Of a stretch of DNA of 64,000 bases, positions 1 to 64,000 are shown one piece after another. Origin of the DNA: Archangium violaceum (GTDB lineage Bacteria; Myxococcota; Myxococcia; Myxococcales; Myxococcaceae); assembly GCF_016887565.1 (NCBI RefSeq), contig NZ_CP069396.1:4367001-4431000 (forward strand), in the 5' to 3' direction. The notes under the pieces were generated by a model. The model did not search any database. It was not told the origin of the DNA and saw nothing but the letters and a program-made list of their open reading frames with translations. The first letter of the stretch is position 1. Each line of letters begins with the position of its first letter. The position numbers were made by a program, and so were the translations under genes.

Positions 1-141
1 GGCTTTGGCCTGCACTCCAGCGCGCTGGCGGCCCAGGAGCTGGGCGGCTCGCTGACGGTCCACAGCGAGGGAGTGGGGCAGGGGGCCACCTTCGTGCTGG
101 AGCTGCCCCTGCTCTCCCCCGGGGGACCTCGAGGTGCGTAG
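1..141 (+). CDS. Sensor histidine kinase, C-terminal fragment (gene enters from left edge)
   Basis: The window opens inside this gene. The last 46 codons read in frame 1 and end with TAG at 139-141. The fragment begins with GFGLHSS, the G2 glycine box of a GHKL (HATPase_c) ATP-binding domain. It continues with a GGSL...S...GQGATF pattern, the closing beta strand usual in the ATP-lid end of bacterial sensor kinases. The N-terminal sensor, HAMP and dimerisation parts lie outside the window, so the input signal cannot be told. The downstream GFA-family gene starts 41 bp later on the same strand, but no functional link is evident. Confidence 0.75.
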
Positions 142-182
142 CTTGGATTGCACGCGAGTTGGACGCCCGGTAGAACCCGGGG

Positions 183-602
183 ATGGGTGAAAACAGGGCT
201 CGTCACACAGGTGGTTGTCTTTGCGGCGCGGTGCGGTACGAAGCCGAGGGTGACCCGTTGTTCGCTGGCTATTGCTACTGCGCCGATTGCCGCAAGGCCT
301 CCGGTTCGGGGTTCATCCCCTTCATAGGGTTCGCGAGCACCGCGGTTCGCTTCAGCGGCGAGACACGGCAGTTTCGGTCCAAGTCATTCAGGGGCGGTGA
401 GGCCGTGCGCAATTTCTGTCCCGTCTGCGGCGGGCTCGTGTTCGGGGGAGAGGTTGGCAAGGACGAGTCCCACACGATCTACGCGGGTTCCCTGGACGAT
501 CCGTCATCCTTTCATCCGAAGATGGCGATCTTCACACGCGACCGTCCGGCCTGGGCGCTGCTGCCGCCGGACTTCACGGCCTTCGACACCATGCCGGAGT
601 GA
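183..602 (+). CDS. GFA-family zinc protein (glutathione-dependent formaldehyde-activating enzyme/CENP-V fold)
   Basis: 139 aa, the usual length of single-domain GFA proteins. Zinc-site cysteines are visible in GGCLCGAVRYE near the N terminus, in YCYCADCRKASGSGF (the central C-x-C-x-x-C block) and in NFCPVCGG (the third cysteine pair). GFA proteins bind structural and catalytic zinc; a few activate formaldehyde as S-hydroxymethyl-glutathione. Most bacterial members have no demonstrated substrate, so the family name should not be read as proven formaldehyde metabolism. The ATG at 183 is the first in frame and has only a short GGGG stretch as ribosome binding site. The protein is predicted cytoplasmic. 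It is probably monocistronic: the next gene follows after 94 bp with its own strong ribosome binding site. Confidence 0.88.
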   Translation: MGENRARHTGGCLCGAVRYEAEGDPLFAGYCYCADCRKASGSGFIPFIGFASTAVRFSGETRQFRSKSFRGGEAVRNFCPVCGGLVFGGEVGKDESHTIYAGSLDDPSSFHPKMAIFTRDRPAWALLPPDFTAFDTMPE

Positions 603-696
603 GTCGGCTGTTCGAGGCTCTGGTCAAGGGTTATTCCAGGATTGCATGGAAGTCGCATCCGTGCGATGGGCGCCCCCACCAACGTTAGGAGGCGTG

Positions 697-2343
697 ATGT
701 CGAGATGGATGCCCTGGCTGACTCCTTGGATTGCCGTTCTCATGTACGGGTGCATGCCCCTGGAGGTGGATGACTCCCAGGAGCCGGGTGCTCAAGAGCG
801 AGCCCTGGCCGGCATGGAGGTCATCGACTTCTCCTCCGCGAGCACGCTGGCGAACACGGATGCCTCCGGCAAGACCGGAGGCATGACCGTGCTCAAGGCG
901 AACAGCACGCGGTGCACCGTCGGCGTGTATGCCGATTGCTACGCGGACTACATCGAGTTCAGCTCCTCCTATACGGGCTATCTGTCCTTCAAGCTCTCGA
1001 GCCTCACCCAGGGCGCGCCGACGCCCTCGCAAATCACCAACCTCCAACTGCTGACGAAGTACCAGGGGCCCGCGGCCGCCACGTCCTATTACAAATGGCA
1101 GCTCTACCGGTTCACGACCGCCAGCTGGGTGGACATCACCACCTCGCAGGGGCGCGGGGACTGGGTGTGGACCGCGGCCCTGACGCTCAATCTCCCGAGC
1201 ACCGAGGTGGCTTCTCGCTTCGTCTCGAGCGATGGCGAGATTCGCGCGCGCCTCATCAAGGGCGCGGGGACGGATACCGCGCAGCTCGACAGCCTCCGCC
1301 TCCAGGTGTCGTGGGACAGTGGCTCGACGTGCACCCCCGAGACGGACGCGGCCTTCTGCGCGCGGCTGGGCGGCACCTGTGGCCAGCTGAGTGGCACTGA
1401 CAACTGCGGCCAGGCGCGCACGGTCTCCAGCTGTGGCGTCTGCCAGAGCCCGGCGACGTGTGGGGGCGGCGGCACCCCGAACGTCTGTGGCCAGGGCTCG
1501 ACCTGCACCCGCGCGAGCTTCCCCAAGGGAACCACCTGGATGTGGGACCTGGAGAACAGCACCATTCCCACCAACCTCAACGCCCAGGTCTATGTCGTCG
1601 ACCTCTTCGGCACCTCCAGCGCGAAGATCCAGGAGTACAAGAATGCTGGCAAGAAGGTGGTCTGCTACTTCAGTGCCGGCACGTACGAGAACTGGCGAGG
1701 CGATGCCAACCAGTTCCCGCAGGACACCTATTGCAGCCCTGGCGAGAACTGCGCCCAATCCATCCACATCCTGGGGGACTGGTGCGAGAGCGGTGGGGAC
1801 TGCGAGTGGTGGCTGGACCACCGCAAGCCGGCGGTGCGGACCGTGATGGAGGCCCGCATGCAGCTGGCGCGTGACAAGGGCTGCGATGCGGTCGAGCCGG
1901 ACAACGTCGACGGCTACGCGCACGATTCGAGCATCTCCTGCACCGATCAGGCCTGCTGGGGCCTCACGGCGTCCGACCAGCTCACCTACAACCGCTGGCT
2001 GGCCGATACCGCCCATGCCAAGTGTCTGGGCATCGCGCTCAAGAACAACATCGATCAGGTGGCCCAGCTCGCCGCGTCCTTCGACTTCGCCATCAACGAG
2101 GAATGCCAGAAGTACAACGAGTGTGGGGACTACAAGACCTACTTCACGAGCCAGAACAAGGCTGTCTTCAACGCGGAATACATGAAGGACGCGGGCGGCG
2201 AGTCCACGAGCTGGACGTCGTGCACGGGAACGCAAGCGACCTGCGCCTGTGGCGAGAGCGGATTCGCCCAGGGAGATATGCGGACCCTGGTCTTCACGAC
2301 CTCGTCCGTTCGCTACAACAACATCAGCATCACCTGCTGGTAG
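697..2343 (+). CDS. Secreted lipoprotein with GH114 (endo-alpha-1,4-polygalactosaminidase-like) domain
   Basis: 548 aa. The ATG at 697 was chosen because AGGAGG lies just upstream (687-692) and it begins a lipoprotein signal (hydrophobic stretch ending MYGC). A longer reading frame exists upstream but overlaps the GFA gene. Residues about 40-200 form a beta-rich domain of unknown role. They are followed by a Cys-rich linker (CTPETDAAFC...CG..NVCG) of a type common in myxobacterial surface proteins, about residues 205-270. The C-terminal half is a GH114 TIM barrel: GTTWMWDLE, KVVCYFSAGTYENWR and the catalytic-region motif DAVEPDNVDGY are all present. GH114 enzymes cleave galactosamine-containing exopolysaccharide, such as fungal galactosaminogalactan. 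An outer-membrane or extracellular hydrolase acting on microbial matrix is inferred. A strong hairpin follows the stop. Confidence 0.88.
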   Translation: MSRWMPWLTPWIAVLMYGCMPLEVDDSQEPGAQERALAGMEVIDFSSASTLANTDASGKTGGMTVLKANSTRCTVGVYADCYADYIEFSSSYTGYLSFKLSSLTQGAPTPSQITNLQLLTKYQGPAAATSYYKWQLYRFTTASWVDITTSQGRGDWVWTAALTLNLPSTEVASRFVSSDGEIRARLIKGAGTDTAQLDSLRLQVSWDSGSTCTPETDAAFCARLGGTCGQLSGTDNCGQARTVSSCGVCQSPATCGGGGTPNVCGQGSTCTRASFPKGTTWMWDLENSTIPTNLNAQVYVVDLFGTSSAKIQEYKNAGKKVVCYFSAGTYENWRGDANQFPQDTYCSPGENCAQSIHILGDWCESGGDCEWWLDHRKPAVRTVMEARMQLARDKGCDAVEPDNVDGYAHDSSISCTDQACWGLTASDQLTYNRWLADTAHAKCLGIALKNNIDQVAQLAASFDFAINEECQKYNECGDYKTYFTSQNKAVFNAEYMKDAGGESTSWTSCTGTQATCACGESGFAQGDMRTLVFTTSSVRYNNISITCW

Positions 2344-2364
2344 CGGGACGGCGTGGGAAGCAAC

Positions 2365-2391
2365 GGGCCCGCTCCTGGGGGGAGCGGGCCC
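2365..2391. terminator. Hairpin terminator between convergent genes
   Basis: A perfect 11-bp stem, GGGCCCGCTCC paired with GGAGCGGGCCC, with a 5-nt loop. It lies 21 bp after the GH114 stop and 34 bp before the end of the opposing Kelch gene. There is no long T tract, but the symmetry and convergent setting suggest a bidirectional terminator. Confidence 0.7.
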
Positions 2392-2425
2392 ACCTTCACT
2401 CGTCACCGCGGTGCTGGCCGCCGTG

Positions 2426-4413
2426 TCAGTACAGCTCGGCGTTGGCGAGGTAGCCGCCGTCCTGATTCTCGCCGCCTACCACCAGCACCTTGCCCGAGGG
2501 CAGAATCGTGGCCGTATGGCCACGGCGGAGCTGTGCCAGCGAGCCGGTGGCGGTCGAGGTGCCCGTGACGGGGTTGTACAGCTCTGCGCTGGAGAAGGTG
2601 ACGCTGGTGTTCCTCCCGCCCGCGATGAGCACCATGCCACCGGGCAGCAGCGTCGCCGAGTGGGCGTAGCGGGCCGTCGTCAGCGGGCCGGTGGTGGACC
2701 AGGCGCCGGTGGCCGGGTCACGCAGCTGGGCAGTGGTGAGGATGATGCTGCCGTTGCTGCCGCCCGTGACGAGCACCTTGCCATCCTGCAGCAAGGTCGC
2801 CGTGTGGATGTAGCGGGCCGCGGTGGCCGTGGACGTCCAGGTGCCGGTGGCGGGGTTGTACAGCTCGGCGGTGGTGTTGGCGGTGGTGCCATTGGTTCCC
2901 CCCGTGACGAGCACCTTGCCATCCGGGAGCAAGGTCGCTGAGTGGTAGTAGCGGGCCGCCGCCAGCGAGCCGGTGGCGGACCAGGTGCCGGTGGCCGGGT
3001 TGTACAGCTGGGCACTGTTGAGCGCTCCGCTGGCGCCACTTCCGCCCACGATCAGAACCCTGCCATCGAGCAGCAGGGTGGCCGTGTGGAGGTAGCGGGG
3101 CAGGGAGAAGGAGCCGGTGGCGGACCACGCGCCGTTGGCCGGGTCATACACCTGGGCGGTGGCGAGCCGGCCCGAGGCGGTCGCATAGCCACCCGCGATG
3201 AGCACCTTGCCATTGGTCAGTTGCGTCGCCGTATGGGAGTAGCGCGCGCCCGTGAAGGAGCCGGTCATGGACCAGCTGCCCGTGGCCGGGTCGTACAGCT
3301 CGGCGCTGGTGAGGAAGGCTCCGCCAGTGCCCTGTCCACCCGCCACGAGCACCTTGCCATTGTTCAGCGGCGTGGCGGTATGGCCGCGACGGGCCTGGAC
3401 CATCGAGCCCGTGGTGGCCCAGGTGCCAACGCCCTTGCCATACAGCTCGGCGCTGATGAGAGGGTCCGGGGAATTCTCTCCGCCCACGACGAGCACCCGG
3501 CCATCGGGCAGCAACGTGGCCGAGTGGGCGTAGCGTCCCTGGGAGAGCGAGGCGGTCTCGCTCCAGGTGCCGGTGGCCGGGTCGTACAGCTCGGTGCTGG
3601 TGAGGAAGGCTCCGCCGGCGCCCTGGCCGCCCGCGACGAGCACCTTGCCATCGGGCAGCAGCGTGGCCGTGTGGCTGTCGCGGACCTGGTCCAGCGAGCC
3701 GGTGGTGGACCAGAAGCCCGTGGCCGGATCGTACAGCTCGGCGGTGGCGATGGAGCTGTTGGAAGCGTCATACCCGCCCGTCACGAGCACCTTGCCCGAG
3801 GACAGCACCGTCGCCGTGTGATGGTGGCGGGCCTGGGCCAGAGCGCCGGTGGCGGTCCATGCACCCGTGGCCGGGTCATACAGCTCGGCGGTGGCGAGCG
3901 TGCTGCTGGAGCTGCCTCCCACCACGAGCACCTTGCCATTGTTCAACAGCGTCGCCGTGTGGCCAACGCGCGCGAAATTGAGCGAGCCCGTCGCGGCCCA
4001 GGTGCCAGTGGTGGGAGTGTACAGCTCGGCGCTGGCGAGGGAGCCACTGGGGCCCGTTCCGCCCGACACGAGCACCTTGCCATTGGGGAGCAGCGTCGCG
4101 AGATGATCGTGGCGCGCCTGGGTGAGCGAACCCGTGGCCGCCCACGTGTCGGTGGAAGGCGTGTACAGCTCGGCGCTGGCGAGGGAGCCGCTGGGGCCCG
4201 TTCCACCCGACACGAGCACCTTGCCATTGGGGAGCATCGTCGACGTGTGACGGGTGCGAGCCTGCGCGAGCGCGCCCGTCGCGGACCAGGTGCCGGTGGC
4301 CGGGTCATACGTCTCGGTGAAGGTCATGGCTCCGCTGGTGCCAGCCCCGCCCGTCACGAGCACCTTGCCCGAGGGCATCAACGTCGCCGCATGGCCACTC
4401 CTGGCCTTGGAGA
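2426..4413 (-). repeat. Tandem repeat array encoding 14 Kelch blades
   Basis: Fourteen consecutive units of about 140-150 bp inside the coding sequence. Each encodes a GKVLV.GG turn and a P.TG.W strand. Most units have diverged. Two adjacent ones are nearly identical at DNA level over about 84 bp (4017-4100 and 4161-4244, offset 144 bp, only a few differences). Two others, around 3290-3345 and 3580-3650, are also closely similar. This points to recent duplication or gene conversion of single blades. Confidence 0.85.
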
Positions 4414-5527
4414 GATGTGCCGCCCCATTCCACAACCCGTCACCGCAGTGGCTCCCGGAGACGGCCTGCCAACCTGTCGCGGTGCACTGGTAGACGGACT
4501 GGTCCGTGCCGCACATCGTGGAGCCGCACGTCGTGCGAGCCGGGTCGATCGCCACGCCGCCCAGGGCAATTCCTCCCGCGCACTGGCAGCTCGTGTTGCC
4601 ACACTGCCCACCGAGCGATTTCCAGTTGCGCAGGGTGGGATCGCACTCGTAGTTCTGCAGGTCCGCCCCACACACGTGTGCGTAGGGGTAGCGCTCGTCC
4701 TTGGTGACGGAGCTCCCATCCCACCAGACGCCCAGCGGACAGGACCAGCTCTCCATCACGCTGTCGGCCTGCGGCGCCAGCCGCCAGACCTCGCCATACC
4801 AGCTCGCCTCGCCATTGCCGGCGGCATTCACCCAGAAGATGTTCCGGTTGGGGCCGGTGAACACGGGGCCGCCCGCGTCACCTCCACAGCTCGCGCCAGT
4901 GAAGGGGGACACGCTGTCGCGGACGTTCTCCCAGATCATGCTGTCGATCGAGATGGAGACAGACCCCTTCTTCAAGTCCGAGGCCTTGATGGCGCAGTTG
5001 GCACTGTCTCGCGCTCCATGGCCGATGTCGGTGGCGGTGGTGCCCAGGGCGGGCATGGAGCCGATATGGAAGTTCATCGGTGACGCCAGCTGGGAGGGAA
5101 CGGCCCGCGTCAGCTGGGCGATGGCGACGTCGTTCTTGAAGTTCGTGGCGTAGTTGTCGGCATCCGAGGCGACGAACGAGTGGACGCGCTTGACCTGGAA
5201 GTATTGCGCCGTGGTGCCGCACGTCGCGCCATAGGTGTTGATCTTGAAGGTGTAGGGGGTCGAGCCGTCCTCATCCGTCGCGTAGTCGATGCATCCCGCG
5301 GTGGAGAGGATCATGTCCGGCGCGACGAGCACGGCGGTACATTTCTGGTAGCCATTGGTGAGGATCCCCACCTCGGGGTAGTCACAGGTGATGTTGGCTC
5401 CGAGCAGCGCATCGCTCGTGGACGCGAGCTCCTCGGCCTCGGGGGACTCGAGGGGGTCGCTCGAGGCCCCACAGGCCCATCCAAACAGGGCCGTGAGGCA
5501 GAGCAGTGGAAGGAATCGGATTCTCAT
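2426..5527 (-). CDS. Secreted lipoprotein: inactive trypsin-like domain plus 14 Kelch blades
   Basis: 1033 aa. The signal sequence MRIRFLPLLCLTALFGWAC has a lipobox-like end. Residues about 42-265 look like a chymotrypsin-fold (S1) domain: KCTAVLVAPDMIL, then STAGC where TAAHC is expected, NDVAIAQL with the aspartate kept, and CGGDAGGPVF where GDSGGP is expected. Catalytic His and Ser are therefore Gly and Ala, so peptidase activity is not expected. A Cys-rich segment follows (about 265-370). Then come 14 Kelch-type repeats of about 47-49 residues with the pattern R..H.AT.L..GKVLV.GG...A.LY.P.TG.W. Fourteen fits two seven-bladed propellers. The start has GGGAGCC upstream. It is likely a surface-exposed binding or scaffold protein; its partner is unknown. 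Confidence 0.88.
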   Translation of the reverse strand: MRIRFLPLLCLTALFGWACGASSDPLESPEAEELASTSDALLGANITCDYPEVGILTNGYQKCTAVLVAPDMILSTAGCIDYATDEDGSTPYTFKINTYGATCGTTAQYFQVKRVHSFVASDADNYATNFKNDVAIAQLTRAVPSQLASPMNFHIGSMPALGTTATDIGHGARDSANCAIKASDLKKGSVSISIDSMIWENVRDSVSPFTGASCGGDAGGPVFTGPNRNIFWVNAAGNGEASWYGEVWRLAPQADSVMESWSCPLGVWWDGSSVTKDERYPYAHVCGADLQNYECDPTLRNWKSLGGQCGNTSCQCAGGIALGGVAIDPARTTCGSTMCGTDQSVYQCTATGWQAVSGSHCGDGLWNGAAHLSKARSGHAATLMPSGKVLVTGGAGTSGAMTFTETYDPATGTWSATGALAQARTRHTSTMLPNGKVLVSGGTGPSGSLASAELYTPSTDTWAATGSLTQARHDHLATLLPNGKVLVSGGTGPSGSLASAELYTPTTGTWAATGSLNFARVGHTATLLNNGKVLVVGGSSSSTLATAELYDPATGAWTATGALAQARHHHTATVLSSGKVLVTGGYDASNSSIATAELYDPATGFWSTTGSLDQVRDSHTATLLPDGKVLVAGGQGAGGAFLTSTELYDPATGTWSETASLSQGRYAHSATLLPDGRVLVVGGENSPDPLISAELYGKGVGTWATTGSMVQARRGHTATPLNNGKVLVAGGQGTGGAFLTSAELYDPATGSWSMTGSFTGARYSHTATQLTNGKVLIAGGYATASGRLATAQVYDPANGAWSATGSFSLPRYLHTATLLLDGRVLIVGGSGASGALNSAQLYNPATGTWSATGSLAAARYYHSATLLPDGKVLVTGGTNGTTANTTAELYNPATGTWTSTATAARYIHTATLLQDGKVLVTGGSNGSIILTTAQLRDPATGAWSTTGPLTTARYAHSATLLPGGMVLIAGGRNTSVTFSSAELYNPVTGTSTATGSLAQLRRGHTATILPSGKVLVVGGENQDGGYLANAELY

Positions 5528-5583
5528 GTGTGGCTCCCAGCAGAGGCAGAAACGGATTGGGCCTACTCATCAACACGTTTAGT

Positions 5584-5609
5584 CCATTTGAAGTGCACTT
5601 TTCCAATGG
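5584..5609. promoter_or_regulatory. Imperfect palindrome in divergent intergenic region
   Basis: The 190-bp gap 5528-5717 separates divergent genes and is locally AT-rich. It contains a perfect core AAGTGCACTT (5591-5600) flanked by CCATT and AATGG arms. It could be an operator for one or both genes. No recognisable promoter boxes can be assigned with confidence. Confidence 0.3.
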
Positions 5610-5717
5610 GGTCGTGCGGCGAGGGCCGATGCCTGGTCTTTGTTGTGCCTGTTTCTTGGAAAGTAAGAGATTTTCTGGAGAGGCAATCTTCATTGGGGGT
5701 CCGCTCTCCGCCTCGAT

Positions 5718-7460
5718 ATGCAGGCCTCGCCCTCGATGAAAAAGCACTCCGTCACCGTTGCCTCCGTCCGAGAACTCGACCGCGAATTTCAGCTGAAGGA
5801 GCGCTTCGACCTGAAAAAGCACTCGAGAGGACGGGTGGCTGTCCTTCGCGGCTCCATCGCGCTCGACCACCTTCCGCTCGACTTCCGACAGCTCGATCGG
5901 TTCCTGGGTATTCCGCGCCGTGACAAAGGCGGGAACACCCCGGACGCGCTGAGCGGGCTGATCATCGACGGCGACGTGAAGGTGAAGGGCGCGGTCGTGA
6001 ATGCCGAGATGGACTTCGGCCCCTTCCTGCTCGTGCGAGGCGACCTCCATGCGCGTGACGTCGCCTGCGGCGGCAGCGAGGTGCGGGTGGAAGGCGCGCT
6101 GACGCTGTCGGGCGCGTTGTTCGGCTTCTACAACCACGGGTCCATCGTCGTGGAAGGGCCGACGCGGGCGGCATGCGTCCTGACGGAGGAGCACGCGATT
6201 CGCCTCCAGGGAGGGCTCGTCTCGCCCGTCGTCCCCGGGGGAAAATTCCTCGAGGTGTCCGGCAAGGCCGTGCCCGAGGATCCGCTGGCGCTCCGGCTGC
6301 TTGCCCCGGAGCTGTTCAACTGGTCCTCATGGGTTGGCCTCGGGCCCGCTGGCCAGAAAGCGTCGAAAGCCGAAGGTGAATCAGAGCTCGCCTTCATCAA
6401 GCTCGAGCGGGAGCTCATTCTCGATGCCATTGCCGAGGGCCGCGCGCTGGTGCGGGGAAAGCGGGCGTTCAAGGCACCTCCGCCAAAGACGCGGACGCCC
6501 ATCGACCACTGGCGTGCGAACGTGCACTTCCTCGACGGCGTCTGCGTGCGAGCCGACCTCGCGGGCTTCGCCGTGTGCCACACCTCGCGGTGGCGCGACG
6601 CGGAGTTCGGTCGCCTCTACGGTTGCTCGACCACGCAGGGGTGGGGGGCGACGTCGATGCCAGGCGGGGCTCCGATTTCCCTGTGCTACTTCATCGACGC
6701 CGACAAACAGCGCTCGTGGCGTGTTCTGCTCAACGACGGTGTCGTCGTCGTGGTCAGCGGCGGAGCGCTCTCCCGGATCGATGTGCTCAACGCTCCCGCG
6801 CCCCTGCACCGCATCCGCTCGGTGGCGGATGGCCTCGTCGTGTGTGGCGATGACCTCGTCGTCTATGCCTCGTCGGGCAAGACCTGGAACCGCCTGGAGG
6901 CGGGGCTGCCACAGGGGACCACGGGAGCTTTCAGGGACATCGCCGGCCACTCCCTCCGCGACCTGACCGCCGTGGGAACCGGCGGGTTGGTGATGCACTT
7001 CGATGGCGAGTCGTGGCACTCCCTGAAGGCCCCGACCCAGGTCGAGCTGCACGCGGTGGCGACCACGAAGGAGGGGATTGCCGTCGTCGGGGACCAGGGG
7101 ACGCTCCTCGTTCGCGGAGCGGAAGGCCGCTGGAAGACATTCCAGACCGGAGACAAGGCACCGCTGGTCGGCGTCGCGGTGCTCGGTGACCGCCTCTTCG
7201 TTGCTTCCCGGCTCGACATCCTCGAGCTCGAGGGCGACACGTTGAAGCCTGTCGAGACCGGACTGACGCCTTCTTTTGGCGGTGGCCGGCTGCACGCGTG
7301 TGACGGCGTGATGTGGTGCATCGGGTTGACCGACCTCGCCCGCTTCGACGGCTCGACCTGGGAACGAATCACCTGCCCCGATCAACACATCACACAGAAT
7401 CAGAAACCCACCACCGCGCAGCCTCCGCCGGGGGCGATCCACCTGGAAGGGCTGGTCTGA
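5718..7460 (+). CDS. Uncharacterised 580-aa protein with beta-helix-like N part and propeller-like C part
   Basis: Not recognised as a named family. Residues about 80-160 read as short alternating beta segments with glycine turns (LIIDGDVKVKG, LLVRGDLHARDV, VRVEGALTLSG). These resemble bactofilin or polymer-forming beta-helix rungs. The C-terminal half carries repeated strands typical of a beta propeller (DLTAVGTGGLVMHFDG, EGIAVVGDQGTLLVRG, RLFVASRLDILELEG, FDGSTWERI). There is no signal peptide or membrane segment, so it is probably cytoplasmic or delivered by a non-Sec route. The start is uncertain: ATG at 5718 or 5736, neither with a good ribosome binding site. The TGA stop is followed in the same frame by a 70-codon open stretch rich in cysteine. 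Confidence 0.7.
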   Translation: MQASPSMKKHSVTVASVRELDREFQLKERFDLKKHSRGRVAVLRGSIALDHLPLDFRQLDRFLGIPRRDKGGNTPDALSGLIIDGDVKVKGAVVNAEMDFGPFLLVRGDLHARDVACGGSEVRVEGALTLSGALFGFYNHGSIVVEGPTRAACVLTEEHAIRLQGGLVSPVVPGGKFLEVSGKAVPEDPLALRLLAPELFNWSSWVGLGPAGQKASKAEGESELAFIKLERELILDAIAEGRALVRGKRAFKAPPPKTRTPIDHWRANVHFLDGVCVRADLAGFAVCHTSRWRDAEFGRLYGCSTTQGWGATSMPGGAPISLCYFIDADKQRSWRVLLNDGVVVVVSGGALSRIDVLNAPAPLHRIRSVADGLVVCGDDLVVYASSGKTWNRLEAGLPQGTTGAFRDIAGHSLRDLTAVGTGGLVMHFDGESWHSLKAPTQVELHAVATTKEGIAVVGDQGTLLVRGAEGRWKTFQTGDKAPLVGVAVLGDRLFVASRLDILELEGDTLKPVETGLTPSFGGGRLHACDGVMWCIGLTDLARFDGSTWERITCPDQHITQNQKPTTAQPPPGAIHLEGLV

Positions 7461-7466
7461 CCTGTC

Positions 7467-7670
7467 TTGAAGCAGGGCGTGGAGCCCGTGCCGGCGTGTC
7501 CCATCGGAGAGGAGACCGTCTACTGGGAGGAGTACGGGGCCTGCGGCGGGTGCACTGTGTCGGGGGAGCCGGGGTCCCGCGTTCGCCGGTTCGCGGCCTG
7601 CTCCGGAAACATCCAGGGAACGAAGGCGAACATTGGCAACTCCTGCCAGACGCCGTGTGAGCTGCTCTAG
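7467..7670 (+). CDS. Small Cys-rich ORF, in frame with and directly after the preceding gene
   Basis: 67 codons from a TTG. It is in the same frame as the preceding 580-aa gene, two codons after its TGA (7458-7460). Six cysteines (for example ACPIGEE, GACGGC, FAACSG, NSCQTPC) suggest a disulfide-bonded exported domain, but no signal peptide can be seen. It may be a separate small gene, the original C-terminal tail of the upstream gene cut off by a stop codon, or a relic of another gene. No ATG exists in frame and the TTG lacks a clear ribosome binding site. The coding call is therefore tentative. Confidence 0.35.
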   Translation: MKQGVEPVPACPIGEETVYWEEYGACGGCTVSGEPGSRVRRFAACSGNIQGTKANIGNSCQTPCELL

Positions 7671-7684
7671 TCTCGGAGCAGCTC
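7659..7684. terminator. Hairpin overlapping the small ORF stop
   Basis: A perfect 9-bp stem GAGCTGCTC/GAGCAGCTC with an 8-nt loop. It overlaps the TAG stop at 7668-7670. It is probably part of a double terminator with the hairpin ten bases downstream. Confidence 0.55.
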
Positions 7685-7693
7685 CGTGAGTTT

Positions 7694-7715
7694 CCGGAGG
7701 GGCTCATCCCTCCGG
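7694..7715. terminator. Second hairpin, convergent intergenic region
   Basis: A perfect 8-bp stem CCGGAGGG/CCCTCCGG with a 6-nt loop, between the plus-strand gene ending at 7670 and the minus-strand gene ending at 7777. It is likely a bidirectional terminator. Confidence 0.6.
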
Positions 7716-7776
7716 ACTGTCGTTGCGCCTGCTGCTGCCACGCGCCGCGAGCACCATCGTGACGCGCGTGCCCGCC

Positions 7777-8982
7777 TCAGCGGATTGAAGCTCCAGCAGG
7801 ACAGGTGGCGGCGGCGAAGTCCGCGTCGTAGGTCCCGAAGCAGGTGTACCCGCCGGGGGTGTTCTCCTCCTGCAAGGCGCGGCCGTCGAGCCGGGTGTGG
7901 CCGATGCGCACGTCGAAATTCCTCGCGCGCCAGACGCTCGCGAACTGCCCGATGAGGACAGAGTTCTCCACGGTGATGGAGTGGCTCGCGGTGTCACTCG
8001 CGGTCGCGGAGGTGGAAATCCCCTGGGTGGAGGCCGCATTGGCACCTTGCAGGTGGCTGTTGCGCACGCTCCCGTTTCCTCCGCTGACGAGCAGCCCGAT
8101 GGCCAGGTCTCCACCGTTGCCCGAGGCCTGCACGTTGACGAGTGACACGGTGTGATTGCCATCCCTGCTGGCGATGCCCCAGTTCCGGGTGCCACCGGTG
8201 GCACTGGCGTTCACGTCGTGCAACTCGACGTTCCCTCCAGCCAGGCTGATGCCGTGGTTGTCGGAGCCGTTGCGTCCCTCGAAAGAGGACCTCATGAGCT
8301 TGACGGTGCAGGACACGCAACGGAACCCGGCGACGGTGGCGCTGGGGGCTGATGCGGAAGCACGTACGTTCTCGAAGGTCCCCCGCCCTTCATTGAGGAA
8401 GACGGCATACGTGCGCGTGGTCCCGTTCGAGGCCCTGGCTTCGATATCGTGGAAGGCGAAGTCCACATTCTCGCTGTAGACGGCAATGGACAGCGCACCG
8501 CCACCGGTGTTCTCCACGGAGAGCGAGCTCAGCGCGGCGCCCGATGCCCCCACCACGGTTCCCACATCCGGGACGCTGGAGGAGCGCAGAAGGGTGAAGC
8601 CTCTGCCGGACCCCTCCAGGTGGATGTTCGGCTTGAGCATGAGGGGAGAGGCCCCGAGGTCATACAGGCCCGGCTCGACCTTGACCCGCCACGACTGGCC
8701 ATCCGTGATGCCCGCGATGGCGGTGCGCAGCGCATTTCCACTCTCCAGGGCCGTTCCCGCGGGGCTGACCACCTTCGTGCGCACATACGTCACGCCCGGT
8801 GGCCCCGCGGGCCCGGTATCGCCCTTGTCGCCCTTGTCCCCCATCGGGCCCCGCTCCCCCGTCGCCCCGGGCTGACCTGCTGCCCCTTCAGGACCCGCGG
8901 GTCCCTGGGGTCCAGGCTGGCTGCTGCATCCAGCGAGAAAGACGCACATGACGGCACGAAACACAGAGGCTCTTGGATTCAT
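7777..8982 (-). CDS. Lipoprotein with collagen-like stalk and right-handed beta-helix domain
   Basis: 401 aa. The lipoprotein signal ends in the lipobox FLAGC (Cys19). Residues about 24-62 are thirteen Gly-X-Y triplets (GPQGPAGPEG, GDKGDKGDTG), a collagen-like stalk. The rest looks like a parallel beta-helix of the pectate-lyase superfamily: an entry motif similar to DUF1565 (a PAG.A...G..L..AI pattern, then VEPGLYDLG and LEGSGRGFTLL), followed by many short rungs with asparagine ladders (VENTGGG, VRNSHLQG, VENSVLIG). The start at 8982 was preferred to upstream in-frame ATGs because it gives a compact signal and has GGGAA upstream. A surface-anchored adhesin or carbohydrate-active protein is likely; no catalytic residues could be assigned. 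Confidence 0.82.
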   Translation of the reverse strand: MNPRASVFRAVMCVFLAGCSSQPGPQGPAGPEGAAGQPGATGERGPMGDKGDKGDTGPAGPPGVTYVRTKVVSPAGTALESGNALRTAIAGITDGQSWRVKVEPGLYDLGASPLMLKPNIHLEGSGRGFTLLRSSSVPDVGTVVGASGAALSSLSVENTGGGALSIAVYSENVDFAFHDIEARASNGTTRTYAVFLNEGRGTFENVRASASAPSATVAGFRCVSCTVKLMRSSFEGRNGSDNHGISLAGGNVELHDVNASATGGTRNWGIASRDGNHTVSLVNVQASGNGGDLAIGLLVSGGNGSVRNSHLQGANAASTQGISTSATASDTASHSITVENSVLIGQFASVWRARNFDVRIGHTRLDGRALQEENTPGGYTCFGTYDADFAAATCPAGASIR

Positions 8983-9179
8983 CGAGGATTCCCGCGAGAA
9001 GAGCCCCATGCATAGCTGAAGCGATACGTTCGTAGGAAGGCACCCAGGGACTGATCCCGCAGCCACCGCCTGAATTCTAGCCGTGAAATCCATGGAAAAG
9101 CCGTCACCAGTGGATTATCACGTCGAGCCGCTCGGGCTCGACCGAGCCATGGACAGACGCGGGATGCGTGGAGGCGCCA

Positions 9180-11342
9180 GTGGCTTTGAATGTCAAGAGG
9201 AAGATGGGAAGCCGGAGGTGGCTGTGGATGGGAGTAGGGGGCTTGTTGTTGGGAGCCCTCGCCTGTGCGCCCGAGGGCGGCCCGGCCTCCGCCCCTGACG
9301 CGGACCCATCCCTGGACGTGCGGGAGCGTCAGCTTCCGTTGCGGCTCAACGCGCAAGGAATCACGGCGGGCAGCTACACCCAGGTCTACGTCGCGACGAA
9401 CGCGAACGACGGAAATCCATCCACCTATTGGGAGGGGGCCGCCAACGCCTATCCCAATTGGATCCGGGTCGATCTGGGCAGCGCGAACAGCGTCAATCAG
9501 CTGGTCCTCAAGCTTCCGACGACCTGGGGGGCCCGGACGCAGACCTTCTCCGTTCTCAAGAGCACCGACGACGTCACCTATACCCAGGTGCTCGCCCCCG
9601 CCACCTACACGTTCAGCCCGAGTGCCAACACCGTTACCGTGAACTTCACGGCGACCAGCGCGCGGTACGTGAAGCTGAACTTCACGGCCAACTCGGGCGC
9701 CACGGGCGGCCAGCTCTCCGAATTCGAGGTGTATGGCCCTGGCTCCACCACCTCCCGTTCCGCGCTCACCCAGCTGGCGGCCTCGAGCCATGACAGCCAG
9801 TCAGGCATCCAACTGGAGTCGTCCAGCGAAGGCGGACAGAACGTCGCCTTCATCGACGATGGCGACTACATCGCGTTCAACAACCTGGACTTCGGTGGCG
9901 GCGCGACGAGCTTCGAGGCCAGGGTCGCCAGCGCTGGGGCCGGGGGCAACATCGAGGTGCGGCTCGACAGCCTGACGGGGACGCTCGCGGGGACCTGTGC
10001 GGTCCCGAATACGGGGGGTTGGCAGACCTGGATCACACGGACCTGCACCGTCAGCAGCGTGAGTGGCGTGCACACCCTGTATCTGAAGTTCACCGGGACC
10101 GGGACGGGAGGGCTCTTCAACCTGAACTGGTTCAAGTTCTCGGCGGCGACGGCCAGCGGCGGAGACGTCGTCGGCAAGCTGTTCGCGGGGTATCAGGGCT
10201 GGTTCAACGCGGCCGGCGATGGCTCTCCGAACAACGGCTGGGTGCACTGGTCGAAGAACAGCAGCGCGCCGACCGCCAACTCCAATGTCAACTTCGAGCT
10301 CTACCCGGACCTGCGCGAGTACACCAAACTGTACCCGACCAACCTGGCGAACCTGGGCAATGGACAGCCCGCCCGGCTCTTCTCGTCCTATGATCCGGAG
10401 ACCGTCAACAAGCACTTCGAGTGGATGCAGACCTACAACATCGACGGGGCCGCCCTGCAGCGGTTCGGCGCCGACGAGAGCGACACCCCGAACGGCTGGA
10501 AGACCAACCGGGACAGCGTCGCGGTGAAGGTGAAGAACGCGGCGGAGGCCTACGGCCGGAAGTTCTATGTCATGTATGACATCACCGGAATGAACGCCAG
10601 CAATTGGGCGAACGCGGTCAAGCATGACTGGACGGCCCAGGTGGTCAATACCTTGCACCTGACTTCCTCCTCCGCCTACGCCCGGCAGAACGGGAAGATC
10701 GTCGTCTGCATCTGGGGAATCGGCTTCACGGATCGGCCCGGAACGGCCGCCGAGGCCGCGGAGCTCATCAGCTGGTTCAAGGGCCAGGGTGCCTATGTCA
10801 TCGGCGGCGTCCCCACCTACTGGCGGACGGGCGTGAACGACTCGAAGGCGGGATTCGAGAATGTCTACAAGTCCCTGGACATGCTCTCGCCGTGGTTCGT
10901 CGGCCGCTTCGGTGGACTCGACGGCGCGGACCACTACATGACGAACCAGTGGCAGCCGGACCTGGCCTACACGCAGCAGTATGGAATCGCCTACCAGCCC
11001 GTCATCTGGCCGGGCTTCTCCTGGGCCAATCTGGCCAACGGGCCTCGCAACCAGATCCCCAGGCTCCACGGCGACTTCATGTGGCGGCAGGCCTATGACC
11101 TCAAGAGCCTGGGCAGCTCGACCGCCTACGTGGCCATGTTCGACGAGTACGATGAGGGCACGGCCATCGCCAAGGGCGCCGAGAACAGCTCGATGCTTCC
11201 CACCAATCAGTACTTCCTGAGCCTGGACGCGGATGGCGTCGCCGTGTCCTCGGACTTCTATCTACGGCTGGTGGGCGACATCAACCGGCTGTTCAAGGGA
11301 CAGATCCCGCTGACCCCCAGCCACCCCACGAGTCACCAGTAG
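9180..11342 (+). CDS. Lipoprotein with F5/8-type C (CBM32-like), CBM6-like and GH99/GH71-like domains
   Basis: About 720 aa. The lipoprotein signal has lipobox LGALAC. Residues about 50-185 are a discoidin-type domain (ANDGNPSTYWEG, WIRVDLGS, YVKLNF, LSEFEVYG). About 190-320 resembles a CBM6 domain (IQLESSSEGG, IDDGDYIAF, LYLKFTG...NLNWFKF). From about 330 the chain matches the GH99/GH71-like barrel seen in bacterial endo-mannosidase-like proteins: GKLFAGYQGWF, GWVHWS, YNIDGAALQRF, FYVMYDITGM and AMFDEYDEGTAI. Cleavage of mannan- or glucan-type polysaccharide outside the cell is inferred. GTG at 9180 has GGAGG five bases upstream. GTG at 9168 and ATG at 9204 are alternatives, the last giving the most typical lipoprotein signal. 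Confidence 0.83.
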   Translation: MALNVKRKMGSRRWLWMGVGGLLLGALACAPEGGPASAPDADPSLDVRERQLPLRLNAQGITAGSYTQVYVATNANDGNPSTYWEGAANAYPNWIRVDLGSANSVNQLVLKLPTTWGARTQTFSVLKSTDDVTYTQVLAPATYTFSPSANTVTVNFTATSARYVKLNFTANSGATGGQLSEFEVYGPGSTTSRSALTQLAASSHDSQSGIQLESSSEGGQNVAFIDDGDYIAFNNLDFGGGATSFEARVASAGAGGNIEVRLDSLTGTLAGTCAVPNTGGWQTWITRTCTVSSVSGVHTLYLKFTGTGTGGLFNLNWFKFSAATASGGDVVGKLFAGYQGWFNAAGDGSPNNGWVHWSKNSSAPTANSNVNFELYPDLREYTKLYPTNLANLGNGQPARLFSSYDPETVNKHFEWMQTYNIDGAALQRFGADESDTPNGWKTNRDSVAVKVKNAAEAYGRKFYVMYDITGMNASNWANAVKHDWTAQVVNTLHLTSSSAYARQNGKIVVCIWGIGFTDRPGTAAEAAELISWFKGQGAYVIGGVPTYWRTGVNDSKAGFENVYKSLDMLSPWFVGRFGGLDGADHYMTNQWQPDLAYTQQYGIAYQPVIWPGFSWANLANGPRNQIPRLHGDFMWRQAYDLKSLGSSTAYVAMFDEYDEGTAIAKGAENSSMLPTNQYFLSLDADGVAVSSDFYLRLVGDINRLFKGQIPLTPSHPTSHQ

Positions 11343-11347
11343 TCGCT

Positions 11348-11376
11348 GGGAGGCCATGGGAGTCCCCGTGGCCTCC
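11348..11376. terminator. Hairpin terminator between convergent genes
   Basis: Stem GGGAGGCCA.GGG paired with CCC.GTGGCCTCCC including one wobble pair, and a 3-nt loop. It lies between the stop at 11342 and the opposing gene end at 11382. Confidence 0.65.
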
Positions 11377-11381
11377 CCGTC

Positions 11382-11717
11382 TCAGAGGTCGCCCTCGAGC
11401 GCGTCACGCACGCCCGGAAGCTGGGCGAGCAGCTCCAACTCGGCGGCCTTGAGGTGGGACACGCGGCGCCCGGAGATCCGCTCGAAGTGAAGCTCGATGC
11501 GGTGCTGGCCCTCGGCGTCCACTTCGCGGAAGAGCCGGGCGCGCCGGCCCTCCTTCACGCAGGCGAGGATGTCCTTATGGATGCTGTTCAGCCGGCGATA
11601 CACCTTCAGCGCCATCCGACCCTCGGGGGTGTCGAACGTGTGGAAGTGCCGGTTGCGCGAGAGGGGTCTCGCCGGATCATGGAGCCTCTCCACGAGGCGC
11701 CGAACGAATGGGTCCAT
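11382..11717 (-). CDS. Conserved hypothetical small basic protein
   Basis: 111 aa, starting at the ATG MDPFVRRLVERL. A longer frame runs upstream across the divergent TPR gene and is rejected. The protein is charged, with a mixed alpha/beta pattern: FHTFDTPEGRMALKVYRRL, then a lysine- and arginine-rich helix, then IELHFERISGRRV. It has no signal peptide or membrane segment. No family is recognised. It is divergent from the TPR lipoprotein, with 40 bp between the start codons, so the two may share a control region. Confidence 0.6.
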   Translation of the reverse strand: MDPFVRRLVERLHDPARPLSRNRHFHTFDTPEGRMALKVYRRLNSIHKDILACVKEGRRARLFREVDAEGQHRIELHFERISGRRVSHLKAAELELLAQLPGVRDALEGDL

Positions 11718-11757
11718 CGACGCCGCAGGATAACATCCGGTACCCTCCATCTCAGCG

Positions 11758-13080
11758 ATGCAATTCAAACTTCCTCGCCCGCTCTGGGCCCTGGCTCTCC
11801 TGCTCCCGCTCGCCTGCAAGGATCCGGACACCCTGTCCGTCCAGACCCAGGCCCAACGTTTCCAGGCCAAGCTGGAGGAGGGGCGCAATCAGTTGGCCAA
11901 TGGGCAACCCGAGCAGGCCGCGAAGGCCTTCAGCGAGGCCTCGGGTCTTCAGCCCGACAGCGCCGAGGCCCTGCTCCTGCTCGCCGAGGCCCGGCGCCGG
12001 GAGGGCAACTCCCAGGCGTCCATCCTGGCGCTCAAGCAGGCCATGTCCCTCAACCCCGCCGAGGCGCCCGTCATCAAGCGGCGGATCGCCGAGAGCCACG
12101 AGCGGGATGGACGCCTCTCCGAGGCCATCGCCGTCCTGCTGGAGCTGCGGGACGCGGACGAGCTCGGGGACGTGGACATCCTCAAGCTGGCCCACCTGCA
12201 GACACTGGAGGGCCAGCACCAGGAGGCCTTCCAGACGCTGGAGCGCATCCAGCGCGAGCGCCCCGATGACGTGGACGCCAAGGTGGTGGAGGCGGAGATC
12301 CTCCTGGCCAAGGGCGACGAGGTGCTCGCCACGAAGTTGATGGACCGGCTCCTGGAGGAGCAGCCGGGGCTCACGGCGGCGCGGGTGCTTCGTGCGCGCT
12401 ACTTCCTCCAGAGCGGCTACGCGGAGTACGCCGAGCAGGACCTGGCCCAGGTGCAGGGCGAGGATGCTACTCAGCCCGAGTTCGTCGCGCTGAAGGCGCG
12501 GGTGCTCTCCTCGCTGGGCCGCCATGCGGACGCGGATGTGGTGCTCACGGGCGCGGTGGCCCGGTATCCGCAGAACGCGGATCTGCTCGCGCGGCTGGCC
12601 GAGACGAAGCTGCTCCAGGGTCAGCAAACCGAGGCCCTGTCGCTGGTGGAGCGGGCGCTGAAGGTACAGCCGGACACCGCCCGCGCCTTCTATGTCCGCG
12701 CCCGGGCGCGGGAGTCCCAGGGGGACGTGCGGCAGGCGAAGGAGAACTACGGCTATGCCCTTGATGCCAACCCCCGCTTCGCCCCGGCGCTGTCGCGGAT
12801 GTGGCGCCTGCACCAGCAGGACGGGGAGCAGGACCGGGCCCTGATCGCCGTGGAGCGGCTCGTCGACCTGGGTGAGGCCTCGCTGGAGGAGAAGGTGGCG
12901 CTCGCCGACCTGTACGCGAAGACGCGGACGAAGCTCGACCGGGGCCTGAAGCTCATCGGCGAGGCGCTGAAGCAGGACCCGGCCAATCCCGAGTTCCTGG
13001 ACATCCAGAAGGAGCTGAAGAAGGCGCTGCCCAGAAAGAAGGCGTCCGGCCCCGTCATCATCCGGGGCTCGCGCCGGTAG
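11758..13080 (+). CDS. TPR-repeat lipoprotein
   Basis: 440 aa. The signal MQFKLPRPLWALALLLPLAC has a clear lipobox (Cys20). The remainder is about ten tetratricopeptide-like helical pairs (for example GQPEQAAKAFSEASGLQPDS, GNSQASILALKQAMSLNPAE, GYAEYAEQDLAQVQG), ending in a basic tail. Organisation resembles PEP-CTERM/PrsT-like or BamD-class assembly lipoproteins, which act as protein scaffolds in the periplasm, but there is no specific match. It stops 6 bp before the end of the opposing methyltransferase gene. The start has no strong ribosome binding site, but it is the only ATG that gives a signal peptide. Confidence 0.85.
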   Translation: MQFKLPRPLWALALLLPLACKDPDTLSVQTQAQRFQAKLEEGRNQLANGQPEQAAKAFSEASGLQPDSAEALLLLAEARRREGNSQASILALKQAMSLNPAEAPVIKRRIAESHERDGRLSEAIAVLLELRDADELGDVDILKLAHLQTLEGQHQEAFQTLERIQRERPDDVDAKVVEAEILLAKGDEVLATKLMDRLLEEQPGLTAARVLRARYFLQSGYAEYAEQDLAQVQGEDATQPEFVALKARVLSSLGRHADADVVLTGAVARYPQNADLLARLAETKLLQGQQTEALSLVERALKVQPDTARAFYVRARARESQGDVRQAKENYGYALDANPRFAPALSRMWRLHQQDGEQDRALIAVERLVDLGEASLEEKVALADLYAKTRTKLDRGLKLIGEALKQDPANPEFLDIQKELKKALPRKKASGPVIIRGSRR

Positions 13081-13086
13081 GCGGGC

Positions 13087-14049
13087 TCAGGCCGCGGTCA
13101 GCACCACCACGTGGCCGGTGACGGGCTGGCCCGCCTGTCTGCGCAGGGTGGCCTCCTGCTCGAGCACCGGGCGCAGGCCCGCGCCCCGGGCGCAGCCTCG
13201 GAGATAGTCGAGGTGGTGGACGTAGCGCGCGCTCGGCTGGAGCCGGTATCCCGGCTCGGTGCCCTTCTCCACGGTGAACGCGAACAGACCTCGGGGGGCG
13301 AGCCTCGGGACGACCTGCTCGAAGAGCCGCTCCAGCGCGCCGAAGTAGACCAGCACGTCCACGGCGACGATGAGATCATGCCGCGCCGTGGCGGAGGCAA
13401 GCTCCGCGGTGATCTCCCCGGCCCGCAGTGTGTCGTACACCCCGCGATCGCGTGCCTTGTCCAGCATGCCCGTCGACAGGTCGATGCCCTCCAGCCGGCG
13501 AGCCAGGGGCCGCAGGAGCGGACCGGCCAGTCCCGTGCCACAGCCCAGGTCGAGCACGTCGAGGTCTCGCCGTCCCTCGAGCGCCACCCGGACCGCGTCC
13601 ATGAGCCGTTCGGGTGCGCGGTAGGCGAGGAAGCCCCGCAGGCTGTCATCGAAGCTCGGAGCGTAGACGTCGAACAGCGCGGCGACGTGCGCGTCCGCCA
13701 TGCGCTCCGGCGGTGGCGCCCCGGTCTCGGCAGCCTCCAGGTAGGTGATGACGTCCTCCCGCGCCGCCTCGGGGACACGCAGGTCGCGACAGCGCAGCTC
13801 GTGCAGGTGGCGGCGGAGCAGGGGAATCTCCTCGGCGCGCCCGGTCTCGCCCAGGATGGAGATCAGCGTCTTCAGCGAGTCCTTGTCCTCGGGCTGTTGG
13901 TCGAGCTGCTCGCGCAGCGCCGCCTCCGCCGCCAGCGGCTCCCGCCAGGACCACAGCACCTGGGCCCCGTAGGAGGGTGGCACGTGCTCGGCCCCCTCGA
14001 ATCCACAGGCCTCCAGCCGTGCACGCCAATCGATGGGGGAGGGCTTCAT
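13087..14049 (-). CDS. SAM-dependent class I methyltransferase with TPR-like N-terminal region
   Basis: 320 aa from the ATG at 14049, preceded by GAGGGGA. Residues about 15-120 are helical (EAALREQLDQQPEDKDSL) and resemble a short TPR segment. The Rossmann methyltransferase domain follows, with motif I DVLDLGCGTGLAG, an acidic motif II EGIDLSTGML, and HDLIVAVDVLVYFG as motif IV. Substrate unknown. The arrangement (TPR region followed by a methyltransferase 11/12-type domain with a VLVYFGAL stretch) is common among proteobacterial enzymes annotated simply as methyltransferases. It is divergent from the SDR gene, 77 bp between starts. Confidence 0.85.
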   Translation of the reverse strand: MKPSPIDWRARLEACGFEGAEHVPPSYGAQVLWSWREPLAAEAALREQLDQQPEDKDSLKTLISILGETGRAEEIPLLRRHLHELRCRDLRVPEAAREDVITYLEAAETGAPPPERMADAHVAALFDVYAPSFDDSLRGFLAYRAPERLMDAVRVALEGRRDLDVLDLGCGTGLAGPLLRPLARRLEGIDLSTGMLDKARDRGVYDTLRAGEITAELASATARHDLIVAVDVLVYFGALERLFEQVVPRLAPRGLFAFTVEKGTEPGYRLQPSARYVHHLDYLRGCARGAGLRPVLEQEATLRRQAGQPVTGHVVVLTAA

Positions 14050-14126
14050 GCGTCCCCTCAGCGTACACCCCGCGCGAGCCACGAGGCCATTGACGTCACG
14101 CTCGCTCTCTTGGGAGCGTGACGGGC

Positions 14127-14933
14127 ATGAGCGACATCGTGCGAGCCCGCAGGTATGCCTTGGTGACGGGAGCCTCTAGTGGCATCGGCCGGGAGCTGGC
14201 GATGATCCTGGCGCGGGAGGGCTACGCGCTGGTGCTGGTGGCCCGGCGCACGGAGCCCATGCACGCGCTCGCGCAGCAGCTCGAGAAGGCCCATGGGGTG
14301 CCCTCGGTGGTGGTGGGCGCGGATCTCGGCTCGCCCGAGGGCGTGCGGACGGTGATGCGCGAGGTGTCGACGCGTCAGCTCGACCTCGAGGTGCTGGTGA
14401 ACAACGCCGGCTTCGGGCTGGCGGGTGGCTTCGAGGTCCTGCCGGCCGAGCAGCAGCTGGGGATGATCGACCTCAACATCCGGGCGCTCACCGCGCTCAC
14501 CCGGGAGGTGCTCCCGGGGATGCTGGCGAGGCGGCGCGGGTACGTGCTCAACGTGTCCTCGTCGGCGGCCTTCCAGCCCGGCCCGCTCATGTCCGTGTAC
14601 TACGCGAGCAAGGCGTACGTGCAGTCCTTCTCCAACGCGCTCCACGAGGAGATGCGGGGCCGAGGGGTGACGGTGACGGCGCTGTGCCCCGGCTACACCG
14701 AGACGGAGTTCGCCGCGCGGGCGGCGGAGCACCAGCGTCCCCGGCTCTTCAGCGGACCGCTGGGCAGCCTCGATGCCCGCCAGGTCGCCGAGCTGGGCTA
14801 TCGCGCGATGGTGCGGGGTCGGGCGGTGGTGGTGCCCGGGTTCACCAACCGCCTGGGGGCGTGGCTCATGCCCTTCACCCCACTGGCGGTGAAGCTGCGC
14901 ATCACCCGCTACCTGAACGCGAGCGGAGCCTGA
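14127..14933 (+). CDS. Short-chain dehydrogenase/reductase
   Basis: 268 aa with the full classical SDR set: cofactor motif TGASSGIG near the N terminus, NNAGFG, serine in NVSSSAAF, and the active-site pair in [15 protein letters not shown] after beta-2 carries an arginine, compatible with NADP(H). The C-terminal [17 protein letters not shown] is hydrophobic and could touch membrane or a lipid substrate, similar to DltE/YqjQ-like SDRs. The ATG at 14127 is preferred over a GTG at 14118 because GGGAG (14112-14116) is correctly spaced only from the ATG. The rubredoxin gene follows 34 bp later, possibly co-transcribed. Confidence 0.88.
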
Positions 14934-14967
14934 ACTTCCACCGGGAGATCAGGTAAGAACACCCGGC

Positions 14968-15135
14968 ATGAAGAAGCGCTACCGCTGCATCACCTGCTCG
15001 TACATCTACGACCCCGCCCTGGGTGATCCCGACTCCGGCATCGCGCCGGGCACCGCCTTCGAGGACATTCCGGACTCCTGGTACTGCCCCGACTGTGGAG
15101 CGACCAAGGCCGACTTCGAGCTTTTCGAGGAGTAG
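14968..15135 (+). CDS. Rubredoxin
   Basis: A 55-aa protein easily missed because of its size. It reads [20 protein letters not shown], and later [14 protein letters not shown]. The four iron ligands are Cys7, Cys10, Cys40 and Cys43 in the two CxxCxxY/CPxCG rubredoxin knuckles. Rubredoxins are single-iron electron carriers for oxidases, reductases or hydroxylases in the cytoplasm. No rubredoxin reductase or alkane hydroxylase is adjacent, so its redox partner is unknown. The ribosome binding site is weak (AGGTAAGAAC region). It lies 34 bp after the SDR stop and converges on the DUF2378 gene with a 4-bp gap. Confidence 0.93.
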
Positions 15136-15139
15136 GGCG

Positions 15140-15808
15140 TCAGGCCTTGCGGCGCAGCACGTAGACGACGTGCTGCGAGCCGGGCTCGATGGGCTGTAGC
15201 TCGCCGCCCGTGAGTGGCGCGCCGACCAGCTCCATCATCGCGTCCATGGTGCCGTTCATGAAGTACGGGTCGATGCCGGACTGAGGCCCGAGGGCGGCAT
15301 GGAACTCAGGGAGGACCTCGAAGGTCACCTCGAGGTCGCCGAGGGCCAGGAAGCGGGTCCGGGCCGTCAGGAAGTTGGTTCCCGACTGGAGCCCGCGAGG
15401 GATGCGCGTCAGCGAGCGTTGCCAGCCGAGCATCCGCAGCATCGAGTACACGGCCCGGCCCATGGTGGTGTGTCCGTAGCCGTCCACCTGCCGGCGGCCG
15501 AGCTGATAGCGGGCCTGTTCGCTGGGGATGTCCGGGTAGAGGAGCTCGGCGCAGACCCGGATGGCCGCGAACCAGGTGGGGACGGAGTAGGCGACCAGCA
15601 GTGGCTGGTCCAGGTCGATGCCGATGGCCTTGAGCCGCCTGCGGGCGTCCGGGTCGAGCCGCTCCTTGATGGTGTGCTTGAAGAGGGCCTCCACCACCTG
15701 ACTGAAGATGACGGGTTCCTTCCGGGTCGCGAGCGCGGGCATCATCGGGGTATCCGAGGAACGAGAGAGGTCTGCTGCTCGGGTCCGAGTCGTCATCCAG
15801 GGGTCCAT
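15140..15808 (-). CDS. DUF2378 (TIGR02265) family protein
   Basis: About 222 aa, close to the normal length of this family, which is expanded almost exclusively in myxobacteria (many paralogues per genome). Typical features are the N-terminal VIFSQVVEALFKHTI, the FxxGRxxxxGY-like block here QLGRRQVDGYGHTTMGRA, and the C-terminal GGELQP...YVLRRK. No function is established for the family. The start is uncertain: ATG at 15808 or 15796, neither with a strong ribosome binding site. It precedes the M16 peptidase's 3' end on the same strand but reads away from it, and is probably independently transcribed. Confidence 0.88.
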   Translation of the reverse strand: MDPWMTTRTRAADLSRSSDTPMMPALATRKEPVIFSQVVEALFKHTIKERLDPDARRRLKAIGIDLDQPLLVAYSVPTWFAAIRVCAELLYPDIPSEQARYQLGRRQVDGYGHTTMGRAVYSMLRMLGWQRSLTRIPRGLQSGTNFLTARTRFLALGDLEVTFEVLPEFHAALGPQSGIDPYFMNGTMDAMMELVGAPLTGGELQPIEPGSQHVVYVLRRKA

Positions 15809-15892
15809 CGAAGGGGGGCGCCTGGGGCATCTACCACCAGGGTACCCCGCCCGGCGAGGGGGAACCCGCTGGAGCCAGGCCCGCTGACCGGC

Positions 15893-17200
15893 TCAGCGGC
15901 GTGTCCCACTCCAGGAGGGCAGTCCCTCGGCGGTGTCAACCACCTTCTCCAGGGCCTTGATGCCCCGGCGCTGGCCCACGGCCACCAGGGTGAGGTTCTC
16001 CCGGGCGAAGTAGCGCCGCGCCACCTCGCGCACGTGGGCCGGCGTGGCCTCGTCCACCAGGTCCGCGCGCCGGCCGAAGGACTCGGGCCGCCGGAACAGC
16101 TCCGTCCCGCCGAACCACCCGGCCAGCTCGCCCGGTGAGTCCTGCGCGAACTCCAGCAGCATCCGGTGCCGCCGCTTGGCCCGCGCCAGCTCCTCGTCGC
16201 CCACCAGCGTGGTGCACAGCTCGCCCAGCACCCGGAACATCTCCGCCACCACCAGCGACGCCCGCTCCGGCGCGCTCGCGGCTTCGATCTCGAAGATGCC
16301 CGTGTCGTGGAAGGCCTCCAGCGACGCATGCACCGAGTACGCGAGCCCCCGCTTCTCCACGATCTCGAAGGGCAGCCGCGACGACAGTCCGTCATCGAGG
16401 AAGCGCCGCAGCAGTTGCAGGGCGGGCCAGTCCTCGTGGTGCTCGGGGACGGTGCGGAAGCTGAGGCGGAACTCCGTCTGGGCCTCGTCGTGGGTGACCA
16501 CGTGCAGGTTGGGACCCGCGGGCGTGGGCGGTGGCGGCAGGTCGTCGCTGGCGGGGCCCTCGGGCAGGCGCGTGAAGTGGCGCTCCACCAGGGCGAGCAC
16601 CTCCTCGCGCTTCACCCGGCCCGCCGCCGTCACCACCATGTTGCCGGTGACGTAGTGGCGCGCGAAGTGCTCGCGCACCTGCTCGTGCGTGAGCTTGGAC
16701 ACCGACTCACGTGTCCCGGCGATCTTGAAGGCCAGCGGGTGGTGGGGGAAGAGCACCCGCTTGGACAGGTTGTCGATGTCGATGTCCCGGCCCTTCTCGT
16801 CCACCTCGTCGAGCATCTCCTCGAGGATGATGTTGCGCTCCACCTCCATGTCGGTGAGCTTGGGGCGGGTGAGCATGTCCCCGAGGATGGCCAGCCCCAC
16901 GTCCAGGTGCGCCGGGTGCAGGGGCGTGTAGTAGTAGCCGTGGTCCCTCGTGGTGACGCCGTTGAGGTTGCCGCCCACCTCCTCCACGGCCGAGTTCATC
17001 CGGAGGGTGTCCGGCCAGCCCTCGCTGCCGCGGAAGAAGAGGTGCTCCAGGAAGTGGCTGACGCCGTTGTTGGCGGCCGTCTCGTGACGGCTGCCGGTGC
17101 GCACGTACACCGCGAGCAGGGCGGTGTGCAGGTGCGGGGTCTCGATGGTGACGACGCGCAGGCCGTTGGGCAGCACGTCTCGGTGGTAGGCGAAGCTCAT
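15893..17200 (-). CDS. M16-family zinc metallopeptidase (processing peptidase-like)
   Basis: 435 aa. The N-terminal half has the inverted zinc motif HFLEHLFFRG (HxxEH), with the third ligand region NIILEEMLDEVDEKG about 75 residues further on. This is the single-chain arrangement of bacterial mitochondrial-processing-peptidase homologues. The second half is the inactive M16_C domain. There is no signal peptide, so it is cytoplasmic or uses another route. The family degrades peptides or trims targeting sequences. Its ATG overlaps the stop of the upstream sensor kinase (ATGA), so the two are translationally coupled. This links proteolysis with the sensor, though the substrate is unknown. Confidence 0.92.
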   Translation of the reverse strand: MSFAYHRDVLPNGLRVVTIETPHLHTALLAVYVRTGSRHETAANNGVSHFLEHLFFRGSEGWPDTLRMNSAVEEVGGNLNGVTTRDHGYYYTPLHPAHLDVGLAILGDMLTRPKLTDMEVERNIILEEMLDEVDEKGRDIDIDNLSKRVLFPHHPLAFKIAGTRESVSKLTHEQVREHFARHYVTGNMVVTAAGRVKREEVLALVERHFTRLPEGPASDDLPPPPTPAGPNLHVVTHDEAQTEFRLSFRTVPEHHEDWPALQLLRRFLDDGLSSRLPFEIVEKRGLAYSVHASLEAFHDTGIFEIEAASAPERASLVVAEMFRVLGELCTTLVGDEELARAKRRHRMLLEFAQDSPGELAGWFGGTELFRRPESFGRRADLVDEATPAHVREVARRYFARENLTLVAVGQRRGIKALEKVVDTAEGLPSWSGTRR

Positions 17201-18738
17201 GCGCGTGGAAGCTTGACGGAGAAGGTGGTGCCCCGGCCGGCCTCGCTCTGGCAATCCAGGGAGCCGCCGTGGGTCTTGAGGATCTGCTGACAGACGGCGA
17301 GGCCCAGTCCCGTGCCGTCCTCCTTGGTGGAGAAGAAGGGGTCGAAGATGCGCGAGCGGATGGCCTCGGTCATGCCGCGCCCGGTGTCCTGGAGGGCCAC
17401 CTCCACCTCGTGCTCGTGGGCGCGGGTGGCGATGGTGAGCCGGCCACCGTCCGGCATGGCCTCGCGGGCGTTGCGCAGGAGGTTGAGGAACACCTGGCGC
17501 AGCTGGCCCTCGTCGGCCAGGGCGCGGGGGATGTCCGGGGTGAAGTCCCGCACCACCTCCACGCCGGCGCGCTCCAGCTCCTCGCGGGAGAAGTCCAGCA
17601 CGCTGGCCAGCACCTCGGTGACGGTGGTGGGCTCGAGGCTCGGCCGGGGCGGGCGCGCCATGCGCAGGTACTGCTCCGTCACCTCGGTGAGCCGGTCCAC
17701 CTCGCGGGTGACGGCGGCGAGCAGCTCGCGCGTCTCGCGGGCATCCTCCGGGGACTCGAAGGCGGCGCGCTCGAAGGCGTCCTGCATCAGCTCCACGTTG
17801 AGGCCAATGGAGGACAGGGGGTTGCGCACCTCGTGCGCCACCTGCGCGGAGATGCGGCCCACGGCGGCCAGCTGCTCGGCGCGCATGAGGGCCTCGGCCT
17901 GGGCCTTCAGCTGCGCCTCGCGGGCCTGGAGCGAGCGGGCCATGGCATCGAACTCGCGGGCCAGCACCGCCACCTCGTCCTCGCCCCGCACGCCCAGCTG
18001 CGCGCTGTAGTCGCCTTTGCCGATGCGTGACACGCCCTCGATGAGGTTGCGCACCGGGCGCAGCGTGCGCGCGGACCAGGCGGTGGCGCCCAGGCCCACG
18101 CCGATGGCCAGCACGGACAGGGTGATGATGGCCAGGCCCGTGCGCCGCTCGCGCTCCTCGGCCCCGTCCACGCGCTCGCGGATGCGGTTGCTGAGGGCGG
18201 CGCGCAGGAAGCGGATGTCGCTGCCGATGGAGGTCTGTTGCTGGCGCAGCTCGGCGGTGACGCGCGCCACCTCTTCCGGCGCGGGAGTCTCCCGGGTGAG
18301 CGCCGTGAAGACGGCCTCCGCCGCCTTCCCGTAGGACTGGTAGCGGTTGGCGAGCTGGCCGAAGTGCGACTCGAGATCCTGGATGAAGCGCACCTCTCCC
18401 GGGGGCGCCAGGGTGCGCACCTCGCGGGCCCGGGCCTGGGCCGCCTCCAGCCGCTGGGCCATGAGGGAGGGGAAGTACAGCCGGGAGAGCCGGATGAGGG
18501 CCCGCCGCGTCTCCACGCTGCCCTCCTCGAGCATCCGCTCCGTGTCCTTCTCCTGGTTGGTGTGGAAGGACTCGAGCGCGGCCGCGTCCTGCGACAGCTG
18601 CAGGTAGCCCTGGCTCACCAGGCGGATCTCCAGTCGGTTGCGGTGCAGCTCGGCCACGCTGAACAGGGACACCGCTCCGAAGGTGACCAGCACCACCGCG
18701 TAACCGAGGAAGATGCGGGTGGCGAGGGAGAGCTTCAT
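17197..18738 (-). CDS. Membrane sensor histidine kinase with HAMP domain
   Basis: 513 aa from the ATG MKLSLATRIFLGYAVVLV. One transmembrane helix is near the N terminus and another at about 200-225 (LAIITLSVLAIGVGLG). Between them is an extracytoplasmic helical sensor of about 160 residues resembling 4-helix bundle domains. HAMP follows (RPVRNLIEGVSRIGKGDYSA), then a coiled coil. The dimerisation H-box is VAHEVRNPLSSIG, then N-box NLLRNAREAM, G1 DTGRGM, F-box FDPFFSTK and G2 GTGLGL. No response regulator is next to it; the kinase instead overlaps the M16 peptidase gene. There is no good ribosome binding site at the start. It is divergent from the Kelch lipoprotein at 18852. Confidence 0.93.
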   Translation of the reverse strand: MKLSLATRIFLGYAVVLVTFGAVSLFSVAELHRNRLEIRLVSQGYLQLSQDAAALESFHTNQEKDTERMLEEGSVETRRALIRLSRLYFPSLMAQRLEAAQARAREVRTLAPPGEVRFIQDLESHFGQLANRYQSYGKAAEAVFTALTRETPAPEEVARVTAELRQQQTSIGSDIRFLRAALSNRIRERVDGAEERERRTGLAIITLSVLAIGVGLGATAWSARTLRPVRNLIEGVSRIGKGDYSAQLGVRGEDEVAVLAREFDAMARSLQAREAQLKAQAEALMRAEQLAAVGRISAQVAHEVRNPLSSIGLNVELMQDAFERAAFESPEDARETRELLAAVTREVDRLTEVTEQYLRMARPPRPSLEPTTVTEVLASVLDFSREELERAGVEVVRDFTPDIPRALADEGQLRQVFLNLLRNAREAMPDGGRLTIATRAHEHEVEVALQDTGRGMTEAIRSRIFDPFFSTKEDGTGLGLAVCQQILKTHGGSLDCQSEAGRGTTFSVKLPRA

Positions 18739-18851
18739 CGAGGGACAGGGCCGCGTTGACCACGGCTCCAGGGCATCGCTACGCTCGGGACGCTCCGAGC
18801 GCAAGCCATCTTTGCCTGCGCCGGGGCCGGATACCGCAAAAGGGGAACGCC

Positions 18852-20441
18852 ATGGGGCGGAGTATCAACGGGTGGACCTCGCCTGGGTGGCGGGGTTTGG
18901 GACAGGGCAGGGCCCGGTCGCCAGGTTGGAAGGCCTGGGTGGCGGCGTTGGGCCTCGTGGCCGCCTGCGGACCGCGGGAGGCGCTGTACGAGGCGAAGAT
19001 CCTCAGCAACGCTTGTTCTGGCACGCCCGCGCTGGAGGGGGTCCACTACCTGCGCTTCCGCGTCACCGGCGCGGGGATGGAGCCCGTGGAGCGCTACGTC
19101 CCCGTGGAGCGGGGCGCGACGGAGTTGCCGGCCGTGCCCGCGGGCACGGGTCGGGTGCTGGAGGTGCGTGGCTACACGAACCTGCCCGGCGAGGGCGGTC
19201 GCGTGGTGGCCCTGGGACGCTCGCGTCCCTTCGACGTGCCGGAGTCGGCCGAGGCCCAGCGCCCGTCGATCGGCGTCGCGCTGCGCCGGGTGGACACGTA
19301 TGTGTGGCCGGCCAGGGCTCGCGGTGGGTGCGCCTCGCTCGAGGAGCCTCGCGCGGGGCACACCGCGACGGTGTTGGAGGACGGCCGGGTGCTGCTGGCC
19401 GGGGGAATGCGGGCCGAGGTGGGGCAGCCAAGCTCCACGCTGTCCTCGGCGGAGCTCTTCGACCCGGTGACGGGCATGCTCGAGATGGCGCCAGAGCTGG
19501 GCACGGGGGAGGGGAGTGACTTCCAATCCTCGCCGCGTGCCTTCCACACCGCGACACGGCTCCCGGGCGGCAGGGTGCTGCTGGCGGGTGGTGCGGTGGA
19601 GTCGGTGGAGGGCACGATGCCCCTGCGGAGCGCCCTGGTGCTGGACGTGGCGGGGCGGACGTACACGGCGGTGGAGCTGAAGCGCGCGCGCAGCCACCAC
19701 GCGGCGGCGGCGGACTCGGGCGGGCGCGTGCTGCTCGTCGGTGGCATGGACTCCGCGGGCTCGGTGGTTCCAGATGCCGAGGGCTTCGACCCCGCGACGG
19801 GCCAGGTGTTCTCCGTCAGCACGCCTGTGCCTCGGGTGGGCATGGGGGTGATGCCGGTACGGGACGGACGGAGCATCGCCGTGGTGGGCGGCTCGGACGG
19901 GACGATGCTGCGCCCGGAGGTGCTGTTCTTCTCGTACGAGGGCGGCTCCTTCGTGCCCTCGGGCGAGACCGGACGGCTGCGGGAGCCCCGCCGCGACGCC
20001 GCGCTCGTTCCGTTCGCCGGGTCGGAGCGGTTGCTCTACGTGGGCGGGCATGCCTCGGCGGATGGCGCGGAGAACGGGCGGATCCTGGCCTCCTCGGAGC
20101 TCGTCTCCCCGAGCGACGTGACGGCCGGGCCGCAGGTGTTCGCCAGGAGCGCCATCTGCGCGGTGGCGCTGCCTGACGGGCGGGTGATGACCATCGGCGG
20201 GCGGCGGTCCACTCCGAACGGCATCGTGAGCGACTCGCACGTGGAGATGCTCGTCCCTGGCAAGAACGGCGCCGCCCCGGGGTTGCTCGGACTGAAGCCG
20301 TTGGAGCGGCAGCGGCACTACCACTCGTGCTCGGTGCTGGAGGACGGCTCGGTGCTCATCGCGGGAGGGCTGGACGACAGCGGCAACGGGTGGACGACTC
20401 TGGGTGACCTGGTCATCTACACGCCGGTTCCGCTGGACTGA
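18852..20441 (+). CDS. Kelch-repeat lipoprotein
   Basis: 529 aa from the ATG MGRSINGW, preceded by AGGGGA. The long basic N-terminus leads to a lipobox-like LGLVAAC. An upstream in-frame extension overlaps the divergent kinase gene and is rejected. Residues about 40-155 form a beta domain (YLRFRVTGAGM, VERGATELPAVP). The rest is a Kelch-type propeller of about six recognisable blades with AGHTATVLEDGRVLLAGG, HHAAAADSGGRVLLVGG and HYHSCSVLEDGSVLIAGG. It is related in style, but not closely in sequence, to the pseudoprotease-Kelch protein at 2426-5527. It probably faces the periplasm or cell surface, with an unknown ligand. It ends 45 bp before a REP-like hairpin. Confidence 0.87.
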   Translation: MGRSINGWTSPGWRGLGQGRARSPGWKAWVAALGLVAACGPREALYEAKILSNACSGTPALEGVHYLRFRVTGAGMEPVERYVPVERGATELPAVPAGTGRVLEVRGYTNLPGEGGRVVALGRSRPFDVPESAEAQRPSIGVALRRVDTYVWPARARGGCASLEEPRAGHTATVLEDGRVLLAGGMRAEVGQPSSTLSSAELFDPVTGMLEMAPELGTGEGSDFQSSPRAFHTATRLPGGRVLLAGGAVESVEGTMPLRSALVLDVAGRTYTAVELKRARSHHAAAADSGGRVLLVGGMDSAGSVVPDAEGFDPATGQVFSVSTPVPRVGMGVMPVRDGRSIAVVGGSDGTMLRPEVLFFSYEGGSFVPSGETGRLREPRRDAALVPFAGSERLLYVGGHASADGAENGRILASSELVSPSDVTAGPQVFARSAICAVALPDGRVMTIGGRRSTPNGIVSDSHVEMLVPGKNGAAPGLLGLKPLERQRHYHSCSVLEDGSVLIAGGLDDSGNGWTTLGDLVIYTPVPLD

Positions 20442-20485
20442 TCCTGGAGGCGATGGGGCCCGGTTGGAACCCGAGGCCCCAGATA

Positions 20486-20520
20486 CCCTCACCCCGACCC
20501 TCTCCCGGAGGGAGAGGGAG
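20486..20520. repeat. REP-like palindromic repeat, copy 1
   Basis: CCCTCACCCCGACCC followed by the hairpin CCCTCTCCC-GGA-GGGAGAGGG. It sits between convergent genes (stops at 20441 and 20557) and may also terminate transcription. Other copies are at 26472-26504, 26540-26572 and 30501-30533. Confidence 0.75.
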
Positions 20521-20556
20521 GGGATGGGGGATGGGGGAGGGGGGAGGGGGATTGTG

Positions 20557-21618
20557 TTACGCGGTGGGGGCCGTGGGCTTCTCTTCCGGGTTCTCGCCCG
20601 CCGCGGGCTGCTCGCTGCCAGCGGCCCCGCTCTGCTCGGACGCCGTGGCCACGGCCTGCTGCTGCGCGGTCTCGGCCGCGGCTCGCGCCTGCGCGGCCTC
20701 CTCCACCTTCCGATCGCTCGCCGCCATCTCGTCCGGCGTCAGCTCCGTGCGCTCGGCCAGCATGCCCGTCTTCTTCTCCAGATCCTTGATCGCCCGGCGC
20801 AGCAGATCCCTCTCCAGCAGCGTCCGGTTCAGTCGCTTCTCCAGCGCCTTGTACTTGTCCTTCACCAGCTCCAGCTCGCTCTTGCTGGCGGAGAAGATTC
20901 GCTGCTGCGAGTCGGCCCGGCCCCTCACGCGCTTGAGCTCGCGCTCCAGGTCCGCCGCACGGCTCCGCTCCTTGTTCGCCGTCGCCTCCAGCCGCTCCAT
21001 CTTCTCGCGGTCGGCGTCGTTCAGTTCACGGTAGCGCCGCGCGCCCTTCTCGGCCGCGGGCTCGGCCGGGGCCACCGTGGCGGCGGGCGCCACCGTCGTG
21101 GTCGCGGTCACCACCAGCTCACTCGTCGGGGCCGACAGCTGCTGCTGCGCGGCCGGCGTGGCCGTCACGGCGGCCACCGGCGCGGGGGCGGGAGCGGCGG
21201 CGCGGCGGCCTCCCCGGCCCATCTCCATCTCCGACTTCAGCCGGGCGATCTCCGCCTCGGCTTGGGCCAGCTCTCCCCGGACCACCTCGAGCTGCGTGGA
21301 GGCGTTGCGCTCCACCTCGGCGCGCGCCTTGGTCAGGTCCTTCTCGCCCTTCTCCGACTCCTTCTGCTCGTAGATCTTCCGCTTGGCCTGCTTGAGCTGC
21401 TCCTTCACCTCCTGGAGCTGGGTGCGCTGCTCATCCAGCTCCTTGCGCTTGCGGTCCAGCTCGGACTCCAGGCGGGACGTACGGGCCTTGGTGTCGGCAT
21501 CCAGCTCGGCCCGCCCGTGGGACGTGGGGAGCGCGGCGGCCTGCTTCGGGCCGAAGAAGATGTAGCCGAGCGCCGCGAGGAAGCCCAGCGAGACGACGAT
21601 GAGGAGTGCTACCAGCAC
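20557..21618 (-). CDS. Membrane-anchored coiled-coil protein
   Basis: 353 aa from a GTG at 21618 with GGAGG eight bases upstream. A single N-terminal transmembrane helix (VALLIVVSLGFLAALGYIFF) is followed by a long charged coiled coil (about residues 35-135). An Ala/Pro/Thr-rich linker (about 136-195) separates it from a second coiled coil (about 198-300). The acidic tail is rich in Ala, Glu and Gln. No enzymatic motif is present. The topology resembles TolA-like or cell-shape scaffold proteins spanning a compartment. No specific family is recognised, and it is not part of a clear operon. The 282 bp upstream to the divergent acyltransferase-domain gene hold no other gene that I can see. Confidence 0.78.
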   Translation of the reverse strand: MLVALLIVVSLGFLAALGYIFFGPKQAAALPTSHGRAELDADTKARTSRLESELDRKRKELDEQRTQLQEVKEQLKQAKRKIYEQKESEKGEKDLTKARAEVERNASTQLEVVRGELAQAEAEIARLKSEMEMGRGGRRAAAPAPAPVAAVTATPAAQQQLSAPTSELVVTATTTVAPAATVAPAEPAAEKGARRYRELNDADREKMERLEATANKERSRAADLERELKRVRGRADSQQRIFSASKSELELVKDKYKALEKRLNRTLLERDLLRRAIKDLEKKTGMLAERTELTPDEMAASDRKVEEAAQARAAAETAQQQAVATASEQSGAAGSEQPAAGENPEEKPTAPTA

Positions 21619-21900
21619 GAGGGTGACCTCCAGGGATGATGCAAAAAGCGGCGCAGCCTAACGTCAGGGGACAGGACGTCAATAGGTCTCGTTGCCCGCT
21701 CTCCAGCCCTTGGACCGAGCCCTTCCCCGTCCCTTCCCCCCATTTGGGAGACGTGGTTCACCTCTCAACGTAAGGGTCTGGATGCCAGGATGCTCGGAGG
21801 GCCCGGGTGTCGGTGAGCAGGGCAGGGGGGCTTTCTCCGGACCCGGGAAACACGTAATGGTGGACGGCTCGTTCGTACCGTCTGGAGGAACCCCCGCGTC

Positions 21901-22776
21901 ATGGCTCACCTGGAGCTCATTCCCAAGGAGAACGTCTCCAGCTTCCGCAAGCTCGCCATCGGAAGCTGGAAGACCGCGTATGACCCGACCGTGTACGGGA
22001 CGATGACGCTTCGGATGGACAAGGCCCTGGCCTACATCGAGGCCTTCCGTCAGAAGACGGGCATCCGCCTCACCGTCACGCACCTGCTGGCCAAGGCCAT
22101 GGCCGAGGCCCTGCGCCGCTGCCCGGACGCCAACGCCATCCTGCGCTTCAACAAGATCTACCTGCGCAAGCGCGTCACCGTCTCCACCCTGGTCGTGCAG
22201 ACCGATGGCGGCAAGGTGGACCTGACCTCGGCGAAGATCGACGACGCCGAGCAGAAGACCCTCCGGGAGATCTCCGCCGAGCTCGAGGCGGCCGTTCAGA
22301 AGGTCCGTCAGCGCAGGGACGAGGCGCTGGAGAAGAGCAAGGGGACCATCCAGAAGCTCCCCTACATGTTCCTCAACTTCTTCACCTGGTTGATCTCCTT
22401 CCTCATGTACACGCTGAACCTGGACATGACCTGGGCGGGCATGCCCCGGGACGCGTTCGGCTCGGCCATCATCACCAACGTGGGCTCGCTGGGGCTGGAC
22501 ACGGCGTACGTGCCGCTGGTGCCCTACACGCGTGTGCCCATCTTCATCGCCCCGGGCGCCATCAAGGACGCCGCGGTGGTGGAGAACGGCAAGGTGGTGC
22601 CGGGGAAGATCATGAACGTGAACGCCTCGTTCGATCACCGCTTCATCGACGGCTTCCACGCCGGCATCCTGGCCACCACGCTGCGCGAGATGTTGGAGAA
22701 CCCCTTCGAGCACTTCGACAAGCTCGACGACGTGGCCCCCGTACTGCCGGCGGCCGAGGCCAAGGCCGCGGTGTAG
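21901..22776 (+). CDS. Stand-alone 2-oxoacid dehydrogenase E2-type acyltransferase domain
   Basis: 291 aa. The chain matches only the catalytic (CAT-like) domain of dihydrolipoamide acyltransferases: TVTHLLAKAMAEALRRCPDANA near the N terminus, and the catalytic histidine in FDHRFIDG (His246; DHRxxDG is the family signature). No lipoyl domain, subunit-binding domain or hinge is present, and no E1 or E3 gene is nearby. An unusual hydrophobic insert at about 153-172 (LPYMFLNFFTWLISFLMYTL) could touch the membrane. It may act on free acyl-CoA or another carrier rather than on lipoyl arms. GGAGGAA lies upstream of the ATG. A strong hairpin overlaps the stop codon. Confidence 0.85.
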   Translation: MAHLELIPKENVSSFRKLAIGSWKTAYDPTVYGTMTLRMDKALAYIEAFRQKTGIRLTVTHLLAKAMAEALRRCPDANAILRFNKIYLRKRVTVSTLVVQTDGGKVDLTSAKIDDAEQKTLREISAELEAAVQKVRQRRDEALEKSKGTIQKLPYMFLNFFTWLISFLMYTLNLDMTWAGMPRDAFGSAIITNVGSLGLDTAYVPLVPYTRVPIFIAPGAIKDAAVVENGKVVPGKIMNVNASFDHRFIDGFHAGILATTLREMLENPFEHFDKLDDVAPVLPAAEAKAAV

Positions 22777-22805
22777 GAGCCCCACCCGCTGGGGGCGGGG
22801 CTCCT
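22775..22805. terminator. Hairpin terminator overlapping the acyltransferase stop
   Basis: Stem AGGAGCCCC.CCC paired with GGG.GGGGCTCCT with a single mismatch, between convergent genes ending at 22776 and 22820. A bidirectional terminator is likely. Confidence 0.7.
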
Positions 22806-22819
22806 ATCGGCCCGGAGCC

Positions 22820-23782
22820 CTACGCCCAGGCGCTACGCCAGGCGCGGGAGCCCGAGCGGGCCCCCATCTCGCGCAGGCGGCGCACTCGCTCCGGGATGGG
22901 CGGGTGCGTGGAGAACAGGCGCATGATCGCCCCGCCGGACAGCGGGTTGACGATGAAGAGGTGCGAGGTGGCCGGCGCCCGGTCATAGGGCATCAGCTCC
23001 GCGCCCCGCTCCAGCTTCAGCAGCGCGTCCGCCAGGGCATTCGGGTCTCCACACAGCTGGGCGCCCGTGGCATCCGCGCCGTACTCGCGCGAGCGGCTCA
23101 CCGCGAGCTGTAGCAGCGTGGCGGCGATGGGCGCCACCAGCAGCACGCCCAGGTTGCCGAGCGTGTGGCCGAGCCCGTCCTCGTCGTCATCGCGGCTGAG
23201 CATGGAACCGCCGAACCAGAAGAGCATCTGCGCCGCGTAGCTGATGACGCCCGCCAGCGTGGCCGCCACCGTGCCGATGAGCGTGTCGCGGTTCTTCACG
23301 TGTCCCAGCTCGTGCGCCAGCACCCCCTCCAGCTCCCGCTGATCCAGGATGTCCATGATGCCGGCCGTCACCGCCACCGCGGCGTGCTCCGGGTTGCGGC
23401 CCGTGGCGAACGCGTTGGGCGTCCGGGTGGGCAGCAGGTACAGCTTCGGCTTGGGCATGCCCGCGCGCGCCGCCAGCCGCTCCACCATCTGGTGCAGCCA
23501 CGGCGCCTCGGCGTACTCCAGCGGCTGGGCCCCGTGCATGGCCAGGGCGATCCGGTCGCTGAACCAGTACGAGGCGAAGTTCATCACGATGACGAAGAAG
23601 CCCGCGACGACGAGCCCTCGCGGGCCGCCCAGGCGCTCGCCCACCAACAGCAGGAGCGCGGTGAGCCCGGCCAGCAGCACCGTCGTCTTCAGCGCGTTGC
23701 TCAGCCGGTGGCCCCAGCCGCTCCCGCGCGGACCCGGACTCTCCCGGGTCGTCGACGATCCATACATCCCGCCAGCACTCAT
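22820..23782 (-). CDS. htpX: HtpX-type membrane zinc metalloprotease (M48)
   Basis: 320 aa from the ATG MSAGGMYGSS with AAGGAC upstream. Zinc motif HELGHVKNRD (His157, Glu158, His161) and the downstream EYGADATG glutamate define peptidase family M48B. Transmembrane helices are at about 32-48, 55-75, 170-190 and 205-225. HtpX degrades misfolded or damaged inner-membrane proteins and works alongside FtsH. Compared with E. coli HtpX (about 293 aa) the N-terminal tail is longer and rich in Gly, Ser and Pro. It is divergent from the mevalonate operon; the 223-bp gap must contain both promoters. Confidence 0.92.
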   Translation of the reverse strand: MSAGGMYGSSTTRESPGPRGSGWGHRLSNALKTTVLLAGLTALLLLVGERLGGPRGLVVAGFFVIVMNFASYWFSDRIALAMHGAQPLEYAEAPWLHQMVERLAARAGMPKPKLYLLPTRTPNAFATGRNPEHAAVAVTAGIMDILDQRELEGVLAHELGHVKNRDTLIGTVAATLAGVISYAAQMLFWFGGSMLSRDDDEDGLGHTLGNLGVLLVAPIAATLLQLAVSRSREYGADATGAQLCGDPNALADALLKLERGAELMPYDRAPATSHLFIVNPLSGGAIMRLFSTHPPIPERVRRLREMGARSGSRAWRSAWA

Positions 23783-24005
23783 GACGTGTCCTTGCCTTTC
23801 CCTTCCCTCTCTCGGGGTCTCAGGAAAACGTAAGCAGGCGACGGGGCGCGTCAAACGCCAGGGGACCCCCGTCCGGTCTCCTCCTTGTTCACCCGGACTC
23901 CCCGTATGAGCCGTTGAACAGGCGTGGCTTGCGCCTGCCTGGGCCACTTGCTAGGGAACCACGGATAACGGACACTCTCGACATCATTGGAATTTTTTAG
24001 AACAC
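23783..24005. promoter_or_regulatory. Divergent promoter region, htpX and mevalonate operon
   Basis: 223 bp without a gene. The last 60 bp before the fni start are AT-rich for this genome (GGAATTTTTTAGAACAC), as expected for a promoter. Exact -35 and -10 elements cannot be assigned by eye. Confidence 0.45.
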
Positions 24006-25091
24006 ATGCCATCCAAAGGTCAGGCGGGACTCAGGGGTGAGGAGGCGACGGCGAAGCGCAAGGATGCCCACCTGGATCTATGCGCCACTGGGGATGTCGA
24101 GCCGCAAGGGAACAGCACGTTGCTGGAGGACGTGCGGCTGGTGCACTGCGCGATGCCGGAGATGGCCGTGGACGAGGTGGACCTCACCACGGAGTTCCTC
24201 GGCAAGCGGCTGCGCTACCCGCTGCTCATCACCGGCATGACGGGAGGCACCGAGCGGGCCGGGGTGGTGAACCGGGACCTGGCGACGCTGGCCGAGCGCC
24301 ACGGGCTGGCCTTTGGCGTGGGCAGTCAGCGGGCCATGGCGGAGAACCCGCAGCTCACGGAGACCTTCCAGGTGCGCCAGGTGGCGCCCACGGTGCCGCT
24401 GCTGGGCAACATCGGCCTGTACCAGGCGGTGGGCATGGGCGTGGACGGCGTGAGGCGGTTGGTGGAGGACATCGGCGCGGACGGCATCGCGCTGCACCTC
24501 AACGCGGGCCAGGAGCTCACCCAGCCCGAGGGCGATCGCGACTTCCGCGGTGGCTACAAGGTGGTGGAGGGGCTGGTGCGTGCCTTCGGCTCGCGCCTGC
24601 TGGTCAAGGAGACGGGGTGCGGCATTGGCCCCGAGGTGGCGCGCCGGCTGGTGGAGCTGGGCGTGCGCAACCTGGACGTGTCGGGGCTGGGCGGCACCTC
24701 GTGGGTGCGGGTGGAGCAGCTGCGCGCCTCGGGCGTGCAGGCCCAGGTGGGCGCCGAGTTCTCCAGCTGGGGCATCCCCACCGCGGCGGCCATCGCCTCC
24801 GTGCGGCGGGCCGTGGGCCCGGACGTCCGGCTGGTGGCCTCGGGTGGACTGCGCACGGGACTGGACGCGGCGAAGGTGATCGCCCTGGGCGCGGACCTGG
24901 CGGGCACGGCGCTGCCGCTCTTCCGGGCCCAGCAGGAAGGCGGACTGGAAGGGGCCGAGCAGGCGCTCGCCGTCATCCTCTCCGGTCTGCGTCAGGCGCT
25001 CGTGCTCACCGGCAGCAGGAGCTGCGGTGAACTGCGTCAGAAACCCCGGGTCATCATGGGCCAGTTGAAGGATTGGCTCGCGGCACTGTAG
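24006..25091 (+). CDS. fni: Isopentenyl-diphosphate delta-isomerase, type 2
   Basis: 361 aa FMN-dependent enzyme interconverting isopentenyl and dimethylallyl diphosphate. Signature segments are KRKDAHLDLC at the N terminus, LLITGMTGGTERAG (flavin phosphate/substrate region), FGVGSQRAM, GGTSWVRVE and the C-terminal SGGLRTGLDAAKVIALGAD. It is a TIM-barrel cytoplasmic enzyme, distinct from the nudix type 1 isomerase. It is the first gene of a tightly arranged mevalonate-pathway operon; mvaA follows after 45 bp. The ribosome binding site is weak, which may limit its translation relative to downstream genes. Confidence 0.96.
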   Translation: MPSKGQAGLRGEEATAKRKDAHLDLCATGDVEPQGNSTLLEDVRLVHCAMPEMAVDEVDLTTEFLGKRLRYPLLITGMTGGTERAGVVNRDLATLAERHGLAFGVGSQRAMAENPQLTETFQVRQVAPTVPLLGNIGLYQAVGMGVDGVRRLVEDIGADGIALHLNAGQELTQPEGDRDFRGGYKVVEGLVRAFGSRLLVKETGCGIGPEVARRLVELGVRNLDVSGLGGTSWVRVEQLRASGVQAQVGAEFSSWGIPTAAAIASVRRAVGPDVRLVASGGLRTGLDAAKVIALGADLAGTALPLFRAQQEGGLEGAEQALAVILSGLRQALVLTGSRSCGELRQKPRVIMGQLKDWLAAL

Positions 25092-25136
25092 GGATTATTC
25101 CCGCGGCTGGAGGCTCCCACCGCGGTGGAGAGGATA

Positions 25137-26465
25137 ATGTCCGAAACGTTGACGTCCCGGTTGTCTGGTTTCCACAAGCTGTCGATGGTCGCTCGGCACG
25201 AGAAGCTCGCCGAGATGTTGCAGCTGGACGAGATGGACCTGGCCCAGCTCCAGGGCATCAGCGCGCTGCAGCCCGGCCTGGCCAACCAGATGATCGAGAA
25301 CGCCGTGGGCACGTTCTCCCTGCCGCTCGGGCTGGGACTGAACATGCAGGTCAACGGCCGTGACTACCTGGTCCCCATGGCGGTGGAGGAGCCGTCCGTG
25401 GTGGCCGCGGTGTCCTTCGCCTCGAAGATCGTCCGCGAGTCGGGCGGCTTCAGCGCCGAGGCGGATGACCCCATCATGATCGGCCAGGTGCAGCTCACCC
25501 GGTATGGGGACCCCACCGAGGCCACGAAGAAGATCCTCGCGGCGAAGGAGGCCCTGCTGGCGCTGGCCAACAGCTTCCACCCGTCGATGGTGAAGCGCGG
25601 CGGTGGTTGCAAGGACATCGAGGTGCGCGTGCTGCCGGCCCCCGAGGGCCCGCGCGGCGAGCCGCTGCTCGTCGTCCACCTGATCATCGACACGCAGGAG
25701 GCGATGGGGGCCAACCTCATCAACACCATGGCCGAGGGCGTGGCGCCGCTCATCGAGCAGCTCACGGGCGGCAAGGTGTTCCTGCGCATCCTCTCCAACC
25801 TGGCCGACCGGCGGCTGGCGCGTGCCACGTGCCGCATTCCGGTGGAGGCGCTGGCGGACTTCGACATGCCGGGCCACCTCATCGCCGAGGGCATCTACCA
25901 GGCGAGCCGCTTCGCCCTGGCCGACCCGTACCGGGCGGCCACGCACAACAAGGGCGTCATGAACGGCATCGACTCGGTGGCCATCGCCACGGGTCAGGAC
26001 TGGCGCGCCATCGAGGCGGGCGCGCATGCCTTCGCCGCCCGGGACGGGCAGTACCGGCCGCTGTCGACGTGGCACGTGGATGACGGGCACCTGGTGGGCC
26101 GCATCGAGCTGCCCATGTCGCTGGGCACGGTGGGTGGCCCCATCAAGGTGCACCCGGGCGTGCAGGTGGCCATGAAGCTGCTGCGCGTGGAGTCGGCGCG
26201 TGAGATGTCCATGGTGTTCGCGGCGGTGGGGCTGGCGCAGAACTTCGCGGCGGTGCGCGCGCTGGGCTCCATCGGCATCCAGAAGGGCCACATGGCGCTG
26301 CACGCGCGGTGCGTGGCGGTGACGGCGGGCGCGCGGGGTGACTGGGTGGAGAAGATCGCGGACCTGCTGGTGACGGCGGGCCACGTGAAGGTGGAGAAGG
26401 CGCGGGAGATCATCGCCGCGCTGTCGGAAGAGGATTTCCGCGCCGCCACGGGCACCGAGGGCTGA
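25137..26465 (+). CDS. mvaA: Hydroxymethylglutaryl-CoA reductase, class II
   Basis: 442 aa. GAGAGG precedes the ATG at 25137; an upstream GTG is less likely. Class II (bacterial) HMGR motifs are ENAVGTFSLPLGLG with the catalytic glutamate, THNKGVMNGID with catalytic lysine and aspartate, GTVGGP, and KGHMALHAR with the catalytic histidine. The DAMGAN cofactor motif reads EAMGAN here, a conservative change. In this operon it reduces HMG-CoA to mevalonate, although class II enzymes can also run in the oxidative direction. The downstream pathway kinases argue for synthesis. No HMG-CoA synthase gene is in the window, so that step must be encoded elsewhere. Confidence 0.96.
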   Translation: MSETLTSRLSGFHKLSMVARHEKLAEMLQLDEMDLAQLQGISALQPGLANQMIENAVGTFSLPLGLGLNMQVNGRDYLVPMAVEEPSVVAAVSFASKIVRESGGFSAEADDPIMIGQVQLTRYGDPTEATKKILAAKEALLALANSFHPSMVKRGGGCKDIEVRVLPAPEGPRGEPLLVVHLIIDTQEAMGANLINTMAEGVAPLIEQLTGGKVFLRILSNLADRRLARATCRIPVEALADFDMPGHLIAEGIYQASRFALADPYRAATHNKGVMNGIDSVAIATGQDWRAIEAGAHAFAARDGQYRPLSTWHVDDGHLVGRIELPMSLGTVGGPIKVHPGVQVAMKLLRVESAREMSMVFAAVGLAQNFAAVRALGSIGIQKGHMALHARCVAVTAGARGDWVEKIADLLVTAGHVKVEKAREIIAALSEEDFRAATGTEG

Positions 26466-26471
26466 ACCACT

Positions 26472-26504
26472 CCCTCTCCGAGCAGGAGAGGGCCAGGGTG
26501 AGGG
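26472..26504. repeat. REP-like palindromic repeat, copy 2 (inverted orientation)
   Basis: Hairpin CCCTCTCC-GAGCA-GGAGAGGG followed by CCAGGGTGAGGG. Inside the mevalonate operon, between mvaA and mvaK1. Confidence 0.7.
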
Positions 26505-26539
26505 AGGGGCATGTCCGGGTGTTCGAACCCGTGTAGGCC

Positions 26540-26572
26540 CCCTCTCCCTCTGGGAGAGGGCTGGGGTGAGGG
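26540..26572. repeat. REP-like palindromic repeat, copy 3 (inverted orientation)
   Basis: Perfect hairpin CCCTCTCCC-TCT-GGGAGAGGG followed by CTGGGGTGAGGG. Together with copy 2 it fills the 138-bp mvaA-mvaK1 spacer, the only long gap in the operon. It may stabilise or attenuate the message. Confidence 0.75.
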
Positions 26573-26603
26573 TCTCCCTCCCGCCAGCCCATGACAGGAC
26601 ATC

Positions 26604-27551
26604 ATGGATACGAACGACACTCTGGTGGGCTTCGGCGCGGGCAAGGTCATCCTTCTGGGTGAGCACAGCGTGGTGTACGGCTACCCGGCGCTGGCGGGTC
26701 CGCTGTCGCGCGGTGTGACGGCTCGCGGCGAGCCCTCGAACAAGTGCCAGCTGGTGATCCCCGACGCGCTGATGCCGGAGCAGCGCAAGGTGCTGAAGGC
26801 GGCCTTCGCGCGGGCGACGGCGGCGTGCGGTGAGCCCGGGGTGAAGGTGTCGTTCGAGACGGATCTGCCGCTGTCCATGGGGCTGGGCAGCTCGGGAGCG
26901 CTGTCGGTGGCGTGCACGCGGGTGCTGCTGCAGGCCGCGGGGCGCAAGACGACGGCGTCCGAGGTGGCGGCCGTGGCCTGGGAGATGGAGCAGGAGTTCC
27001 ACGGCACGCCGTCGGGGGTGGACCACACGACGAGCGCCATGGAGCAGCTCATCCTCTACCGCCGCAAGCCGGGCGCGGAGCAGGGCCGGGCGAAGGTGGT
27101 GGAGAGCCCCCGGCCGCTGAAGCTGGTGGTGGTGATGGCGGGCGCGCGCAGCCCGACGAAGCAGACGGTGGGCGCGCTGCGCGAGCGCCAGAAGCGCTGG
27201 TCCGAGCGCTACCAGCGCATCTTCCGGGAGATCGGCCTGCTGGCCTCCGAGGGCGCCGAGGCGGTGGAGGAGGGCGATCTGGAGGCGCTGGGGGACGTGA
27301 TGAACGTCAACCACGGCCTGCTCGCGGCGCTGGGCCTGTCCTCGCCGGGGCTGGACGACATGGTGCACCGGCTGCGCAACATGGGCGCGCTGGGCGCCAA
27401 GCTGACGGGAGCCGGGGGCGATGGCGGTGCCGTCATCGGCCTGTTCAACGACACGGAGCCGGTGGTGCACGAGCTCACGCGGCAGGGCATCCGGTGCTTC
27501 GACAGCCAGCTGGCGGGTCCGCGCGCCGAGGGCGCGAGGGGGGCGGCATGA
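26604..27551 (+). CDS. mvk: Mevalonate kinase
   Basis: 315 aa GHMP-family kinase phosphorylating mevalonate at C5 with ATP. Motifs in order: GKVILLGEHSVVYGYPALAG at the N terminus, the ATP loop PLSMGLGSSGALSVA, the catalytic-base segment GTPSGVDHTTS, and the C-terminal GAGGDGGAVIG. An AGGACATC ribosome binding site precedes the ATG. It is the first of three GHMP enzymes of the pathway. Its stop overlaps the ATG of the decarboxylase gene (ATGA), so the two are translationally coupled. Cytoplasmic. Also called mvaK1. Confidence 0.95.
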   Translation: MDTNDTLVGFGAGKVILLGEHSVVYGYPALAGPLSRGVTARGEPSNKCQLVIPDALMPEQRKVLKAAFARATAACGEPGVKVSFETDLPLSMGLGSSGALSVACTRVLLQAAGRKTTASEVAAVAWEMEQEFHGTPSGVDHTTSAMEQLILYRRKPGAEQGRAKVVESPRPLKLVVVMAGARSPTKQTVGALRERQKRWSERYQRIFREIGLLASEGAEAVEEGDLEALGDVMNVNHGLLAALGLSSPGLDDMVHRLRNMGALGAKLTGAGGDGGAVIGLFNDTEPVVHELTRQGIRCFDSQLAGPRAEGARGAA

Positions 27552-28540
27552 AGTCCACCGCGCTGGCGCACCCGAACCTCGCGCTGGTGAAGTACTGGGG
27601 GAAGCGGGATGACGCGCTCATCCTCCCCCACCAGTCGAGCCTGTCGATGACGCTGTCGCCGCTGTCGGTGCGGACGACGGTGGCCTTCGGGGTGGGCTCG
27701 GCCGACGAGGTGGAGCTCAACGGCTACGTGGCCAAGGGCAGCGAGCGCGACCGCGTGTTGCGCGTGCTGGACGCGGTGCGGGCCGAGGCGAAGGACGCGA
27801 AGCTGGGCCCGGCGAGGATGGTGTCGCGCGGGGACTTCCCAGCGGCGGCGGGCCTGGCGAGCAGCGCGGCGGGCTTCGCGGCGCTGGCGGTGGCGGCGCG
27901 CGCGGCGGCGGGGCTTCCGGCGGACCCCAGGGCGGCCAGCATCCTGTCCCGGCTGGGCAGTGGCTCGGCGTGCCGCAGCGTGCAGGGCGGCTTCTGCGAG
28001 TGGATGCGCGGCGAGCGCCCGGACGGCACGGACAGCTACGCGGTGCAGCGCTTCGACGAGAAGCACTGGCCGGAGCTGCGCATGGTGGTGGCCATCGTCA
28101 ACCGCGACGAGAAGGAAGTGAAGTCGCGCGACGGCATGAAGAACGCGGTGGAGACCAGCCCGTACTACTCGGCGTGGGTGAAGGACGCCGAGGCCGAGGT
28201 GGTGCGTGCTCGCGAGCTCATCGCCCGGAAGGACCTGCAGGCGCTGGGCGAGCTGTGCGAGCGCAACGCGTGGCGGATGCATGCCACGTCGCTCGCGGCG
28301 GATCCGCCGCTCTGCTACCTGCTGCCGAAGACGCTGGAACTCATCCACTCGCTGCGCGAGCAGCGCAAGAAGGGCGTGCCGGTGTGGTTCACGCTGGACG
28401 CGGGGCCGAACCCCTGCATCCTGACGGACGCGGCCAACGAGGTGGCGGCGGAGGCGGTGGCCAGGGCGTGCGGAGCCATCGAGGTGGTGCGGTGCGTGCC
28501 GGGCGGTGACGCGAAGCTGCAGACGGAGCACCTCTTCTGA
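27548..28540 (+). CDS. mvaD: Diphosphomevalonate decarboxylase
   Basis: 330 aa GHMP-fold enzyme that converts mevalonate diphosphate, with ATP, to isopentenyl diphosphate, CO2 and phosphate. Motifs are AHPNLALVKYWGKRDD near the N terminus, SLSMTL, the ATP loop PAAAGLASSAAGFAALA, GSGSACRSVQGGF and the C-terminal TLDAGPNPCIL. The presence of this enzyme with mevalonate kinase and a phosphomevalonate kinase shows the classical rather than the archaeal pathway. It overlaps mvk by 4 bp and the next gene by 1 bp. Confidence 0.96.
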   Translation: MKSTALAHPNLALVKYWGKRDDALILPHQSSLSMTLSPLSVRTTVAFGVGSADEVELNGYVAKGSERDRVLRVLDAVRAEAKDAKLGPARMVSRGDFPAAAGLASSAAGFAALAVAARAAAGLPADPRAASILSRLGSGSACRSVQGGFCEWMRGERPDGTDSYAVQRFDEKHWPELRMVVAIVNRDEKEVKSRDGMKNAVETSPYYSAWVKDAEAEVVRARELIARKDLQALGELCERNAWRMHATSLAADPPLCYLLPKTLELIHSLREQRKKGVPVWFTLDAGPNPCILTDAANEVAAEAVARACGAIEVVRCVPGGDAKLQTEHLF

Positions 28541-29619
28541 TGGAGCGCGCGCTCTCGGCCCCGGGGAAGCTGTTCGTGTCCGGCGAGTACGCCGTGCTGT
28601 GGGGCGGCGTGTCGCGCGTGGCGGCGGTGGGTCCGCGGACGTCGGCGCTGGTGCGTCGGCGCTCGGACAGCCAGGTGCACGTGTGCGTCGAGGAGGGGAC
28701 GTTGTCGGGGCGGACGACGCCTCGGGGCGTGAAGTGGGAGCGCGAGGTACCCCCGGGTTTCTCCTTCGTGGCGCGCACGCTGGACGAGGCGCTGCGGCTG
28801 TACGGGCGCGAGTCCGTGGGCTTCGACCTGGCGGTGTCCCCATCCGCGGTGGGGCCCAATGGGAAGAAGCTGGGCATGGGCGGCAGCGCGTGCGCCACGG
28901 TGCTGGCGGCGGACGCGGTGCGCTTCGTGCTGGAGGAGAAGTTCGACGCGCTGAAGGTGGCGCTCGTCTCCCACGCGGCGGCTCAGGGCGGGAAGGGCAG
29001 TGGCGGTGACGTGGCCGCGAGCTACGCGGGCGGCGTGGCGCGCTACCGGCGCTACGAGGTGTCCGGCCTCATCGAGGCGTCGAGCGCCGGTGGCTACCGC
29101 GCGGCGCTGGACTCGGCCCCGCAGGTGGACGTGTGGCGGCTGCCGACTCCCAGGCTGAGCCTGGGGTATGCCTTCACCGGGGAGAGCGCCTCGACGCGGG
29201 TGCTCATCTCCCAGGTGGAGGCGAAGATGGGCGAGGCGGGGCGCCGGGCCTTCGTGGAGCGCTCGGACGCGCTGGGGCATGAGATCGAAGTGGGGCTCGG
29301 GGGCGGGGACTTCCGCGCCTTCTCCGAGGCCGTGCGCGAGCAGCACGCGCTCCTCCAGGAACTGGGCCCGCTGGAGACAGAGCCGATGCGCCGGGTGCTG
29401 GGCATGGCCTCGGCGTACGGGTGCGTGGGCAAGCAGTCCGGCGCCGGAGGCGGGGATGGGTGCATCCTGTTCGCACCGGACGCGGAGAAGCGCGCCGCGC
29501 TGCTCGAGGGCATCCGCTCGCGGGGTTTCCACACATTAGAGCTCGAGGTGGAGCCGGGCGTTCGCGGCGAGGCTCAGCCCGACGCGCGGCTGCGCTCGTG
29601 GCTCGACGCCTGGAAGTGA
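28540..29619 (+). CDS. mvaK2: Phosphomevalonate kinase
   Basis: 359 aa GHMP kinase phosphorylating mevalonate 5-phosphate. Visible motifs: APGKLFVSGEYAVLWGG at the N terminus, the ATP loop KLGMGGSACATV, SGGDVAASYAGG and the C-terminal KQSGAGGGDGCI. The ATG overlaps the mvaD stop by one base (TGATG). Order fni-mvaA-mvk-mvaD-mvaK2 supplies every step from HMG-CoA to dimethylallyl diphosphate. Assigned by position and by the SGGDVA/GAGGGD variants typical of phosphomevalonate rather than mevalonate kinases. Confidence 0.93.
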   Translation: MERALSAPGKLFVSGEYAVLWGGVSRVAAVGPRTSALVRRRSDSQVHVCVEEGTLSGRTTPRGVKWEREVPPGFSFVARTLDEALRLYGRESVGFDLAVSPSAVGPNGKKLGMGGSACATVLAADAVRFVLEEKFDALKVALVSHAAAQGGKGSGGDVAASYAGGVARYRRYEVSGLIEASSAGGYRAALDSAPQVDVWRLPTPRLSLGYAFTGESASTRVLISQVEAKMGEAGRRAFVERSDALGHEIEVGLGGGDFRAFSEAVREQHALLQELGPLETEPMRRVLGMASAYGCVGKQSGAGGGDGCILFAPDAEKRAALLEGIRSRGFHTLELEVEPGVRGEAQPDARLRSWLDAWK

Positions 29620-29627
29620 GCCATCTC

Positions 29628-30497
29628 ATGAGGAAGGTGCCGCTGGCGGTCGTGTTGCTCGCTGCTCTCCTGTTGCTCCCGGGAGTCGCGTGGGCGGCTT
29701 CATCCGAGCCCCGTGTTCCCTCGAAGGAGGAGCGGGCCCGCTATCCGTGGCTCTCCGCGGAGCGCCCCATCCGCTCGCTCGGCGAGGCGATTCCTCCTCC
29801 GTCCGGCTACTCGAGGGTGGCGGTCGAGGAGGGCTCCTTCGGGGCGTGGCTGCGCGGCCTGCCGTTGCGTCCGGAGGGGACTCCGGTGCGGGACTTCCGG
29901 GGGCAGGAGCTTCGCGCGGGGGATGATGCCTTCGTCGCCGCGGTGGCCGAGCTGGACGTGGGCTCGGCCAACCTCCAGCAATGCGCGGACTCCATCATCC
30001 GCCTCCATGCCGAGTGGCAGTGGTCGCGCGGACAGAAGGAGCGTATCGCCTATCGATTCACCAGCGGGCACCTGGCGGCCTGGCCTCGTTACTCGGCCGG
30101 AGAGCGCACCCGCGTGTCAGGCTCCAAGGTGACGTGGGTGAAGAGTGGGGCGGTGGATGGCTCGCGCGCCTCGTTCCGCGCGTACCTGGACCTGGTCTTC
30201 ACCTACGCGGGCACGTTGTCCCTGGCCACCGAGAAGCAGCGGCCCGGGCGCGAGGACGTGCGGCCGGGGGACTTCTTCGTGCTGGGTGGCAGCCCGGGGC
30301 ACGCCGTGCTGGTGCTGGATGTGGCGCGCAATGCCGCGGGTGAGCGGGTGGCGTTGCTCGGCCAGGGGTTCATTCCGGCGCAGGATTTCCATGTCCTCTC
30401 GCCGGGCCAGAAAGGTCCCTGGTTCTCCCTGGAGGCCGACACGGTGGCCACGCCGTTCTGGCAGCCGTTCCCGTGGTCCTCGCTGCGCAGGTTCTAG
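29628..30497 (+). CDS. Exported DUF4846 family protein
   Basis: 289 aa from the ATG at 29628. The N-terminal signal peptide is MRKVPLAVVLLAALLLLPGV, with cleavage after AWA. DUF4846 features are FGAWLRGLPLRPEGTPVRDF, CADSIIRLHAEW, the GDFFVLGGSPGHAVLVLDVA stretch and the C-terminal GFIPAQDFHVLSPG...PWFSLE. The family is widespread in envelope compartments and has no known activity; the GHAVLVLD pattern suggests a small-molecule or peptidase-like fold, but this is only a guess. It lies 8 bp after mvaK2 and is probably the last gene of that operon. This may be read-through, not shared function. A REP-like hairpin follows directly. Confidence 0.85.
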   Translation: MRKVPLAVVLLAALLLLPGVAWAASSEPRVPSKEERARYPWLSAERPIRSLGEAIPPPSGYSRVAVEEGSFGAWLRGLPLRPEGTPVRDFRGQELRAGDDAFVAAVAELDVGSANLQQCADSIIRLHAEWQWSRGQKERIAYRFTSGHLAAWPRYSAGERTRVSGSKVTWVKSGAVDGSRASFRAYLDLVFTYAGTLSLATEKQRPGREDVRPGDFFVLGGSPGHAVLVLDVARNAAGERVALLGQGFIPAQDFHVLSPGQKGPWFSLEADTVATPFWQPFPWSSLRRF

Positions 30498-30500
30498 AGA

Positions 30501-30533
30501 CCCTCACCCCGTCCCTCTCCCAGAGGGAGAGGG
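30501..30533. repeat. REP-like palindromic repeat, copy 4
   Basis: CCCTCACCCCGT then the perfect hairpin CCCTCTCCC-AGA-GGGAGAGGG, four bases after the DUF4846 stop and between convergent genes. It also probably serves as operon terminator. Confidence 0.78.
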
Positions 30534-30547
30534 GAGGGGGCTCGGTT

Positions 30548-30570
30548 ACGGCTCCACTGAGCGCCAAGGG
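30548..30570. repeat. 23-bp exact copy of the 3' end of the SDR gene at 56143-56973
   Basis: The 23 bases ACGGCTCCACTGAGCGCCAA + GGG recur exactly at 56961-56983. There they encode the last residues and stop of an SDR gene; here they are non-coding. Possibly a scar left when a related gene was lost or recombined. Confidence 0.7.
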
Positions 30571-30576
30571 TTCCGT

Positions 30577-31581
30577 TCACCACTCGAGGCAGATCTTGCC
30601 GAAGTGGCGACCCGACTCCTGACGGCGGAAGGCGTCGGCGATGCCTTCGAGCGGGAAGCTCGAGTCGATCACCGGCTTGATGCCGTTCGCCTCGATGGCG
30701 CGGATCATCGCGAGCTGATGCTCGCGCGAGCCAACGGTCAGTCCGCTGATCCGCACGTTGCCCGACATGATGGCGGCCGTCGGCACCTCGCCGGCAAAGC
30801 CCGCCAACACGCCGATGAGCCCGATGTGGCCCCGCAGGCGGCAGGCCGCGATCGACTGCGTGAGCGTACCGGCGCCGCCAATCTCGACGACATGGTCGAC
30901 TCCGCGCCCGCCGGTCAGCCGCTTCGCGGTGGCACCCCAGGCTTCGTCTCGTTTGTAGTTGATGACATGGTCCGCACCCAGTGCGGTCAGTCTCTCGAGC
31001 TTCTCGTCGGAGGACGAGGTGGCGATGACGCGCGCGCCAGCGGCCTTGGCGAACTGCAGCGCGAAGATCGACACGCCGCCCGTGCCTTGGACGAGCACTG
31101 TCTCACCGGGCATGAGCGTTGCTTCCACGAACAGTGCGCGCCAGGCGGTGAGCGCGGCGCAGGTGAGCGTCGCGGCCTCGGCGTGGCTGTATCCGGCTGG
31201 CGCGCGGGTGAAGGCGGTCGCGGGCGCCACCACCTCCTCGCGCGCATAGCCGTCGTCCGCGTCGCCAGGCACCGAGGACAGACTTTCGAGCGTCGGCTCA
31301 CCGCCCAGCCAGCGCGGGAAGAAGGTGCTGACGACGCGGTCACCGGGCGCGAACCCGGTGACCCCCTCTCCCACCTCGACCACCTCGCCGGCACCGTCTG
31401 ACATCGGAATGCGGCCATCGGGCGTCGGGCCCCTGCCAGTCACGACGAAGTAGTCGTGGTAGTTGAGTGAGCTGGCGTGCAGCCGCACCCTGATCTCACC
31501 TTGGCCAACTGGCGGTATCTCCGCCGTCCCGAGCTCCAGCCGCTCGAGCCCGCCGGGTTTCCTCAGCCTGATCGCACGCAT
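30577..31581 (-). CDS. NAD(P)H:quinone oxidoreductase-like alcohol dehydrogenase (MDR family, zinc-free type)
   Basis: 334 aa from the ATG at 31581 with GGGAGGA six bases upstream. It has the GroES-like N-terminal domain (LHASSLNYHDYFVVTG, DGAGEVVEVGEGV, GFAPGDRVV), then a Rossmann domain with VQGTGGVSIFALQFA and TSSSDEKLERL. The cysteines that bind catalytic and structural zinc in classical alcohol dehydrogenases are absent, placing it with zinc-independent MDR reductases. Substrate unknown. The aldo/keto reductase gene lies 32 bp upstream on the same strand, so the two oxidoreductases probably form one operon. Confidence 0.9.
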   Translation of the reverse strand: MRAIRLRKPGGLERLELGTAEIPPVGQGEIRVRLHASSLNYHDYFVVTGRGPTPDGRIPMSDGAGEVVEVGEGVTGFAPGDRVVSTFFPRWLGGEPTLESLSSVPGDADDGYAREEVVAPATAFTRAPAGYSHAEAATLTCAALTAWRALFVEATLMPGETVLVQGTGGVSIFALQFAKAAGARVIATSSSDEKLERLTALGADHVINYKRDEAWGATAKRLTGGRGVDHVVEIGGAGTLTQSIAACRLRGHIGLIGVLAGFAGEVPTAAIMSGNVRISGLTVGSREHQLAMIRAIEANGIKPVIDSSFPLEGIADAFRRQESGRHFGKICLEW

Positions 31582-31613
31582 CCTGTCCTCCCTGTTCCAT
31601 TCCCTCTCGGGTA

Positions 31614-32648
31614 TCAAGACTTCAGGAAGGTATTGTTCTCGCCGAACCGCTGATGGTGCCAGTAGGGGTAGGCGGGGGGCGTGGTGCTCGCCGCGTCGAG
31701 CTTCGCCACCTGCTTCGGGGTGAGGTTCCAGCCGATCGCGCCCAGGTTCTGGCGCAGTTGCTCCTCGGTGCGTGCGCCGATGATGACGTTGGCGACCGTC
31801 GGCCGCTGCAGCAGCCAGTTGATGGCCACCTGCGGCACCGTCTTGCCGGTCTCCGCCGCCACCTCGTCGAGCGCATCCACGACCCGGTAGAGGTACTCCT
31901 CGGGGATCTGGGGGCCGCCCGCGGCCGTCTGGGAGTTCTGGAGCCGGGTGCCCTCGGGCAGGGGCTGGCCGCGGCGGATCCTGCCCGTCAACCGGCCCCA
32001 ACCCAGCGGGCTCCAGGCGACCGCGCTGACCTTCTGGTCGAGCCCCAGAGGCATCAGCTCCCACTCGTAGTCGCGCCCGACGAGCGAGTAGTACGCCTGG
32101 TGGGCCACGTAGCGCGCGAGGTTGTAGCGCTCCGACACGGCCAGCGACTTCATGAGGTGCCAGCCCGGGAAGTTCGAGCAGCCGATGTAGCGGATCTTCC
32201 CGGCGCGCACGAGGTCATCGAGCGTGTTGAGTGTCTCCTCGACGGGGGTGATGGGGTCGAAGCCGTGGAGCTGGAAGAGGTCGATGTAGTCGGTGCCCAG
32301 GCGGCGCAGGCTCCCCTCGACCGCGCGGATCAGGTGGTAGCGCGACGAGCCCGCGTCGTTGGGTCCGGAGCCCGCGCGGAGGGTGGCCTTGGTGGAGATG
32401 ATCACCCGCTCACGGCGGCCCTTGATGGCGTGGCCGAGGATCTCCTCGGCCATTCCGCCCGAGTACACGTCGGCCGAGTCGAACATGTTCAGCCCGGAGT
32501 CGAGTGAGATGTCGACGAGCCGGGTGGCCTCCTTCGCGTCGCTGCTGCCAAAGCCCTTGAAGAACTCGTTGCTGCCTCCGAACGTCCCCGTGCCGAGACA
32601 GAGGACGGGAACCTTGAAGCCCGAAGCGCCGAGTTGTCTGAATTCCAT
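31614..32648 (-). CDS. Aldo/keto reductase
   Basis: 344 aa from the [13 protein letters not shown]; an earlier in-frame ATG at 32678 is possible. The TIM-barrel AKR tetrad is present: Asp in [10 protein letters not shown] (Asp and Tyr), Lys in ISTKATL and His in FQLHGFD. FIGCSNF-like [11 protein letters not shown] and the C-terminal [16 protein letters not shown] bind NADP(H). It resembles the YajO/YhdN-type voltage-channel beta-like AKRs, of broad carbonyl substrate range. It precedes the MDR reductase by 32 bp on the same strand; joint detoxification of carbonyls or quinones is an inference. Confidence 0.92.
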
Positions 32649-32773
32649 GGAGTCGACCTGCTTGTTGGAGGCCCGCATTCGTGCGGAGCGGCCCCCAAGC
32701 TACCCAAGCGAACGGGGAAGACTCCAGGGCACGGCGGTGTACTCGCCGCCTGGTGGCCCCAGGCCAGGGCATG

Positions 32774-34246
32774 CTACGGCCCCCAGTAGAAGCCGGTGCC
32801 GTCCTCGGCCACGCTCCAGAGCTCGTCCGATGACAGCGCCTCGAGGCTCGTGAAGCCCTGCGTGCCGAAGCGGAAGTCCACCCACTGCCTCCCGTCGAAG
32901 CGGACGATGTCATCCGTGTTCAGGAGTCCGATGACGGAGTTCCTCCCGAAGGACACTACGTCGAGGATGTCCGGGGAGACGCCGCCGTCCACGTAGATGG
33001 GGTACTGGGGCTTCGTGGTCCACGTGCCCGCCTCGCGTTCCAGCAGCAGCCCCTGGTCTCCCGAGGCATAGGCGAGGCCCGGGCTCACCACGTGCACGGA
33101 CTGGAGGGCGTACTGCCCCTCGGCGGACGGCGGCAGCGGCTCCCTCAGCCACGTGCCACCATCCGGGTTGGCGTGGTAGGCGACCGGCACCGTGCCCTCG
33201 GCCGTCCCCACGGCGATGAGCGTCCGCGGGTCGAGCCCATGGATGGAGCGCAGGTCCGCGTCCACGTGCGCCACACGCACCGGGTCCGCCGGGTAGTCCC
33301 ACCGGAGGATGTCCCCGGACCTGCTCACCGCGTAGAGCGTCGTGCCCCCGTCTCCCTCGAACCCCACGATGTCCTGGATGGCCGCGCCGCCCCCGTCGAA
33401 GGACGTCAGCGTGCAGGGCTGCCCGACGGTGGTCGTTCGCGTGGCGAGCCGACCCAGCGAGGAGCCCATGAAGACGCGCCCGTCGTTCGGCCGCGCCCAG
33501 GCGGTGGACCACGCCCCCTCGCAGTCGGTGAACTGCCGCACGTCGAAGCCACCGTCGGCCTCGCGGCTGGCGTAGGCGAGCACACCATTGCTATCGCTCA
33601 CGAACCAGGCCCGGCCGCGCGCGTGAGGGGCCACGTCCCGGAAGACCACTCCGCTGATGGGCGGTGTCGTCCTCCACTCGACGCCCACGCAGACGGGCTC
33701 CGGGTCCACGCGGGTGTCGCAGTCGTTGTCGAGGAAGTCGCAGCGCTCCTCCAGGCCGGGTGCGATGGAGGCGGAGCGGTCGTCGCAGTCCGTGCCCCTG
33801 GAGGCGGCGCTCACGTAGCCGTCCCCATCCTCGTCGCGCGCGCTCAGGCCCAGGGAGACGTCCGCGGTCCCCTTGTCGGGAACTTCCACCCGTGCCGTCG
33901 CGGTGGCCACCTCCGGTCCGGCGCACGAGCTCTCGCGTGCGAAGGCCGTCACCACCACGGTGTGGCTCCAATCGACCCTGCGGATGAAGCCCACCTCGCG
34001 GGTGCCCTTCCCCTCCAACACTGGAGGCTCCACCGGGAGCTCCAGCGTCTTCGAGGACGCCTCCGCGTCCGCGAGCCGCAGCGTGACGCAGCCCGGACGG
34101 AAGCCGTCGTAGGACAGCCGCACGCGGACCTGGCAGGGGTGGTCCGCATCGCAGCCGCTCGGGCGCTCGGCCTCGAGCTCGTCGATGTCCGGCACGGTGC
34201 AGGTGATGCAGAGCAACCCGAGTCCCACGGCCACGACGCGCTTCAT
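32774..34246 (-). CDS. Lipoprotein with MopE-type putative metal-binding motif and propeller-like C-terminal part
   Basis: 490 aa. Signal MKRVVAVGLGLLCITC ends in a lipobox cysteine. Residues about 25-130 form an Ig-like beta domain with paired cysteines. At about 138-185 is the MopE-type calcium/metal motif: DEDGDGYVS, GTDCDDRSASIAPG and CDFLDNDCD. The remaining 300 residues repeat short beta units (GVLAYASREADGG, DIVGFEGDGGTTLYAVS, GLAYASGDQGLLLE, VSFGRNSVIGLL) and are probably a beta propeller. It is likely outer-membrane anchored. GGAGG lies eight bases upstream, and the ATG overlaps the stop of the upstream TPR gene (ATGA), so the two are co-translated. Confidence 0.82.
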   Translation of the reverse strand: MKRVVAVGLGLLCITCTVPDIDELEAERPSGCDADHPCQVRVRLSYDGFRPGCVTLRLADAEASSKTLELPVEPPVLEGKGTREVGFIRRVDWSHTVVVTAFARESSCAGPEVATATARVEVPDKGTADVSLGLSARDEDGDGYVSAASRGTDCDDRSASIAPGLEERCDFLDNDCDTRVDPEPVCVGVEWRTTPPISGVVFRDVAPHARGRAWFVSDSNGVLAYASREADGGFDVRQFTDCEGAWSTAWARPNDGRVFMGSSLGRLATRTTTVGQPCTLTSFDGGGAAIQDIVGFEGDGGTTLYAVSRSGDILRWDYPADPVRVAHVDADLRSIHGLDPRTLIAVGTAEGTVPVAYHANPDGGTWLREPLPPSAEGQYALQSVHVVSPGLAYASGDQGLLLEREAGTWTTKPQYPIYVDGGVSPDILDVVSFGRNSVIGLLNTDDIVRFDGRQWVDFRFGTQGFTSLEALSSDELWSVAEDGTGFYWGP

Positions 34247-35010
34247 GGCGACACCTCCGCCTGTGGCGACGGCGTCCTGTCCGCGAGGAACCAGGTGATG
34301 GCCGCCCCCGCGGCGGCGGTGACAGCCGCGCCCAGGAGGACATTGGCCGCGAGCGCCTGCCCTCGCGCGCTGTCCAGGTGCGCCTGCCGGTCGCTGTAGA
34401 AAGCGGCCTCGCGCGCGTCGCTCACGTTGCCGCGTGATTTCAGGCCGAAGTAGCCGCCCACGCCGCCGAGCACCGCGCCCGCCCCCAGCAGCGCCAGTGG
34501 GAGCACCGGCGTGGAGCGCGAGGTGCGCACCTCCGCTTCCGCCCCGGTGGATGGGACGAGCGCGGGAGCTGGCGTCTGCGCGAGCTTCGCGTCCGGCACC
34601 GCGCGCGGCGCGTCCGACGGTGGGCGCGGTTTACGTGCCAGCTCGCGCTGGACTTCACGGCGCACGTTCTCGAAGTCACGCGCCACCTTGGGGGATACCT
34701 TCACCGGGAGGCTCGCATCGGGCCGCAGCGTAAGGCCAGCGCGGAAGGCGGCCAGGGACTCCTGGCGCCGCCTCAGGTCTCCAAGCACGAGGCCCCGGTA
34801 GATGGCCACCCGGGCCCGCTCTCCATCGTCGCGCGCGAGGATGCTGGCGCTTTCGAGCACACCGAGCGCGCGCTCATAGTCGAGGTCCTCATAGGCACGC
34901 GCCGCGGCCTCCATGCGGCCCTCGAAGTCCGACGCAGTGGAGGCCGACGGCTGGCTCCATGCTGGCGACGCCAGCATCAGCACGAGGCCGAGCACGATTC
35001 GCAGATTCAT
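34243..35010 (-). CDS. Exported TPR-like protein with C-terminal membrane helices
   Basis: 255 aa from the ATG MNLRIVLGLVLMLASPAWS, which is a signal peptide; a longer upstream frame is rejected. Residues about 27-105 form TPR-like helices (AYEDLDYERALGVLESA, RAGLTLRPDASLPVKVSPKV). This PEGA/TPR style is common in myxobacterial surface genes. A Pro/Ala-rich linker follows. Two hydrophobic segments lie at about 175-195 (PLALLGAGAVLGGVGGYFG) and 225-245 (AANVLLGAAVTAAAGAAITW). It overlaps the MopE-motif lipoprotein gene by 4 bp and probably works with it. The start lacks a good ribosome binding site. Confidence 0.78.
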   Translation of the reverse strand: MNLRIVLGLVLMLASPAWSQPSASTASDFEGRMEAAARAYEDLDYERALGVLESASILARDDGERARVAIYRGLVLGDLRRRQESLAAFRAGLTLRPDASLPVKVSPKVARDFENVRREVQRELARKPRPPSDAPRAVPDAKLAQTPAPALVPSTGAEAEVRTSRSTPVLPLALLGAGAVLGGVGGYFGLKSRGNVSDAREAAFYSDRQAHLDSARGQALAANVLLGAAVTAAAGAAITWFLADRTPSPQAEVSP

Positions 35011-35183
35011 GGGCGCGCAAGATACCAATCCGGCTCTGGGCCGCGAGACGTTCCGACACTCCCGTCCCACGGCGTAGCACGGACCCATCCTGGGTAAACT
35101 TGTAAATCCGGAAGAATGTCCAGACAGACCTTTCGAGACACCCATCCGTTCTCAAGCTCCTATTCTCTGTCCCAGGGAATTTC
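35011..35183. promoter_or_regulatory. Divergent intergenic region
   Basis: 173 bp between the TPR gene and the divergent alpha-2-macroglobulin gene. A locally AT-rich stretch around 35093-35110 (GGGTAAACTTGTAAATCC) is the likeliest promoter zone. No certain boxes. Confidence 0.35.
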
Positions 35184-38100
35184 ATGCTCGAACACGTCGT
35201 CCCGCGCGTCCTCCTCGCGCTCGCCACCGTTGGCCTCGTCCTTCCCCTGACCCTCCAGCAGCAGCAGCCGGTACTGGCTGCCCGGGCGGACACGGCTTCA
35301 CTCGGCGGGCCCGACCGCTCTCTGACCTTCATCAGCACCGACAAGCCCCTCTACCGGCCCGGTGAGCAGGTGCTGGCGCGAGGCCTCATGCTCAAGGCCC
35401 GCGGCCATACCCCCCTGGCGAACGCGGAGGAGGCCACCGTGGAGATCCGGGGTCCCAAGGGAGACGTCGTCACCTCCACGAGGGTGGTGAGCCAGAACTC
35501 GGTCTGGGGCTACTCGTGGACCATCCCGGAGGACATGGCCGGGGGCGAGTACACGCTCCGCCTCACCTCCGCCCATCCCTGGAAGGGTCATGCCCCCGCC
35601 GAGCGCAAATTCGACGTGCGTGCCTACCGCGCTCCCCGGCTCAAGTCGCAGATCGAGTTCCTCCGCGATGGTTACGGACCGGGGGACACGGTCACCGCCA
35701 CGCTCGACGTGAAGCGTGCCGAGGGCGGCGTTCCCTCGGGCGCCCGGGTCACCGCCACCGCTCTCGTGGATGGCGTCACCGCGGCGCAGGTGACGGGCGT
35801 GGTCGACGCGCGAGGGTTGTGCACCGTCAGCTTCAAGCTGCCCACTCGGATCGAGCGGGGCGAGGGCTCTCTCGCCTTCGCCATCGAGGACGGTGGGGTG
35901 GTCGAGACGGCGGCCAAGACGATCCCCATCCTGCTGCAGACCCTCGATCTCACCCTGTATCCGGAGGGCGGCGACCTGGTGGCGGGACTGCCCTCGCGCG
36001 TCTATTTCCAGGCGCTGACGCCCGCGCAGAAGCCCGCGGACCTGTCCGGCGCGGTGATCGATCTGGCCACGGGCCAGGTGGTGGCGCCGGTGCGCTCGGA
36101 GCACGAGGGCCGGGGCCGCTTCGAGCTGACCCCGAAGGCCGGTGTGAAGTACGCGCTGCGCATCGACGAGCCCTCGGGCATCCGCAAGCCCTTCCCACTG
36201 CCCGAGGTGAAGGCCCGGGGCGCCGTGCTCCGCGCGAGCGAGGACGTCATCCCCGCCGGACAGCCCGTGGTGCTCACCGTGGGGCTGTCGGGGGTGAAGC
36301 AGGCGAAGCTGACCCTGAGCCAGCGCGAGGTGGAGCTCAGCTCGTCGCTGGTGGACCCGAACGAGAAGGTCATCCTCGACCCGAAGGACGCGGATGGAGT
36401 GCTCATCGCCACCGTGTGGGACGCCGACGGCCGTCCGCTCGCGGAGCGGCTGGTGTTCCGCCAGCCCGCGAAGGCGCTGTCCATCGAGCTGAAGGCGAAC
36501 AAGCCGCGCTATGTGCCGGGCGACCAGGTGGCGCTCACCGCCCGGACGACGCGCGGAGGCAAGCCGGTCTCGGCGCTGGTGATGCTCACCGTGACGGACG
36601 ACGCGGTGCTGGAGCTCATCGAGAAGCGGGATCAGGCGCCCCAGTTGCCGGTGATGGTGCTGCTCGAGCCCGAGGTGAAGGAGCTGGCCGACGCCCAGGT
36701 CTATTTCGACGAGAAGAACCCCAAGGCGAAGCTGGCGGTGGACCTGTTGCTGGGCACTCAGGGCTGGCGGCGGTTCGCGCTGGCGGACGCCGAACAGTTC
36801 GTGGCCCAGCATGGCGATCCGGCCCGGCGCGCGCTCGCCGTGGGGTTCCAGTTCCCGGTCGATCGGTTCGAAGGGGTCCCCGCCTCCGCGGGGGCGCAGC
36901 TGCCCCCCATGCCCGCCCCGGCGCCTCCGGGGGCGCTGGTTCCCCAGGCCGCGCATGCCCCCCAGGGCGTGCCGGTCCCCCAGGTCGCGCCGCCCGCCGC
37001 TCCCCCAGTCCCATCCGCCAAGAAGCCCGTGGTGCCCAGGGGCATGGCGGAGGCGGAGCCCAGGGCCAGGAAGGCGGCCCCACGGCAACCGGACATCGCC
37101 GCGGAGATGCCAGCAGCGGACAAGATGATGGCGGGGCTGGAGGTGGAGCCCGTGGTCTATTTCCGCGAGTACGCCCACACGGTGCGGCCCGGGCGCAAGC
37201 CGGGGGACCGCGTGGACTTCACGGAGACGCTCTTCTGGAACGCGGGCGTGCGCACCGACCCGAAGACGGGGGAGGTCCGCGTCTCGTTTGGCCTGAACGA
37301 CTCGGTCACCAGCTTCAAGGCGTTCGCGGGGGCCGTGGGGGATGACGGCGCGCTCGGCTCGGCGGTGGCCACGCTCGAGTCGGTGCAGCCCTTCTATGTC
37401 GAGCCCAAGTTGCCGCTCGAGGTGACGTCCGGGGATGTGATCCAACTGCCGCTGGCGCTGGTGAATGGCACGTCCACCACGCTCCAGGGAGCGGCGGTGA
37501 AGGTCGGCCTGCGCGGTGACGTGAAGGCGTCCTCCCTCAGCGGGATGAACCTGGCCGCGAACGAGCGGGCCCGGCGCATCCTGGAGTTGAAGGTCGGTTC
37601 CCAGTCCAGACCCGTGGACGTGACGCTCACGGCGACCGCGGGCAGCTACGTGGACACGGTGAAGCGGACGCTGAGCGTCAAGCCCAATGGCTTCCCCGTC
37701 CGCGCCTCGTTCGGCGGGCTGCTGTCGGCACGGCAGCCGGTGGTGCACCCGGTGACGCTGCCCGCCAACCATGTGCGCGGCAGCGTGAAGACCTCCATCG
37801 CGGTGTACCCCTCGCCCCTGGCCAACATGACCGAGTCGCTGGCCCGGCTCATCCAGGAGCCCTCCGGCTGCTTCGAGCAGACGAGCTCGACCACCTATCC
37901 GATGACGATGGCGCAGCAGTACTTCCAGACGCATAGCGGGGTGAGCCCCGAGCTGGTGGCGTCGGCGCGCGAGAAGCTGGAGACGGGCTACAAGCGGCTG
38001 GTGGGCTTCGAGTGCTCGGAGAAGGGCTACGAGTGGTTCGGTGAGAATCCGGGCCACGAGGCCCTCACGGCGTTCGGGTTGATGCACTTCAGCGACATGA

Positions 38101-39299
38101 AGCAGGTGCGGGACGTGGACGCCGCCATGCTCGAGCGCACGCGGGCCTGGCTGTTCAAGCAGCGCGATGGCAAGGGAGGCTTCGAGCGGAAGCGGCGCGC
38201 GCTTCACACCTGGATCGAGGACTCCGACACGTCCAATGCCTACATCCTCTGGGCCCTGCTGGAGAGCGCCGACAAGCCGGCGGAGCAGGCCCGTGAGCTG
38301 TCCAAGGAGGTGGGCGCGCTGAAGGCGGCTGCCCTCAAGAGCCAGAACAGCTACGTGCTCGCGCTCGCCGCGAACGTGATGGCGCTCGCGGGGGAGGGGG
38401 GCGAGGCCCGCAAGCTCATGGAGCGGCTCGCCGCGAAGCAGGGGAAGACAGGGGTGGTGGAGGGGGGCACGCAGTCGATCGTCGGCAGCTCGGGCGAGAC
38501 GCTCCAGATCGAGACCACCGCGCTGGCGGTGCTGGCCTGGCTGAGGGAGCCCTCCCACCTGGTGAACGTGGAGCGCTCGATGCGGTTCCTGGCGGACTCG
38601 TGCGAGGGAGGCCGCTACGGCTCGACCCAGAGCACGGTGCTCGCGCTGCGAGCCATCGTCGCCTATGACCAGGCGCGCTCGACGAAGCGGGCTCCAGGCT
38701 CGGTCCGCGTCTACGTCGACGGCCGGCCCGTGGGCGGCGCCGTGAAGTTCGATGGCAGGGCGCAGGAGGCGCTCAAGCTGCCGGACGTGTCCGAGCTGCT
38801 CACCGCGGGCGAGCGGAAGATCGAGCTGCGGATGGAAGGCGGCTCGGAGCTGCCCTACTCGATCGAGGTCACCTACAACGCCCTCGTGCCGGCCAGCTCG
38901 CCAGACACCCGGGTGGACCTGGAAGTGGCGCTGGCGAAGACGGCCCTGACCGAGGGCGAGCCGACCGAGGCGCGCGTCTGGGTGACGAACCGGAGCGACC
39001 AGAAGCTGTCCACCACGGTGGCGATCTTCGGTGTGCCGGGCGGTCTCGAGGTCCGGCATGACCAGCTCAAGGAGCTGGTGAAGAAGCACACGGTGGATGC
39101 CTACGAGGTGATCGGCCGCGACGTCGTCCTCTACTGGCGGGGCATGGAGCCGCGGAAGAAGCTGGAGGTGCCCTTGTCGCTGATCGCGGCGGTGCCGGGC
39201 ACCTACACGGGTCCGGCCAGCCGCGCGTACCTGTACTACGCGGACGATCACAAGGTCTGGCGCGACGGCCTCGCGGTGTCCATCGCTCCGAAGCAGTGA
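35184..39299 (+). CDS. Alpha-2-macroglobulin family protein with thioester motif
   Basis: 1371 aa with an N-terminal signal (VPRVLLALATVGLVLPLTL). The MG2-type entry FISTDKPLYRPGEQVLARG is near residue 50. A bait/linker zone rich in Pro and Ala at about 570-645 replaces or extends the usual bait region. The alpha-2-macroglobulin core starts after it (YFREYAHTVRPG, TETLFWNAGVRTD). The thioester motif is GCFEQTSST (Cys896 to Gln899), then the alpha-alpha toroid (WLFKQRDGKGGFERK, WALLESADKPAEQ, STQSTVLALRAIVAY) and a C-terminal receptor-like beta domain. Bacterial members trap proteases covalently in the envelope. At 1371 residues it is shorter than the roughly 1600 of E. coli YfhM, and no pbpC neighbour is present. 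No lipobox is seen. Confidence 0.93.
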   Translation: MLEHVVPRVLLALATVGLVLPLTLQQQQPVLAARADTASLGGPDRSLTFISTDKPLYRPGEQVLARGLMLKARGHTPLANAEEATVEIRGPKGDVVTSTRVVSQNSVWGYSWTIPEDMAGGEYTLRLTSAHPWKGHAPAERKFDVRAYRAPRLKSQIEFLRDGYGPGDTVTATLDVKRAEGGVPSGARVTATALVDGVTAAQVTGVVDARGLCTVSFKLPTRIERGEGSLAFAIEDGGVVETAAKTIPILLQTLDLTLYPEGGDLVAGLPSRVYFQALTPAQKPADLSGAVIDLATGQVVAPVRSEHEGRGRFELTPKAGVKYALRIDEPSGIRKPFPLPEVKARGAVLRASEDVIPAGQPVVLTVGLSGVKQAKLTLSQREVELSSSLVDPNEKVILDPKDADGVLIATVWDADGRPLAERLVFRQPAKALSIELKANKPRYVPGDQVALTARTTRGGKPVSALVMLTVTDDAVLELIEKRDQAPQLPVMVLLEPEVKELADAQVYFDEKNPKAKLAVDLLLGTQGWRRFALADAEQFVAQHGDPARRALAVGFQFPVDRFEGVPASAGAQLPPMPAPAPPGALVPQAAHAPQGVPVPQVAPPAAPPVPSAKKPVVPRGMAEAEPRARKAAPRQPDIAAEMPAADKMMAGLEVEPVVYFREYAHTVRPGRKPGDRVDFTETLFWNAGVRTDPKTGEVRVSFGLNDSVTSFKAFAGAVGDDGALGSAVATLESVQPFYVEPKLPLEVTSGDVIQLPLALVNGTSTTLQGAAVKVGLRGDVKASSLSGMNLAANERARRILELKVGSQSRPVDVTLTATAGSYVDTVKRTLSVKPNGFPVRASFGGLLSARQPVVHPVTLPANHVRGSVKTSIAVYPSPLANMTESLARLIQEPSGCFEQTSSTTYPMTMAQQYFQTHSGVSPELVASAREKLETGYKRLVGFECSEKGYEWFGENPGHEALTAFGLMHFSDMKQVRDVDAAMLERTRAWLFKQRDGKGGFERKRRALHTWIEDSDTSNAYILWALLESADKPAEQARELSKEVGALKAAALKSQNSYVLALAANVMALAGEGGEARKLMERLAAKQGKTGVVEGGTQSIVGSSGETLQIETTALAVLAWLREPSHLVNVERSMRFLADSCEGGRYGSTQSTVLALRAIVAYDQARSTKRAPGSVRVYVDGRPVGGAVKFDGRAQEALKLPDVSELLTAGERKIELRMEGGSELPYSIEVTYNALVPASSPDTRVDLEVALAKTALTEGEPTEARVWVTNRSDQKLSTTVAIFGVPGGLEVRHDQLKELVKKHTVDAYEVIGRDVVLYWRGMEPRKKLEVPLSLIAAVPGTYTGPASRAYLYYADDHKVWRDGLAVSIAPKQ

Positions 39300-39350
39300 C
39301 AGCTAAATGTTGCGGGATCGACAGAATCACGCGTGCTAGCTTGCACGGTC

Positions 39351-40106
39351 ATGCGTACTTCCCTCCGACTGTCTTCTCTCCTCCTCGCCGCCTCCCTCGC
39401 TGCCGGCTGCCTCGGCTCCGAGACGGAAACGGACACCCTCCAGACCACCGAGCAACAGGCCACGGATCCCGCGTTCCGCGTCTACAACATCGTCGAGGCC
39501 GTGCTCCCGGCCGCCAACTACGACGGCGTCGCTGGCAACGAGTGCGTCGCCCTCCTGAACCCCGAGCACCGCCTCCGCAAGATCATCCTCGTCGAGACCG
39601 CGGGCGCCGGCGGCTCCTGCGCGCTCAACGCCTACACCGCTGGCACCGCCCTCAGCTTCACCTGGGGCGACACCTCCGTCTACCAGGGCTCGTCCGGCAT
39701 CACCGCCATCCGCGCCGCGCTCTCCGACAATGACGGCGCCGTTCACCGTCTCGTCGGCTCGATCACCTCCGAGGCCGCCGCCCTCGCCAACCTGCATTCC
39801 TTCTTCACGCTGAGCGACGCCCAGCAGGCCAGCCAGCTCGCCACCTTCACCGCCATCCAGGTCCACTCCATCTACGACTTCGAGGGCCAGGAAGAAGTGT
39901 TCGCCGAGGCCGCCTACCAGGCCGTCCGCGTCACCCAGCCCTGCGAGAACCCCGGCTCGCCCCACCTCGACGCCCGCGTCCACAACGGCTTCGTCTACGG
40001 CTACACCGCCAGCAACACCGGCAGCTGCCACAGCGGCTGGTTCTCCAGGTTCCACACCTACAACCGCAACTGGCGCCTCGTCGCCAGGTATGACTACTCG
40101 GAGTAG
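39351..40106 (+). CDS. Uncharacterised secreted lipoprotein
   Basis: 251 aa from the ATG at 39351. The signal MRTSLRLSSLLLAASLAAGC has a clear lipobox. The mature part is a globular domain with few repeats (AFRVYNIVEAVLPAANYDGV, HRLRKIILVETAGAGG, VHSIYDFEGQEEVFAEAAYQ) and paired cysteines near the C terminus (TQPCENPGS, NTGSCHSGW). The family is not recognised. The ribosome binding site is poor. It starts 51 bp after the macroglobulin stop and may or may not be co-transcribed. It converges on the motor-like operon, with a weak hairpin between. Confidence 0.72.
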   Translation: MRTSLRLSSLLLAASLAAGCLGSETETDTLQTTEQQATDPAFRVYNIVEAVLPAANYDGVAGNECVALLNPEHRLRKIILVETAGAGGSCALNAYTAGTALSFTWGDTSVYQGSSGITAIRAALSDNDGAVHRLVGSITSEAAALANLHSFFTLSDAQQASQLATFTAIQVHSIYDFEGQEEVFAEAAYQAVRVTQPCENPGSPHLDARVHNGFVYGYTASNTGSCHSGWFSRFHTYNRNWRLVARYDYSE

Positions 40107-40119
40107 TCCGAGCTCGTCG

Positions 40120-40150
40120 GGGGCTCGGCGGTACCTCTCCTTCGAGCCCC
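40120..40150. terminator. Possible hairpin terminator between convergent genes
   Basis: 8-bp stem GGGGCTCG/CGAGCCCC with a 15-nt loop, in the 47-bp gap between the plus-strand lipoprotein and the end of the 12-gene minus-strand operon. Confidence 0.4.
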
Positions 40151-40153
40151 TCG

Positions 40154-40801
40154 TCAGAACTCGATGACGATGCTGACCCGACCAGGCAGGTCCTGCTTCT
40201 GCTCGGGCTTCAGCCGGTAGCCCGGGCTGGAGAGGACGCCCAGGACGCAGTCGCGTTGCTTCCCGCTCAGCTCGCCGCCCGTTCCCACGGGCTCGAGCGC
40301 ATGGTCGGAGACGGAGCCGCTCGCGGCGTTCACCGCGGCCGTCCAGCGCAGGGCCCCGGGTCGCTCGGTCCCACTGAAGCACTGGGCCAGGCGCGGGCTG
40401 CGCGCCGCGACCTGAATGCGGAAGTCGTCCAGCCAGCTCGGCGAGGTCTGCGCCTCGTTCTGGTAGCTCCCCCGCCGCTGGCGCTCCATCCGATCGCTGA
40501 ATGCCTTCGGCTTGCTCGCGGGTGGCGCGGGCTTCTTCGGCTTCACCTCCGGCGCGGGTTCCACCACCGGCTCCGGTGGCGGCGCGGGCGGCGACGGCGC
40601 GCACTCACAGCGCACCAACATCGCCAGGAGCAGCAGCGCGGCGATCGTCACCACTCGACGAATACGTCTCCGCCTCTTCTCGCGTCGAACGGCTGGGATC
40701 TGCTCCACCCGCTCGCGTGTCGCCCGCCTCATGAGCTCCGCCGAGCGGCGCAGCTCCTTCTTGCGCCGGCGCAACTCGCGCCGAAGCTCCCTGGGGGTCA
40801 T
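40154..40801 (-). CDS. Single-pass inner-membrane protein with TonB-like C-terminal domain (operon gene 12)
   Basis: 215 aa from the ATG MTPRELRREL. The very basic cytoplasmic N part (RRRKKELRR) leads to one transmembrane helix (about 62-80, RVVTIAALLLLAMLV). A Pro-rich periplasmic spacer (PPAPPPEPVVEPAPEVKPKK) follows. The C-terminal domain of about 75 residues, with RLAQCFSG, GALRWTAAVN, GSVSDHALE and RVSIVIEF, has the strand and spacing pattern of TonB/AgmX-type C-terminal domains. Such proteins carry inner-membrane energy to outer-membrane partners. It overlaps the upstream gene by 4 bp and is the last gene of the operon that encodes a MotA/MotB-like pair. Confidence 0.72.
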   Translation of the reverse strand: MTPRELRRELRRRKKELRRSAELMRRATRERVEQIPAVRREKRRRRIRRVVTIAALLLLAMLVRCECAPSPPAPPPEPVVEPAPEVKPKKPAPPASKPKAFSDRMERQRRGSYQNEAQTSPSWLDDFRIQVAARSPRLAQCFSGTERPGALRWTAAVNAASGSVSDHALEPVGTGGELSGKQRDCVLGVLSSPGYRLKPEQKQDLPGRVSIVIEF

Positions 40802-42708
40802 TCGGTGAGCCTCCACCCGAAAATGAGTGCGCCCTTCGAGTCCCGCCACTCCACCGGCTCGAGCACGATCGGCGTGAAGACGGAGGGCGCCTCGGGCTCG
40901 GGCGGCCTGAAGGGCCATGGCAGCGGATCGGCTGGCGCGAGGCGGATGCTCCCGGCGAAGGTCGAGCGCGTGGGTGACAGCGCCCGCGCGTTCCCGCTCA
41001 CCGAGTCATCGAGGTGGCTCAGGCCGTCGAGGATCGACTGGGTCCGATCCATGAGCTCGCCGGCCGTCCGGCTCTGCGACTTCGCCGTCGTGGATTCGAC
41101 GGTCAGGGGCCGGAGCACGTCGAGCACGTGCTTGAGCGTCGGAACGTTGGCCCGGCGGACGTCCGCGTCTTCCGCTTCGATGTTCTCGAGGAGCTGTCGC
41201 ACGAACCTCAACACCGACGAGGGCTCCTCGGGGAGCGCGTTGCGCAGCCGCGTCGCCATCTCTCCCGGCTTGCCCCGCGACAGCGGCCGGAGCCGCTCGA
41301 TCGTCATGTCGAAGGCGCCACCGCGCCGGGCCGTCTGGATGATCCGCTCGAAGGAACGATCGTCTGCGCGCAGCGCCGCGCGCCAGACCAGATCCTCGAT
41401 GACCTGGTTGTATTCCTGCCGCGGAACCAGCGCCTTCAGCGTGGCGACGACCTCGTCGTTGGTCTCGTAGCGGGAGAGCACGTACGACAGCCACCTCCGT
41501 GCGAGCCCCAGGGTGACGGCCGCCTCGCGCGAGGTCTCGGCCTGCTGCATGGCGTACGCGAAGGATCGCAGCGACTCCTGCAGATCTCCCACCTCCAGGA
41601 AGCCCACGCCCCGGTGCAGCGCGACGACTGAGCGCTCGCGGAACCCGGTGCTCTCATCGAGCTCGAGGAGGCGCTTGCCTCGTTCGCCCGAGGTCAGCGC
41701 GCCGCGCAGCTCCGTCGAGTCGCTCGCTCCCACGAAACCGATCCAGGCCTCGAGCTCCTTCCCGTCCTTGCGGTGGATCAGCTCGTCGATGATCCCGAAC
41801 ATGAGCTCCTGGAGCGCGTCCGGATCCTTCGACAGCGGTTGTGCCCGGGCGAACAGGAACAGCCGCCGCTCCCGGTTCAGCGCCAGCCACTCCCGTGGGG
41901 TCCAGGTCAGGCTTCGTCGAAGGAACGCCGCCTGCGGCGAGTTCTCGGGGAAGGTCTCCAGCTTGCTCCGGAGCTCCGCCGCACCGGCCGCGGAGACGCC
42001 GGCCACCCGGGCCTGCTGCGCGATACTCCGAGCGTCGCGACGCGCCTTGCGCGCCTTCAGGTCCGCGAGCACCAGGTCGAGATCGAAGATGCGCGCCTCC
42101 ACCACCGACAGGTTCCGGACCTTCTCCCGCACCAGGGTGGCGCGCGACTCCACCAGCAGCTCACGCAGGAGCCCGCCCGCGTTCAGTCGATCCTCGAGGT
42201 CGAGGAACGGGGTCCGTCCGGACCGCAGCGCCATGGTGGCCGGCAGCAGACAGCTGGTCCGGAAGAAGGTCACGGAACGCAGCTCCTCCGCCGAGAGCAC
42301 GTCCTGCAGCGAGATGAACCGCTGCTGGCGCCCGACCTCGAAGACGTCCCACGGCGCGGGCATCGAGGGCGTCGGGCCTTTGCTGAGCCCGTGGACGACC
42401 ATGTTGTGCAGCCCCAGCGGCCAGAGGCCCGCGCCCTCTCGCTCGTCATCCTCGAACCCGTCCTGGCACAGCCCGAGGCTCCCGAGCGCTGCCCACACCA
42501 CGGAGCGGAATTCAGGATCATCTCGTGGGCGCTCGCCCTGCTGGAGAAGGCTGTTGCGAAGCAGCCACAGCTTGAGCACGTCCTCCGGACGATGGTCCCG
42601 GAGCGCGAGGCGCGCGTTGTAGAAGACCACGGTCTGTCTGGACTCCGTCGCCTCCGCGGCCGCGGCGCTCGACAACAGGCCAGCGATGATGGCGACGACC
42701 CAGCGCAT
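40798..42708 (-). CDS. Large exported helical protein, unknown (operon gene 11)
   Basis: 636 aa. The ATG at 42708 gives a signal peptide, MRWVVAIIAGLLSSAAAAEA. A longer in-frame stretch lies over the upstream gene and is rejected. The mature protein is almost entirely alpha-helical and charged, with TPR/HEAT-like helix pairs (VALHRGVGFLEVGDLQESLR, RRWLSYVLSRYETNDEVVAT). The C-terminal segment from about 590 is Pro-rich and beta-like (WPFRPPEPEAPSVFTPIVLE). It has no recognised family. It probably sits in the periplasm as a scaffold. Its ATG overlaps the stop of gene 10 by one base (TGATG) and its own stop overlaps gene 12 (ATGA). Confidence 0.75.
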   Translation of the reverse strand: MRWVVAIIAGLLSSAAAAEATESRQTVVFYNARLALRDHRPEDVLKLWLLRNSLLQQGERPRDDPEFRSVVWAALGSLGLCQDGFEDDEREGAGLWPLGLHNMVVHGLSKGPTPSMPAPWDVFEVGRQQRFISLQDVLSAEELRSVTFFRTSCLLPATMALRSGRTPFLDLEDRLNAGGLLRELLVESRATLVREKVRNLSVVEARIFDLDLVLADLKARKARRDARSIAQQARVAGVSAAGAAELRSKLETFPENSPQAAFLRRSLTWTPREWLALNRERRLFLFARAQPLSKDPDALQELMFGIIDELIHRKDGKELEAWIGFVGASDSTELRGALTSGERGKRLLELDESTGFRERSVVALHRGVGFLEVGDLQESLRSFAYAMQQAETSREAAVTLGLARRWLSYVLSRYETNDEVVATLKALVPRQEYNQVIEDLVWRAALRADDRSFERIIQTARRGGAFDMTIERLRPLSRGKPGEMATRLRNALPEEPSSVLRFVRQLLENIEAEDADVRRANVPTLKHVLDVLRPLTVESTTAKSQSRTAGELMDRTQSILDGLSHLDDSVSGNARALSPTRSTFAGSIRLAPADPLPWPFRPPEPEAPSVFTPIVLEPVEWRDSKGALIFGWRLTE

Positions 42709-43523
42709 CAGAGTGTCCAGCCCAGAGCGAGCGAGAGCTCCCACCAGAACCCCAGGCCTGATCCGGTGACGCCGCCCAACAGCGGCACGGCCAACATCGC
42801 CCGCGGCGAAAGGAAACCTCCGGACCCGAAGTACACGTCCACGGAGAGCCCCGCGAGGAGGCCATACCGGGCAGGGTCGACCTGCATGCCGCCCGGCCGC
42901 GAGGACTCGAGCTGCCCCAGCTCGTGGTCGGTGAGGCGCGGCGCGAGGAGCGAGGTGGCGACCTGCTGGAACTTCATGCCGCCCATCGACCCCGGGTAGA
43001 AGAGGTAGCGGAAGCCGGCGTTGGCCGAGAGCACCAGCTCGGTCGCGGGGAAGAAGCCGGGCAGCGTGGTCACCACGCCCTCCGCCAACGGGTGCCCGAC
43101 GTTGATGTCGAGCTCGAAGCGGCTGGGGCGGCCGTATTGGCGGTACGGCGTGAGCGCCAGCTTCTCGGTGCTGTCGGTTCCCCACGTGAACGCGCGGGTA
43201 ATGGCCACCTCTCCCATGAAGCTGCCGAACGGCTTGCGCGCCATGAGCCCAAGGCGGGTGCTGCCGAAGTTGTTCCGCTCGAGGAGGTCGCTGCCGATCA
43301 GCCCGAACCCGAGGGTGGACTTCCGCCAGTCGAAACGCACCGACTTCGAGGCCGCGCCGATCATCCGCTCGGTGAGCGCGTCGATCGGCGTGCGGAAGCC
43401 CTCCAGCGTGTCGTCGACCTTCTCGGGGTCGGAGGGGGAGGGGTCCGGGGCTTGCGCTTCCGCGGCCTGCGCGGCGCGCGGCAACGACAGGAGGACGAAG
43501 AGGACGAGGAGGCTACGGATCAT
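42708..43523 (-). CDS. Outer-membrane beta-barrel-like protein (operon gene 10)
   Basis: 271 aa from the ATG MIRSLLVLFVLLSLPRAAQA, a signal peptide, with GGAGG eight bases upstream. After a short charged region (about 20-60) the chain alternates hydrophobic and polar residues in strands ending in aromatic residues (KSTLGFGLIGSDLLE, FGSTRLGLMARKPFG, LVLSANAGFRYLFYPGS, YGLLAGLSVDVYFGSGG). It closes with a classical barrel C terminus, FWWELSLALGWTL. An outer-membrane barrel of about 8-10 strands is likely. It overlaps gene 9 by 11 bp and gene 11 by 1 bp, so it is co-translated. Confidence 0.75.
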   Translation of the reverse strand: MIRSLLVLFVLLSLPRAAQAAEAQAPDPSPSDPEKVDDTLEGFRTPIDALTERMIGAASKSVRFDWRKSTLGFGLIGSDLLERNNFGSTRLGLMARKPFGSFMGEVAITRAFTWGTDSTEKLALTPYRQYGRPSRFELDINVGHPLAEGVVTTLPGFFPATELVLSANAGFRYLFYPGSMGGMKFQQVATSLLAPRLTDHELGQLESSRPGGMQVDPARYGLLAGLSVDVYFGSGGFLSPRAMLAVPLLGGVTGSGLGFWWELSLALGWTL

Positions 43524-45516
43524 TCGGGAAGCCTCCGTCACCCGGCCGCGGGAACATCGGGCGATAGCACTGCATGCGGTAGGCGTCCCGGAAAAGCGCC
43601 TGGACGTTGTAGGTGGCGCTCGTATCGAACGTCGGGTGATCGCAGAAGCGCGTGCATTGCGCCAGGATGTCGCCCACGGGGAACTCGCCCGTCGTCCACG
43701 TCTCGCTGGCCCAGGTCTCCTCGCGGGAGCTGACGATTCCGAACGGCACGGTGAACGAGTAGGCCGTCGCGGCTCCGGCGAGATAGCTCTCGTATTTCGC
43801 CTTCAACAGGAACGGGAAGTCCCAGAACAGCCCGAGCGCATACGCGGGCTGCGGGGCCGACTGGTGCAGCTCGGGAAGCAGCCCGAGCCCTACCGGCTCC
43901 GGCGTGATCGGGGTGCGGAACACGATCTTCCCCTTGTCCGCGTCCGGGCAATAGGAGAACGCATCGCCCGGCTCCGCCGTGATGAGCTCGTTGTTGTAGA
44001 AGGTCGCGGTCCCGAACTCTCCCATCGGTATGTTGTCGGAGAGCGGCGTGTGCTCGGGCGCCCGGAACGACATCGAGGTCATCCTCCCCGCCTGGGCCTC
44101 CGAGTACTTCCCGATGAACCGGAGGTACTGCGCACGGGTCGTCAGGATCGGAATCTGATTGAAGCGGAACGGCCCGAGCTGGAGGTCGGGGATCTCCGAC
44201 ACCGCGGGGCAATTGCTCGACGCTTCCGCTGGGACCTCGTCGAGGTCGTCGACCGGGTGGTTGGGTGGACACCACAACACCAGTCGCCGGAGTTCCGGGC
44301 GATTGGTGTTGTGCACCACGCTGTCGTAGACGAAGGCACCGGTGACTCGCGGCGAGCTCTTGTCCCGCTCGAAGGGCAGCACTTTCTGGAGCGCCTCCTC
44401 GAGCACGGTGGCCAGCCGGCCCGTCGTGTCGTCGTGATGGAGACCCAGCACGAGGACCATGTCCCGCCCCTGCATCCGCACCTGATCGATCCGCGTGCGG
44501 AACTGGGCTGCGAGCACGTCGGCGAACCCGCGAGCGTTCCAGTCGTCGATGCAGATCTCCGGAGCATCCTCGAGGAAGAGGCGCTGCTCCTGCATCTTGT
44601 AATGCGGCGAGGAGATCGTCCGTCGGCATGGGCTCAACATGAGCTTGATCGGGGTGTTCTCGGTGATCGGGCTGCGCAGGACCGGGAAGGCCGGGCGGAC
44701 CAGCGGGTTCTTTCGCGCCAGCGCCACCGCCTCGAAGGTGCCCCCCTGTGCATCGGTGACGGTCGAGCGCGCACAGACGACCGGGGACTCGGACGCCGAC
44801 AGCGGAAGCGTGCCCACGTCGAACACGGCCCGATCGGTGGTCTCCACCGGTCCGAAGTCCAGCGGCGGCAGCGCTCCCGGACAGCCCGGAACCGAACCGT
44901 AGCCGTACGGGTTCTGGCCGAAGTTCGCGGCGATGGCGCCGTGCCGCCGGTCGGAGATGGAGAAGTGGCGCCGCAGCCCGTACTTCTGCACGTCGTGGTT
45001 GCGCAGTGTCGGGAACTGGTGCCGGGCGCGCCATTGCACGTGCGTGTTGGTCTCGTCGAACACGCCGTACACCAGCAGGCTCCGGTTCGTGTGCGCCGGC
45101 CCCCTGCCGATGACGTTGATGACCACGCGCGCGTTCAGCGCCATCTCGCCGTCACGGTGGTAGCGCAGCCGCAACCTCACGGCGCGCGGCGGCTCGCCAA
45201 GCGCCAGGCTGGTGCTGCCGCACACGCTCTTGGGGCCGCAGTCGACCGGAACGTGGGTGTGAACCGTGCTGAGCTGTGACAGAGGCGTCCAGGGCAGCTC
45301 GAAGTGATCGGTGCGGACCGTGAGCTCGATCTGGCTCTCGGGCCCCAGCCCCTGCTCGGCGTTGGCCTGGTAGAAGACGAAGAGCGTGTCCTCCTCCTCG
45401 AACCAGGCCACGTCCGCGAGCGAGAAGCCCGCGTTGATGTCGACGATCGGCACCTTCTCGCAGGCGGCGACCGCGATGGCGATGACCCCGATGATCAGCA
45501 GGCGCGCGCGGCCCAT
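43513..45516 (-). CDS. Large lipoprotein, unknown (operon gene 9)
   Basis: 667 aa from the ATG MGRARLLIIGVIAIAVAAC, a lipoprotein signal with lipobox VAAC; AGGAGGGG lies nine bases upstream. The mature part is rich in beta structure, Pro, Asn and Cys (VPVDCGPKSVCGS, SVPGCPGALPP, ALPTR-like segments). It includes regions such as DMVLVLGLHHDDTTGRLATV and FRTPITPEPVGLGLLPEL, but has no recognised domain. Thirteen or so cysteines suggest several disulfides, consistent with an outer-membrane, periplasmic or surface location. It starts 14 bp after gene 8 and overlaps gene 10. Confidence 0.75.
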   Translation of the reverse strand: MGRARLLIIGVIAIAVAACEKVPIVDINAGFSLADVAWFEEEDTLFVFYQANAEQGLGPESQIELTVRTDHFELPWTPLSQLSTVHTHVPVDCGPKSVCGSTSLALGEPPRAVRLRLRYHRDGEMALNARVVINVIGRGPAHTNRSLLVYGVFDETNTHVQWRARHQFPTLRNHDVQKYGLRRHFSISDRRHGAIAANFGQNPYGYGSVPGCPGALPPLDFGPVETTDRAVFDVGTLPLSASESPVVCARSTVTDAQGGTFEAVALARKNPLVRPAFPVLRSPITENTPIKLMLSPCRRTISSPHYKMQEQRLFLEDAPEICIDDWNARGFADVLAAQFRTRIDQVRMQGRDMVLVLGLHHDDTTGRLATVLEEALQKVLPFERDKSSPRVTGAFVYDSVVHNTNRPELRRLVLWCPPNHPVDDLDEVPAEASSNCPAVSEIPDLQLGPFRFNQIPILTTRAQYLRFIGKYSEAQAGRMTSMSFRAPEHTPLSDNIPMGEFGTATFYNNELITAEPGDAFSYCPDADKGKIVFRTPITPEPVGLGLLPELHQSAPQPAYALGLFWDFPFLLKAKYESYLAGAATAYSFTVPFGIVSSREETWASETWTTGEFPVGDILAQCTRFCDHPTFDTSATYNVQALFRDAYRMQCYRPMFPRPGDGGFPNDP

Positions 45517-45530
45517 CCCGTCCACCCCTC

Positions 45531-47399
45531 CTAGGAGATGATCTCCGCGAAGGAGACCTTCCCTCGCGCGACCTGCTTCTTCACGGCCGAGATCAACTCG
45601 TTCTGGCCGCGCCGCGCGGCCCTGAGCTGCTCCTCGCGCGAGACGAACGACATGTTGGCGCGGATGGCGCTCTGCATCGCCGGCGCGAGCCGCGCGATGA
45701 AGCTCTCCTGCCACGCGGGCTGTTGCACCGAGGACCAGCCGGCGAGCCCCCGGACGTCGACGTCGAGCAGCAGGTCCCTCTGGAGCTCGTCGGGCAGCTT
45801 GAGCAGCATGTCGCCGTAGAGGATGTCCTGGTACCAGAGCGGCAGCGTCCCGCCGGAGCGCCCCAGCGCCCGCGCGAACAGCGAACCGCGCTCGGAGGAT
45901 TCGATCAGCGGCAACAGCACCGAGAGCGCACCGGCGGCGTCGAACTGGCGACCCCGGTCCAGGATGCCCTGGGCCGGAGGCGCCGGGGGAAGCGGCTTCC
46001 CCGCGCGCGCGGCGTCGAGCACCTCGAACAGGTGGACCGTCTCCTCCTTCGAGATGCGGTTGGACGCGAGCAGCTCGTTGGCGATCCGCACCCGCAGCTC
46101 GGGCGACATGATCCGCGCCACGTCCTGCTGGCAGTCGGTGGGCACGTGCCCGAACAGCAGCGCCCCATGACGTGGCGACAGGCTGTCGATCAGGTTCGCC
46201 ACGCCGTTGGAGCCGAACTCCTCGCGGAGGCTGCGGTACACCTCGGCGTCCGCCTGGGCCATCAGCGTGGAGGAGATGGCGTGCTGGTTCAGCAATCGGA
46301 AGAACTCCGCGTCCGAGAGCAGCGCCTTCTCGTCCACCGTCTTCAAATACCCGGCGAACTCCACCTTGCGCACGGCGAGCTCACCGTCCGAGGTGAAGGC
46401 CAGGGACAGCCGATCGCCGAAGACGAAGATGGCCTTGGCCAGCAGCTCGAACTCGCCGGCCTTCAGCCAGTCGCGCAGCAGCTCCACCACCACGCTCTCG
46501 CCCTTGGCCAGCTCGGCCTGGGCGATCCGGTCGTTCCACAGCTGCTGCTGGGCCGTGACGAACGCGGTCTCCGCGTCTTCTTTGGAAGGCGCCGGGTCCG
46601 CCCCGTCTGGAGATGGCTCCTCGGCGTTCGGGGGTGTCTCGGCCTCCGCCGGCTTGTCGAGCGAACCCGCCGCGAGCTGCGCCGCCAGCGCCTTCTCCTC
46701 GAGCGTCTCTCGCCCAAGGCGACGCAGGGCCCAGATGACGGTCAGCGTCGCCATCGTCAACATGACCAACGCGATCATCCACGAGAAGTGCGGAAGCAGG
46801 CTGACCCAGAGCTCGCGCAGCGCGACGCCGGCTTCCCACGTCGGCGGCGCCGGCGGCTCCACCGGCTTCTCCTCGACCACCGGCGCCGGAGGCTTCGGGG
46901 GCTCGGGCGGAGGCGGAGACTCGCGCAGTCCCGGAGAGATCGGCTGGAGGATCTGCCGACCGACCTTCACCTTGAGCCAACCCTTCGACAGCCGCTGCTC
47001 GAGGCGCCGGACCAGGGCCTGGACGTCCTGGGTGGGGACCGATTTCTCGTGGGTGAACTCGCACTGCGCCTGCGTCAGGTACTCCTGCGGCGGCACGCTG
47101 CCGGGGCCTTCGGTCTGGCCGAGCCCGGGCAGCGAGCTGGTGCGCGGCATGTCGACGGTGACGTGGTCGCGGTAGACACAGCCCTTGGAGAAGCAGCGCT
47201 CGGGGGCGCAGTCCTGTGCCAGCGCGAGATCGAACTGACTCTCGAGCGTGCGCAGCTCCAGGAGGACGGGCGAGGGGACATGGCTCTGCGGCACCGGCGC
47301 CGGCGCGTCAGGGAGGCTGGTACCAGCCGGGGGTTGGGTCTGGGCCGACGCCACGGTGCTCAACGCGACCCAGGCGACGAGGACGGCGAAACGTCTCAT
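45531..47399 (-). CDS. Single-pass membrane protein with cytoplasmic FliG-like torque domain (operon gene 8)
   Basis: 622 aa. Signal peptide 1-19; periplasmic part about 20-195 with four cysteines and a Pro-rich stretch; one transmembrane helix at about 201-226 (LLPHFSWMIALVMLTMATLT); cytoplasmic part 230-622. The cytoplasmic part follows the FliG middle/C-terminal order. SPRHGALLFGHVPTDCQQDV...SPELRVRIANELL matches the FliG-M pattern PQTIALILSHL...P.elr..v..r. Then GILDRGRQFDAAGALSVLLP matches GGvkavaeILn, and YQDILYGDMLLKLPDELQRD plus LLLDVDVRGLAGW matches FEDLL.LDDR.IQ.LLREVD..dLA.AL. Charged residues occur along the torque-helix segment. The layout mimics a FliF-FliG fusion with a small periplasmic part. 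It overlaps the MotB-like gene by one base. Confidence 0.78.
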   Translation of the reverse strand: MRRFAVLVAWVALSTVASAQTQPPAGTSLPDAPAPVPQSHVPSPVLLELRTLESQFDLALAQDCAPERCFSKGCVYRDHVTVDMPRTSSLPGLGQTEGPGSVPPQEYLTQAQCEFTHEKSVPTQDVQALVRRLEQRLSKGWLKVKVGRQILQPISPGLRESPPPPEPPKPPAPVVEEKPVEPPAPPTWEAGVALRELWVSLLPHFSWMIALVMLTMATLTVIWALRRLGRETLEEKALAAQLAAGSLDKPAEAETPPNAEEPSPDGADPAPSKEDAETAFVTAQQQLWNDRIAQAELAKGESVVVELLRDWLKAGEFELLAKAIFVFGDRLSLAFTSDGELAVRKVEFAGYLKTVDEKALLSDAEFFRLLNQHAISSTLMAQADAEVYRSLREEFGSNGVANLIDSLSPRHGALLFGHVPTDCQQDVARIMSPELRVRIANELLASNRISKEETVHLFEVLDAARAGKPLPPAPPAQGILDRGRQFDAAGALSVLLPLIESSERGSLFARALGRSGGTLPLWYQDILYGDMLLKLPDELQRDLLLDVDVRGLAGWSSVQQPAWQESFIARLAPAMQSAIRANMSFVSREEQLRAARRGQNELISAVKKQVARGKVSFAEIIS

Positions 47400-48025
47400 C
47401 AGTAGATCCTCACGACGACACGGCGGTGCCGGGCCAGGCGCTCGTCTTCGCTCAGGCCCTTCAGCAGTTGTTCGGGGAGCGGCTTCGTCTCGGCGTAGCC
47501 CTCGACGCGGATGCGCGAGCGGTCGAGCCCGACCTCCTCCAGCCGCTGCCGCACCACGATGGCGCGCGCGCTGGAGAGCTCCCAGTTGCTCGCGAACACT
47601 CCACCGCTCACGATCGGTGTCGAGTCGGTGTGCCCCTCGACCGCGAAGTTGTACTTCGAGGAGTACGGCACGAGCTCCTTCAGCATCGACGCCACGGTCT
47701 CCTCGAACTCCGGCCGGATCTTAGCCTTCCCCGAGTCGAACACGAGCCCGGAGTTGAGGGACACCTCCAGCCCCGCATCGGTCACCGTGGTGGTCACGAG
47801 ATTCTGCAGGTTCTTGGCGGCGATCTGCGCCTCGAGCTCCTTGCGGATCGACTCCAGGCTCGCCGGGCTCTGCTTGCCGGAGATGCTCTGGGCGATCTGC
47901 TGCATCTTCAGCTTGCTGAAGTTCGCCGCGGTCAGCAGCACCACGAAGAACAGCAGCAGGTTGGTGATCAGATCGGCATAGCTGAGTAGCCAGCTCTCCT
48001 CATGCCCTGCTTTCCGTCTTTGCAT
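47399..48025 (-). CDS. MotB-like stator protein with OmpA-type peptidoglycan-binding domain (operon gene 7)
   Basis: 208 aa. The N-terminal helix carries the MotB signature WLLSYADLITNLLLFFVVLL; Asp18 is in the position of the ion-carrying aspartate. A plug/linker region follows (about 35-75), then an OmpA/MotB domain from about 100: NSGLVFDSGKAKIRPEF, VEGHTDSTPI and SSARAIVVRQRLEEVG, which bind peptidoglycan. It pairs with the MotA-like gene 9 bp upstream to form an ion-driven stator. MotB rather than TolR/ExbD type is indicated by the full OmpA domain and the SYADLIT motif. Confidence 0.92.
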   Translation of the reverse strand: MQRRKAGHEESWLLSYADLITNLLLFFVVLLTAANFSKLKMQQIAQSISGKQSPASLESIRKELEAQIAAKNLQNLVTTTVTDAGLEVSLNSGLVFDSGKAKIRPEFEETVASMLKELVPYSSKYNFAVEGHTDSTPIVSGGVFASNWELSSARAIVVRQRLEEVGLDRSRIRVEGYAETKPLPEQLLKGLSEDERLARHRRVVVRIY

Positions 48026-48034
48026 GGCTCACCA

Positions 48035-48742
48035 TCACCGCTCGCCGCGGGAGACGATCTCGTTGACGCTCTTCTCGCACCGCTCGAGCAACCCCAGGCG
48101 GTCGTCGAGCAGCCCGTTGAGGTAGTGCCCGATCGGCCCGGCCACGCCAGCGCCGAACGCCACGCCGTACAGGGTCGCGAGCAGTGCCAGCGACATCGCC
48201 GCGCCGATGTTGAGGTTCTCCGAGCTCATGTTGCGGAAGAGCTGGATCATGCCGGTGATGGTGCCGACCATGCCGAACGCCGGCCCCAGCTTGGAGAGCA
48301 TCTCCCAGTTGTGGATCGCCGGCTGCCACCGGCTGATCTCCTCGTGCCGCAGCTCGGTGAAGGTCTTGTTGCTGGAGGCTTCGGTCGCCCGGTTGAGAAT
48401 CAACTCCAGCATCTGCTTCACCGCGGGGAAGCGGCTGTTCGCGGCCAGATCGACCGCCTGGCTGCGCTTGCCGTCGCGCCACAGCGCGGACAGCTGATCG
48501 CGCTCGGCCTCCATGGCCCGGGTGGTCCGGCCGAACAGCGCCAGTCCGGGGAGCAGCTCACGCAGGCACAGGATGGTGCGCCACGCGGTGGTGTGGCTGG
48601 AGCTCACCAGCACCGCCGAGCACGACCCGACCAGCACCATCACGAGCGCGTGGGCGTCGAACGCGGAGATGACCGCGTCACTGCGATCCTTGAACCCGTA
48701 CCAGATGATGAAGCCCAACAACACGAACCCGATGATCTGCAC
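48035..48742 (-). CDS. MotA/PomA-like stator ion-channel protein (operon gene 6)
   Basis: 235 aa starting at a GTG (48742) with AGGAGAA eight bases upstream. Four transmembrane helices: about 1-18, 31-50, 150-172 and 185-208. The cytoplasmic loop between helices 2 and 3 holds the charged RDQLSALWRDGKRSQAVDLA segment. The channel signature GPAFGMVGTITGMIQLFRNM and ALLATLYGVAFG matches PomA/MotA. It carries torque through its cytoplasmic loop to a FliG-like partner, and a FliG-like protein is encoded two genes downstream. No other flagellar genes are nearby. Confidence 0.92.
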   Translation of the reverse strand: MQIIGFVLLGFIIWYGFKDRSDAVISAFDAHALVMVLVGSCSAVLVSSSHTTAWRTILCLRELLPGLALFGRTTRAMEAERDQLSALWRDGKRSQAVDLAANSRFPAVKQMLELILNRATEASSNKTFTELRHEEISRWQPAIHNWEMLSKLGPAFGMVGTITGMIQLFRNMSSENLNIGAAMSLALLATLYGVAFGAGVAGPIGHYLNGLLDDRLGLLERCEKSVNEIVSRGER

Positions 48743-48757
48743 GACGTGCTTCTCCTG

Positions 48758-49387
48758 TCACTGCTGGCGCTGGAGCTCTTCGAGCTTCTTGCGGACGCCC
48801 GGCTCACTCTCGATGGCTTCGACCTGCTCGTAGATTTGGATGGCCTTCTCGCGCTCCCCCATCATCAGGAGCAGCGACCCCTTGGCCCGCAGGAACTCGG
48901 GGTGCGACTTGTAGCGTGCCAACACGGTCTCACACCACTCGAGAGCCAGGTGGTAGTTGCCCTCGCGGGTGGCCTGCTCCATCAAGGTGCGCGCGCGGGT
49001 GATGCTCACCTCCGGCGCCTCTTCGTCGATGCGCAGGCCGCGCGCCCGGTAGGCCTCGATGAGCGCCTTGTCCGCCGCGGAGGGCGGCGGTGGCACCAGC
49101 CGGCTGGCGGGGATGGTCTTCACGTCGCCGTTGCCCGCGCCGTGCTCGATGACGATGCGCTGACCCGTGGCCAGCATGGGCACGTCGACCTCGGTCATCA
49201 GGTTGCCGTCGTTCCAGCGGACCTTCATCACCGTGGTCGAGCCGAATCCGAAGGGCCGCACCAGTGTCCCTTCCTCCTTGAGCGCCTCGGGCTTCTTCGG
49301 CGCCGGCTCGACCAGGTAATAGGTGTAGTTCCGCGTCGCGCAAGCGGAGGCCAGGAGCGGCAGCAGGATGAGCAGGACTCGGTTCAT
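48758..49387 (-). CDS. Lipoprotein with TPR-like C-terminal part (operon gene 5)
   Basis: 209 aa. The ATG overlaps the stop of gene 4 (ATGA). The signal MNRVLLILLPLLASAC has a lipobox. Residues about 35-110 form an SH3-like beta segment (EEGTLVRPFGFGSTTVMKVR, GQRIVIEHGAGNGDVKTIPA). About 140-205 is helical and TPR-like (GNYHLALEWCETVLARYKSH, MMGEREKAIQIYEQVEAIES). Probably outer-membrane anchored, facing the periplasm, where it could dock the MotB-like peptidoglycan-binding protein encoded two genes on. That partnership is inferred from position only. The family is not recognised. Confidence 0.75.
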   Translation of the reverse strand: MNRVLLILLPLLASACATRNYTYYLVEPAPKKPEALKEEGTLVRPFGFGSTTVMKVRWNDGNLMTEVDVPMLATGQRIVIEHGAGNGDVKTIPASRLVPPPPSAADKALIEAYRARGLRIDEEAPEVSITRARTLMEQATREGNYHLALEWCETVLARYKSHPEFLRAKGSLLLMMGEREKAIQIYEQVEAIESEPGVRKKLEELQRQQ

Positions 49388-50346
49388 GGCAGGAAGGGCA
49401 GGGCGGTGATGTTCATCAGGGAGATCCCGAAGCCGATTCTCCCATTGGTGGACGCGGTGAACGTGACGCCGTAGTTCGAGCTGGCGATCGGCAGGCGCAC
49501 CACGAAGACGGCGGTCAGCAGCGGGTCGATGATCTCGGTCGTCTGGCCGCCGATGCCGCTGGCGATGGCCGTGGGCACGCTCAGCAGGACCTTGGCGCCG
49601 ACCATGATGTTCAGCGCGTTGGGGATGACGCGGTAGTAGGCGCCGCCCACGCCAATCAGCGGGTCGTAGGCGGAGAGGGACAAGCCGGCGAGGTTCGCGT
49701 TGGTGTCGCCCCACTGCTCCGCGAAATCCAGGGAGATGTGCTGGCCGGGGTACATCGTCACGTCGAGGAACGTGTGGGTGAGGCTGTCTCCCCGCGCGCG
49801 CCGCTCCAGCTCCTCGGTGAGGGTGAAGTTGCGGCGGGTGCGGGCCAGCTCGGTGAGCCCCGGGTCGAAGTTCTGCACGAACACGATGCGGCTGTTGTGC
49901 AGATTGATGATGCGCAACGAAACGCCCTCCAGCGTCTCGTCGAGCCAGATCGCCACCCGGGCCGGCGGGGCCTTTCCACGTGCGTTCTCGTCCAGCCGGA
50001 TGATCTCCTCTGTTCCCAGCGTGGTCGTGAACTGCTCGAGCCGGCCCTCCTCCACGAACAGGCGCGACGCCATGCACGCCTCGCAGGAACGGAGCGCGGC
50101 GGAGCCGAACACGCGAACCAGGGTCTGCAACGCGGCGGTCGGGTACCAGGCTCTCGACTCCTCGAAAGCCGGCGAGACGCTCACCACGATGGCGGGAGTC
50201 ACGTCCTTCAACGCGATCCCGCCCTGCTCCAGGCGCAGGGTGAGGGTCTCCTCCACCCGGGCGAGCGCCTCGCGCGAGGTGTCACGCTGGGCGAGGGCCA
50301 CGGTCGGCAGCAACACGGCGAGGAGTGCGAGGCGCGTCAGAAGCAA
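49384..50346 (-). CDS. Exported protein, CxxC-motif domain plus beta-barrel-like C part (operon gene 4)
   Basis: 320 aa, starting at a TTG (50346) with GGAGG seven bases upstream, overlapping gene 3 by 10 bp. The frame is open well upstream, but over gene 3. The TTG gives a good signal peptide, LLTRLALLAVLLPTVALAQ. An alpha/beta domain (about 20-190) contains SAALRSCEACMASRLF and RVAIWLDETLEGVSLR. A beta-rich C-terminal part follows (SLSAYDPLIGVGGAYYRVIP, SSNYGVTFTASTNGRIGFGI), ending hydrophobically. A paralogue of gene 3 by layout and by the matching CxxC block. It may form an outer-membrane ring or pore. Confidence 0.75.
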   Translation of the reverse strand: MLLTRLALLAVLLPTVALAQRDTSREALARVEETLTLRLEQGGIALKDVTPAIVVSVSPAFEESRAWYPTAALQTLVRVFGSAALRSCEACMASRLFVEEGRLEQFTTTLGTEEIIRLDENARGKAPPARVAIWLDETLEGVSLRIINLHNSRIVFVQNFDPGLTELARTRRNFTLTEELERRARGDSLTHTFLDVTMYPGQHISLDFAEQWGDTNANLAGLSLSAYDPLIGVGGAYYRVIPNALNIMVGAKVLLSVPTAIASGIGGQTTEIIDPLLTAVFVVRLPIASSNYGVTFTASTNGRIGFGISLMNITALPFLP

Positions 50347-51542
50347 AACGTCACCTCCGCGCCCACCGTGTGGAACTTCAGGATGTCGAGCAGGTTCAGG
50401 TGGGCACCGACCGAGGGCGCATTGTCGAGCGCCGGCGCGGACTCGAGGAACACCGAAGCCCCGATGCGATTCCCGACGCGCAGCTCGAGCCCGATCGGAA
50501 ACGCGGCGAAGGTGGCGTGGGGCTGGACGAGCAGCTGCGGGATGTTGGAGAGGACATCCTCCAGGTTCAGCACCTGGTTCTGGAACACCCGCGCGCCCTG
50601 CCCGTGGATGGAGATCACGGAGCCGCCCACGAAGACGTAGAGATCCGGCCGGGTGAGCGATGCGACCGAGCCGGTGAGCAGGCGGGAGATGCGCGCCTGC
50701 GCCATGAAGCCCGTGTGCAGTTGGGGCATCCAGGTGACGCCCGCCGAGATGGTGCCGGTCCAGGCCCGTGCCTGGGTGAGCGCCATCTCGGTCCCGACCT
50801 GTAGCCAGATGAAGGGCATCGCCGCGACCGCGGTTCCGTTGGATGGCGGGCCGTAGCTCCGCACCGCGATGCGCATCGGCACGGTGAACACGCCGCGGCC
50901 CTGGAGGGCGTCGAGGTACTCCTTGCGCGCCTCGGTCGCGCTCTTGAGCTGGTCCCCCGAGCGCAGCAGCGCTGGCGACGACGTGGAGGTCGTGAGGGTC
51001 CGCGCGTGGATGATCGGCAGCGCAGGCTCTAGCGAGGTGATGCGGGCGCGCAGCACCAGCGCGCTGCCTTCCGCCTCGAAGTCGAGGAAGATCGCATGGC
51101 GCGCACCGGAGAGCGCGCCCGCGGCGGCCAGCGCTTCCGGCTGGTCCACGCCGCGGGAGACGATCGTCCCCTTCGCGCCCGAGTGCACCATCACCGCGGT
51201 GCACTGCGGGCAGTGCGCCAGGGTCAGCCGGGTGCGCGGGTTCTTCACCACCAGGTTGGCGAAGTGGTTCTCGATCAGGGCCGCCAGTCCACTGCCGAAT
51301 CCCACCGGCACGGTGACGTCGGCGAGCACCACCGGCGTCTCCAGCTCGAAGACCGGCTGCTGCGTCCAGCCGTAGACGAGCTCGTCGAGCAGGTCGTACG
51401 CCTGAAGCTGGATCTGCCCCGCCACCTCCGCGCGGAGCTTCTCCATCTGCGCCCGCTGCGCCTCGGCGACCTCCGGGGCCACCGCCGCCCACGACGACGA
51501 GGAGACCAGCGCGAGCGCGAGTGCGAGAAGCGCCGGCCTCAT
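50337..51542 (-). CDS. Exported protein, CxxC-motif domain plus beta-barrel-like C part (operon gene 3)
   Basis: 401 aa from the ATG MRPALLALALALVSSSSWA (ATGA overlap with gene 2; another in-frame ATG at 51551). An N-terminal alpha/beta domain of about 220 residues holds GFGSGLAALIENHFANLVVK, then RLTLAHCPQCTAVMVHSGAK with a CxxC as in gene 4, and HAIFLDFEAEGSALVLRARI. The layout resembles CsgG/FlgO-type outer-membrane ring subunits, but similarity is only in pattern. The C-terminal part alternates as a barrel (GTEMALTQARAWTGTISAGV, HAT.AAFPIGLELRVGNRI) and ends in VGAEVTFCF, a barrel-type terminus. Confidence 0.76.
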   Translation of the reverse strand: MRPALLALALALVSSSSWAAVAPEVAEAQRAQMEKLRAEVAGQIQLQAYDLLDELVYGWTQQPVFELETPVVLADVTVPVGFGSGLAALIENHFANLVVKNPRTRLTLAHCPQCTAVMVHSGAKGTIVSRGVDQPEALAAAGALSGARHAIFLDFEAEGSALVLRARITSLEPALPIIHARTLTTSTSSPALLRSGDQLKSATEARKEYLDALQGRGVFTVPMRIAVRSYGPPSNGTAVAAMPFIWLQVGTEMALTQARAWTGTISAGVTWMPQLHTGFMAQARISRLLTGSVASLTRPDLYVFVGGSVISIHGQGARVFQNQVLNLEDVLSNIPQLLVQPHATFAAFPIGLELRVGNRIGASVFLESAPALDNAPSVGAHLNLLDILKFHTVGAEVTFCF

Positions 51543-52180
51543 CGCAGCCATCTCCACTCTCCATTCAGACACAGTCCGGCGTGGAGCTGCGTCTCCCGTT
51601 CGTCGATCAGCATGATCCCCAGGAACGCGTCGTTCTCGCCGAGCGCGCGTTGAGCGAAGTAGCGCTTGCACGCCAGCGGATAGGCATCCTTCGGCGCCAT
51701 CCGGCCGAGCACCGCGATGTCGCCCGCGGCGAGGACCGGAACCTTGTCGGAGACCCTGCGTCCCTGCTCGGCGAGCTCGGTGCGCGCCGCCACCGAGATC
51801 TTCGCCGCCACCTCGGGCTGGGGATAGAAGGCGTCGACGTGCCAGTTGAGCTCGCCCGGCCCCAGCGCGCTGGCGACCTCGGCGATCTCTCCCACCGACT
51901 CGCGCAGCGAAGCGAGGATGACTTCGTCGCGCTCCGGCCGCTCTCCATCGCGCATGATGCGCCGGGTGCAGATGAGCGCCTCGGACTCCTGGTTCGCCAT
52001 GCGCGCGAGCGGCGCGGGGATTTCACCCGGGTGGAGCTCATGCGCCCGCTGCTGGCTCACGCGCGAGCAGTCGAGATTGCGCGCCTCTGACTTGTCGTGC
52101 CAGATGCCGGGCGCGGGGTCGTACGGGCGCCCCGAGGACACCGAGAGTTGCACCAGGAGGAAGACCAGCAGGGTTTCCAT
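51539..52180 (-). CDS. Exported protein, unknown (operon gene 2)
   Basis: 213 aa from the ATG METLLVFLLVQLSVSSG, a signal-like N-terminus. It overlaps the stop of gene 1 (TAATG). The mature region is mostly helical with four cysteines (LDCSRVSQQRAHE, ALICTRRIMRDGE, YPLACKRYFAQR, HAGLCLNGEWRW). This suggests two disulfides and a periplasmic site. The VPVLAAGDIAVLGRMAPKDA segment looks like a beta hairpin. No family recognised. Position between a lipoprotein and the two CxxC proteins suggests it is an assembly partner of that outer-membrane group. Confidence 0.72.
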   Translation of the reverse strand: METLLVFLLVQLSVSSGRPYDPAPGIWHDKSEARNLDCSRVSQQRAHELHPGEIPAPLARMANQESEALICTRRIMRDGERPERDEVILASLRESVGEIAEVASALGPGELNWHVDAFYPQPEVAAKISVAARTELAEQGRRVSDKVPVLAAGDIAVLGRMAPKDAYPLACKRYFAQRALGENDAFLGIMLIDERETQLHAGLCLNGEWRWLR

Positions 52181-52923
52181 TATGGCTCCGTGCCCGTCTG
52201 GCGCTGTTCGCCCCCGCCCTGAGAACGGGGCTCGAACGAGCGCAGCACTTCGGAGCGGACCCGCGCGTTGAAGGCGAGCTGGCTCAGCTGTGCATAGAAG
52301 TCGCGCGAGAAGTCCCGCGCCGGCGCCTCGCCCGTGAGCTCCTCCTCCGGTGGGCGCACGAGGGCGTCGAGCACCCAGTTCACGCCCCAGATTCCGGCGC
52401 CGAAGTACTCGATGAAGCGCGCCTTCAGGCTGTCGGATGCGAGCAGGAACCCGCTCGCGTCGCGAATGGTCACGTCCTGCGCGACACTGTACTCCGTGAA
52501 GGCCGGCACGATCGTGAATGAGAGGGCCGTGAGGGCCCACAGCGGGCCGCTGCTCTCCTTGTGGAGGAGCCGCGACGACAGATCGACGACCAGGTCGGGC
52601 TGGGTGCCCTCTTCGAGGCTCCGCGACGATCTGCCATTGCGTGGCACGTCGGTTTCGACCTTCGCGCCCTGGTTTCGGAACAGCGCGCCGACCCTGCGGC
52701 AGAGCAGCTCGGCGTCGCTCGCCTTGAGGTAGTCCCCCGGGACGCAGCGCACGAGCAGGCGCATGCCCTCGAAGTTCGCGAGCCGCGGATCGACGATCGC
52801 CGGGCGCTGCAATGAGCTGAGCGGCTGGTACACGGTGACGCAGCCGGAGAGCAGCGCGCCCAACAGCAGCACCCGGCCCGCGTTACTCGCCGTGCACCTG
52901 GATTTCACAGCACGACTCGTCAT
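52180..52923 (-). CDS. Lipoprotein, first gene of the motor-like operon (operon gene 1)
   Basis: 247 aa from the ATG at 52923. The signal includes VLLLGALLSGC with a lipobox. The mature part has an alpha/beta pattern, with cysteines in LLVRCVPGDYLK and AELLCRRVG, then RNQGAKVETDVPRNGRSS, PDLVVDLSSRLLHKE and QDVTIRDASGFLLASDSLKA. The arrangement is similar to LpoB/GNA1162-type or CsgG-like periplasmic lipoproteins that sense or gate envelope assemblies, but no match is certain. The operon promoter should lie in the 163 bp upstream. A TTG start 7 codons earlier is possible. Confidence 0.74.
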   Translation of the reverse strand: MTSRAVKSRCTASNAGRVLLLGALLSGCVTVYQPLSSLQRPAIVDPRLANFEGMRLLVRCVPGDYLKASDAELLCRRVGALFRNQGAKVETDVPRNGRSSRSLEEGTQPDLVVDLSSRLLHKESSGPLWALTALSFTIVPAFTEYSVAQDVTIRDASGFLLASDSLKARFIEYFGAGIWGVNWVLDALVRPPEEELTGEAPARDFSRDFYAQLSQLAFNARVRSEVLRSFEPRSQGGGEQRQTGTEP

Positions 52924-53086
52924 GGGGTCGGCGACCTCGTGCAACTGTTGGGCCGACGCCTTTCAAAGGGAGAACGAGGCGAGCTGTGCGATCCAGGACC
53001 AGCGATCCGCGACACGGATGTCGCATTTGCGTTCATTGTCGGGCGCGACCATATCAGAATCCTGAACCCGGCGTGTTCCCCCCTCC
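52924..53086. promoter_or_regulatory. Upstream region of the 12-gene operon
   Basis: 163 bp between the LysR gene's end and the operon's first gene, both minus strand. An AT-richer part lies around 53020-53060. It is the only gap in the area long enough to hold the operon promoter; no consensus boxes are certain. Confidence 0.4.
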
Positions 53087-54019
53087 TCACCGCTCCCCCC
53101 TCCTCTCCCACGGTGGCGAGCCCGCGTACCGCTCCGCGAGGAAGGAGACGAAGGCCCGCACCTTTGACGGCACCAGCCGCCCCGGCGGATGCACCGCGAA
53201 AATGCCGGTGTCAGGCACGGACCACCCCTCCAGCACCCGCACGAGCCGCCCGGCGCGCAGGTCCTCCGCGATGAGGAACGTGGCCAGCACGGAGACACCA
53301 CAACCCGCCACTGCCGCCTGCCGCAACGCCTCGGCGTTGTCCGCGACGAGCGCCGGGCGGCCTCGTGCGGTCACCTGCTCTTCCCCCCTCTGAAGGTTCC
53401 ACGACTGACCGTCCGACAGCAGGCTGAAGTAGAGACACGCGTGGTGCGCGAGGTCCTCCGGCTTGGCCAGCGGCCGCCGGCCCCGGAGGTAGGAGGGGGC
53501 CGCGACGATGAGGCGGTGGTTCGTCGCGAGCCGGCGCACCACGAGGCTGGAGTTGGTGAGCGCGCCGATGCGGATGGCCACGTCGAACCGCTCCTGCACG
53601 AGGTCCACGTAGCGGTCCATGAACGAGAACTCCAGCCCGATGCGCGGGTAGCGGCGCAGGAAGTCCGGCAGCAGCGGCGCCACCTGGAGTTGGCCGAACA
53701 GGTTGGGCACGGCCACCCGCAACCGCCCCCGGGGCTCCCCCGCCAGGCCCGAGACGAGCGCCTCCGCGTCCTCCACGCGGGTGAGCACATCGGTGCACCG
53801 CTCCAGGTACAGCGTCCCGGCTTCCGTCAGCGACACGTGACGCGTGGTGCGCCGCAGGAGCGCGGTGCCCAGCGCGTCCTCCAGCCGGGCGATGCGCCGG
53901 CTCAGGGAGGAGGCGCTGATGCCCAGCTCGCGCGCCGCGTCCACGAAGCTCAGCGCCCGCGCCACCGCCGTGAAGCTGAGCATGTCCTCCAGCCGGTCCC
54001 TCAGTGCCACGCGCTCCAT
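53087..54019 (-). CDS. LysR-family transcriptional regulator
   Basis: 310 aa. Winged helix-turn-helix at about 9-70 (FTAVARALSFVDAARELGIS, LSRRIARLEDALGTALLRR, RHVSLTEAGTLYLERC), then the periplasmic-binding-like effector domain (GRLRVAVPNLFGQLQVAPLL, DVAIRIGALTNSSLVVRRL, GVSVLATFLIAEDLRAGRL) and a typical end VPSKVRAFVSFLAER. CrgA/AaeR-type subgroup. GGAGGAGC precedes the ATG. It is divergent from the SDR/SMP-30 pair, with 160 bp between the starts, the usual layout of a LysR regulator with its target operon. The inducer is probably an intermediate handled by those enzymes. Confidence 0.94.
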   Translation of the reverse strand: MERVALRDRLEDMLSFTAVARALSFVDAARELGISASSLSRRIARLEDALGTALLRRTTRHVSLTEAGTLYLERCTDVLTRVEDAEALVSGLAGEPRGRLRVAVPNLFGQLQVAPLLPDFLRRYPRIGLEFSFMDRYVDLVQERFDVAIRIGALTNSSLVVRRLATNHRLIVAAPSYLRGRRPLAKPEDLAHHACLYFSLLSDGQSWNLQRGEEQVTARGRPALVADNAEALRQAAVAGCGVSVLATFLIAEDLRAGRLVRVLEGWSVPDTGIFAVHPPGRLVPSKVRAFVSFLAERYAGSPPWERRGER

Positions 54020-54179
54020 GCCCTGCTCCTCCGCATTGTTGCGTGCGGTGCAAGAGTCTAGTGCGGCGCCCCGCGATGATGGGACGAAAGCCCTGGGCTA
54101 CTTGTGCACCACACGCATCGGAGAGCGCGAGGGCCATCCAGGCCGCGCGCGCTTCCGGGCTCCCGCGGAGTGCAGGCAC

Positions 54180-54986
54180 ATGGCGGACACAACGGGGTCG
54201 AAGTCGTTCCAGGAGAAGGTGGTCCTCGTCACGGGGGCCGGAAGCGGAATCGGGCAGGCCGCGGCGGTGGCCTTCGCTCGCGAGGGCGCCACGGTGGTCC
54301 TCGCGGGCCGGCGGCGCGCGGAGCTGGACGCGGTGGCGGCGGAAGTCGAGGCGGCCGGAGGACGGGCACTCGCCCTCCCCACGGACGTGGCGAAGGTGGA
54401 CGAGGTGGAGCGGCTCGTCCGCACGACGCTCGAGCGGTTCGACCGGCTGGACGCCGCCTTCAACAACGCGGGCGTGGAGGGCACCTTCGCCCCCATCCAT
54501 GAATTGAAGGCCGAGGACTTCGACCACACCTTCGACATCAACGTGCGCGGCGTGTGGCTGTGCATGAAGTACGAGGTGGACGCCATGCTGCGCTCCGGGC
54601 GCGGCGGGGCCATCGTCAACAACTCCTCGTGGCTGGCACATGGCGCGCTGCCGGGCACCTCCCTCTACGCCGCCAGCAAGGCAGCGCTGGACGGGATGAT
54701 TCGCGCGGTGGCGCTGGAGGGCATGGAGCGCGGTGTACGCGTGAACAACGTCAACCCCGGCATCATCGACACGCCCATGCTCCGCCGCCTCTCCACGGAG
54801 GAGACGCGGCGTCCCTTCATCACCCACACGCCCGCGCGCCGGCTCGGCAGCCCGGAGGAGGTAGCGGACGTGGTCCTCTGGCTGTGCTCCGACGGTGCCC
54901 GCTTCGTCACGGGGCAGAACGTCCTGGTCGATGGCGGCTACACCATTGCCGGCCACCGCCCCTGGGCGGGCACGGAGGCGCGATGA
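54180..54986 (+). CDS. Short-chain dehydrogenase (glucose 1-dehydrogenase-like classical SDR)
   Basis: 268 aa from the ATG MADTTGSKSF with GGAG upstream. It carries TGAGSGIG, the LAGRRRAEL cofactor segment (arginine after beta-2, NADP-type), NNAGVEGTF, serine in NNSSWLAHG, YAASKAAL and the C-terminal NVLVDGGYTIAG. Its stop overlaps the ATG of the SMP-30-like gene, so the two are co-translated. With the divergent LysR gene they form a small catabolic or modification unit. An enzyme oxidising a sugar or hydroxy compound to a lactone, then cleaved by the downstream lactonase-like protein, would fit, but this is inference. Confidence 0.92.
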   Translation: MADTTGSKSFQEKVVLVTGAGSGIGQAAAVAFAREGATVVLAGRRRAELDAVAAEVEAAGGRALALPTDVAKVDEVERLVRTTLERFDRLDAAFNNAGVEGTFAPIHELKAEDFDHTFDINVRGVWLCMKYEVDAMLRSGRGGAIVNNSSWLAHGALPGTSLYAASKAALDGMIRAVALEGMERGVRVNNVNPGIIDTPMLRRLSTEETRRPFITHTPARRLGSPEEVADVVLWLCSDGARFVTGQNVLVDGGYTIAGHRPWAGTEAR

Positions 54987-55987
54987 GTGGCCTGCACATC
55001 CTGGGAGCTCTCACCACCGCGCTGCTCATGGCCACGTCCCCCGTCACGGTGGGCGCCGCCCTGCGCGAGCGGCTGCCGCTGCCCGAGGGCCTCACATATC
55101 CCAACGGCATTACCCACGCCGAGGACGGGACGCTCTTCGTCGGCTCGGTGTCGAACGGGCGCATCCTGCGCAGGGCCCCGGGTGGCGAATGGACGGTGCT
55201 GTTCCCCGGCTCCGAGGAGATCTTCGCCGTGACGAGCCTGCGGCTCGATGCGCCGCGCGGCCTGCTGTGGGGCACCTCGCCCGACGCCATGGGACTGCTG
55301 CGTCCGGATGGCACCCTGGGGAAGCGTGCGCCCCGGCTCTTCGCGGTGGATGCGCGCACGGGCGAGGTCCGGCGCATCCTCCCCGTGCCGGAGGGAGGCT
55401 TGGGCAACGACATCACCGTCACTCCCGATGGCGGCCTGTACGTGACGGATAGCACGCGGGCCTCCGTCCTCTACCTGCGTCCCGGGGGGGAGCGGCTGGA
55501 GACGTACGTGTCCGATACCCGCTTCGCGTCCAAGGCGGCGGGACTGTCTGGCATTGGCCCCGCGGGCATCGCGCTGGCGCCAGATGGGCGGACGCTCGCC
55601 GTCAACACGTTTGGGCCGGGCCGGCTCTTCCTCGTGCGCCCGGGAACGGCGGGAGCGACACCCACCGTGAGCGAGGTGGAGTTGCCGCGCCGTCTGGAGA
55701 ATCCGGATGGAATGCGCTTCGCACCCGATGGCCGGCTGCTCGTGCTGGAGGGTGCGGCGAACAGTGGCGATGGGCGCGTGGTCCGCATCGACGTGCTTGG
55801 AAGGGCCTCCGGTCCGAGACCCATCGAGGTGCTGGCCTCCAGCATGGAGTCTCCCGTCAACCTCACGGTGGAATCGAATGGCCGCATCTGGGTGACCGAG
55901 GCCCGGCTGCGCGACAGGTTGCTGAAGGGCGCGGCGGCGAAGGTGCCGGATGCGTTCTGGGTGACGAAGCTGGTGCTCGGGGATTGA
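54983..55987 (+). CDS. Exported SMP-30/gluconolactonase-like beta-propeller protein
   Basis: 334 aa. The ATG overlaps the SDR stop and has GGAGG nearby. Signal peptide: residues 1-25 (LHILGALTTALLMATSPVTV). Propeller repeats with the family pattern: PEGLTYPNGITHAEDGTLFV, GLGNDITVTPDGGLYVTDST, GPAGIALAPDGRTLAVNTFG, ENPDGMRFAPDGRLLVLEGA and SPVNLTVESNGRIWVTEARL. The metal-binding Glu/Asn/Asp residues of gluconolactonases appear at equivalent turns, but this was judged only by eye. It acts outside the cytoplasm, unlike the SDR it is coupled to. That weakens a simple two-step pathway and suggests transport between them. Confidence 0.86.
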   Translation: MSGLHILGALTTALLMATSPVTVGAALRERLPLPEGLTYPNGITHAEDGTLFVGSVSNGRILRRAPGGEWTVLFPGSEEIFAVTSLRLDAPRGLLWGTSPDAMGLLRPDGTLGKRAPRLFAVDARTGEVRRILPVPEGGLGNDITVTPDGGLYVTDSTRASVLYLRPGGERLETYVSDTRFASKAAGLSGIGPAGIALAPDGRTLAVNTFGPGRLFLVRPGTAGATPTVSEVELPRRLENPDGMRFAPDGRLLVLEGAANSGDGRVVRIDVLGRASGPRPIEVLASSMESPVNLTVESNGRIWVTEARLRDRLLKGAAAKVPDAFWVTKLVLGD

Positions 55988-56142
55988 GCGAGGGGCCGCG
56001 ACTCCGCCAGACTCCTCTCACGGCCGGTTGCTCGAGCGTGGAGTTCCCGCGGCGGTTCTGGCTGGAGGACACCCTCTGCTCATGGAACGATGGCGAGGCG
56101 CCCGAGCGCCGCTGATCCACGCCAGAGCAAGAGGAGCCGCAC

Positions 56143-56973
56143 ATGGCTGAAAGAAAGGTCTGTCTCGTCACCGGTGCCTCGTCCGGCATCGGGCTGGCCG
56201 CCGCGTTGGAGCTGGTGCGCGCCGGCCACACGGTGTACGGCGCCGCGCGGCGCGTGGAGCGGATGGACGCTCTTCGCGCGGCGGGCGGCCACCCGCTCGC
56301 CCTGGACGTCTCGCACGATGCGGACGTGGAGCGCGTGGTGCGCACCCTCCTCGACGCGCAGGGGCGGATCGACGTCCTCGTGAACAACGCGGGGGTCGGG
56401 CTGCACGGCTCGATCGAGGACACGCCGCTCGAGAAGGCGCGCCACCTGTTCGAGGTCAACCTCTTCGGCGCGGCCCGGTTGGTCCAGCTCGTCCTGCCGG
56501 CGATGCGCAAGCAGGGGTCGGGCACCATCGTCAACGTCTCGTCGATCGGCGGCGAGATCGCCCTCCCTCTGGGCGCCTGGTACTACGCATCGAAACACGC
56601 ACTGGAGGCGTTCTCCGACTCACTCCGCCAGGAGGTCGGGAGGTTCGGCGTTCGCGTGGTGTTGATCCAGCCGGGCATCATCAAGACGGAGTTCGAGAAG
56701 GGCACCGCCCAGGAGCTGCGCGACGTCTCGGGGCACGGCGCCTACGCGAACATGGCGGAGGCGATGGCGAAGAAGGCCGACCAGGCGTTCAGCAGCGGCG
56801 AGAGCAAGGCGTCGGATCCATCGGTGGTCGCTGAAGCGATCCGGGAGGCGATCGACTCGCCGTCGCCGAAGGCCCGCTACGTCGTGGGCTACCTCGGCAG
56901 GATGCTGCTGATGATGAACCGCGTCCTCCCGGATCGGGCGTGGGACCGGATGGTGACGGCACGGCTCCACTGA
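56143..56973 (+). CDS. Short-chain dehydrogenase/reductase
   Basis: 276 aa from the ATG MAERKVCLV; AGAGGAGCC precedes it. [17 protein letters not shown], serine in NVSSIGGEI, YYASKHALEAF and PGIIKTEF are present. This is the DltE/YdfG-like subgroup of classical SDRs often called oxidoreductases. Substrate not predictable. The final codons (…ARLH then TGA) are part of a 23-bp sequence repeated exactly at 30548-30570. It is separated from the SMP-30 gene by 155 bp with no obvious gene and ends 38 bp before a strong hairpin. Confidence 0.93.
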   Translation: MAERKVCLVTGASSGIGLAAALELVRAGHTVYGAARRVERMDALRAAGGHPLALDVSHDADVERVVRTLLDAQGRIDVLVNNAGVGLHGSIEDTPLEKARHLFEVNLFGAARLVQLVLPAMRKQGSGTIVNVSSIGGEIALPLGAWYYASKHALEAFSDSLRQEVGRFGVRVVLIQPGIIKTEFEKGTAQELRDVSGHGAYANMAEAMAKKADQAFSSGESKASDPSVVAEAIREAIDSPSPKARYVVGYLGRMLLMMNRVLPDRAWDRMVTARLH

Positions 56974-56983
56974 GCGCCAAGGG
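56961..56983. repeat. 23-bp sequence shared exactly with 30548-30570
   Basis: Covers the end and stop codon of the SDR gene plus ten bases downstream. Exact identity of 23 bases 26 kb apart is not expected by chance. Confidence 0.7.
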
Positions 56984-57010
56984 GCCGATATCGAACCTGG
57001 CGATACGCCA

Positions 57011-57038
57011 CCTCTCGCCGGAGCACCCCGGCGAGAGG
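57011..57038. terminator. Strong hairpin terminator between convergent genes
   Basis: Perfect 11-bp stem CCTCTCGCCGG/CCGGCGAGAGG with a 6-nt loop, between the SDR stop (56973) and the mini-lipoprotein end (57055). Confidence 0.75.
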
Positions 57039-57054
57039 CGGCCGGTCACGAGCC

Positions 57055-57306
57055 TCACTCGGTCAGGCAGACCCACTTGTTGGAGGGGATGTTCTGGCAG
57101 AAGCACTCGCCAAAGGTGCCATTGGCCCACTGGCAGCCCAACTCCGCGTCCGGACGACAGACGCGGCCCTGGAGATACTCACAGCTCTGGATGAGCGCGG
57201 CGGAGTCCTGACCGAGCTCCGAGCCTTCCTCCGTCACCTCCGTTCCACCACAGCCCATCCCGAAGACAGAAACGACGGCGACCATCGCGAGCCCACGAAG
57301 AAACAT
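57055..57306 (-). CDS. Cys-rich mini-lipoprotein
   Basis: 83 aa from the ATG MFLRGLAMVAVVSVFGMGC, a lipoprotein signal; AAGGAG lies seven bases upstream. The short mature part has six cysteines (IQSCEYLQGRVCRPDAELGC, GECFCQNI, WVCLTE), giving probable disulfides. A longer upstream frame lacks a signal and is rejected. Small Cys-rich secreted lipoproteins of this kind are common in myxobacteria and mostly unstudied. It is transcribed away from the radical SAM region. The 308 bp from 57307 to the peptide ORF at 57615 hold the palindrome described separately and no other gene I can support. Confidence 0.75.
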   Translation of the reverse strand: MFLRGLAMVAVVSVFGMGCGGTEVTEEGSELGQDSAALIQSCEYLQGRVCRPDAELGCQWANGTFGECFCQNIPSNKWVCLTE

Positions 57307-57548
57307 GGTGACACTCCTTTTCGCTGGTGAGGTGCTGATGCAACAGCCTACGGAAGCGCTGGCCAAGGCTTCCCTGAAAGTCGTGATTCAACCGCAAAGC
57401 TCCGCGCGCAGCGGTCTCAGCGTTCGAGATTGCGGAACGGATTGTTGAACGGCTCCGCGCCCTTCGCGGAGGCATGACGGAAGCCTCGGCGTTCGCGTCT
57501 TCCAGGTCATCGCGTGTCACCAGATTGAAAAGGAAACGAAGCCCGTTG

Positions 57549-57575
57549 CAAAGTAAGTGAGATTAACTTACTTTG
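57549..57575. promoter_or_regulatory. Perfect 10-bp inverted repeat, probable operator
   Basis: CAAAGTAAGT (57549-57558), a 7-bp spacer, then ACTTACTTTG (57566-57575). It is strikingly AT-rich for this genome and 40 bp upstream of a small ORF and 177 bp upstream of the radical SAM gene. The size and symmetry fit a TetR-like or similar dimeric repressor site. No such repressor gene is in the immediate neighbourhood. Confidence 0.6.
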
Positions 57576-57614
57576 GATTCCGGCGCAGGTCCACACCTTT
57601 CTGAGGTGCAGTCG

Positions 57615-57764
57615 ATGAGCCAGCAGAACGCCGTGAGCCCCCTCTCGCGATCCCACGGGCCCCCAGTCCGACTTCCCACCCGATTTTCTGCATCATTTCC
57701 CTCCTCATCGGATCAGTCCATTCGCGAGGAGCTGCTTACGCCGGGGATGACATGGACGAGCTGA
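57615..57764 (+). CDS. Possible small peptide overlapping the radical SAM gene start
   Basis: 49 codons from an ATG with GAGGTG seven bases upstream. The peptide is rich in Ser, Pro and Arg (MSQQNAVSPLSRSHGPPVRL to GMTWTS). Its TGA lies 10 bases inside the radical SAM gene, in a different frame, so ribosomes could pass directly to that gene. Candidate for a leader peptide or RiPP precursor. It may equally be a chance frame; no homology is recognised. Confidence 0.3.
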   Translation: MSQQNAVSPLSRSHGPPVRLPTRFSASFPSSSDQSIREELLTPGMTWTS

Positions 57765-58735
57765 CACGCAAAGGACTGAGGCGGATTGCCAGGGAGCTGG
57801 TGCCCATCAACGACTGGCGGGTTCACAAGCGGCTGAACCTGTACATCGACATCGGACCGCACTGTAACGCGGACTGCGGGTTTTGCGTCGCCAAGACCCG
57901 GGACCAGAAGCACCGCATCCGGAACCTCTCCCGGATGCTGGAGAGTTCCGCCGCCATCCGCGAGTATTGCTACAGCGTGGAGTTCGTGGGCGGCGAACCC
58001 CTGGTGTACATCAACAACGGCCTGAAAGAGCTGTTCGAGGTGTTTCGGGCCAACCGCAAGAAGATCATCACCACCAACGGACTGCGCCAACCGTTTCTGG
58101 CAAGCCTGGACTTCCTGGGCGAGTTCGAGCATGTGAACATCAGCCGCCATGCCGTTGACGATGCGCACAACGAGCAGATCTTTCGCACCGGCAAGCTGCT
58201 CACCCTGGCCGACATCGGGGCGCTGCCCCCGTCCCTGAAGCAGAAGATCCGGATGAACACCACTTGTCATGCGGACAAGGGCATCCACCAGTGGTCGTCC
58301 ATGTGGGAGTTCATCCAGGCGTTCAACGACCAGGGCATTCATCAGTTCATGTTCGCGAACCTGAACAAGCTCCCCCAGGGGCAGTACCAGGAGGAGATGG
58401 AGGCATTCACCACGGCCCACCGGCTCGATGATGGCTTCTTCGATGACGTCGAGCACAACCTGTGCCGCCAGGGGTACCACAAGGTCCGCGAGATGACTGG
58501 CTTCGGGTATGTTGTCCGGATTCTCCAGAACGGATCGACGTCCGTGGTGCTCAAGGAAAATGACGACACCGCCATCCGGGATGTCTTGGATTCGGTCTAT
58601 CAGCACAACCGCATGGTGCTGGATCTGATCTTGACCCCTTCAGGCAAGGTGTACACCGACTGGTTCTTGACCAACGAACTGCCCATCACCCCGGGGCCGC
58701 AGCAGAGCGGCACCGCCGCATCCATCGAATCATGA
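57752..58735 (+). CDS. Radical SAM enzyme, MoaA-like core
   Basis: 327 aa. The CxxxCxxC cluster motif is CNADCGFC at about residues 38-45, after a beta strand (LNLYIDIGPH), followed by VEFVGGEPLV (the GGE SAM-binding motif) and KKIITTNGL. No SPASM or B12 domain is obvious; the C-terminal third holds ILTPSGKVYTDWFLTNELP. It lacks the viperin signature residues. Composition is less GC-biased than its neighbours (many TTT, AAA and TTC/TTG codons), hinting at recent acquisition. An HD-domain dNTPase gene starts 14 bp after it with its own ribosome binding site. Substrate unknown; peptide or nucleotide modification are both possible. Confidence 0.85.
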   Translation: MDELTRKGLRRIARELVPINDWRVHKRLNLYIDIGPHCNADCGFCVAKTRDQKHRIRNLSRMLESSAAIREYCYSVEFVGGEPLVYINNGLKELFEVFRANRKKIITTNGLRQPFLASLDFLGEFEHVNISRHAVDDAHNEQIFRTGKLLTLADIGALPPSLKQKIRMNTTCHADKGIHQWSSMWEFIQAFNDQGIHQFMFANLNKLPQGQYQEEMEAFTTAHRLDDGFFDDVEHNLCRQGYHKVREMTGFGYVVRILQNGSTSVVLKENDDTAIRDVLDSVYQHNRMVLDLILTPSGKVYTDWFLTNELPITPGPQQSGTAASIES

Positions 58736-58749
58736 CACCCAGGAGAGCC

Positions 58750-59769
58750 ATGCCCGGCATCGAGATCCGCACGTCCCCGACCCACGCCATGCGCGAGCGC
58801 CAGGAGGCCATCGAGGCCGCGATCCTGCATCCGCGGGCCGCGCGGTCGGTCGAGTCGCGGGGGAGGGATGAGAGCGAGCCCGCGTGTCCGGTGCGTACGG
58901 AGTTCCAGCGCGACCGGGACCGGGTGCTGCACAGCAAGGCCTTCCGCCGGCTCAAGCACAAGACCCAGGTCTTCATCGCCCCCGAGGGCGACCACTACCG
59001 CACGCGGCTCACCCACACGCTGGAAGTCGCGCAGATCTCCCGCACCGTGGCCCGCGCGCTGGGGCTGAACGAGGACCTGGTGGAGGCGATCGGGCTCGGG
59101 CACGACCTTGGCCACACGCCTTTCGGGGATGCGGGCGAGCACGTGCTCGACGAGCTGTGTCAGCCCGGCGGCTTCCGGCACAACGAGCAGAGCTTGCGCG
59201 TCGCGCAGACGCTCGAGCTCATGAACCTCACCTGGGAAGTGCGTGACGGCATCTTCCACCACACGAGCAGCGGCACGCCGACGACGCTCGAGGGGCAGAT
59301 CGTGAAGATCTGCGACAGCGTCGCGTACCTCAACCACGACCTCGAAGACGCCGTGCGGGCGGGCATCCTGCGCGAGGACGAGCTGCCGCCCTTCATCCCC
59401 CGGGTCTTCGGCCCGGAGAAGGGAGACCGAATCGCCACGATCATCCGTGACCTGGTCACGACCAGCTCGGCGGATTACGAGTTCATCCGCATGAGCGAGG
59501 CGCTCCACGAGCCCTTCCTCGAGCTGCGAGCCTTCGTGGTCAAGCGCGTCTACACGGGCTCGCGGGCCAGGGTCGAGGAGGACAAGGCGATGGAGGTTGT
59601 CGCCCGCCTCTATCGTCACTTCTGCCAGGACCGTGCGGGCCTGGAGGCGGGCCTCGGACGCGCCATCCCAGCCGAAGAGACACCCAGGGCCGCCGCCGAC
59701 TACATCTCGGGGATGACGGACCGCTCCGCGATGGCCCTCTACCAGCGCCTGTTCCTGCCCACTTTCTAG
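58750..59769 (+). CDS. HD-domain deoxyguanosinetriphosphate triphosphohydrolase-like protein
   Basis: 339 aa from the ATG MPGIEIRTS with AGGAG directly upstream; an ATG six codons earlier is less likely. The Dgt-like N-terminal block FQRDRDRVLHSKAFRRLKHK leads to YRTRLTHTLEVAQISRTVAR. HD residues are in GLGHDLGHTPFGDAGE and later DSVAYLNHDLEDA (the conserved second aspartate). This short type lacks the insertion of E. coli Dgt and usually acts as a tetrameric or hexameric dNTPase. It cleaves dNTPs to nucleoside plus triphosphate. Such enzymes keep dNTP pools balanced and some serve in phage defence. It sits between the radical SAM and cysteine-hydrolase genes on the same strand. Confidence 0.93.
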   Translation: MPGIEIRTSPTHAMRERQEAIEAAILHPRAARSVESRGRDESEPACPVRTEFQRDRDRVLHSKAFRRLKHKTQVFIAPEGDHYRTRLTHTLEVAQISRTVARALGLNEDLVEAIGLGHDLGHTPFGDAGEHVLDELCQPGGFRHNEQSLRVAQTLELMNLTWEVRDGIFHHTSSGTPTTLEGQIVKICDSVAYLNHDLEDAVRAGILREDELPPFIPRVFGPEKGDRIATIIRDLVTTSSADYEFIRMSEALHEPFLELRAFVVKRVYTGSRARVEEDKAMEVVARLYRHFCQDRAGLEAGLGRAIPAEETPRAAADYISGMTDRSAMALYQRLFLPTF

Positions 59770-59780
59770 GGGGCGTCATC

Positions 59781-60377
59781 GTGGACGGCCCGATTCACCC
59801 ACAGCACAGTGCCCTGGTGATCGTCGATCTGCAGAACGACTTCTGCCACCCGGAGGGCGACAGCGTTCGGCGGCACGGTGTACCCGTGGGAATGGAAGCG
59901 ACCGCTCATGCGGTCCAGTGCCTGGTTGAGGCCTGCCGCAAGGCAGCGGTACCGGTCCTGTGGGTCGTGACCGAGCATGGACCTTGGACGGACTCCCTTG
60001 CCTGGCGCTCGCGCAGCAAGGGGAAGGCGCCGAACTGTCATGCGGGCACCTGGGGAGCGGAGCTGTACGCAGTCACACCAGCCCCCGAGGATCGCTTCGT
60101 GACCAAGCATCGGTACAGCGCCTTCTACCAGACGAGCCTGGAGCTGATCCTCCGGGCTCAGGGGGTTCAGACCCTCCTGGTGGGGGGCGTGCTCACCCAT
60201 GTCTGTGTCGAGACGACGGTTCGGGATGGGTACATGCGTGATTTCGACATGGTCACCGTCCCTGAGCTCTGCGCCTCCACCGACCCGGAAGCCCACGCCA
60301 TGAGTCTGCGGAACATGGGGCGCTACTTCGGCCGGGTGCGGGTGTTGGCCGACGTGCTCGCCGACCTCGAAGCGTAG
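59781..60377 (+). CDS. Isochorismatase-fold cysteine hydrolase
   Basis: 198 aa from a GTG at 59781 with AGGGGGC upstream, 11 bp after the dNTPase. The catalytic triad is Asp16 (VIVDLQNDF), Lys109 (TKHRYSAF) and Cys142 (GGVLTHVCVETT). The family includes nicotinamidases, isochorismatases and N-carbamoylsarcosine amidases. A zinc-site pattern like that of nicotinamidase is not obvious, so the substrate is open. The Cys-containing segment is followed by a bulky DFDMVTVPELCAS. It is probably co-transcribed with the dNTPase. Confidence 0.92.
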   Translation: MDGPIHPQHSALVIVDLQNDFCHPEGDSVRRHGVPVGMEATAHAVQCLVEACRKAAVPVLWVVTEHGPWTDSLAWRSRSKGKAPNCHAGTWGAELYAVTPAPEDRFVTKHRYSAFYQTSLELILRAQGVQTLLVGGVLTHVCVETTVRDGYMRDFDMVTVPELCASTDPEAHAMSLRNMGRYFGRVRVLADVLADLEA

Positions 60378-60440
60378 GCGGGCGGGTGCGGGCAGGAGGA
60401 CCTGAGCCTGCCCCGATCCCTCAAGAACGCGAGCGTCTCT

Positions 60441-60863
60441 TCATCGCGCGGGATCTGGCGCTCCGCGTGCCAGCGCAAGGAAGGAGGGAGCCCCCGCCAG
60501 GAACCAGCTGGCGATGAGCGCGTCGAAGATGAGGCAGCCGTACGACGACGTCGGCATGAAGGGCCAGATCGGATTGCCCCACAGGTGGTGCGCCACATCC
60601 CAGCAGGAATGCAGGAGCCAGGCGATCCCGATGAAGCGGTACGAGCGCAGCCCGAGATAAGCCACCGGAAGGGCGAGCACGGGGAAGAGCAGCTCCCAGG
60701 GGCCGAACCCGCCGCTCAGATAGACGCCCGTCGCGCCGGCTGCGAGGAAGGCGTTGATGCGCTGGCGAGCGGGCTCTCGTACCTGCGACATGATCAGTAC
60801 GAAGATGACGGCTCCGATGGCCGGGCCGACGGAATCCATCACGTGCAGAGGTGTGTCGTGCAT
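60441..60863 (-). CDS. DUF6010-type integral membrane protein
   Basis: 140 aa from the ATG MHDTPLHVMD with AAAGGAC upstream. Four hydrophobic segments (SVGPAIGAVIFVLIM, AFLAAGATGVYLSGG, LLFPVLALPVAYLGL, IFDALIASWFLAGAPSF) and the conserved turn HSCWDVAHHLWGNPIWPFMP. The histidine- and tryptophan-rich loop is characteristic of this family of unknown function. Divergent from it lies a broken LysR reading frame, so it may once have been regulated by that gene. Confidence 0.8.
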   Translation of the reverse strand: MHDTPLHVMDSVGPAIGAVIFVLIMSQVREPARQRINAFLAAGATGVYLSGGFGPWELLFPVLALPVAYLGLRSYRFIGIAWLLHSCWDVAHHLWGNPIWPFMPTSSYGCLIFDALIASWFLAGAPSFLALARGAPDPAR

Positions 60864-60888
60864 GAGCGTCCTTTCAGTTGGCCCCACG

Positions 60889-61065
60889 CTACGAGTTGGA
60901 GCGGATTCGACCAGTGGCTGAAAAGACATTGTTCGCAGGATTCGCGCCACGCCGCTCACGCCTCGGGCACGCTCCCCGGACCGGGTCGGTCGCGGATGCG
61001 ACGACGAAGTCCAGGAAGGCGCGCACCTTGGCGGGAGGAAGGCGCCGCGATGGAGAGAAGACGTG
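60889..61065 (-). pseudogene. LysR-family regulator remnant, C-terminal end only
   Basis: This minus-strand frame encodes PSRRLPPAKVRAFLDFVVAS, the typical end of LysR effector domains (compare PGRLVPSKVRAFVSFLAERY of the intact LysR gene at 53087). The frame is closed by a TGA immediately upstream and has no start. No helix-turn-helix can be found in the 340-bp region 60864-61204. I conclude it is a decayed or truncated regulator beside the DUF6010 gene. Confidence 0.6.
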
Positions 61066-61204
61066 GAGAGGAGGGCGTCAGACTCAACGGCTCCTTCCTG
61101 GGATGCGAAGGAGGCAGAGGCCCCGCTCGTCACCTTGATTTGGTCTTCAAGACGAGACGCGAGGGCGACATGCCCTGGTTGCGGTATGGAGGCGGCCGCG
61201 AGGG

Positions 61205-62395
61205 TCACCCGCTGGCGGGGATGTAGCGGAGCGGCAGTGCGACAGGGCCGCGCGTCGTGAGCGCGCACTGATAGGAAATCTCCCCCGCGGTTCGTTCAAC
61301 CCGCTGGAATCGCGCGACCACCGTCTCCAGAACGATCCGCACCTCCATCCGAGCGAGCAACGCGCCCAGGCAGAAATGGGCGCCCTGTCCGAACGCGAGA
61401 CCGCCCTGGGAGCCCCGGTGCAGGTCGAATCGATCCGGATCCGGGAACTTCTGCTCGTCTCGATTGGCGGAGGAGATCAGCGGGAACACCATCGCCCCTC
61501 GCGGCACGGTCACTCCCGAGAGGATGATGTCGCTGGCCGCGATCCGGGGGACGCCCGGAGCCACGCCGTCGTAGCGGAGCATCTCCTCGATGAACAACGG
61601 AATCAGGGAGGGCTCCGCGCGCAAGCGCGCCATCATCTCGGGATGGTTGGCCAGGAAGAGGAGCGAGTTGCCAAGGAGATTCGTGGTGGACTCCAGGCCG
61701 GCGACCAGGAGCAGGATGAGGAAGTCCTTGATCTCCACATCCGTCAACCGCTGTCCCTCCACCTCCGCGCGCAGGAGCTCGCTCACCGTGTCGTCCGCGG
61801 GCTCGCGGCGCCGCTCTTCGATCACCTGCCCCACGTACCCGGTCAACTTCGCGATGGTGCCGCGGATGCGTTCGGCGGCTTCGGGAGACGCGGGGGTGGG
61901 CGTGATCGCGACGATATCGTCGGACCATTGCTTGAAATAGGGGAGGAGCTGGTGATCGAGCCCGAGGATCTCGCTGATGACATACGCGGGCACGGGCAAC
62001 GCCATCGTCTTGACGAAGTCAGCGCCGTCCACGAGACCGCTCGAGAGCTTCTCGGCGGTGGCCCGTACGCGTGACTCCAGCCGGGCAATGGTGGCGGGCC
62101 CGAACGCGCGCAACACCAGGGAGCGCAGCCGCGTATGCTGCGGCGGGTCCCGGGTAATCATTGAGTTGGCCATGGGATTGTATCCCACCCAGGCCGGCTG
62201 CCACGCCACCGTGAAGCCCGACGACGAGAACAGGGCGGAGTTCTTGAGCACGAAGAGCACGTCCTCGTAGCGAGACACGGCCCACATGCCATGCGGCTCC
62301 ACCTGACACACCGGGCTCAGGCGCCGCAGCTCCGCGTAGTAGGGATAGGGATTCGCGAGAACTTCTGGCGCCATCAGGTTGATAGGATTCGTCAT
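61205..62395 (-). CDS. Cytochrome P450 (bacterial class I type, soluble)
   Basis: 396 aa from the ATG MTNPINLM with AAGGAGAGG upstream; a longer upstream frame is rejected. It has P450 landmarks in order: the I-helix AGLESTTN (oxygen activation), ExxR in EEMLR, the PERF-like ANRDEQKFPDPDRFD segment and the heme-binding loop FGQGAHFCLGALLARME. No membrane anchor is seen, as is normal for bacterial forms that use ferredoxin partners. No ferredoxin or ferredoxin reductase gene is adjacent, though a rubredoxin lies far away at 14968. The substrate is unknown. The 263 bp upstream (62396-62658) hold no gene and probably contain its promoter. Confidence 0.95.
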   Translation of the reverse strand: MTNPINLMAPEVLANPYPYYAELRRLSPVCQVEPHGMWAVSRYEDVLFVLKNSALFSSSGFTVAWQPAWVGYNPMANSMITRDPPQHTRLRSLVLRAFGPATIARLESRVRATAEKLSSGLVDGADFVKTMALPVPAYVISEILGLDHQLLPYFKQWSDDIVAITPTPASPEAAERIRGTIAKLTGYVGQVIEERRREPADDTVSELLRAEVEGQRLTDVEIKDFLILLLVAGLESTTNLLGNSLLFLANHPEMMARLRAEPSLIPLFIEEMLRYDGVAPGVPRIAASDIILSGVTVPRGAMVFPLISSANRDEQKFPDPDRFDLHRGSQGGLAFGQGAHFCLGALLARMEVRIVLETVVARFQRVERTAGEISYQCALTTRGPVALPLRYIPASG

Positions 62396-62658
62396 CGTCC
62401 TCTCCTTGTCTGGGTCCACGCCTTCATGCGTCTTTTTTGCGCCTGTTGGCCCCACCGCGCCTCGAGGACCAGTACTGGAGCACCTGGGATTGCCCCCGGC
62501 AAGTGCGAGCCTGGTCCCGGTGCAAGGGCCAGGACAGACCGCGGGGTGTCGAGGCTTACGCCACCACGGAGCCAACAGGCCCAATGCCTAGCGCGACCTC
62601 GAGCCACCCCGTTCGGTGGCTGGCGCCGAGCCCGTGCCGCTTCACCCCGTGGAGGCGC

Positions 62659-64000
62659 TCACGGCCCGACGGCGAAGACCAGGTCGTCGCGATCGTTGTA
62701 CGCGCCGGAGGTACACGGCCCCGAGCCGTTGCCGTAGCGGAACTGCCCGCGAATCGCTTGCAGCGAACCGGCGGGAAGCGTGTAGTTCGCCGTCAGCCTG
62801 TTCACGCCGCTCCCGGTCGGCGTCAGCGTCGTCAACGGCACCCAGGTCGGATTCCTCGCGTCAGCCGCGTAGTACAGGTCGAGCTTGTTCCAGGTGTATG
62901 TCGACCGGGCCCAGACGGTGGCCTCGATGGTGACGACGCCGCCCGCGCGGAAGTTCGTCCCGTCCTGGGTGAAGACGCGAATCCGGTCGAGCGATTCGTC
63001 GGAGTGGAAGACGCCACTGGTCCCGTCGGCGCAGGTACCGCCAAGCGTGTTGGGCTCATTCGGCTCGTACCCCCAACGACCGGAGAAGAACGACTGCGAG
63101 TCACAACTGGCCCCCACCGAGGCGCAGCTCACGGTCCGCAGCGTGGCATCGTAGCCCACGCCCGTGTACACCGTGCGGGTCGCGCTGTTGGCGCTGTTTC
63201 CCGCGCTGTCCACCGCCTGGGCCATCAACGACTGAGGGCCCGCCGTCAGCCCGGCCGTATTCCAGGAGACGGCGAAGGGCGCGGTGGTATCGGTCCCGAT
63301 GAGCGTGCCGTTCGCGTAGAACGAGACGCCTGCGACGGCCGTGTTGTCCGTCGCATTGGCGGACACCGTCACCGTCCCGCTCACCGTGCTACCGATGGCG
63401 GGGGCGGTCATGCTCACGGTCGGCAGGGTGCGATCCACGGTGAAGCTCACGCTCGCCGTCGCGACGTTCCCCACGGCGTCGTACGCCCGCGCCGTGAGCG
63501 TGACGGGACCCGAGATCGTGCTCATCGTGTACGCGTACGGGGCTTCCGTGTCGGTGGACATCACCAGCGAGCCCCGGAGGAATTCCACTCGCGTCACGCC
63601 CTGGTTGTCACTCGCCGTGGCGGTGGCCGTCACGGTGCCTCCGACGACCGCGCCGGAGGTCGGAGCCGTGAACGCCACCGTGGGCGGTATGGAATCGGGG
63701 GGCGGGGGAGACACCGCGAACACCAGGTCGTCATGGTCGTCGTAGACGCCGGTGGTGCACGCCAACTCCGACCCGCCCCGCCGGAAGGCGCCGCGGATGG
63801 CCTGGAGGCTGCCCGCCGGCAGCGTGAAGGTCGTGGAGAGGTCCCTCCCGCCCGACTTCGCGGGAGTCAGCGGGAGGGAGGCCACCAGTTGCCAGGATGG
63901 CGCGTTGGCGTCGGCCGTGTGGAAGATGTCGAGCACGTCCGTGGAGGCCCCGTTGGACGAACCCACCACCGCGGCCTGGATGATCACCTTCTGCCCGACC
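62659..64000 (-). CDS. Surface protein with Ig-like repeats, partial (5' end beyond right edge)
   Basis: The frame runs open to the edge of the window, so the start and signal peptide are missing. At least 446 codons are present. Two copies of a module of about 90 residues are visible, each with LPAGSLQAIRG and DDLVFAV (one near the 5' edge, one at the C terminus). Between them lie two bacterial Ig-like domains (PPTVAFTAPTSGAVVGGTVT and LPTVSMTAPAIGSTVSGTVT) followed by VSCASVGASCDSQSFF. This layout is common at the C terminus of secreted myxobacterial hydrolases or adhesins. Which enzyme, if any, precedes it cannot be seen. Confidence 0.85.
   Translation of the reverse strand, partial: VGQKVIIQAAVVGSSNGASTDVLDIFHTADANAPSWQLVASLPLTPAKSGGRDLSTTFTLPAGSLQAIRGAFRRGGSELACTTGVYDDHDDLVFAVSPPPPDSIPPTVAFTAPTSGAVVGGTVTATATASDNQGVTRVEFLRGSLVMSTDTEAPYAYTMSTISGPVTLTARAYDAVGNVATASVSFTVDRTLPTVSMTAPAIGSTVSGTVTVSANATDNTAVAGVSFYANGTLIGTDTTAPFAVSWNTAGLTAGPQSLMAQAVDSAGNSANSATRTVYTGVGYDATLRTVSCASVGASCDSQSFFSGRWGYEPNEPNTLGGTCADGTSGVFHSDESLDRIRVFTQDGTNFRAGGVVTIEATVWARSTYTWNKLDLYYAADARNPTWVPLTTLTPTGSGVNRLTANYTLPAGSLQAIRGQFRYGNGSGPCTSGAYNDRDDLVFAVGP

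Follow-up and report, generated by a model that had tools for sequence, protein, structure and literature searches.

Here, we report that twelve closely spaced minus-strand genes at positions 40154-52923 of the window (the whole stretch of 64,000 nucleotides of Archangium violaceum DNA that was analysed) form a single unit, which probably encodes not a flagellum but an ion-driven machine that crosses the envelope and puts a stator-rotor pair of flagellar type to another use. FliG and flagellar-type MotAB are usually treated as parts of the flagellum. Among the literature matches listed, neither this operon nor a non-flagellar MotAB-FliG machine is described. In the available part of PMC12505986, the flagellar stators are treated as one group of single origin, for flagella.

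With refined starts, the spacing between neighbouring genes is -13 to +15 bp, in agreement with the overlaps or gaps of at most 15 bp given by the first-pass annotation; the starts of g9, g10, g11, and g12 were revised, and g12 overlaps g11 by 4 bp (Table 1). All twelve open reading frames are real, i.e., the phase of the codon-position GC changes at the proposed gene borders, and 12/12 genes are present at 40-67% identity in a genome from another class than that of the window (L062). The promoter scan gave one promoter-like site versus 0.4 expected, and the terminator scan gave three terminator-like sites versus 4.3 expected; neither was informative.

Table 1. Genes of the operon and the domains assigned within them (positions in the window).
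Feature	Positions	Strand	Basis
g1, 247-aa lipoprotein	52180..52923	-	lipobox LSGC; Cys28 in 20/20 sequences; operon member
g2, 213 aa, possibly exported	51539..52180	-	N-terminus judged by eye; no Pfam match; no hydrophobic stretch above threshold in hydropathy; operon member
g3, 404-aa outer-membrane protein	50337..51551	-	AlphaFold2 mean pLDDT 72.3; C-terminal Phe
g3 residues 49-190, LpoB-like periplasmic domain	50982..51407	-	VIA, Foldseek on model
g3 residues 218-404, OmpA-type beta barrel	50340..50900	-	VIA, Foldseek on model
g4, 320 aa, hydrophobic stretch at N-terminus	49384..50346	-	hhalign with class II IId, 70%
g5, 209-aa TPR lipoprotein	48758..49387	-	TPR matches to 6.9e-5, under cut-off
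g6, MotA-type ion-channel subunit, 235 aa	48035..48742	-	Pfam MotA_ExbB 57.7 bits (cut-off 22.9)
g7, MotB-type, TM Asp18 and OmpA peptidoglycan-binding domain	47399..48025	-	MotB_plug 54 bits, OmpA 55.5 bits, both above cut-off
g8, 622-aa membrane-anchored FliG-like protein	45531..47399	-	AlphaFold2 model, Foldseek, VIA
g8 residues 38-154, periplasmic domain	46938..47288	-	VIA; four invariant Cys
g8 residues 199-217, lone TM helix	46749..46805	-	hydropathy; C-terminal flank more basic
g8 residues 385-617, FliG middle and C-terminal domain fold, taken as cytoplasmic	45549..46247	-	Foldseek, VIA
g9, 667-aa lipoprotein	43513..45516	-	lipobox Cys in 27/28 sequences
g10, 271 aa, exported, possibly beta-rich	42708..43523	-	refined start; signal peptide by eye
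g11, 636 aa, exported	40798..42708	-	signal peptide at refined ATG; no confident family
g12, 215 aa, TonB-shaped	40154..40801	-	one TM, Pro-rich linker, C-terminal domain

The operon was found by g8 search in 27/195 Myxococcota genomes, a count outside which stand two genomes with weak g8 matches (G095, E 5.6e-4; G166, E 1.9e-4) that would make it 29. When g9 was used as the query in return, the same 27/195 genomes, and no others, had strong matches; weak g9 matches (G052 and a second G062 row) are not counted. Synteny across Myxococcota, which the first-pass annotation had proposed as a check, is strict: at 27/27 loci, from 26 other genomes, the genes found are collinear, the twelve being complete at 17 and the other ten loci ending at contig ends. 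A second set of 27 loci is not exhaustive because it was found with two short peptide patterns; it overlaps the first set, and the two counts are not additive. In two further genomes (L089, L095) g1-g8 stand together and g9-g12 are intact at a separate place, so that loss of g9-g12 was rejected for both. A LysR gene (53087-54019) was considered as a thirteenth part and left out, being present at 1/27 and 2/27 loci of the two overlapping sets. Comparison of part of the flanks gave no widely shared neighbour genes around the operon.

By sequence, g6 and g7 are assigned to the flagellar MotA/MotB type, not to the TolQR/ExbBD type, in keeping with the MotA/PomA-like channel and the MotB-like protein with OmpA domain that had been annotated. 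Residues 4-207 of g6 are covered by a profile alignment to MotA (8ucs, E 2.9e-13), all ten PDB sequence matches of g6 at E<1e-3 are MotA or PomA, and g7 matches MotB (6ysl) at E 2e-29. E147 and P154 of g6 are invariant (19/19 sequences) and stand seven apart, the same spacing as in the flagellar MotA rows of the alignment; D18 of g7 is invariant in 20/20. As far as the accessible text of PMC12505986 goes, flagellar-type stators are defined by a MotA layout over all TM helices with a TM3 Glu-Pro motif, by a square fold whose torque-generating interface has at least four helices, and by a MotB that carries an OmpA domain and a long plug-linker between the TM helix and that domain. We equated E147/P154 with the TM3 Glu-Pro motif given in that part of PMC12505986. 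Of these features, the MotA layout over the TM helices and the Glu-Pro motif are present in g6 and the MotB with OmpA domain in g7, in which about 65 residues separate the TM end (31) from the OmpA start (96). That TM3 Glu is absent from the aligned MotA rows of class II and class III, two related operon classes described below.

In a PF01618 tree that took in seven of the genome's nine other PF01618 genes (one locus, L149, yielded no MotA ORF), the MotA-type proteins split from these paralogues at 100/100; the tree and the PDB matches together led us to reject a TolQR/AglRQS type for g6/g7, and the distinction from AglRQS and ExbBD made at first holds. Proteins of the present operon, class I, form their own group (91/91), outside a group of flagellar plus class III stators (89/98); the flagellar rows alone are held at 57/59, the branches are long, and the tree leaves the order among the class I, class II, and flagellar groups unresolved. 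Zorya, too, employs a MotA/MotB-like pair outside flagella, and g7 matches ZorB models (best 3.7e-19), as any MotB might. Apart from this MotB-type match, the Zorya models gave no ZorA and no other match in 10/12 proteins (g10 and g12 left out), as expected from the annotation that set the operon apart from Zorya, and a fixed set of twelve genes with exported and outer-membrane proteins is unlike the Zorya gene make-up; an anti-phage defence of Zorya kind is disfavoured and seems extremely improbable.

The putative partner of this stator is g8, which runs from a signal peptide through a small periplasmic domain and one TM helix to a cytoplasmic part, with a Pro-rich, poorly predicted linker between the periplasmic domain and the helix. 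In Foldseek, the AlphaFold2 model (mean pLDDT 75.9, pTM 0.43) had eight PDB matches at E<1e-3, and 8/8 belong to FliG or to flagellar C-ring/motor entries, some of these chains being assigned to FliG from chain length. VIA superposed the C-domain on that of FliG (1qc7) with Z 10.4 and rmsd 2.2 over 88 residues, and the middle plus C-terminal domain fold reached Z 10-11. In the predicted model, the FliG fold of the cytoplasmic part is thus confirmed, and the proposed membrane protein with a FliG-like cytoplasmic domain, a claim that the absence of any FliG-fold match would have refuted, stands. The periplasmic domain, with four Cys kept in 24/24 sequences, resembles the MS-ring (8z5v, Z 8.8, rmsd 4.5 over 99); however, the MS-ring chains (Z 7.9-8.8) are tied with MamM, OsmC, and others (Z about 8), and absence of a family from the VIA lists does not exclude it.

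Compared by sequence, the similarity of g8 to FliG is weak, and two related families (class II and class III) appear to bridge them. The sole Pfam match of g8 itself is MgtE_N (20.4 bits, under the cut-off of 25.9); among 24 family members at E<=1, MgtE_N was matched in 22 (best 6.2e-8), FliG_C in 7 (best 0.0024), and FliG_M in 2 (best 0.0034). Direct hhalign gave 8% with canonical FliG (alignment without L096) and 21.7% with class III, whereas the chain through the intermediates, each probability referring to a single pair, gave 95.8% for class I-II, 96.5% for II-III, and 98.8% for III-FliG. Pfam FliG_C is above cut-off in 2/2 class II proteins scanned (27.8, 33.5 bits) and in 3/3 of class III (49.4-71.3 bits), where YscJ_FliF_C also matches 2/3 proteins at 5.5e-4 and 0.011, both under cut-off. 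The FliG torque-helix charges are absent from the class I g8 rows of the alignment and partly kept in class II; class III retains the SKR-type and acidic positions.

Could g8 be a clutch, plug or load sensor, i.e., an ARM-type domain akin to FlgY or MgtE_N that, without rotating, ties MotA/MotB to a structure of the envelope and controls the flow of ions? MgtE_N is the strongest family match (22/24 members), the torque charges are lost in class I, and there is a precedent in FlgY, which, in the part of PMC11870540 available, carries an MgtE_N-type domain and rings the MS-ring in a flagellar motor. The likeness to MgtE and FlgY, both with ARM-like MgtE_N domains, is one of weak sequence matching, whereas the best folds of the g8 model are FliG, over the middle and C-terminal domains both, and the related class II and III proteins match FliG_C above cut-off; we consider this reading improbable. 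An MgtE transporter was rejected, g8 having an MgtE_N-like stretch only, with no CBS or transport family match.

Class II and class III are two additional related operon classes, new here, present in 14 and 8 of the 195 genomes at thresholds that we chose (E<1e-90, 14 of 20 genomes listed; E<1e-40, 8 of 38); at these thresholds the three classes together occupy 48/195 Myxococcota genomes. Class III neighbours were examined at five loci (L106-L110). In hhalign, six part families of class I have a class II counterpart at 94.5-100% (next best 70% and 29%). It is a tentative idea, and one we would not yet bet on, that the three make up an envelope-machine superfamily of a categorically new kind, whose flagellar-type stators would drive a natural one-chain FliF-FliG-type rotor turning an outer-membrane assembly in place of a filament.

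On the outer-membrane side, structural models support g3 as an LpoB-like domain plus an OmpA-type barrel. The former aligns with 4q6z (VIA Z 12.2, rmsd 3.4 over 126) and 4q6l (Foldseek 2.5e-4), the latter with OprF 4rlc (VIA Z 15.4, rmsd 2.2 over 126) and OmpA 1bxw (Foldseek 6.8e-6), and g3 has a class II homologue (96.8% in hhalign), as g5 does (95.9%). Several outer-membrane or periplasmic beta proteins had been annotated; g3 bears this out by its model, but g4 and g10 have no convincing family match. Pfam, NCBIfam, and PDB searches gave no convincing family for g4, g10, or g12, and 12 family members of g4 had no Pfam match below E 0.05; a class II family (IId) pairs with g4 at 70%, and g3 and g4 directly at only 1.8-5.8%. 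The three lipoproteins first annotated are g1, g5, and g9, with the lipobox Cys kept in 20/20, 26/26, and 27/28 sequences and the lipobox pattern seen in 16/20, 22/26, and 22/28. The TonB-like end ascribed to g12 holds for its layout, but its family matches all fall short of significance (the TonB model reached E 0.037, and this on the linker). A class II homologue of g12 (94.5%, seen at only 6/11 class II loci) matches the AgmX/PglI tail weakly (17.5 bits against a cut-off of 40, E 0.0034).

This layout of g12 and the AgmX/PglI match, together with the barrel of g3, the peptidoglycan-binding g7, and the TPR lipoprotein g5, would also suit a Ton/Tol-like energiser, in which the MotA/MotB-type pair and g12 pass energy of the ion gradient to the outer-membrane barrel, to be spent on import, on lipid handling or on maintenance of the envelope, and g8 is a scaffold positioning the channel, not a rotor. 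Tol-Pal and Ton likewise join an inner-membrane ion motor, a TonB-shaped transducer, and an outer-membrane target; however, their stators fall in another group of the tree, and the operon adds a FliG-like protein, whose fold this reading leaves without explanation. A family profile search of the twelve genes found neither TolB nor Pal nor a TonB-dependent receptor family, and we think this reading unlikely.

For the trans-envelope machine that we favour, ion flow would turn the MotA pentamer like in the flagellum, and MotA would work on g8, a single chain that may stand in for both FliF and FliG. From g8 or g12 the force could then cross the periplasm and reach g3 with its partners. In its working, such a machine would resemble the stator-rotor core of the flagellum. 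Its output would most likely be mechanical, exerted on the outer membrane or the cell surface, e.g., a gliding-like movement or a regrouping of complexes at the surface. We propose a mechanical output because apparent force-passing and outer-membrane parts are present in the operon and none of its genes is recognised as an ATPase, export-gate, pilin or filament gene. The first-pass annotation had proposed an ion-driven envelope machine in which MotAB pushes FliG: the flagellar-type stator, the membrane-anchored FliG-fold partner, the outer-membrane part, and the strict conservation speak for the machine, but the absence of torque-helix charges in class I g8 speaks against a literal pushing. 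The operon also has no FliM/FliN gene, which counts against the proposed machine.

With the flagellar motor the operon shares the MotA/MotB type, the channel Asp, the OmpA domain, and the FliG middle plus C-terminal fold. In contrast, it has no FliF, FliM, FliN, export-gate, rod, hook or filament genes; it has nine other part families and lacks the torque-helix charges in g8; and its FliG-like part is joined to a periplasmic domain and TM helix of its own, with a signal peptide, whereas FliG is soluble and docked on FliF. The Glt machinery of Myxococcus (GltA-K) is made up of outer-membrane barrels, lipoproteins, TPR, and TonB-shaped proteins. Agl-Glt gliding is thus similar in coupling an ion-driven motor to such parts, but the operon stator is MotA-type (PDB matches, tree) with a FliG-like partner, and the one family link seen is the weak AgmX/PglI tail match. 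The part of PMC12505986 available places AglRS with the generic (TolQR/ExbBD-side) transporters. GldLM of type IX secretion is also a rotary ion motor that drives surface structures without flagella; it is not known to have a FliG-like partner. The accessible portion of PMC13104615 calls GldLM not homologous to MotAB.

If our reading is true, the operon offers, in cultured genera (Archangium, Hyalangium), a twelve-gene system for non-filament uses of a MotAB-FliG-type motor, bears on whether the motor preceded the export apparatus and filament, and adds to the few known routes by which energy of the inner membrane reaches the outer one. Should the branching of classes I and II outside the flagellar stators be true, a stator-rotor pair would be functional without an export apparatus, and descent from a pre-flagellar motor may be possible.

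The absence of flagellar genes first claimed holds for the twelve, among which a family profile search found no flagellar family besides MotA/MotB. Homologous operons with a complete set of rod, hook, and filament genes would refute the first-pass annotation; as far as scanned, 20 flanking proteins from 11 other loci (part of the flanks) gave no flagellar family. The genome of the window has no flagellin and no FliG_C above cut-off, but FHIPEP (export gate) is matched twice and FliM once above cut-off; the six genomes of its genus have no flagellin. The statement that the lineage is usually regarded as non-flagellated is not borne out, flagellin being found in 51/195 Myxococcota genomes. Flagella were counted by flagellin and not by the FliG_C tally (77/195), which was rejected for this purpose: many of its low-scoring rows look like MgtE, as judged by length and position and not row by row.

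These flagellins, in 13/27 operon carriers and once on the same contig as the operon, together with the MotA, MotB, and FliG-like parts and the grouping of class III with flagellar stators, might suggest a decayed flagellar system with remnants retained for surface sensing. However, the twelve-part set is conserved even outside the window's class, and class I and II stators are not nested in the flagellar ones, the order among the groups being as stated above; such decay is disfavoured and very improbable. In the genome with the shared contig (G150), the operon and flagellin lie about 19 kb apart.

The first-pass annotation had placed twelve minus-strand genes at 40154–52923 (g1 to g12 in transcription order), and codon-position GC in 300-bp windows supports this layout with a phase switch at every proposed boundary. 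The window's genome is a single contig of 13.2 Mb, and the intergenic gaps after start refinement are -1, -13, -10, -4, +15, +9, -1, +14, -11, -1, and -4 bp. The FliG-like membrane protein g8 has matches in 29 of 195 Myxococcota genomes, 27 of them strong, and these 29 genomes together represent 14 of 90 genera. Synteny across Myxococcota holds: in 27 loci from 26 genomes besides the window's own, with one operon split over two contigs, the genes found are on the same strand and collinear in every case. Seventeen of these loci carry the complete set of twelve; each of the remaining ten is cut short by a contig end, with 0–66 bp of sequence remaining on the side of the absent genes. An independent search of the 195 genomes with the lipoprotein g9 matched strongly in exactly the 27 genomes that have a strong g8 match. 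A pattern-based scan of species genomes also returned 27 loci, partly the same as those of the g8 search, and all were collinear, 13 with all twelve genes. Sequence or modeling shows the parts, topology, and co-inheritance of the operon.

L089 and L095 carry g1–g8 followed by unrelated genes, and g9-g10-g11-g12 stand in order elsewhere in both genomes; in the genome of L093, the missing g9–g12 adjoin the remainder of g8 on a different contig. Loci of this operon (class I) also occur on short contigs in records titled Bifidobacterium breve (L088) and Silvanigrellales (L094), which are likely mislabelled or mis-binned, real transfer being the alternative for L094. A LysR gene 163 bp upstream of the operon was considered as a further member, and it is not conserved together with the twelve genes.

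The stator-like pair is recognizable, as had been proposed. Residues 4–207 of g6 align with MotA structures, a PDB search gave ten hits at E<1e-3, each of them a MotA or PomA, and E147, P154, and P203 are invariant in 19/19 sequences. The MotB-type g7 has MotB_plug and OmpA domains, both above cut-off, and its Asp18 is invariant in 20/20 sequences. A 44-sequence tree places the MotA-type group (flagellar proteins and those of class I and of two related operon classes, II and III) apart from seven further PF01618 proteins encoded in the window's genome, with support of 100/100. Class I (91/91) and class II (98/94) each form their own group, and class III groups with the flagellar rows (89/98; flagellar rows by themselves, 57/59), with no clear branching order among these groups and a long-branch warning from the program.

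The g8 protein consists of a signal peptide, a periplasmic domain (38–154), a Pro-rich linker, one transmembrane helix, and a helical part which we take as cytoplasmic; the inner flank of the transmembrane helix is more basic. In its structural model (mean pLDDT 75.9, pTM 0.43), the FliG likeness noticed at first pass is recovered: Foldseek returned eight matches at E<1e-3, each belonging to an entry for FliG or the flagellar C-ring or motor. The modeled middle and C-terminal domains match 4fhr with a VIA Z of 11.1 and an rmsd of 11.3, which probably stems from domain orientation; the predicted C-terminal domain alone gives Z 10.4 and rmsd 2.2 over 88 residues. For the modeled periplasmic domain, a candidate ring-building domain, Z values reach 8.8 against the FliF S-ring, and MamM, OsmC, and other chains are equally similar. 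Cys 64, 69, 74, and 113 of this domain are kept in 24/24 sequences. An LPGL-type motif is seen within residues 64–113, and the corresponding place in class III carries a motif of the KLPG type. Simple membership of g8 in the FliG family is argued against by three observations: no family score of g8 reaches its cut-off, direct hhalign to FliG gives 8%, and the torque-helix charges of FliG are absent.

Classes II and III, both found in this analysis, bear on this question. Class II occurs in 14 genomes (E<1e-90), and its operon comprises at most ten families. Those from the second through the FliG-like one, seven in all, are each present in 10 or 11 of 11 loci; counts are lower for the first family (7 loci), the ninth (9), and the last, g12-like one (6). 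By profile comparison, six families are shared with class I, i.e., g3 (96.8%), g5 (95.9%), g6 (98.6%), g7 (100%), g8 (98.1%), and g12 (94.5%), the next-best pairings being IId–g4 (70%) and IIG–g1 (29%). Pfam FliG_C is above cut-off (23.3) in both class II FliG-like proteins scanned, at 27.8 and 33.5 bits. Class II operons with MotA, MotB, FliG-like, and g3-, g5-, and g12-like parts are seen at L112/L131 (G062, Archangium lansinium) and L132–L141, whose genomes gave no flagellin match. Class III was counted in 8 genomes (E<1e-40), and its gene content comes from five loci inspected (L106–L110): a FliG-like protein with a signal peptide and a transmembrane helix, which has a further protein as its neighbor, along with MotA and two distinct MotB genes. 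FliG_C is above cut-off in 3/3 class III proteins scanned (49.4–71.3 bits), and hhalign to canonical FliG gives 98.8%. Two of the three also have FliF C-terminal family matches, below cut-off, and the N-terminal part is weakly FliF-like. The further protein had no Pfam hit in the one scanned and compares at 94.7% with the class II TPR lipoprotein but just 13.9% with g5, the class I one. The chain from FliG through class III and class II to class I supports common descent of the g8 cytoplasmic part with FliG. At these thresholds the three classes together cover 48 of the 195 genomes.

Flagellin is found in 51/195 Myxococcota genomes: in 13/27 class I carriers, 0/14 of class II, and 2/8 of class III. 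Because some carriers have flagellin and others lack it, the machine occurs both with and without flagella. One 105.6-kb contig (G150, C39; L056) holds the operon together with flagellin, FliG, and FHIPEP matches, flagellin lying ~19 kb from g1; in the other twelve class I genomes with flagellin, none of the listed flagellin matches shares a contig with the operon. The window's genome has no flagellin match and two FHIPEP genes, one of them ~10 kb from the sole FliM match above cut-off, a cluster which is probably of a non-flagellar type III secretion type.

On the outer-membrane side, three lipoproteins (g1, g5, and g9) were confirmed. The g3 model (pLDDT 72.3, pTM 0.45) has a putative LpoB-like domain (Z 12.2) and a predicted OmpA-type barrel (Z 15.4). 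The g12 product, earlier described as having a TonB-like end, is TonB-shaped, without a significant family match. Taken together, we lean toward the operon encoding an ion-driven machine, in which ion-driven turning of MotA would act through contact with g8, and force may be passed on to the outer membrane for a mechanical output; within such a machine, gliding-like or surface work is no more than the likeliest candidate for that output.

Among 20 flanking proteins scanned from 11 loci, no flagellar family appeared at E<=0.001. In the flanks compared, the sole gene recurring in at least five other loci is a downstream one, in seven loci of one genus (g26), and an alpha-2-macroglobulin-type gene is near the operon only in L040.

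Features outside the operon, in the window and in other loci
Feature	Location	Strand	Remarks
FHIPEP export gate, FliM match, and sub-cut-off FliG_C match	own genome, C1:3844847-3862812 (L009), outside the window		within ~18 kb
Recurrent flank gene	downstream of g12, L054 and L056-L061	opposite	~577 aa; marginal Omp85, 24.7 bits (cut-off 24)
Alpha-2-macroglobulin-type protein	35184-39299	+	1371 aa; downstream of the operon, other strand
Protein with MopE-type copper-binding motif	32774-34246	-	490 aa; motif 40.4 bits
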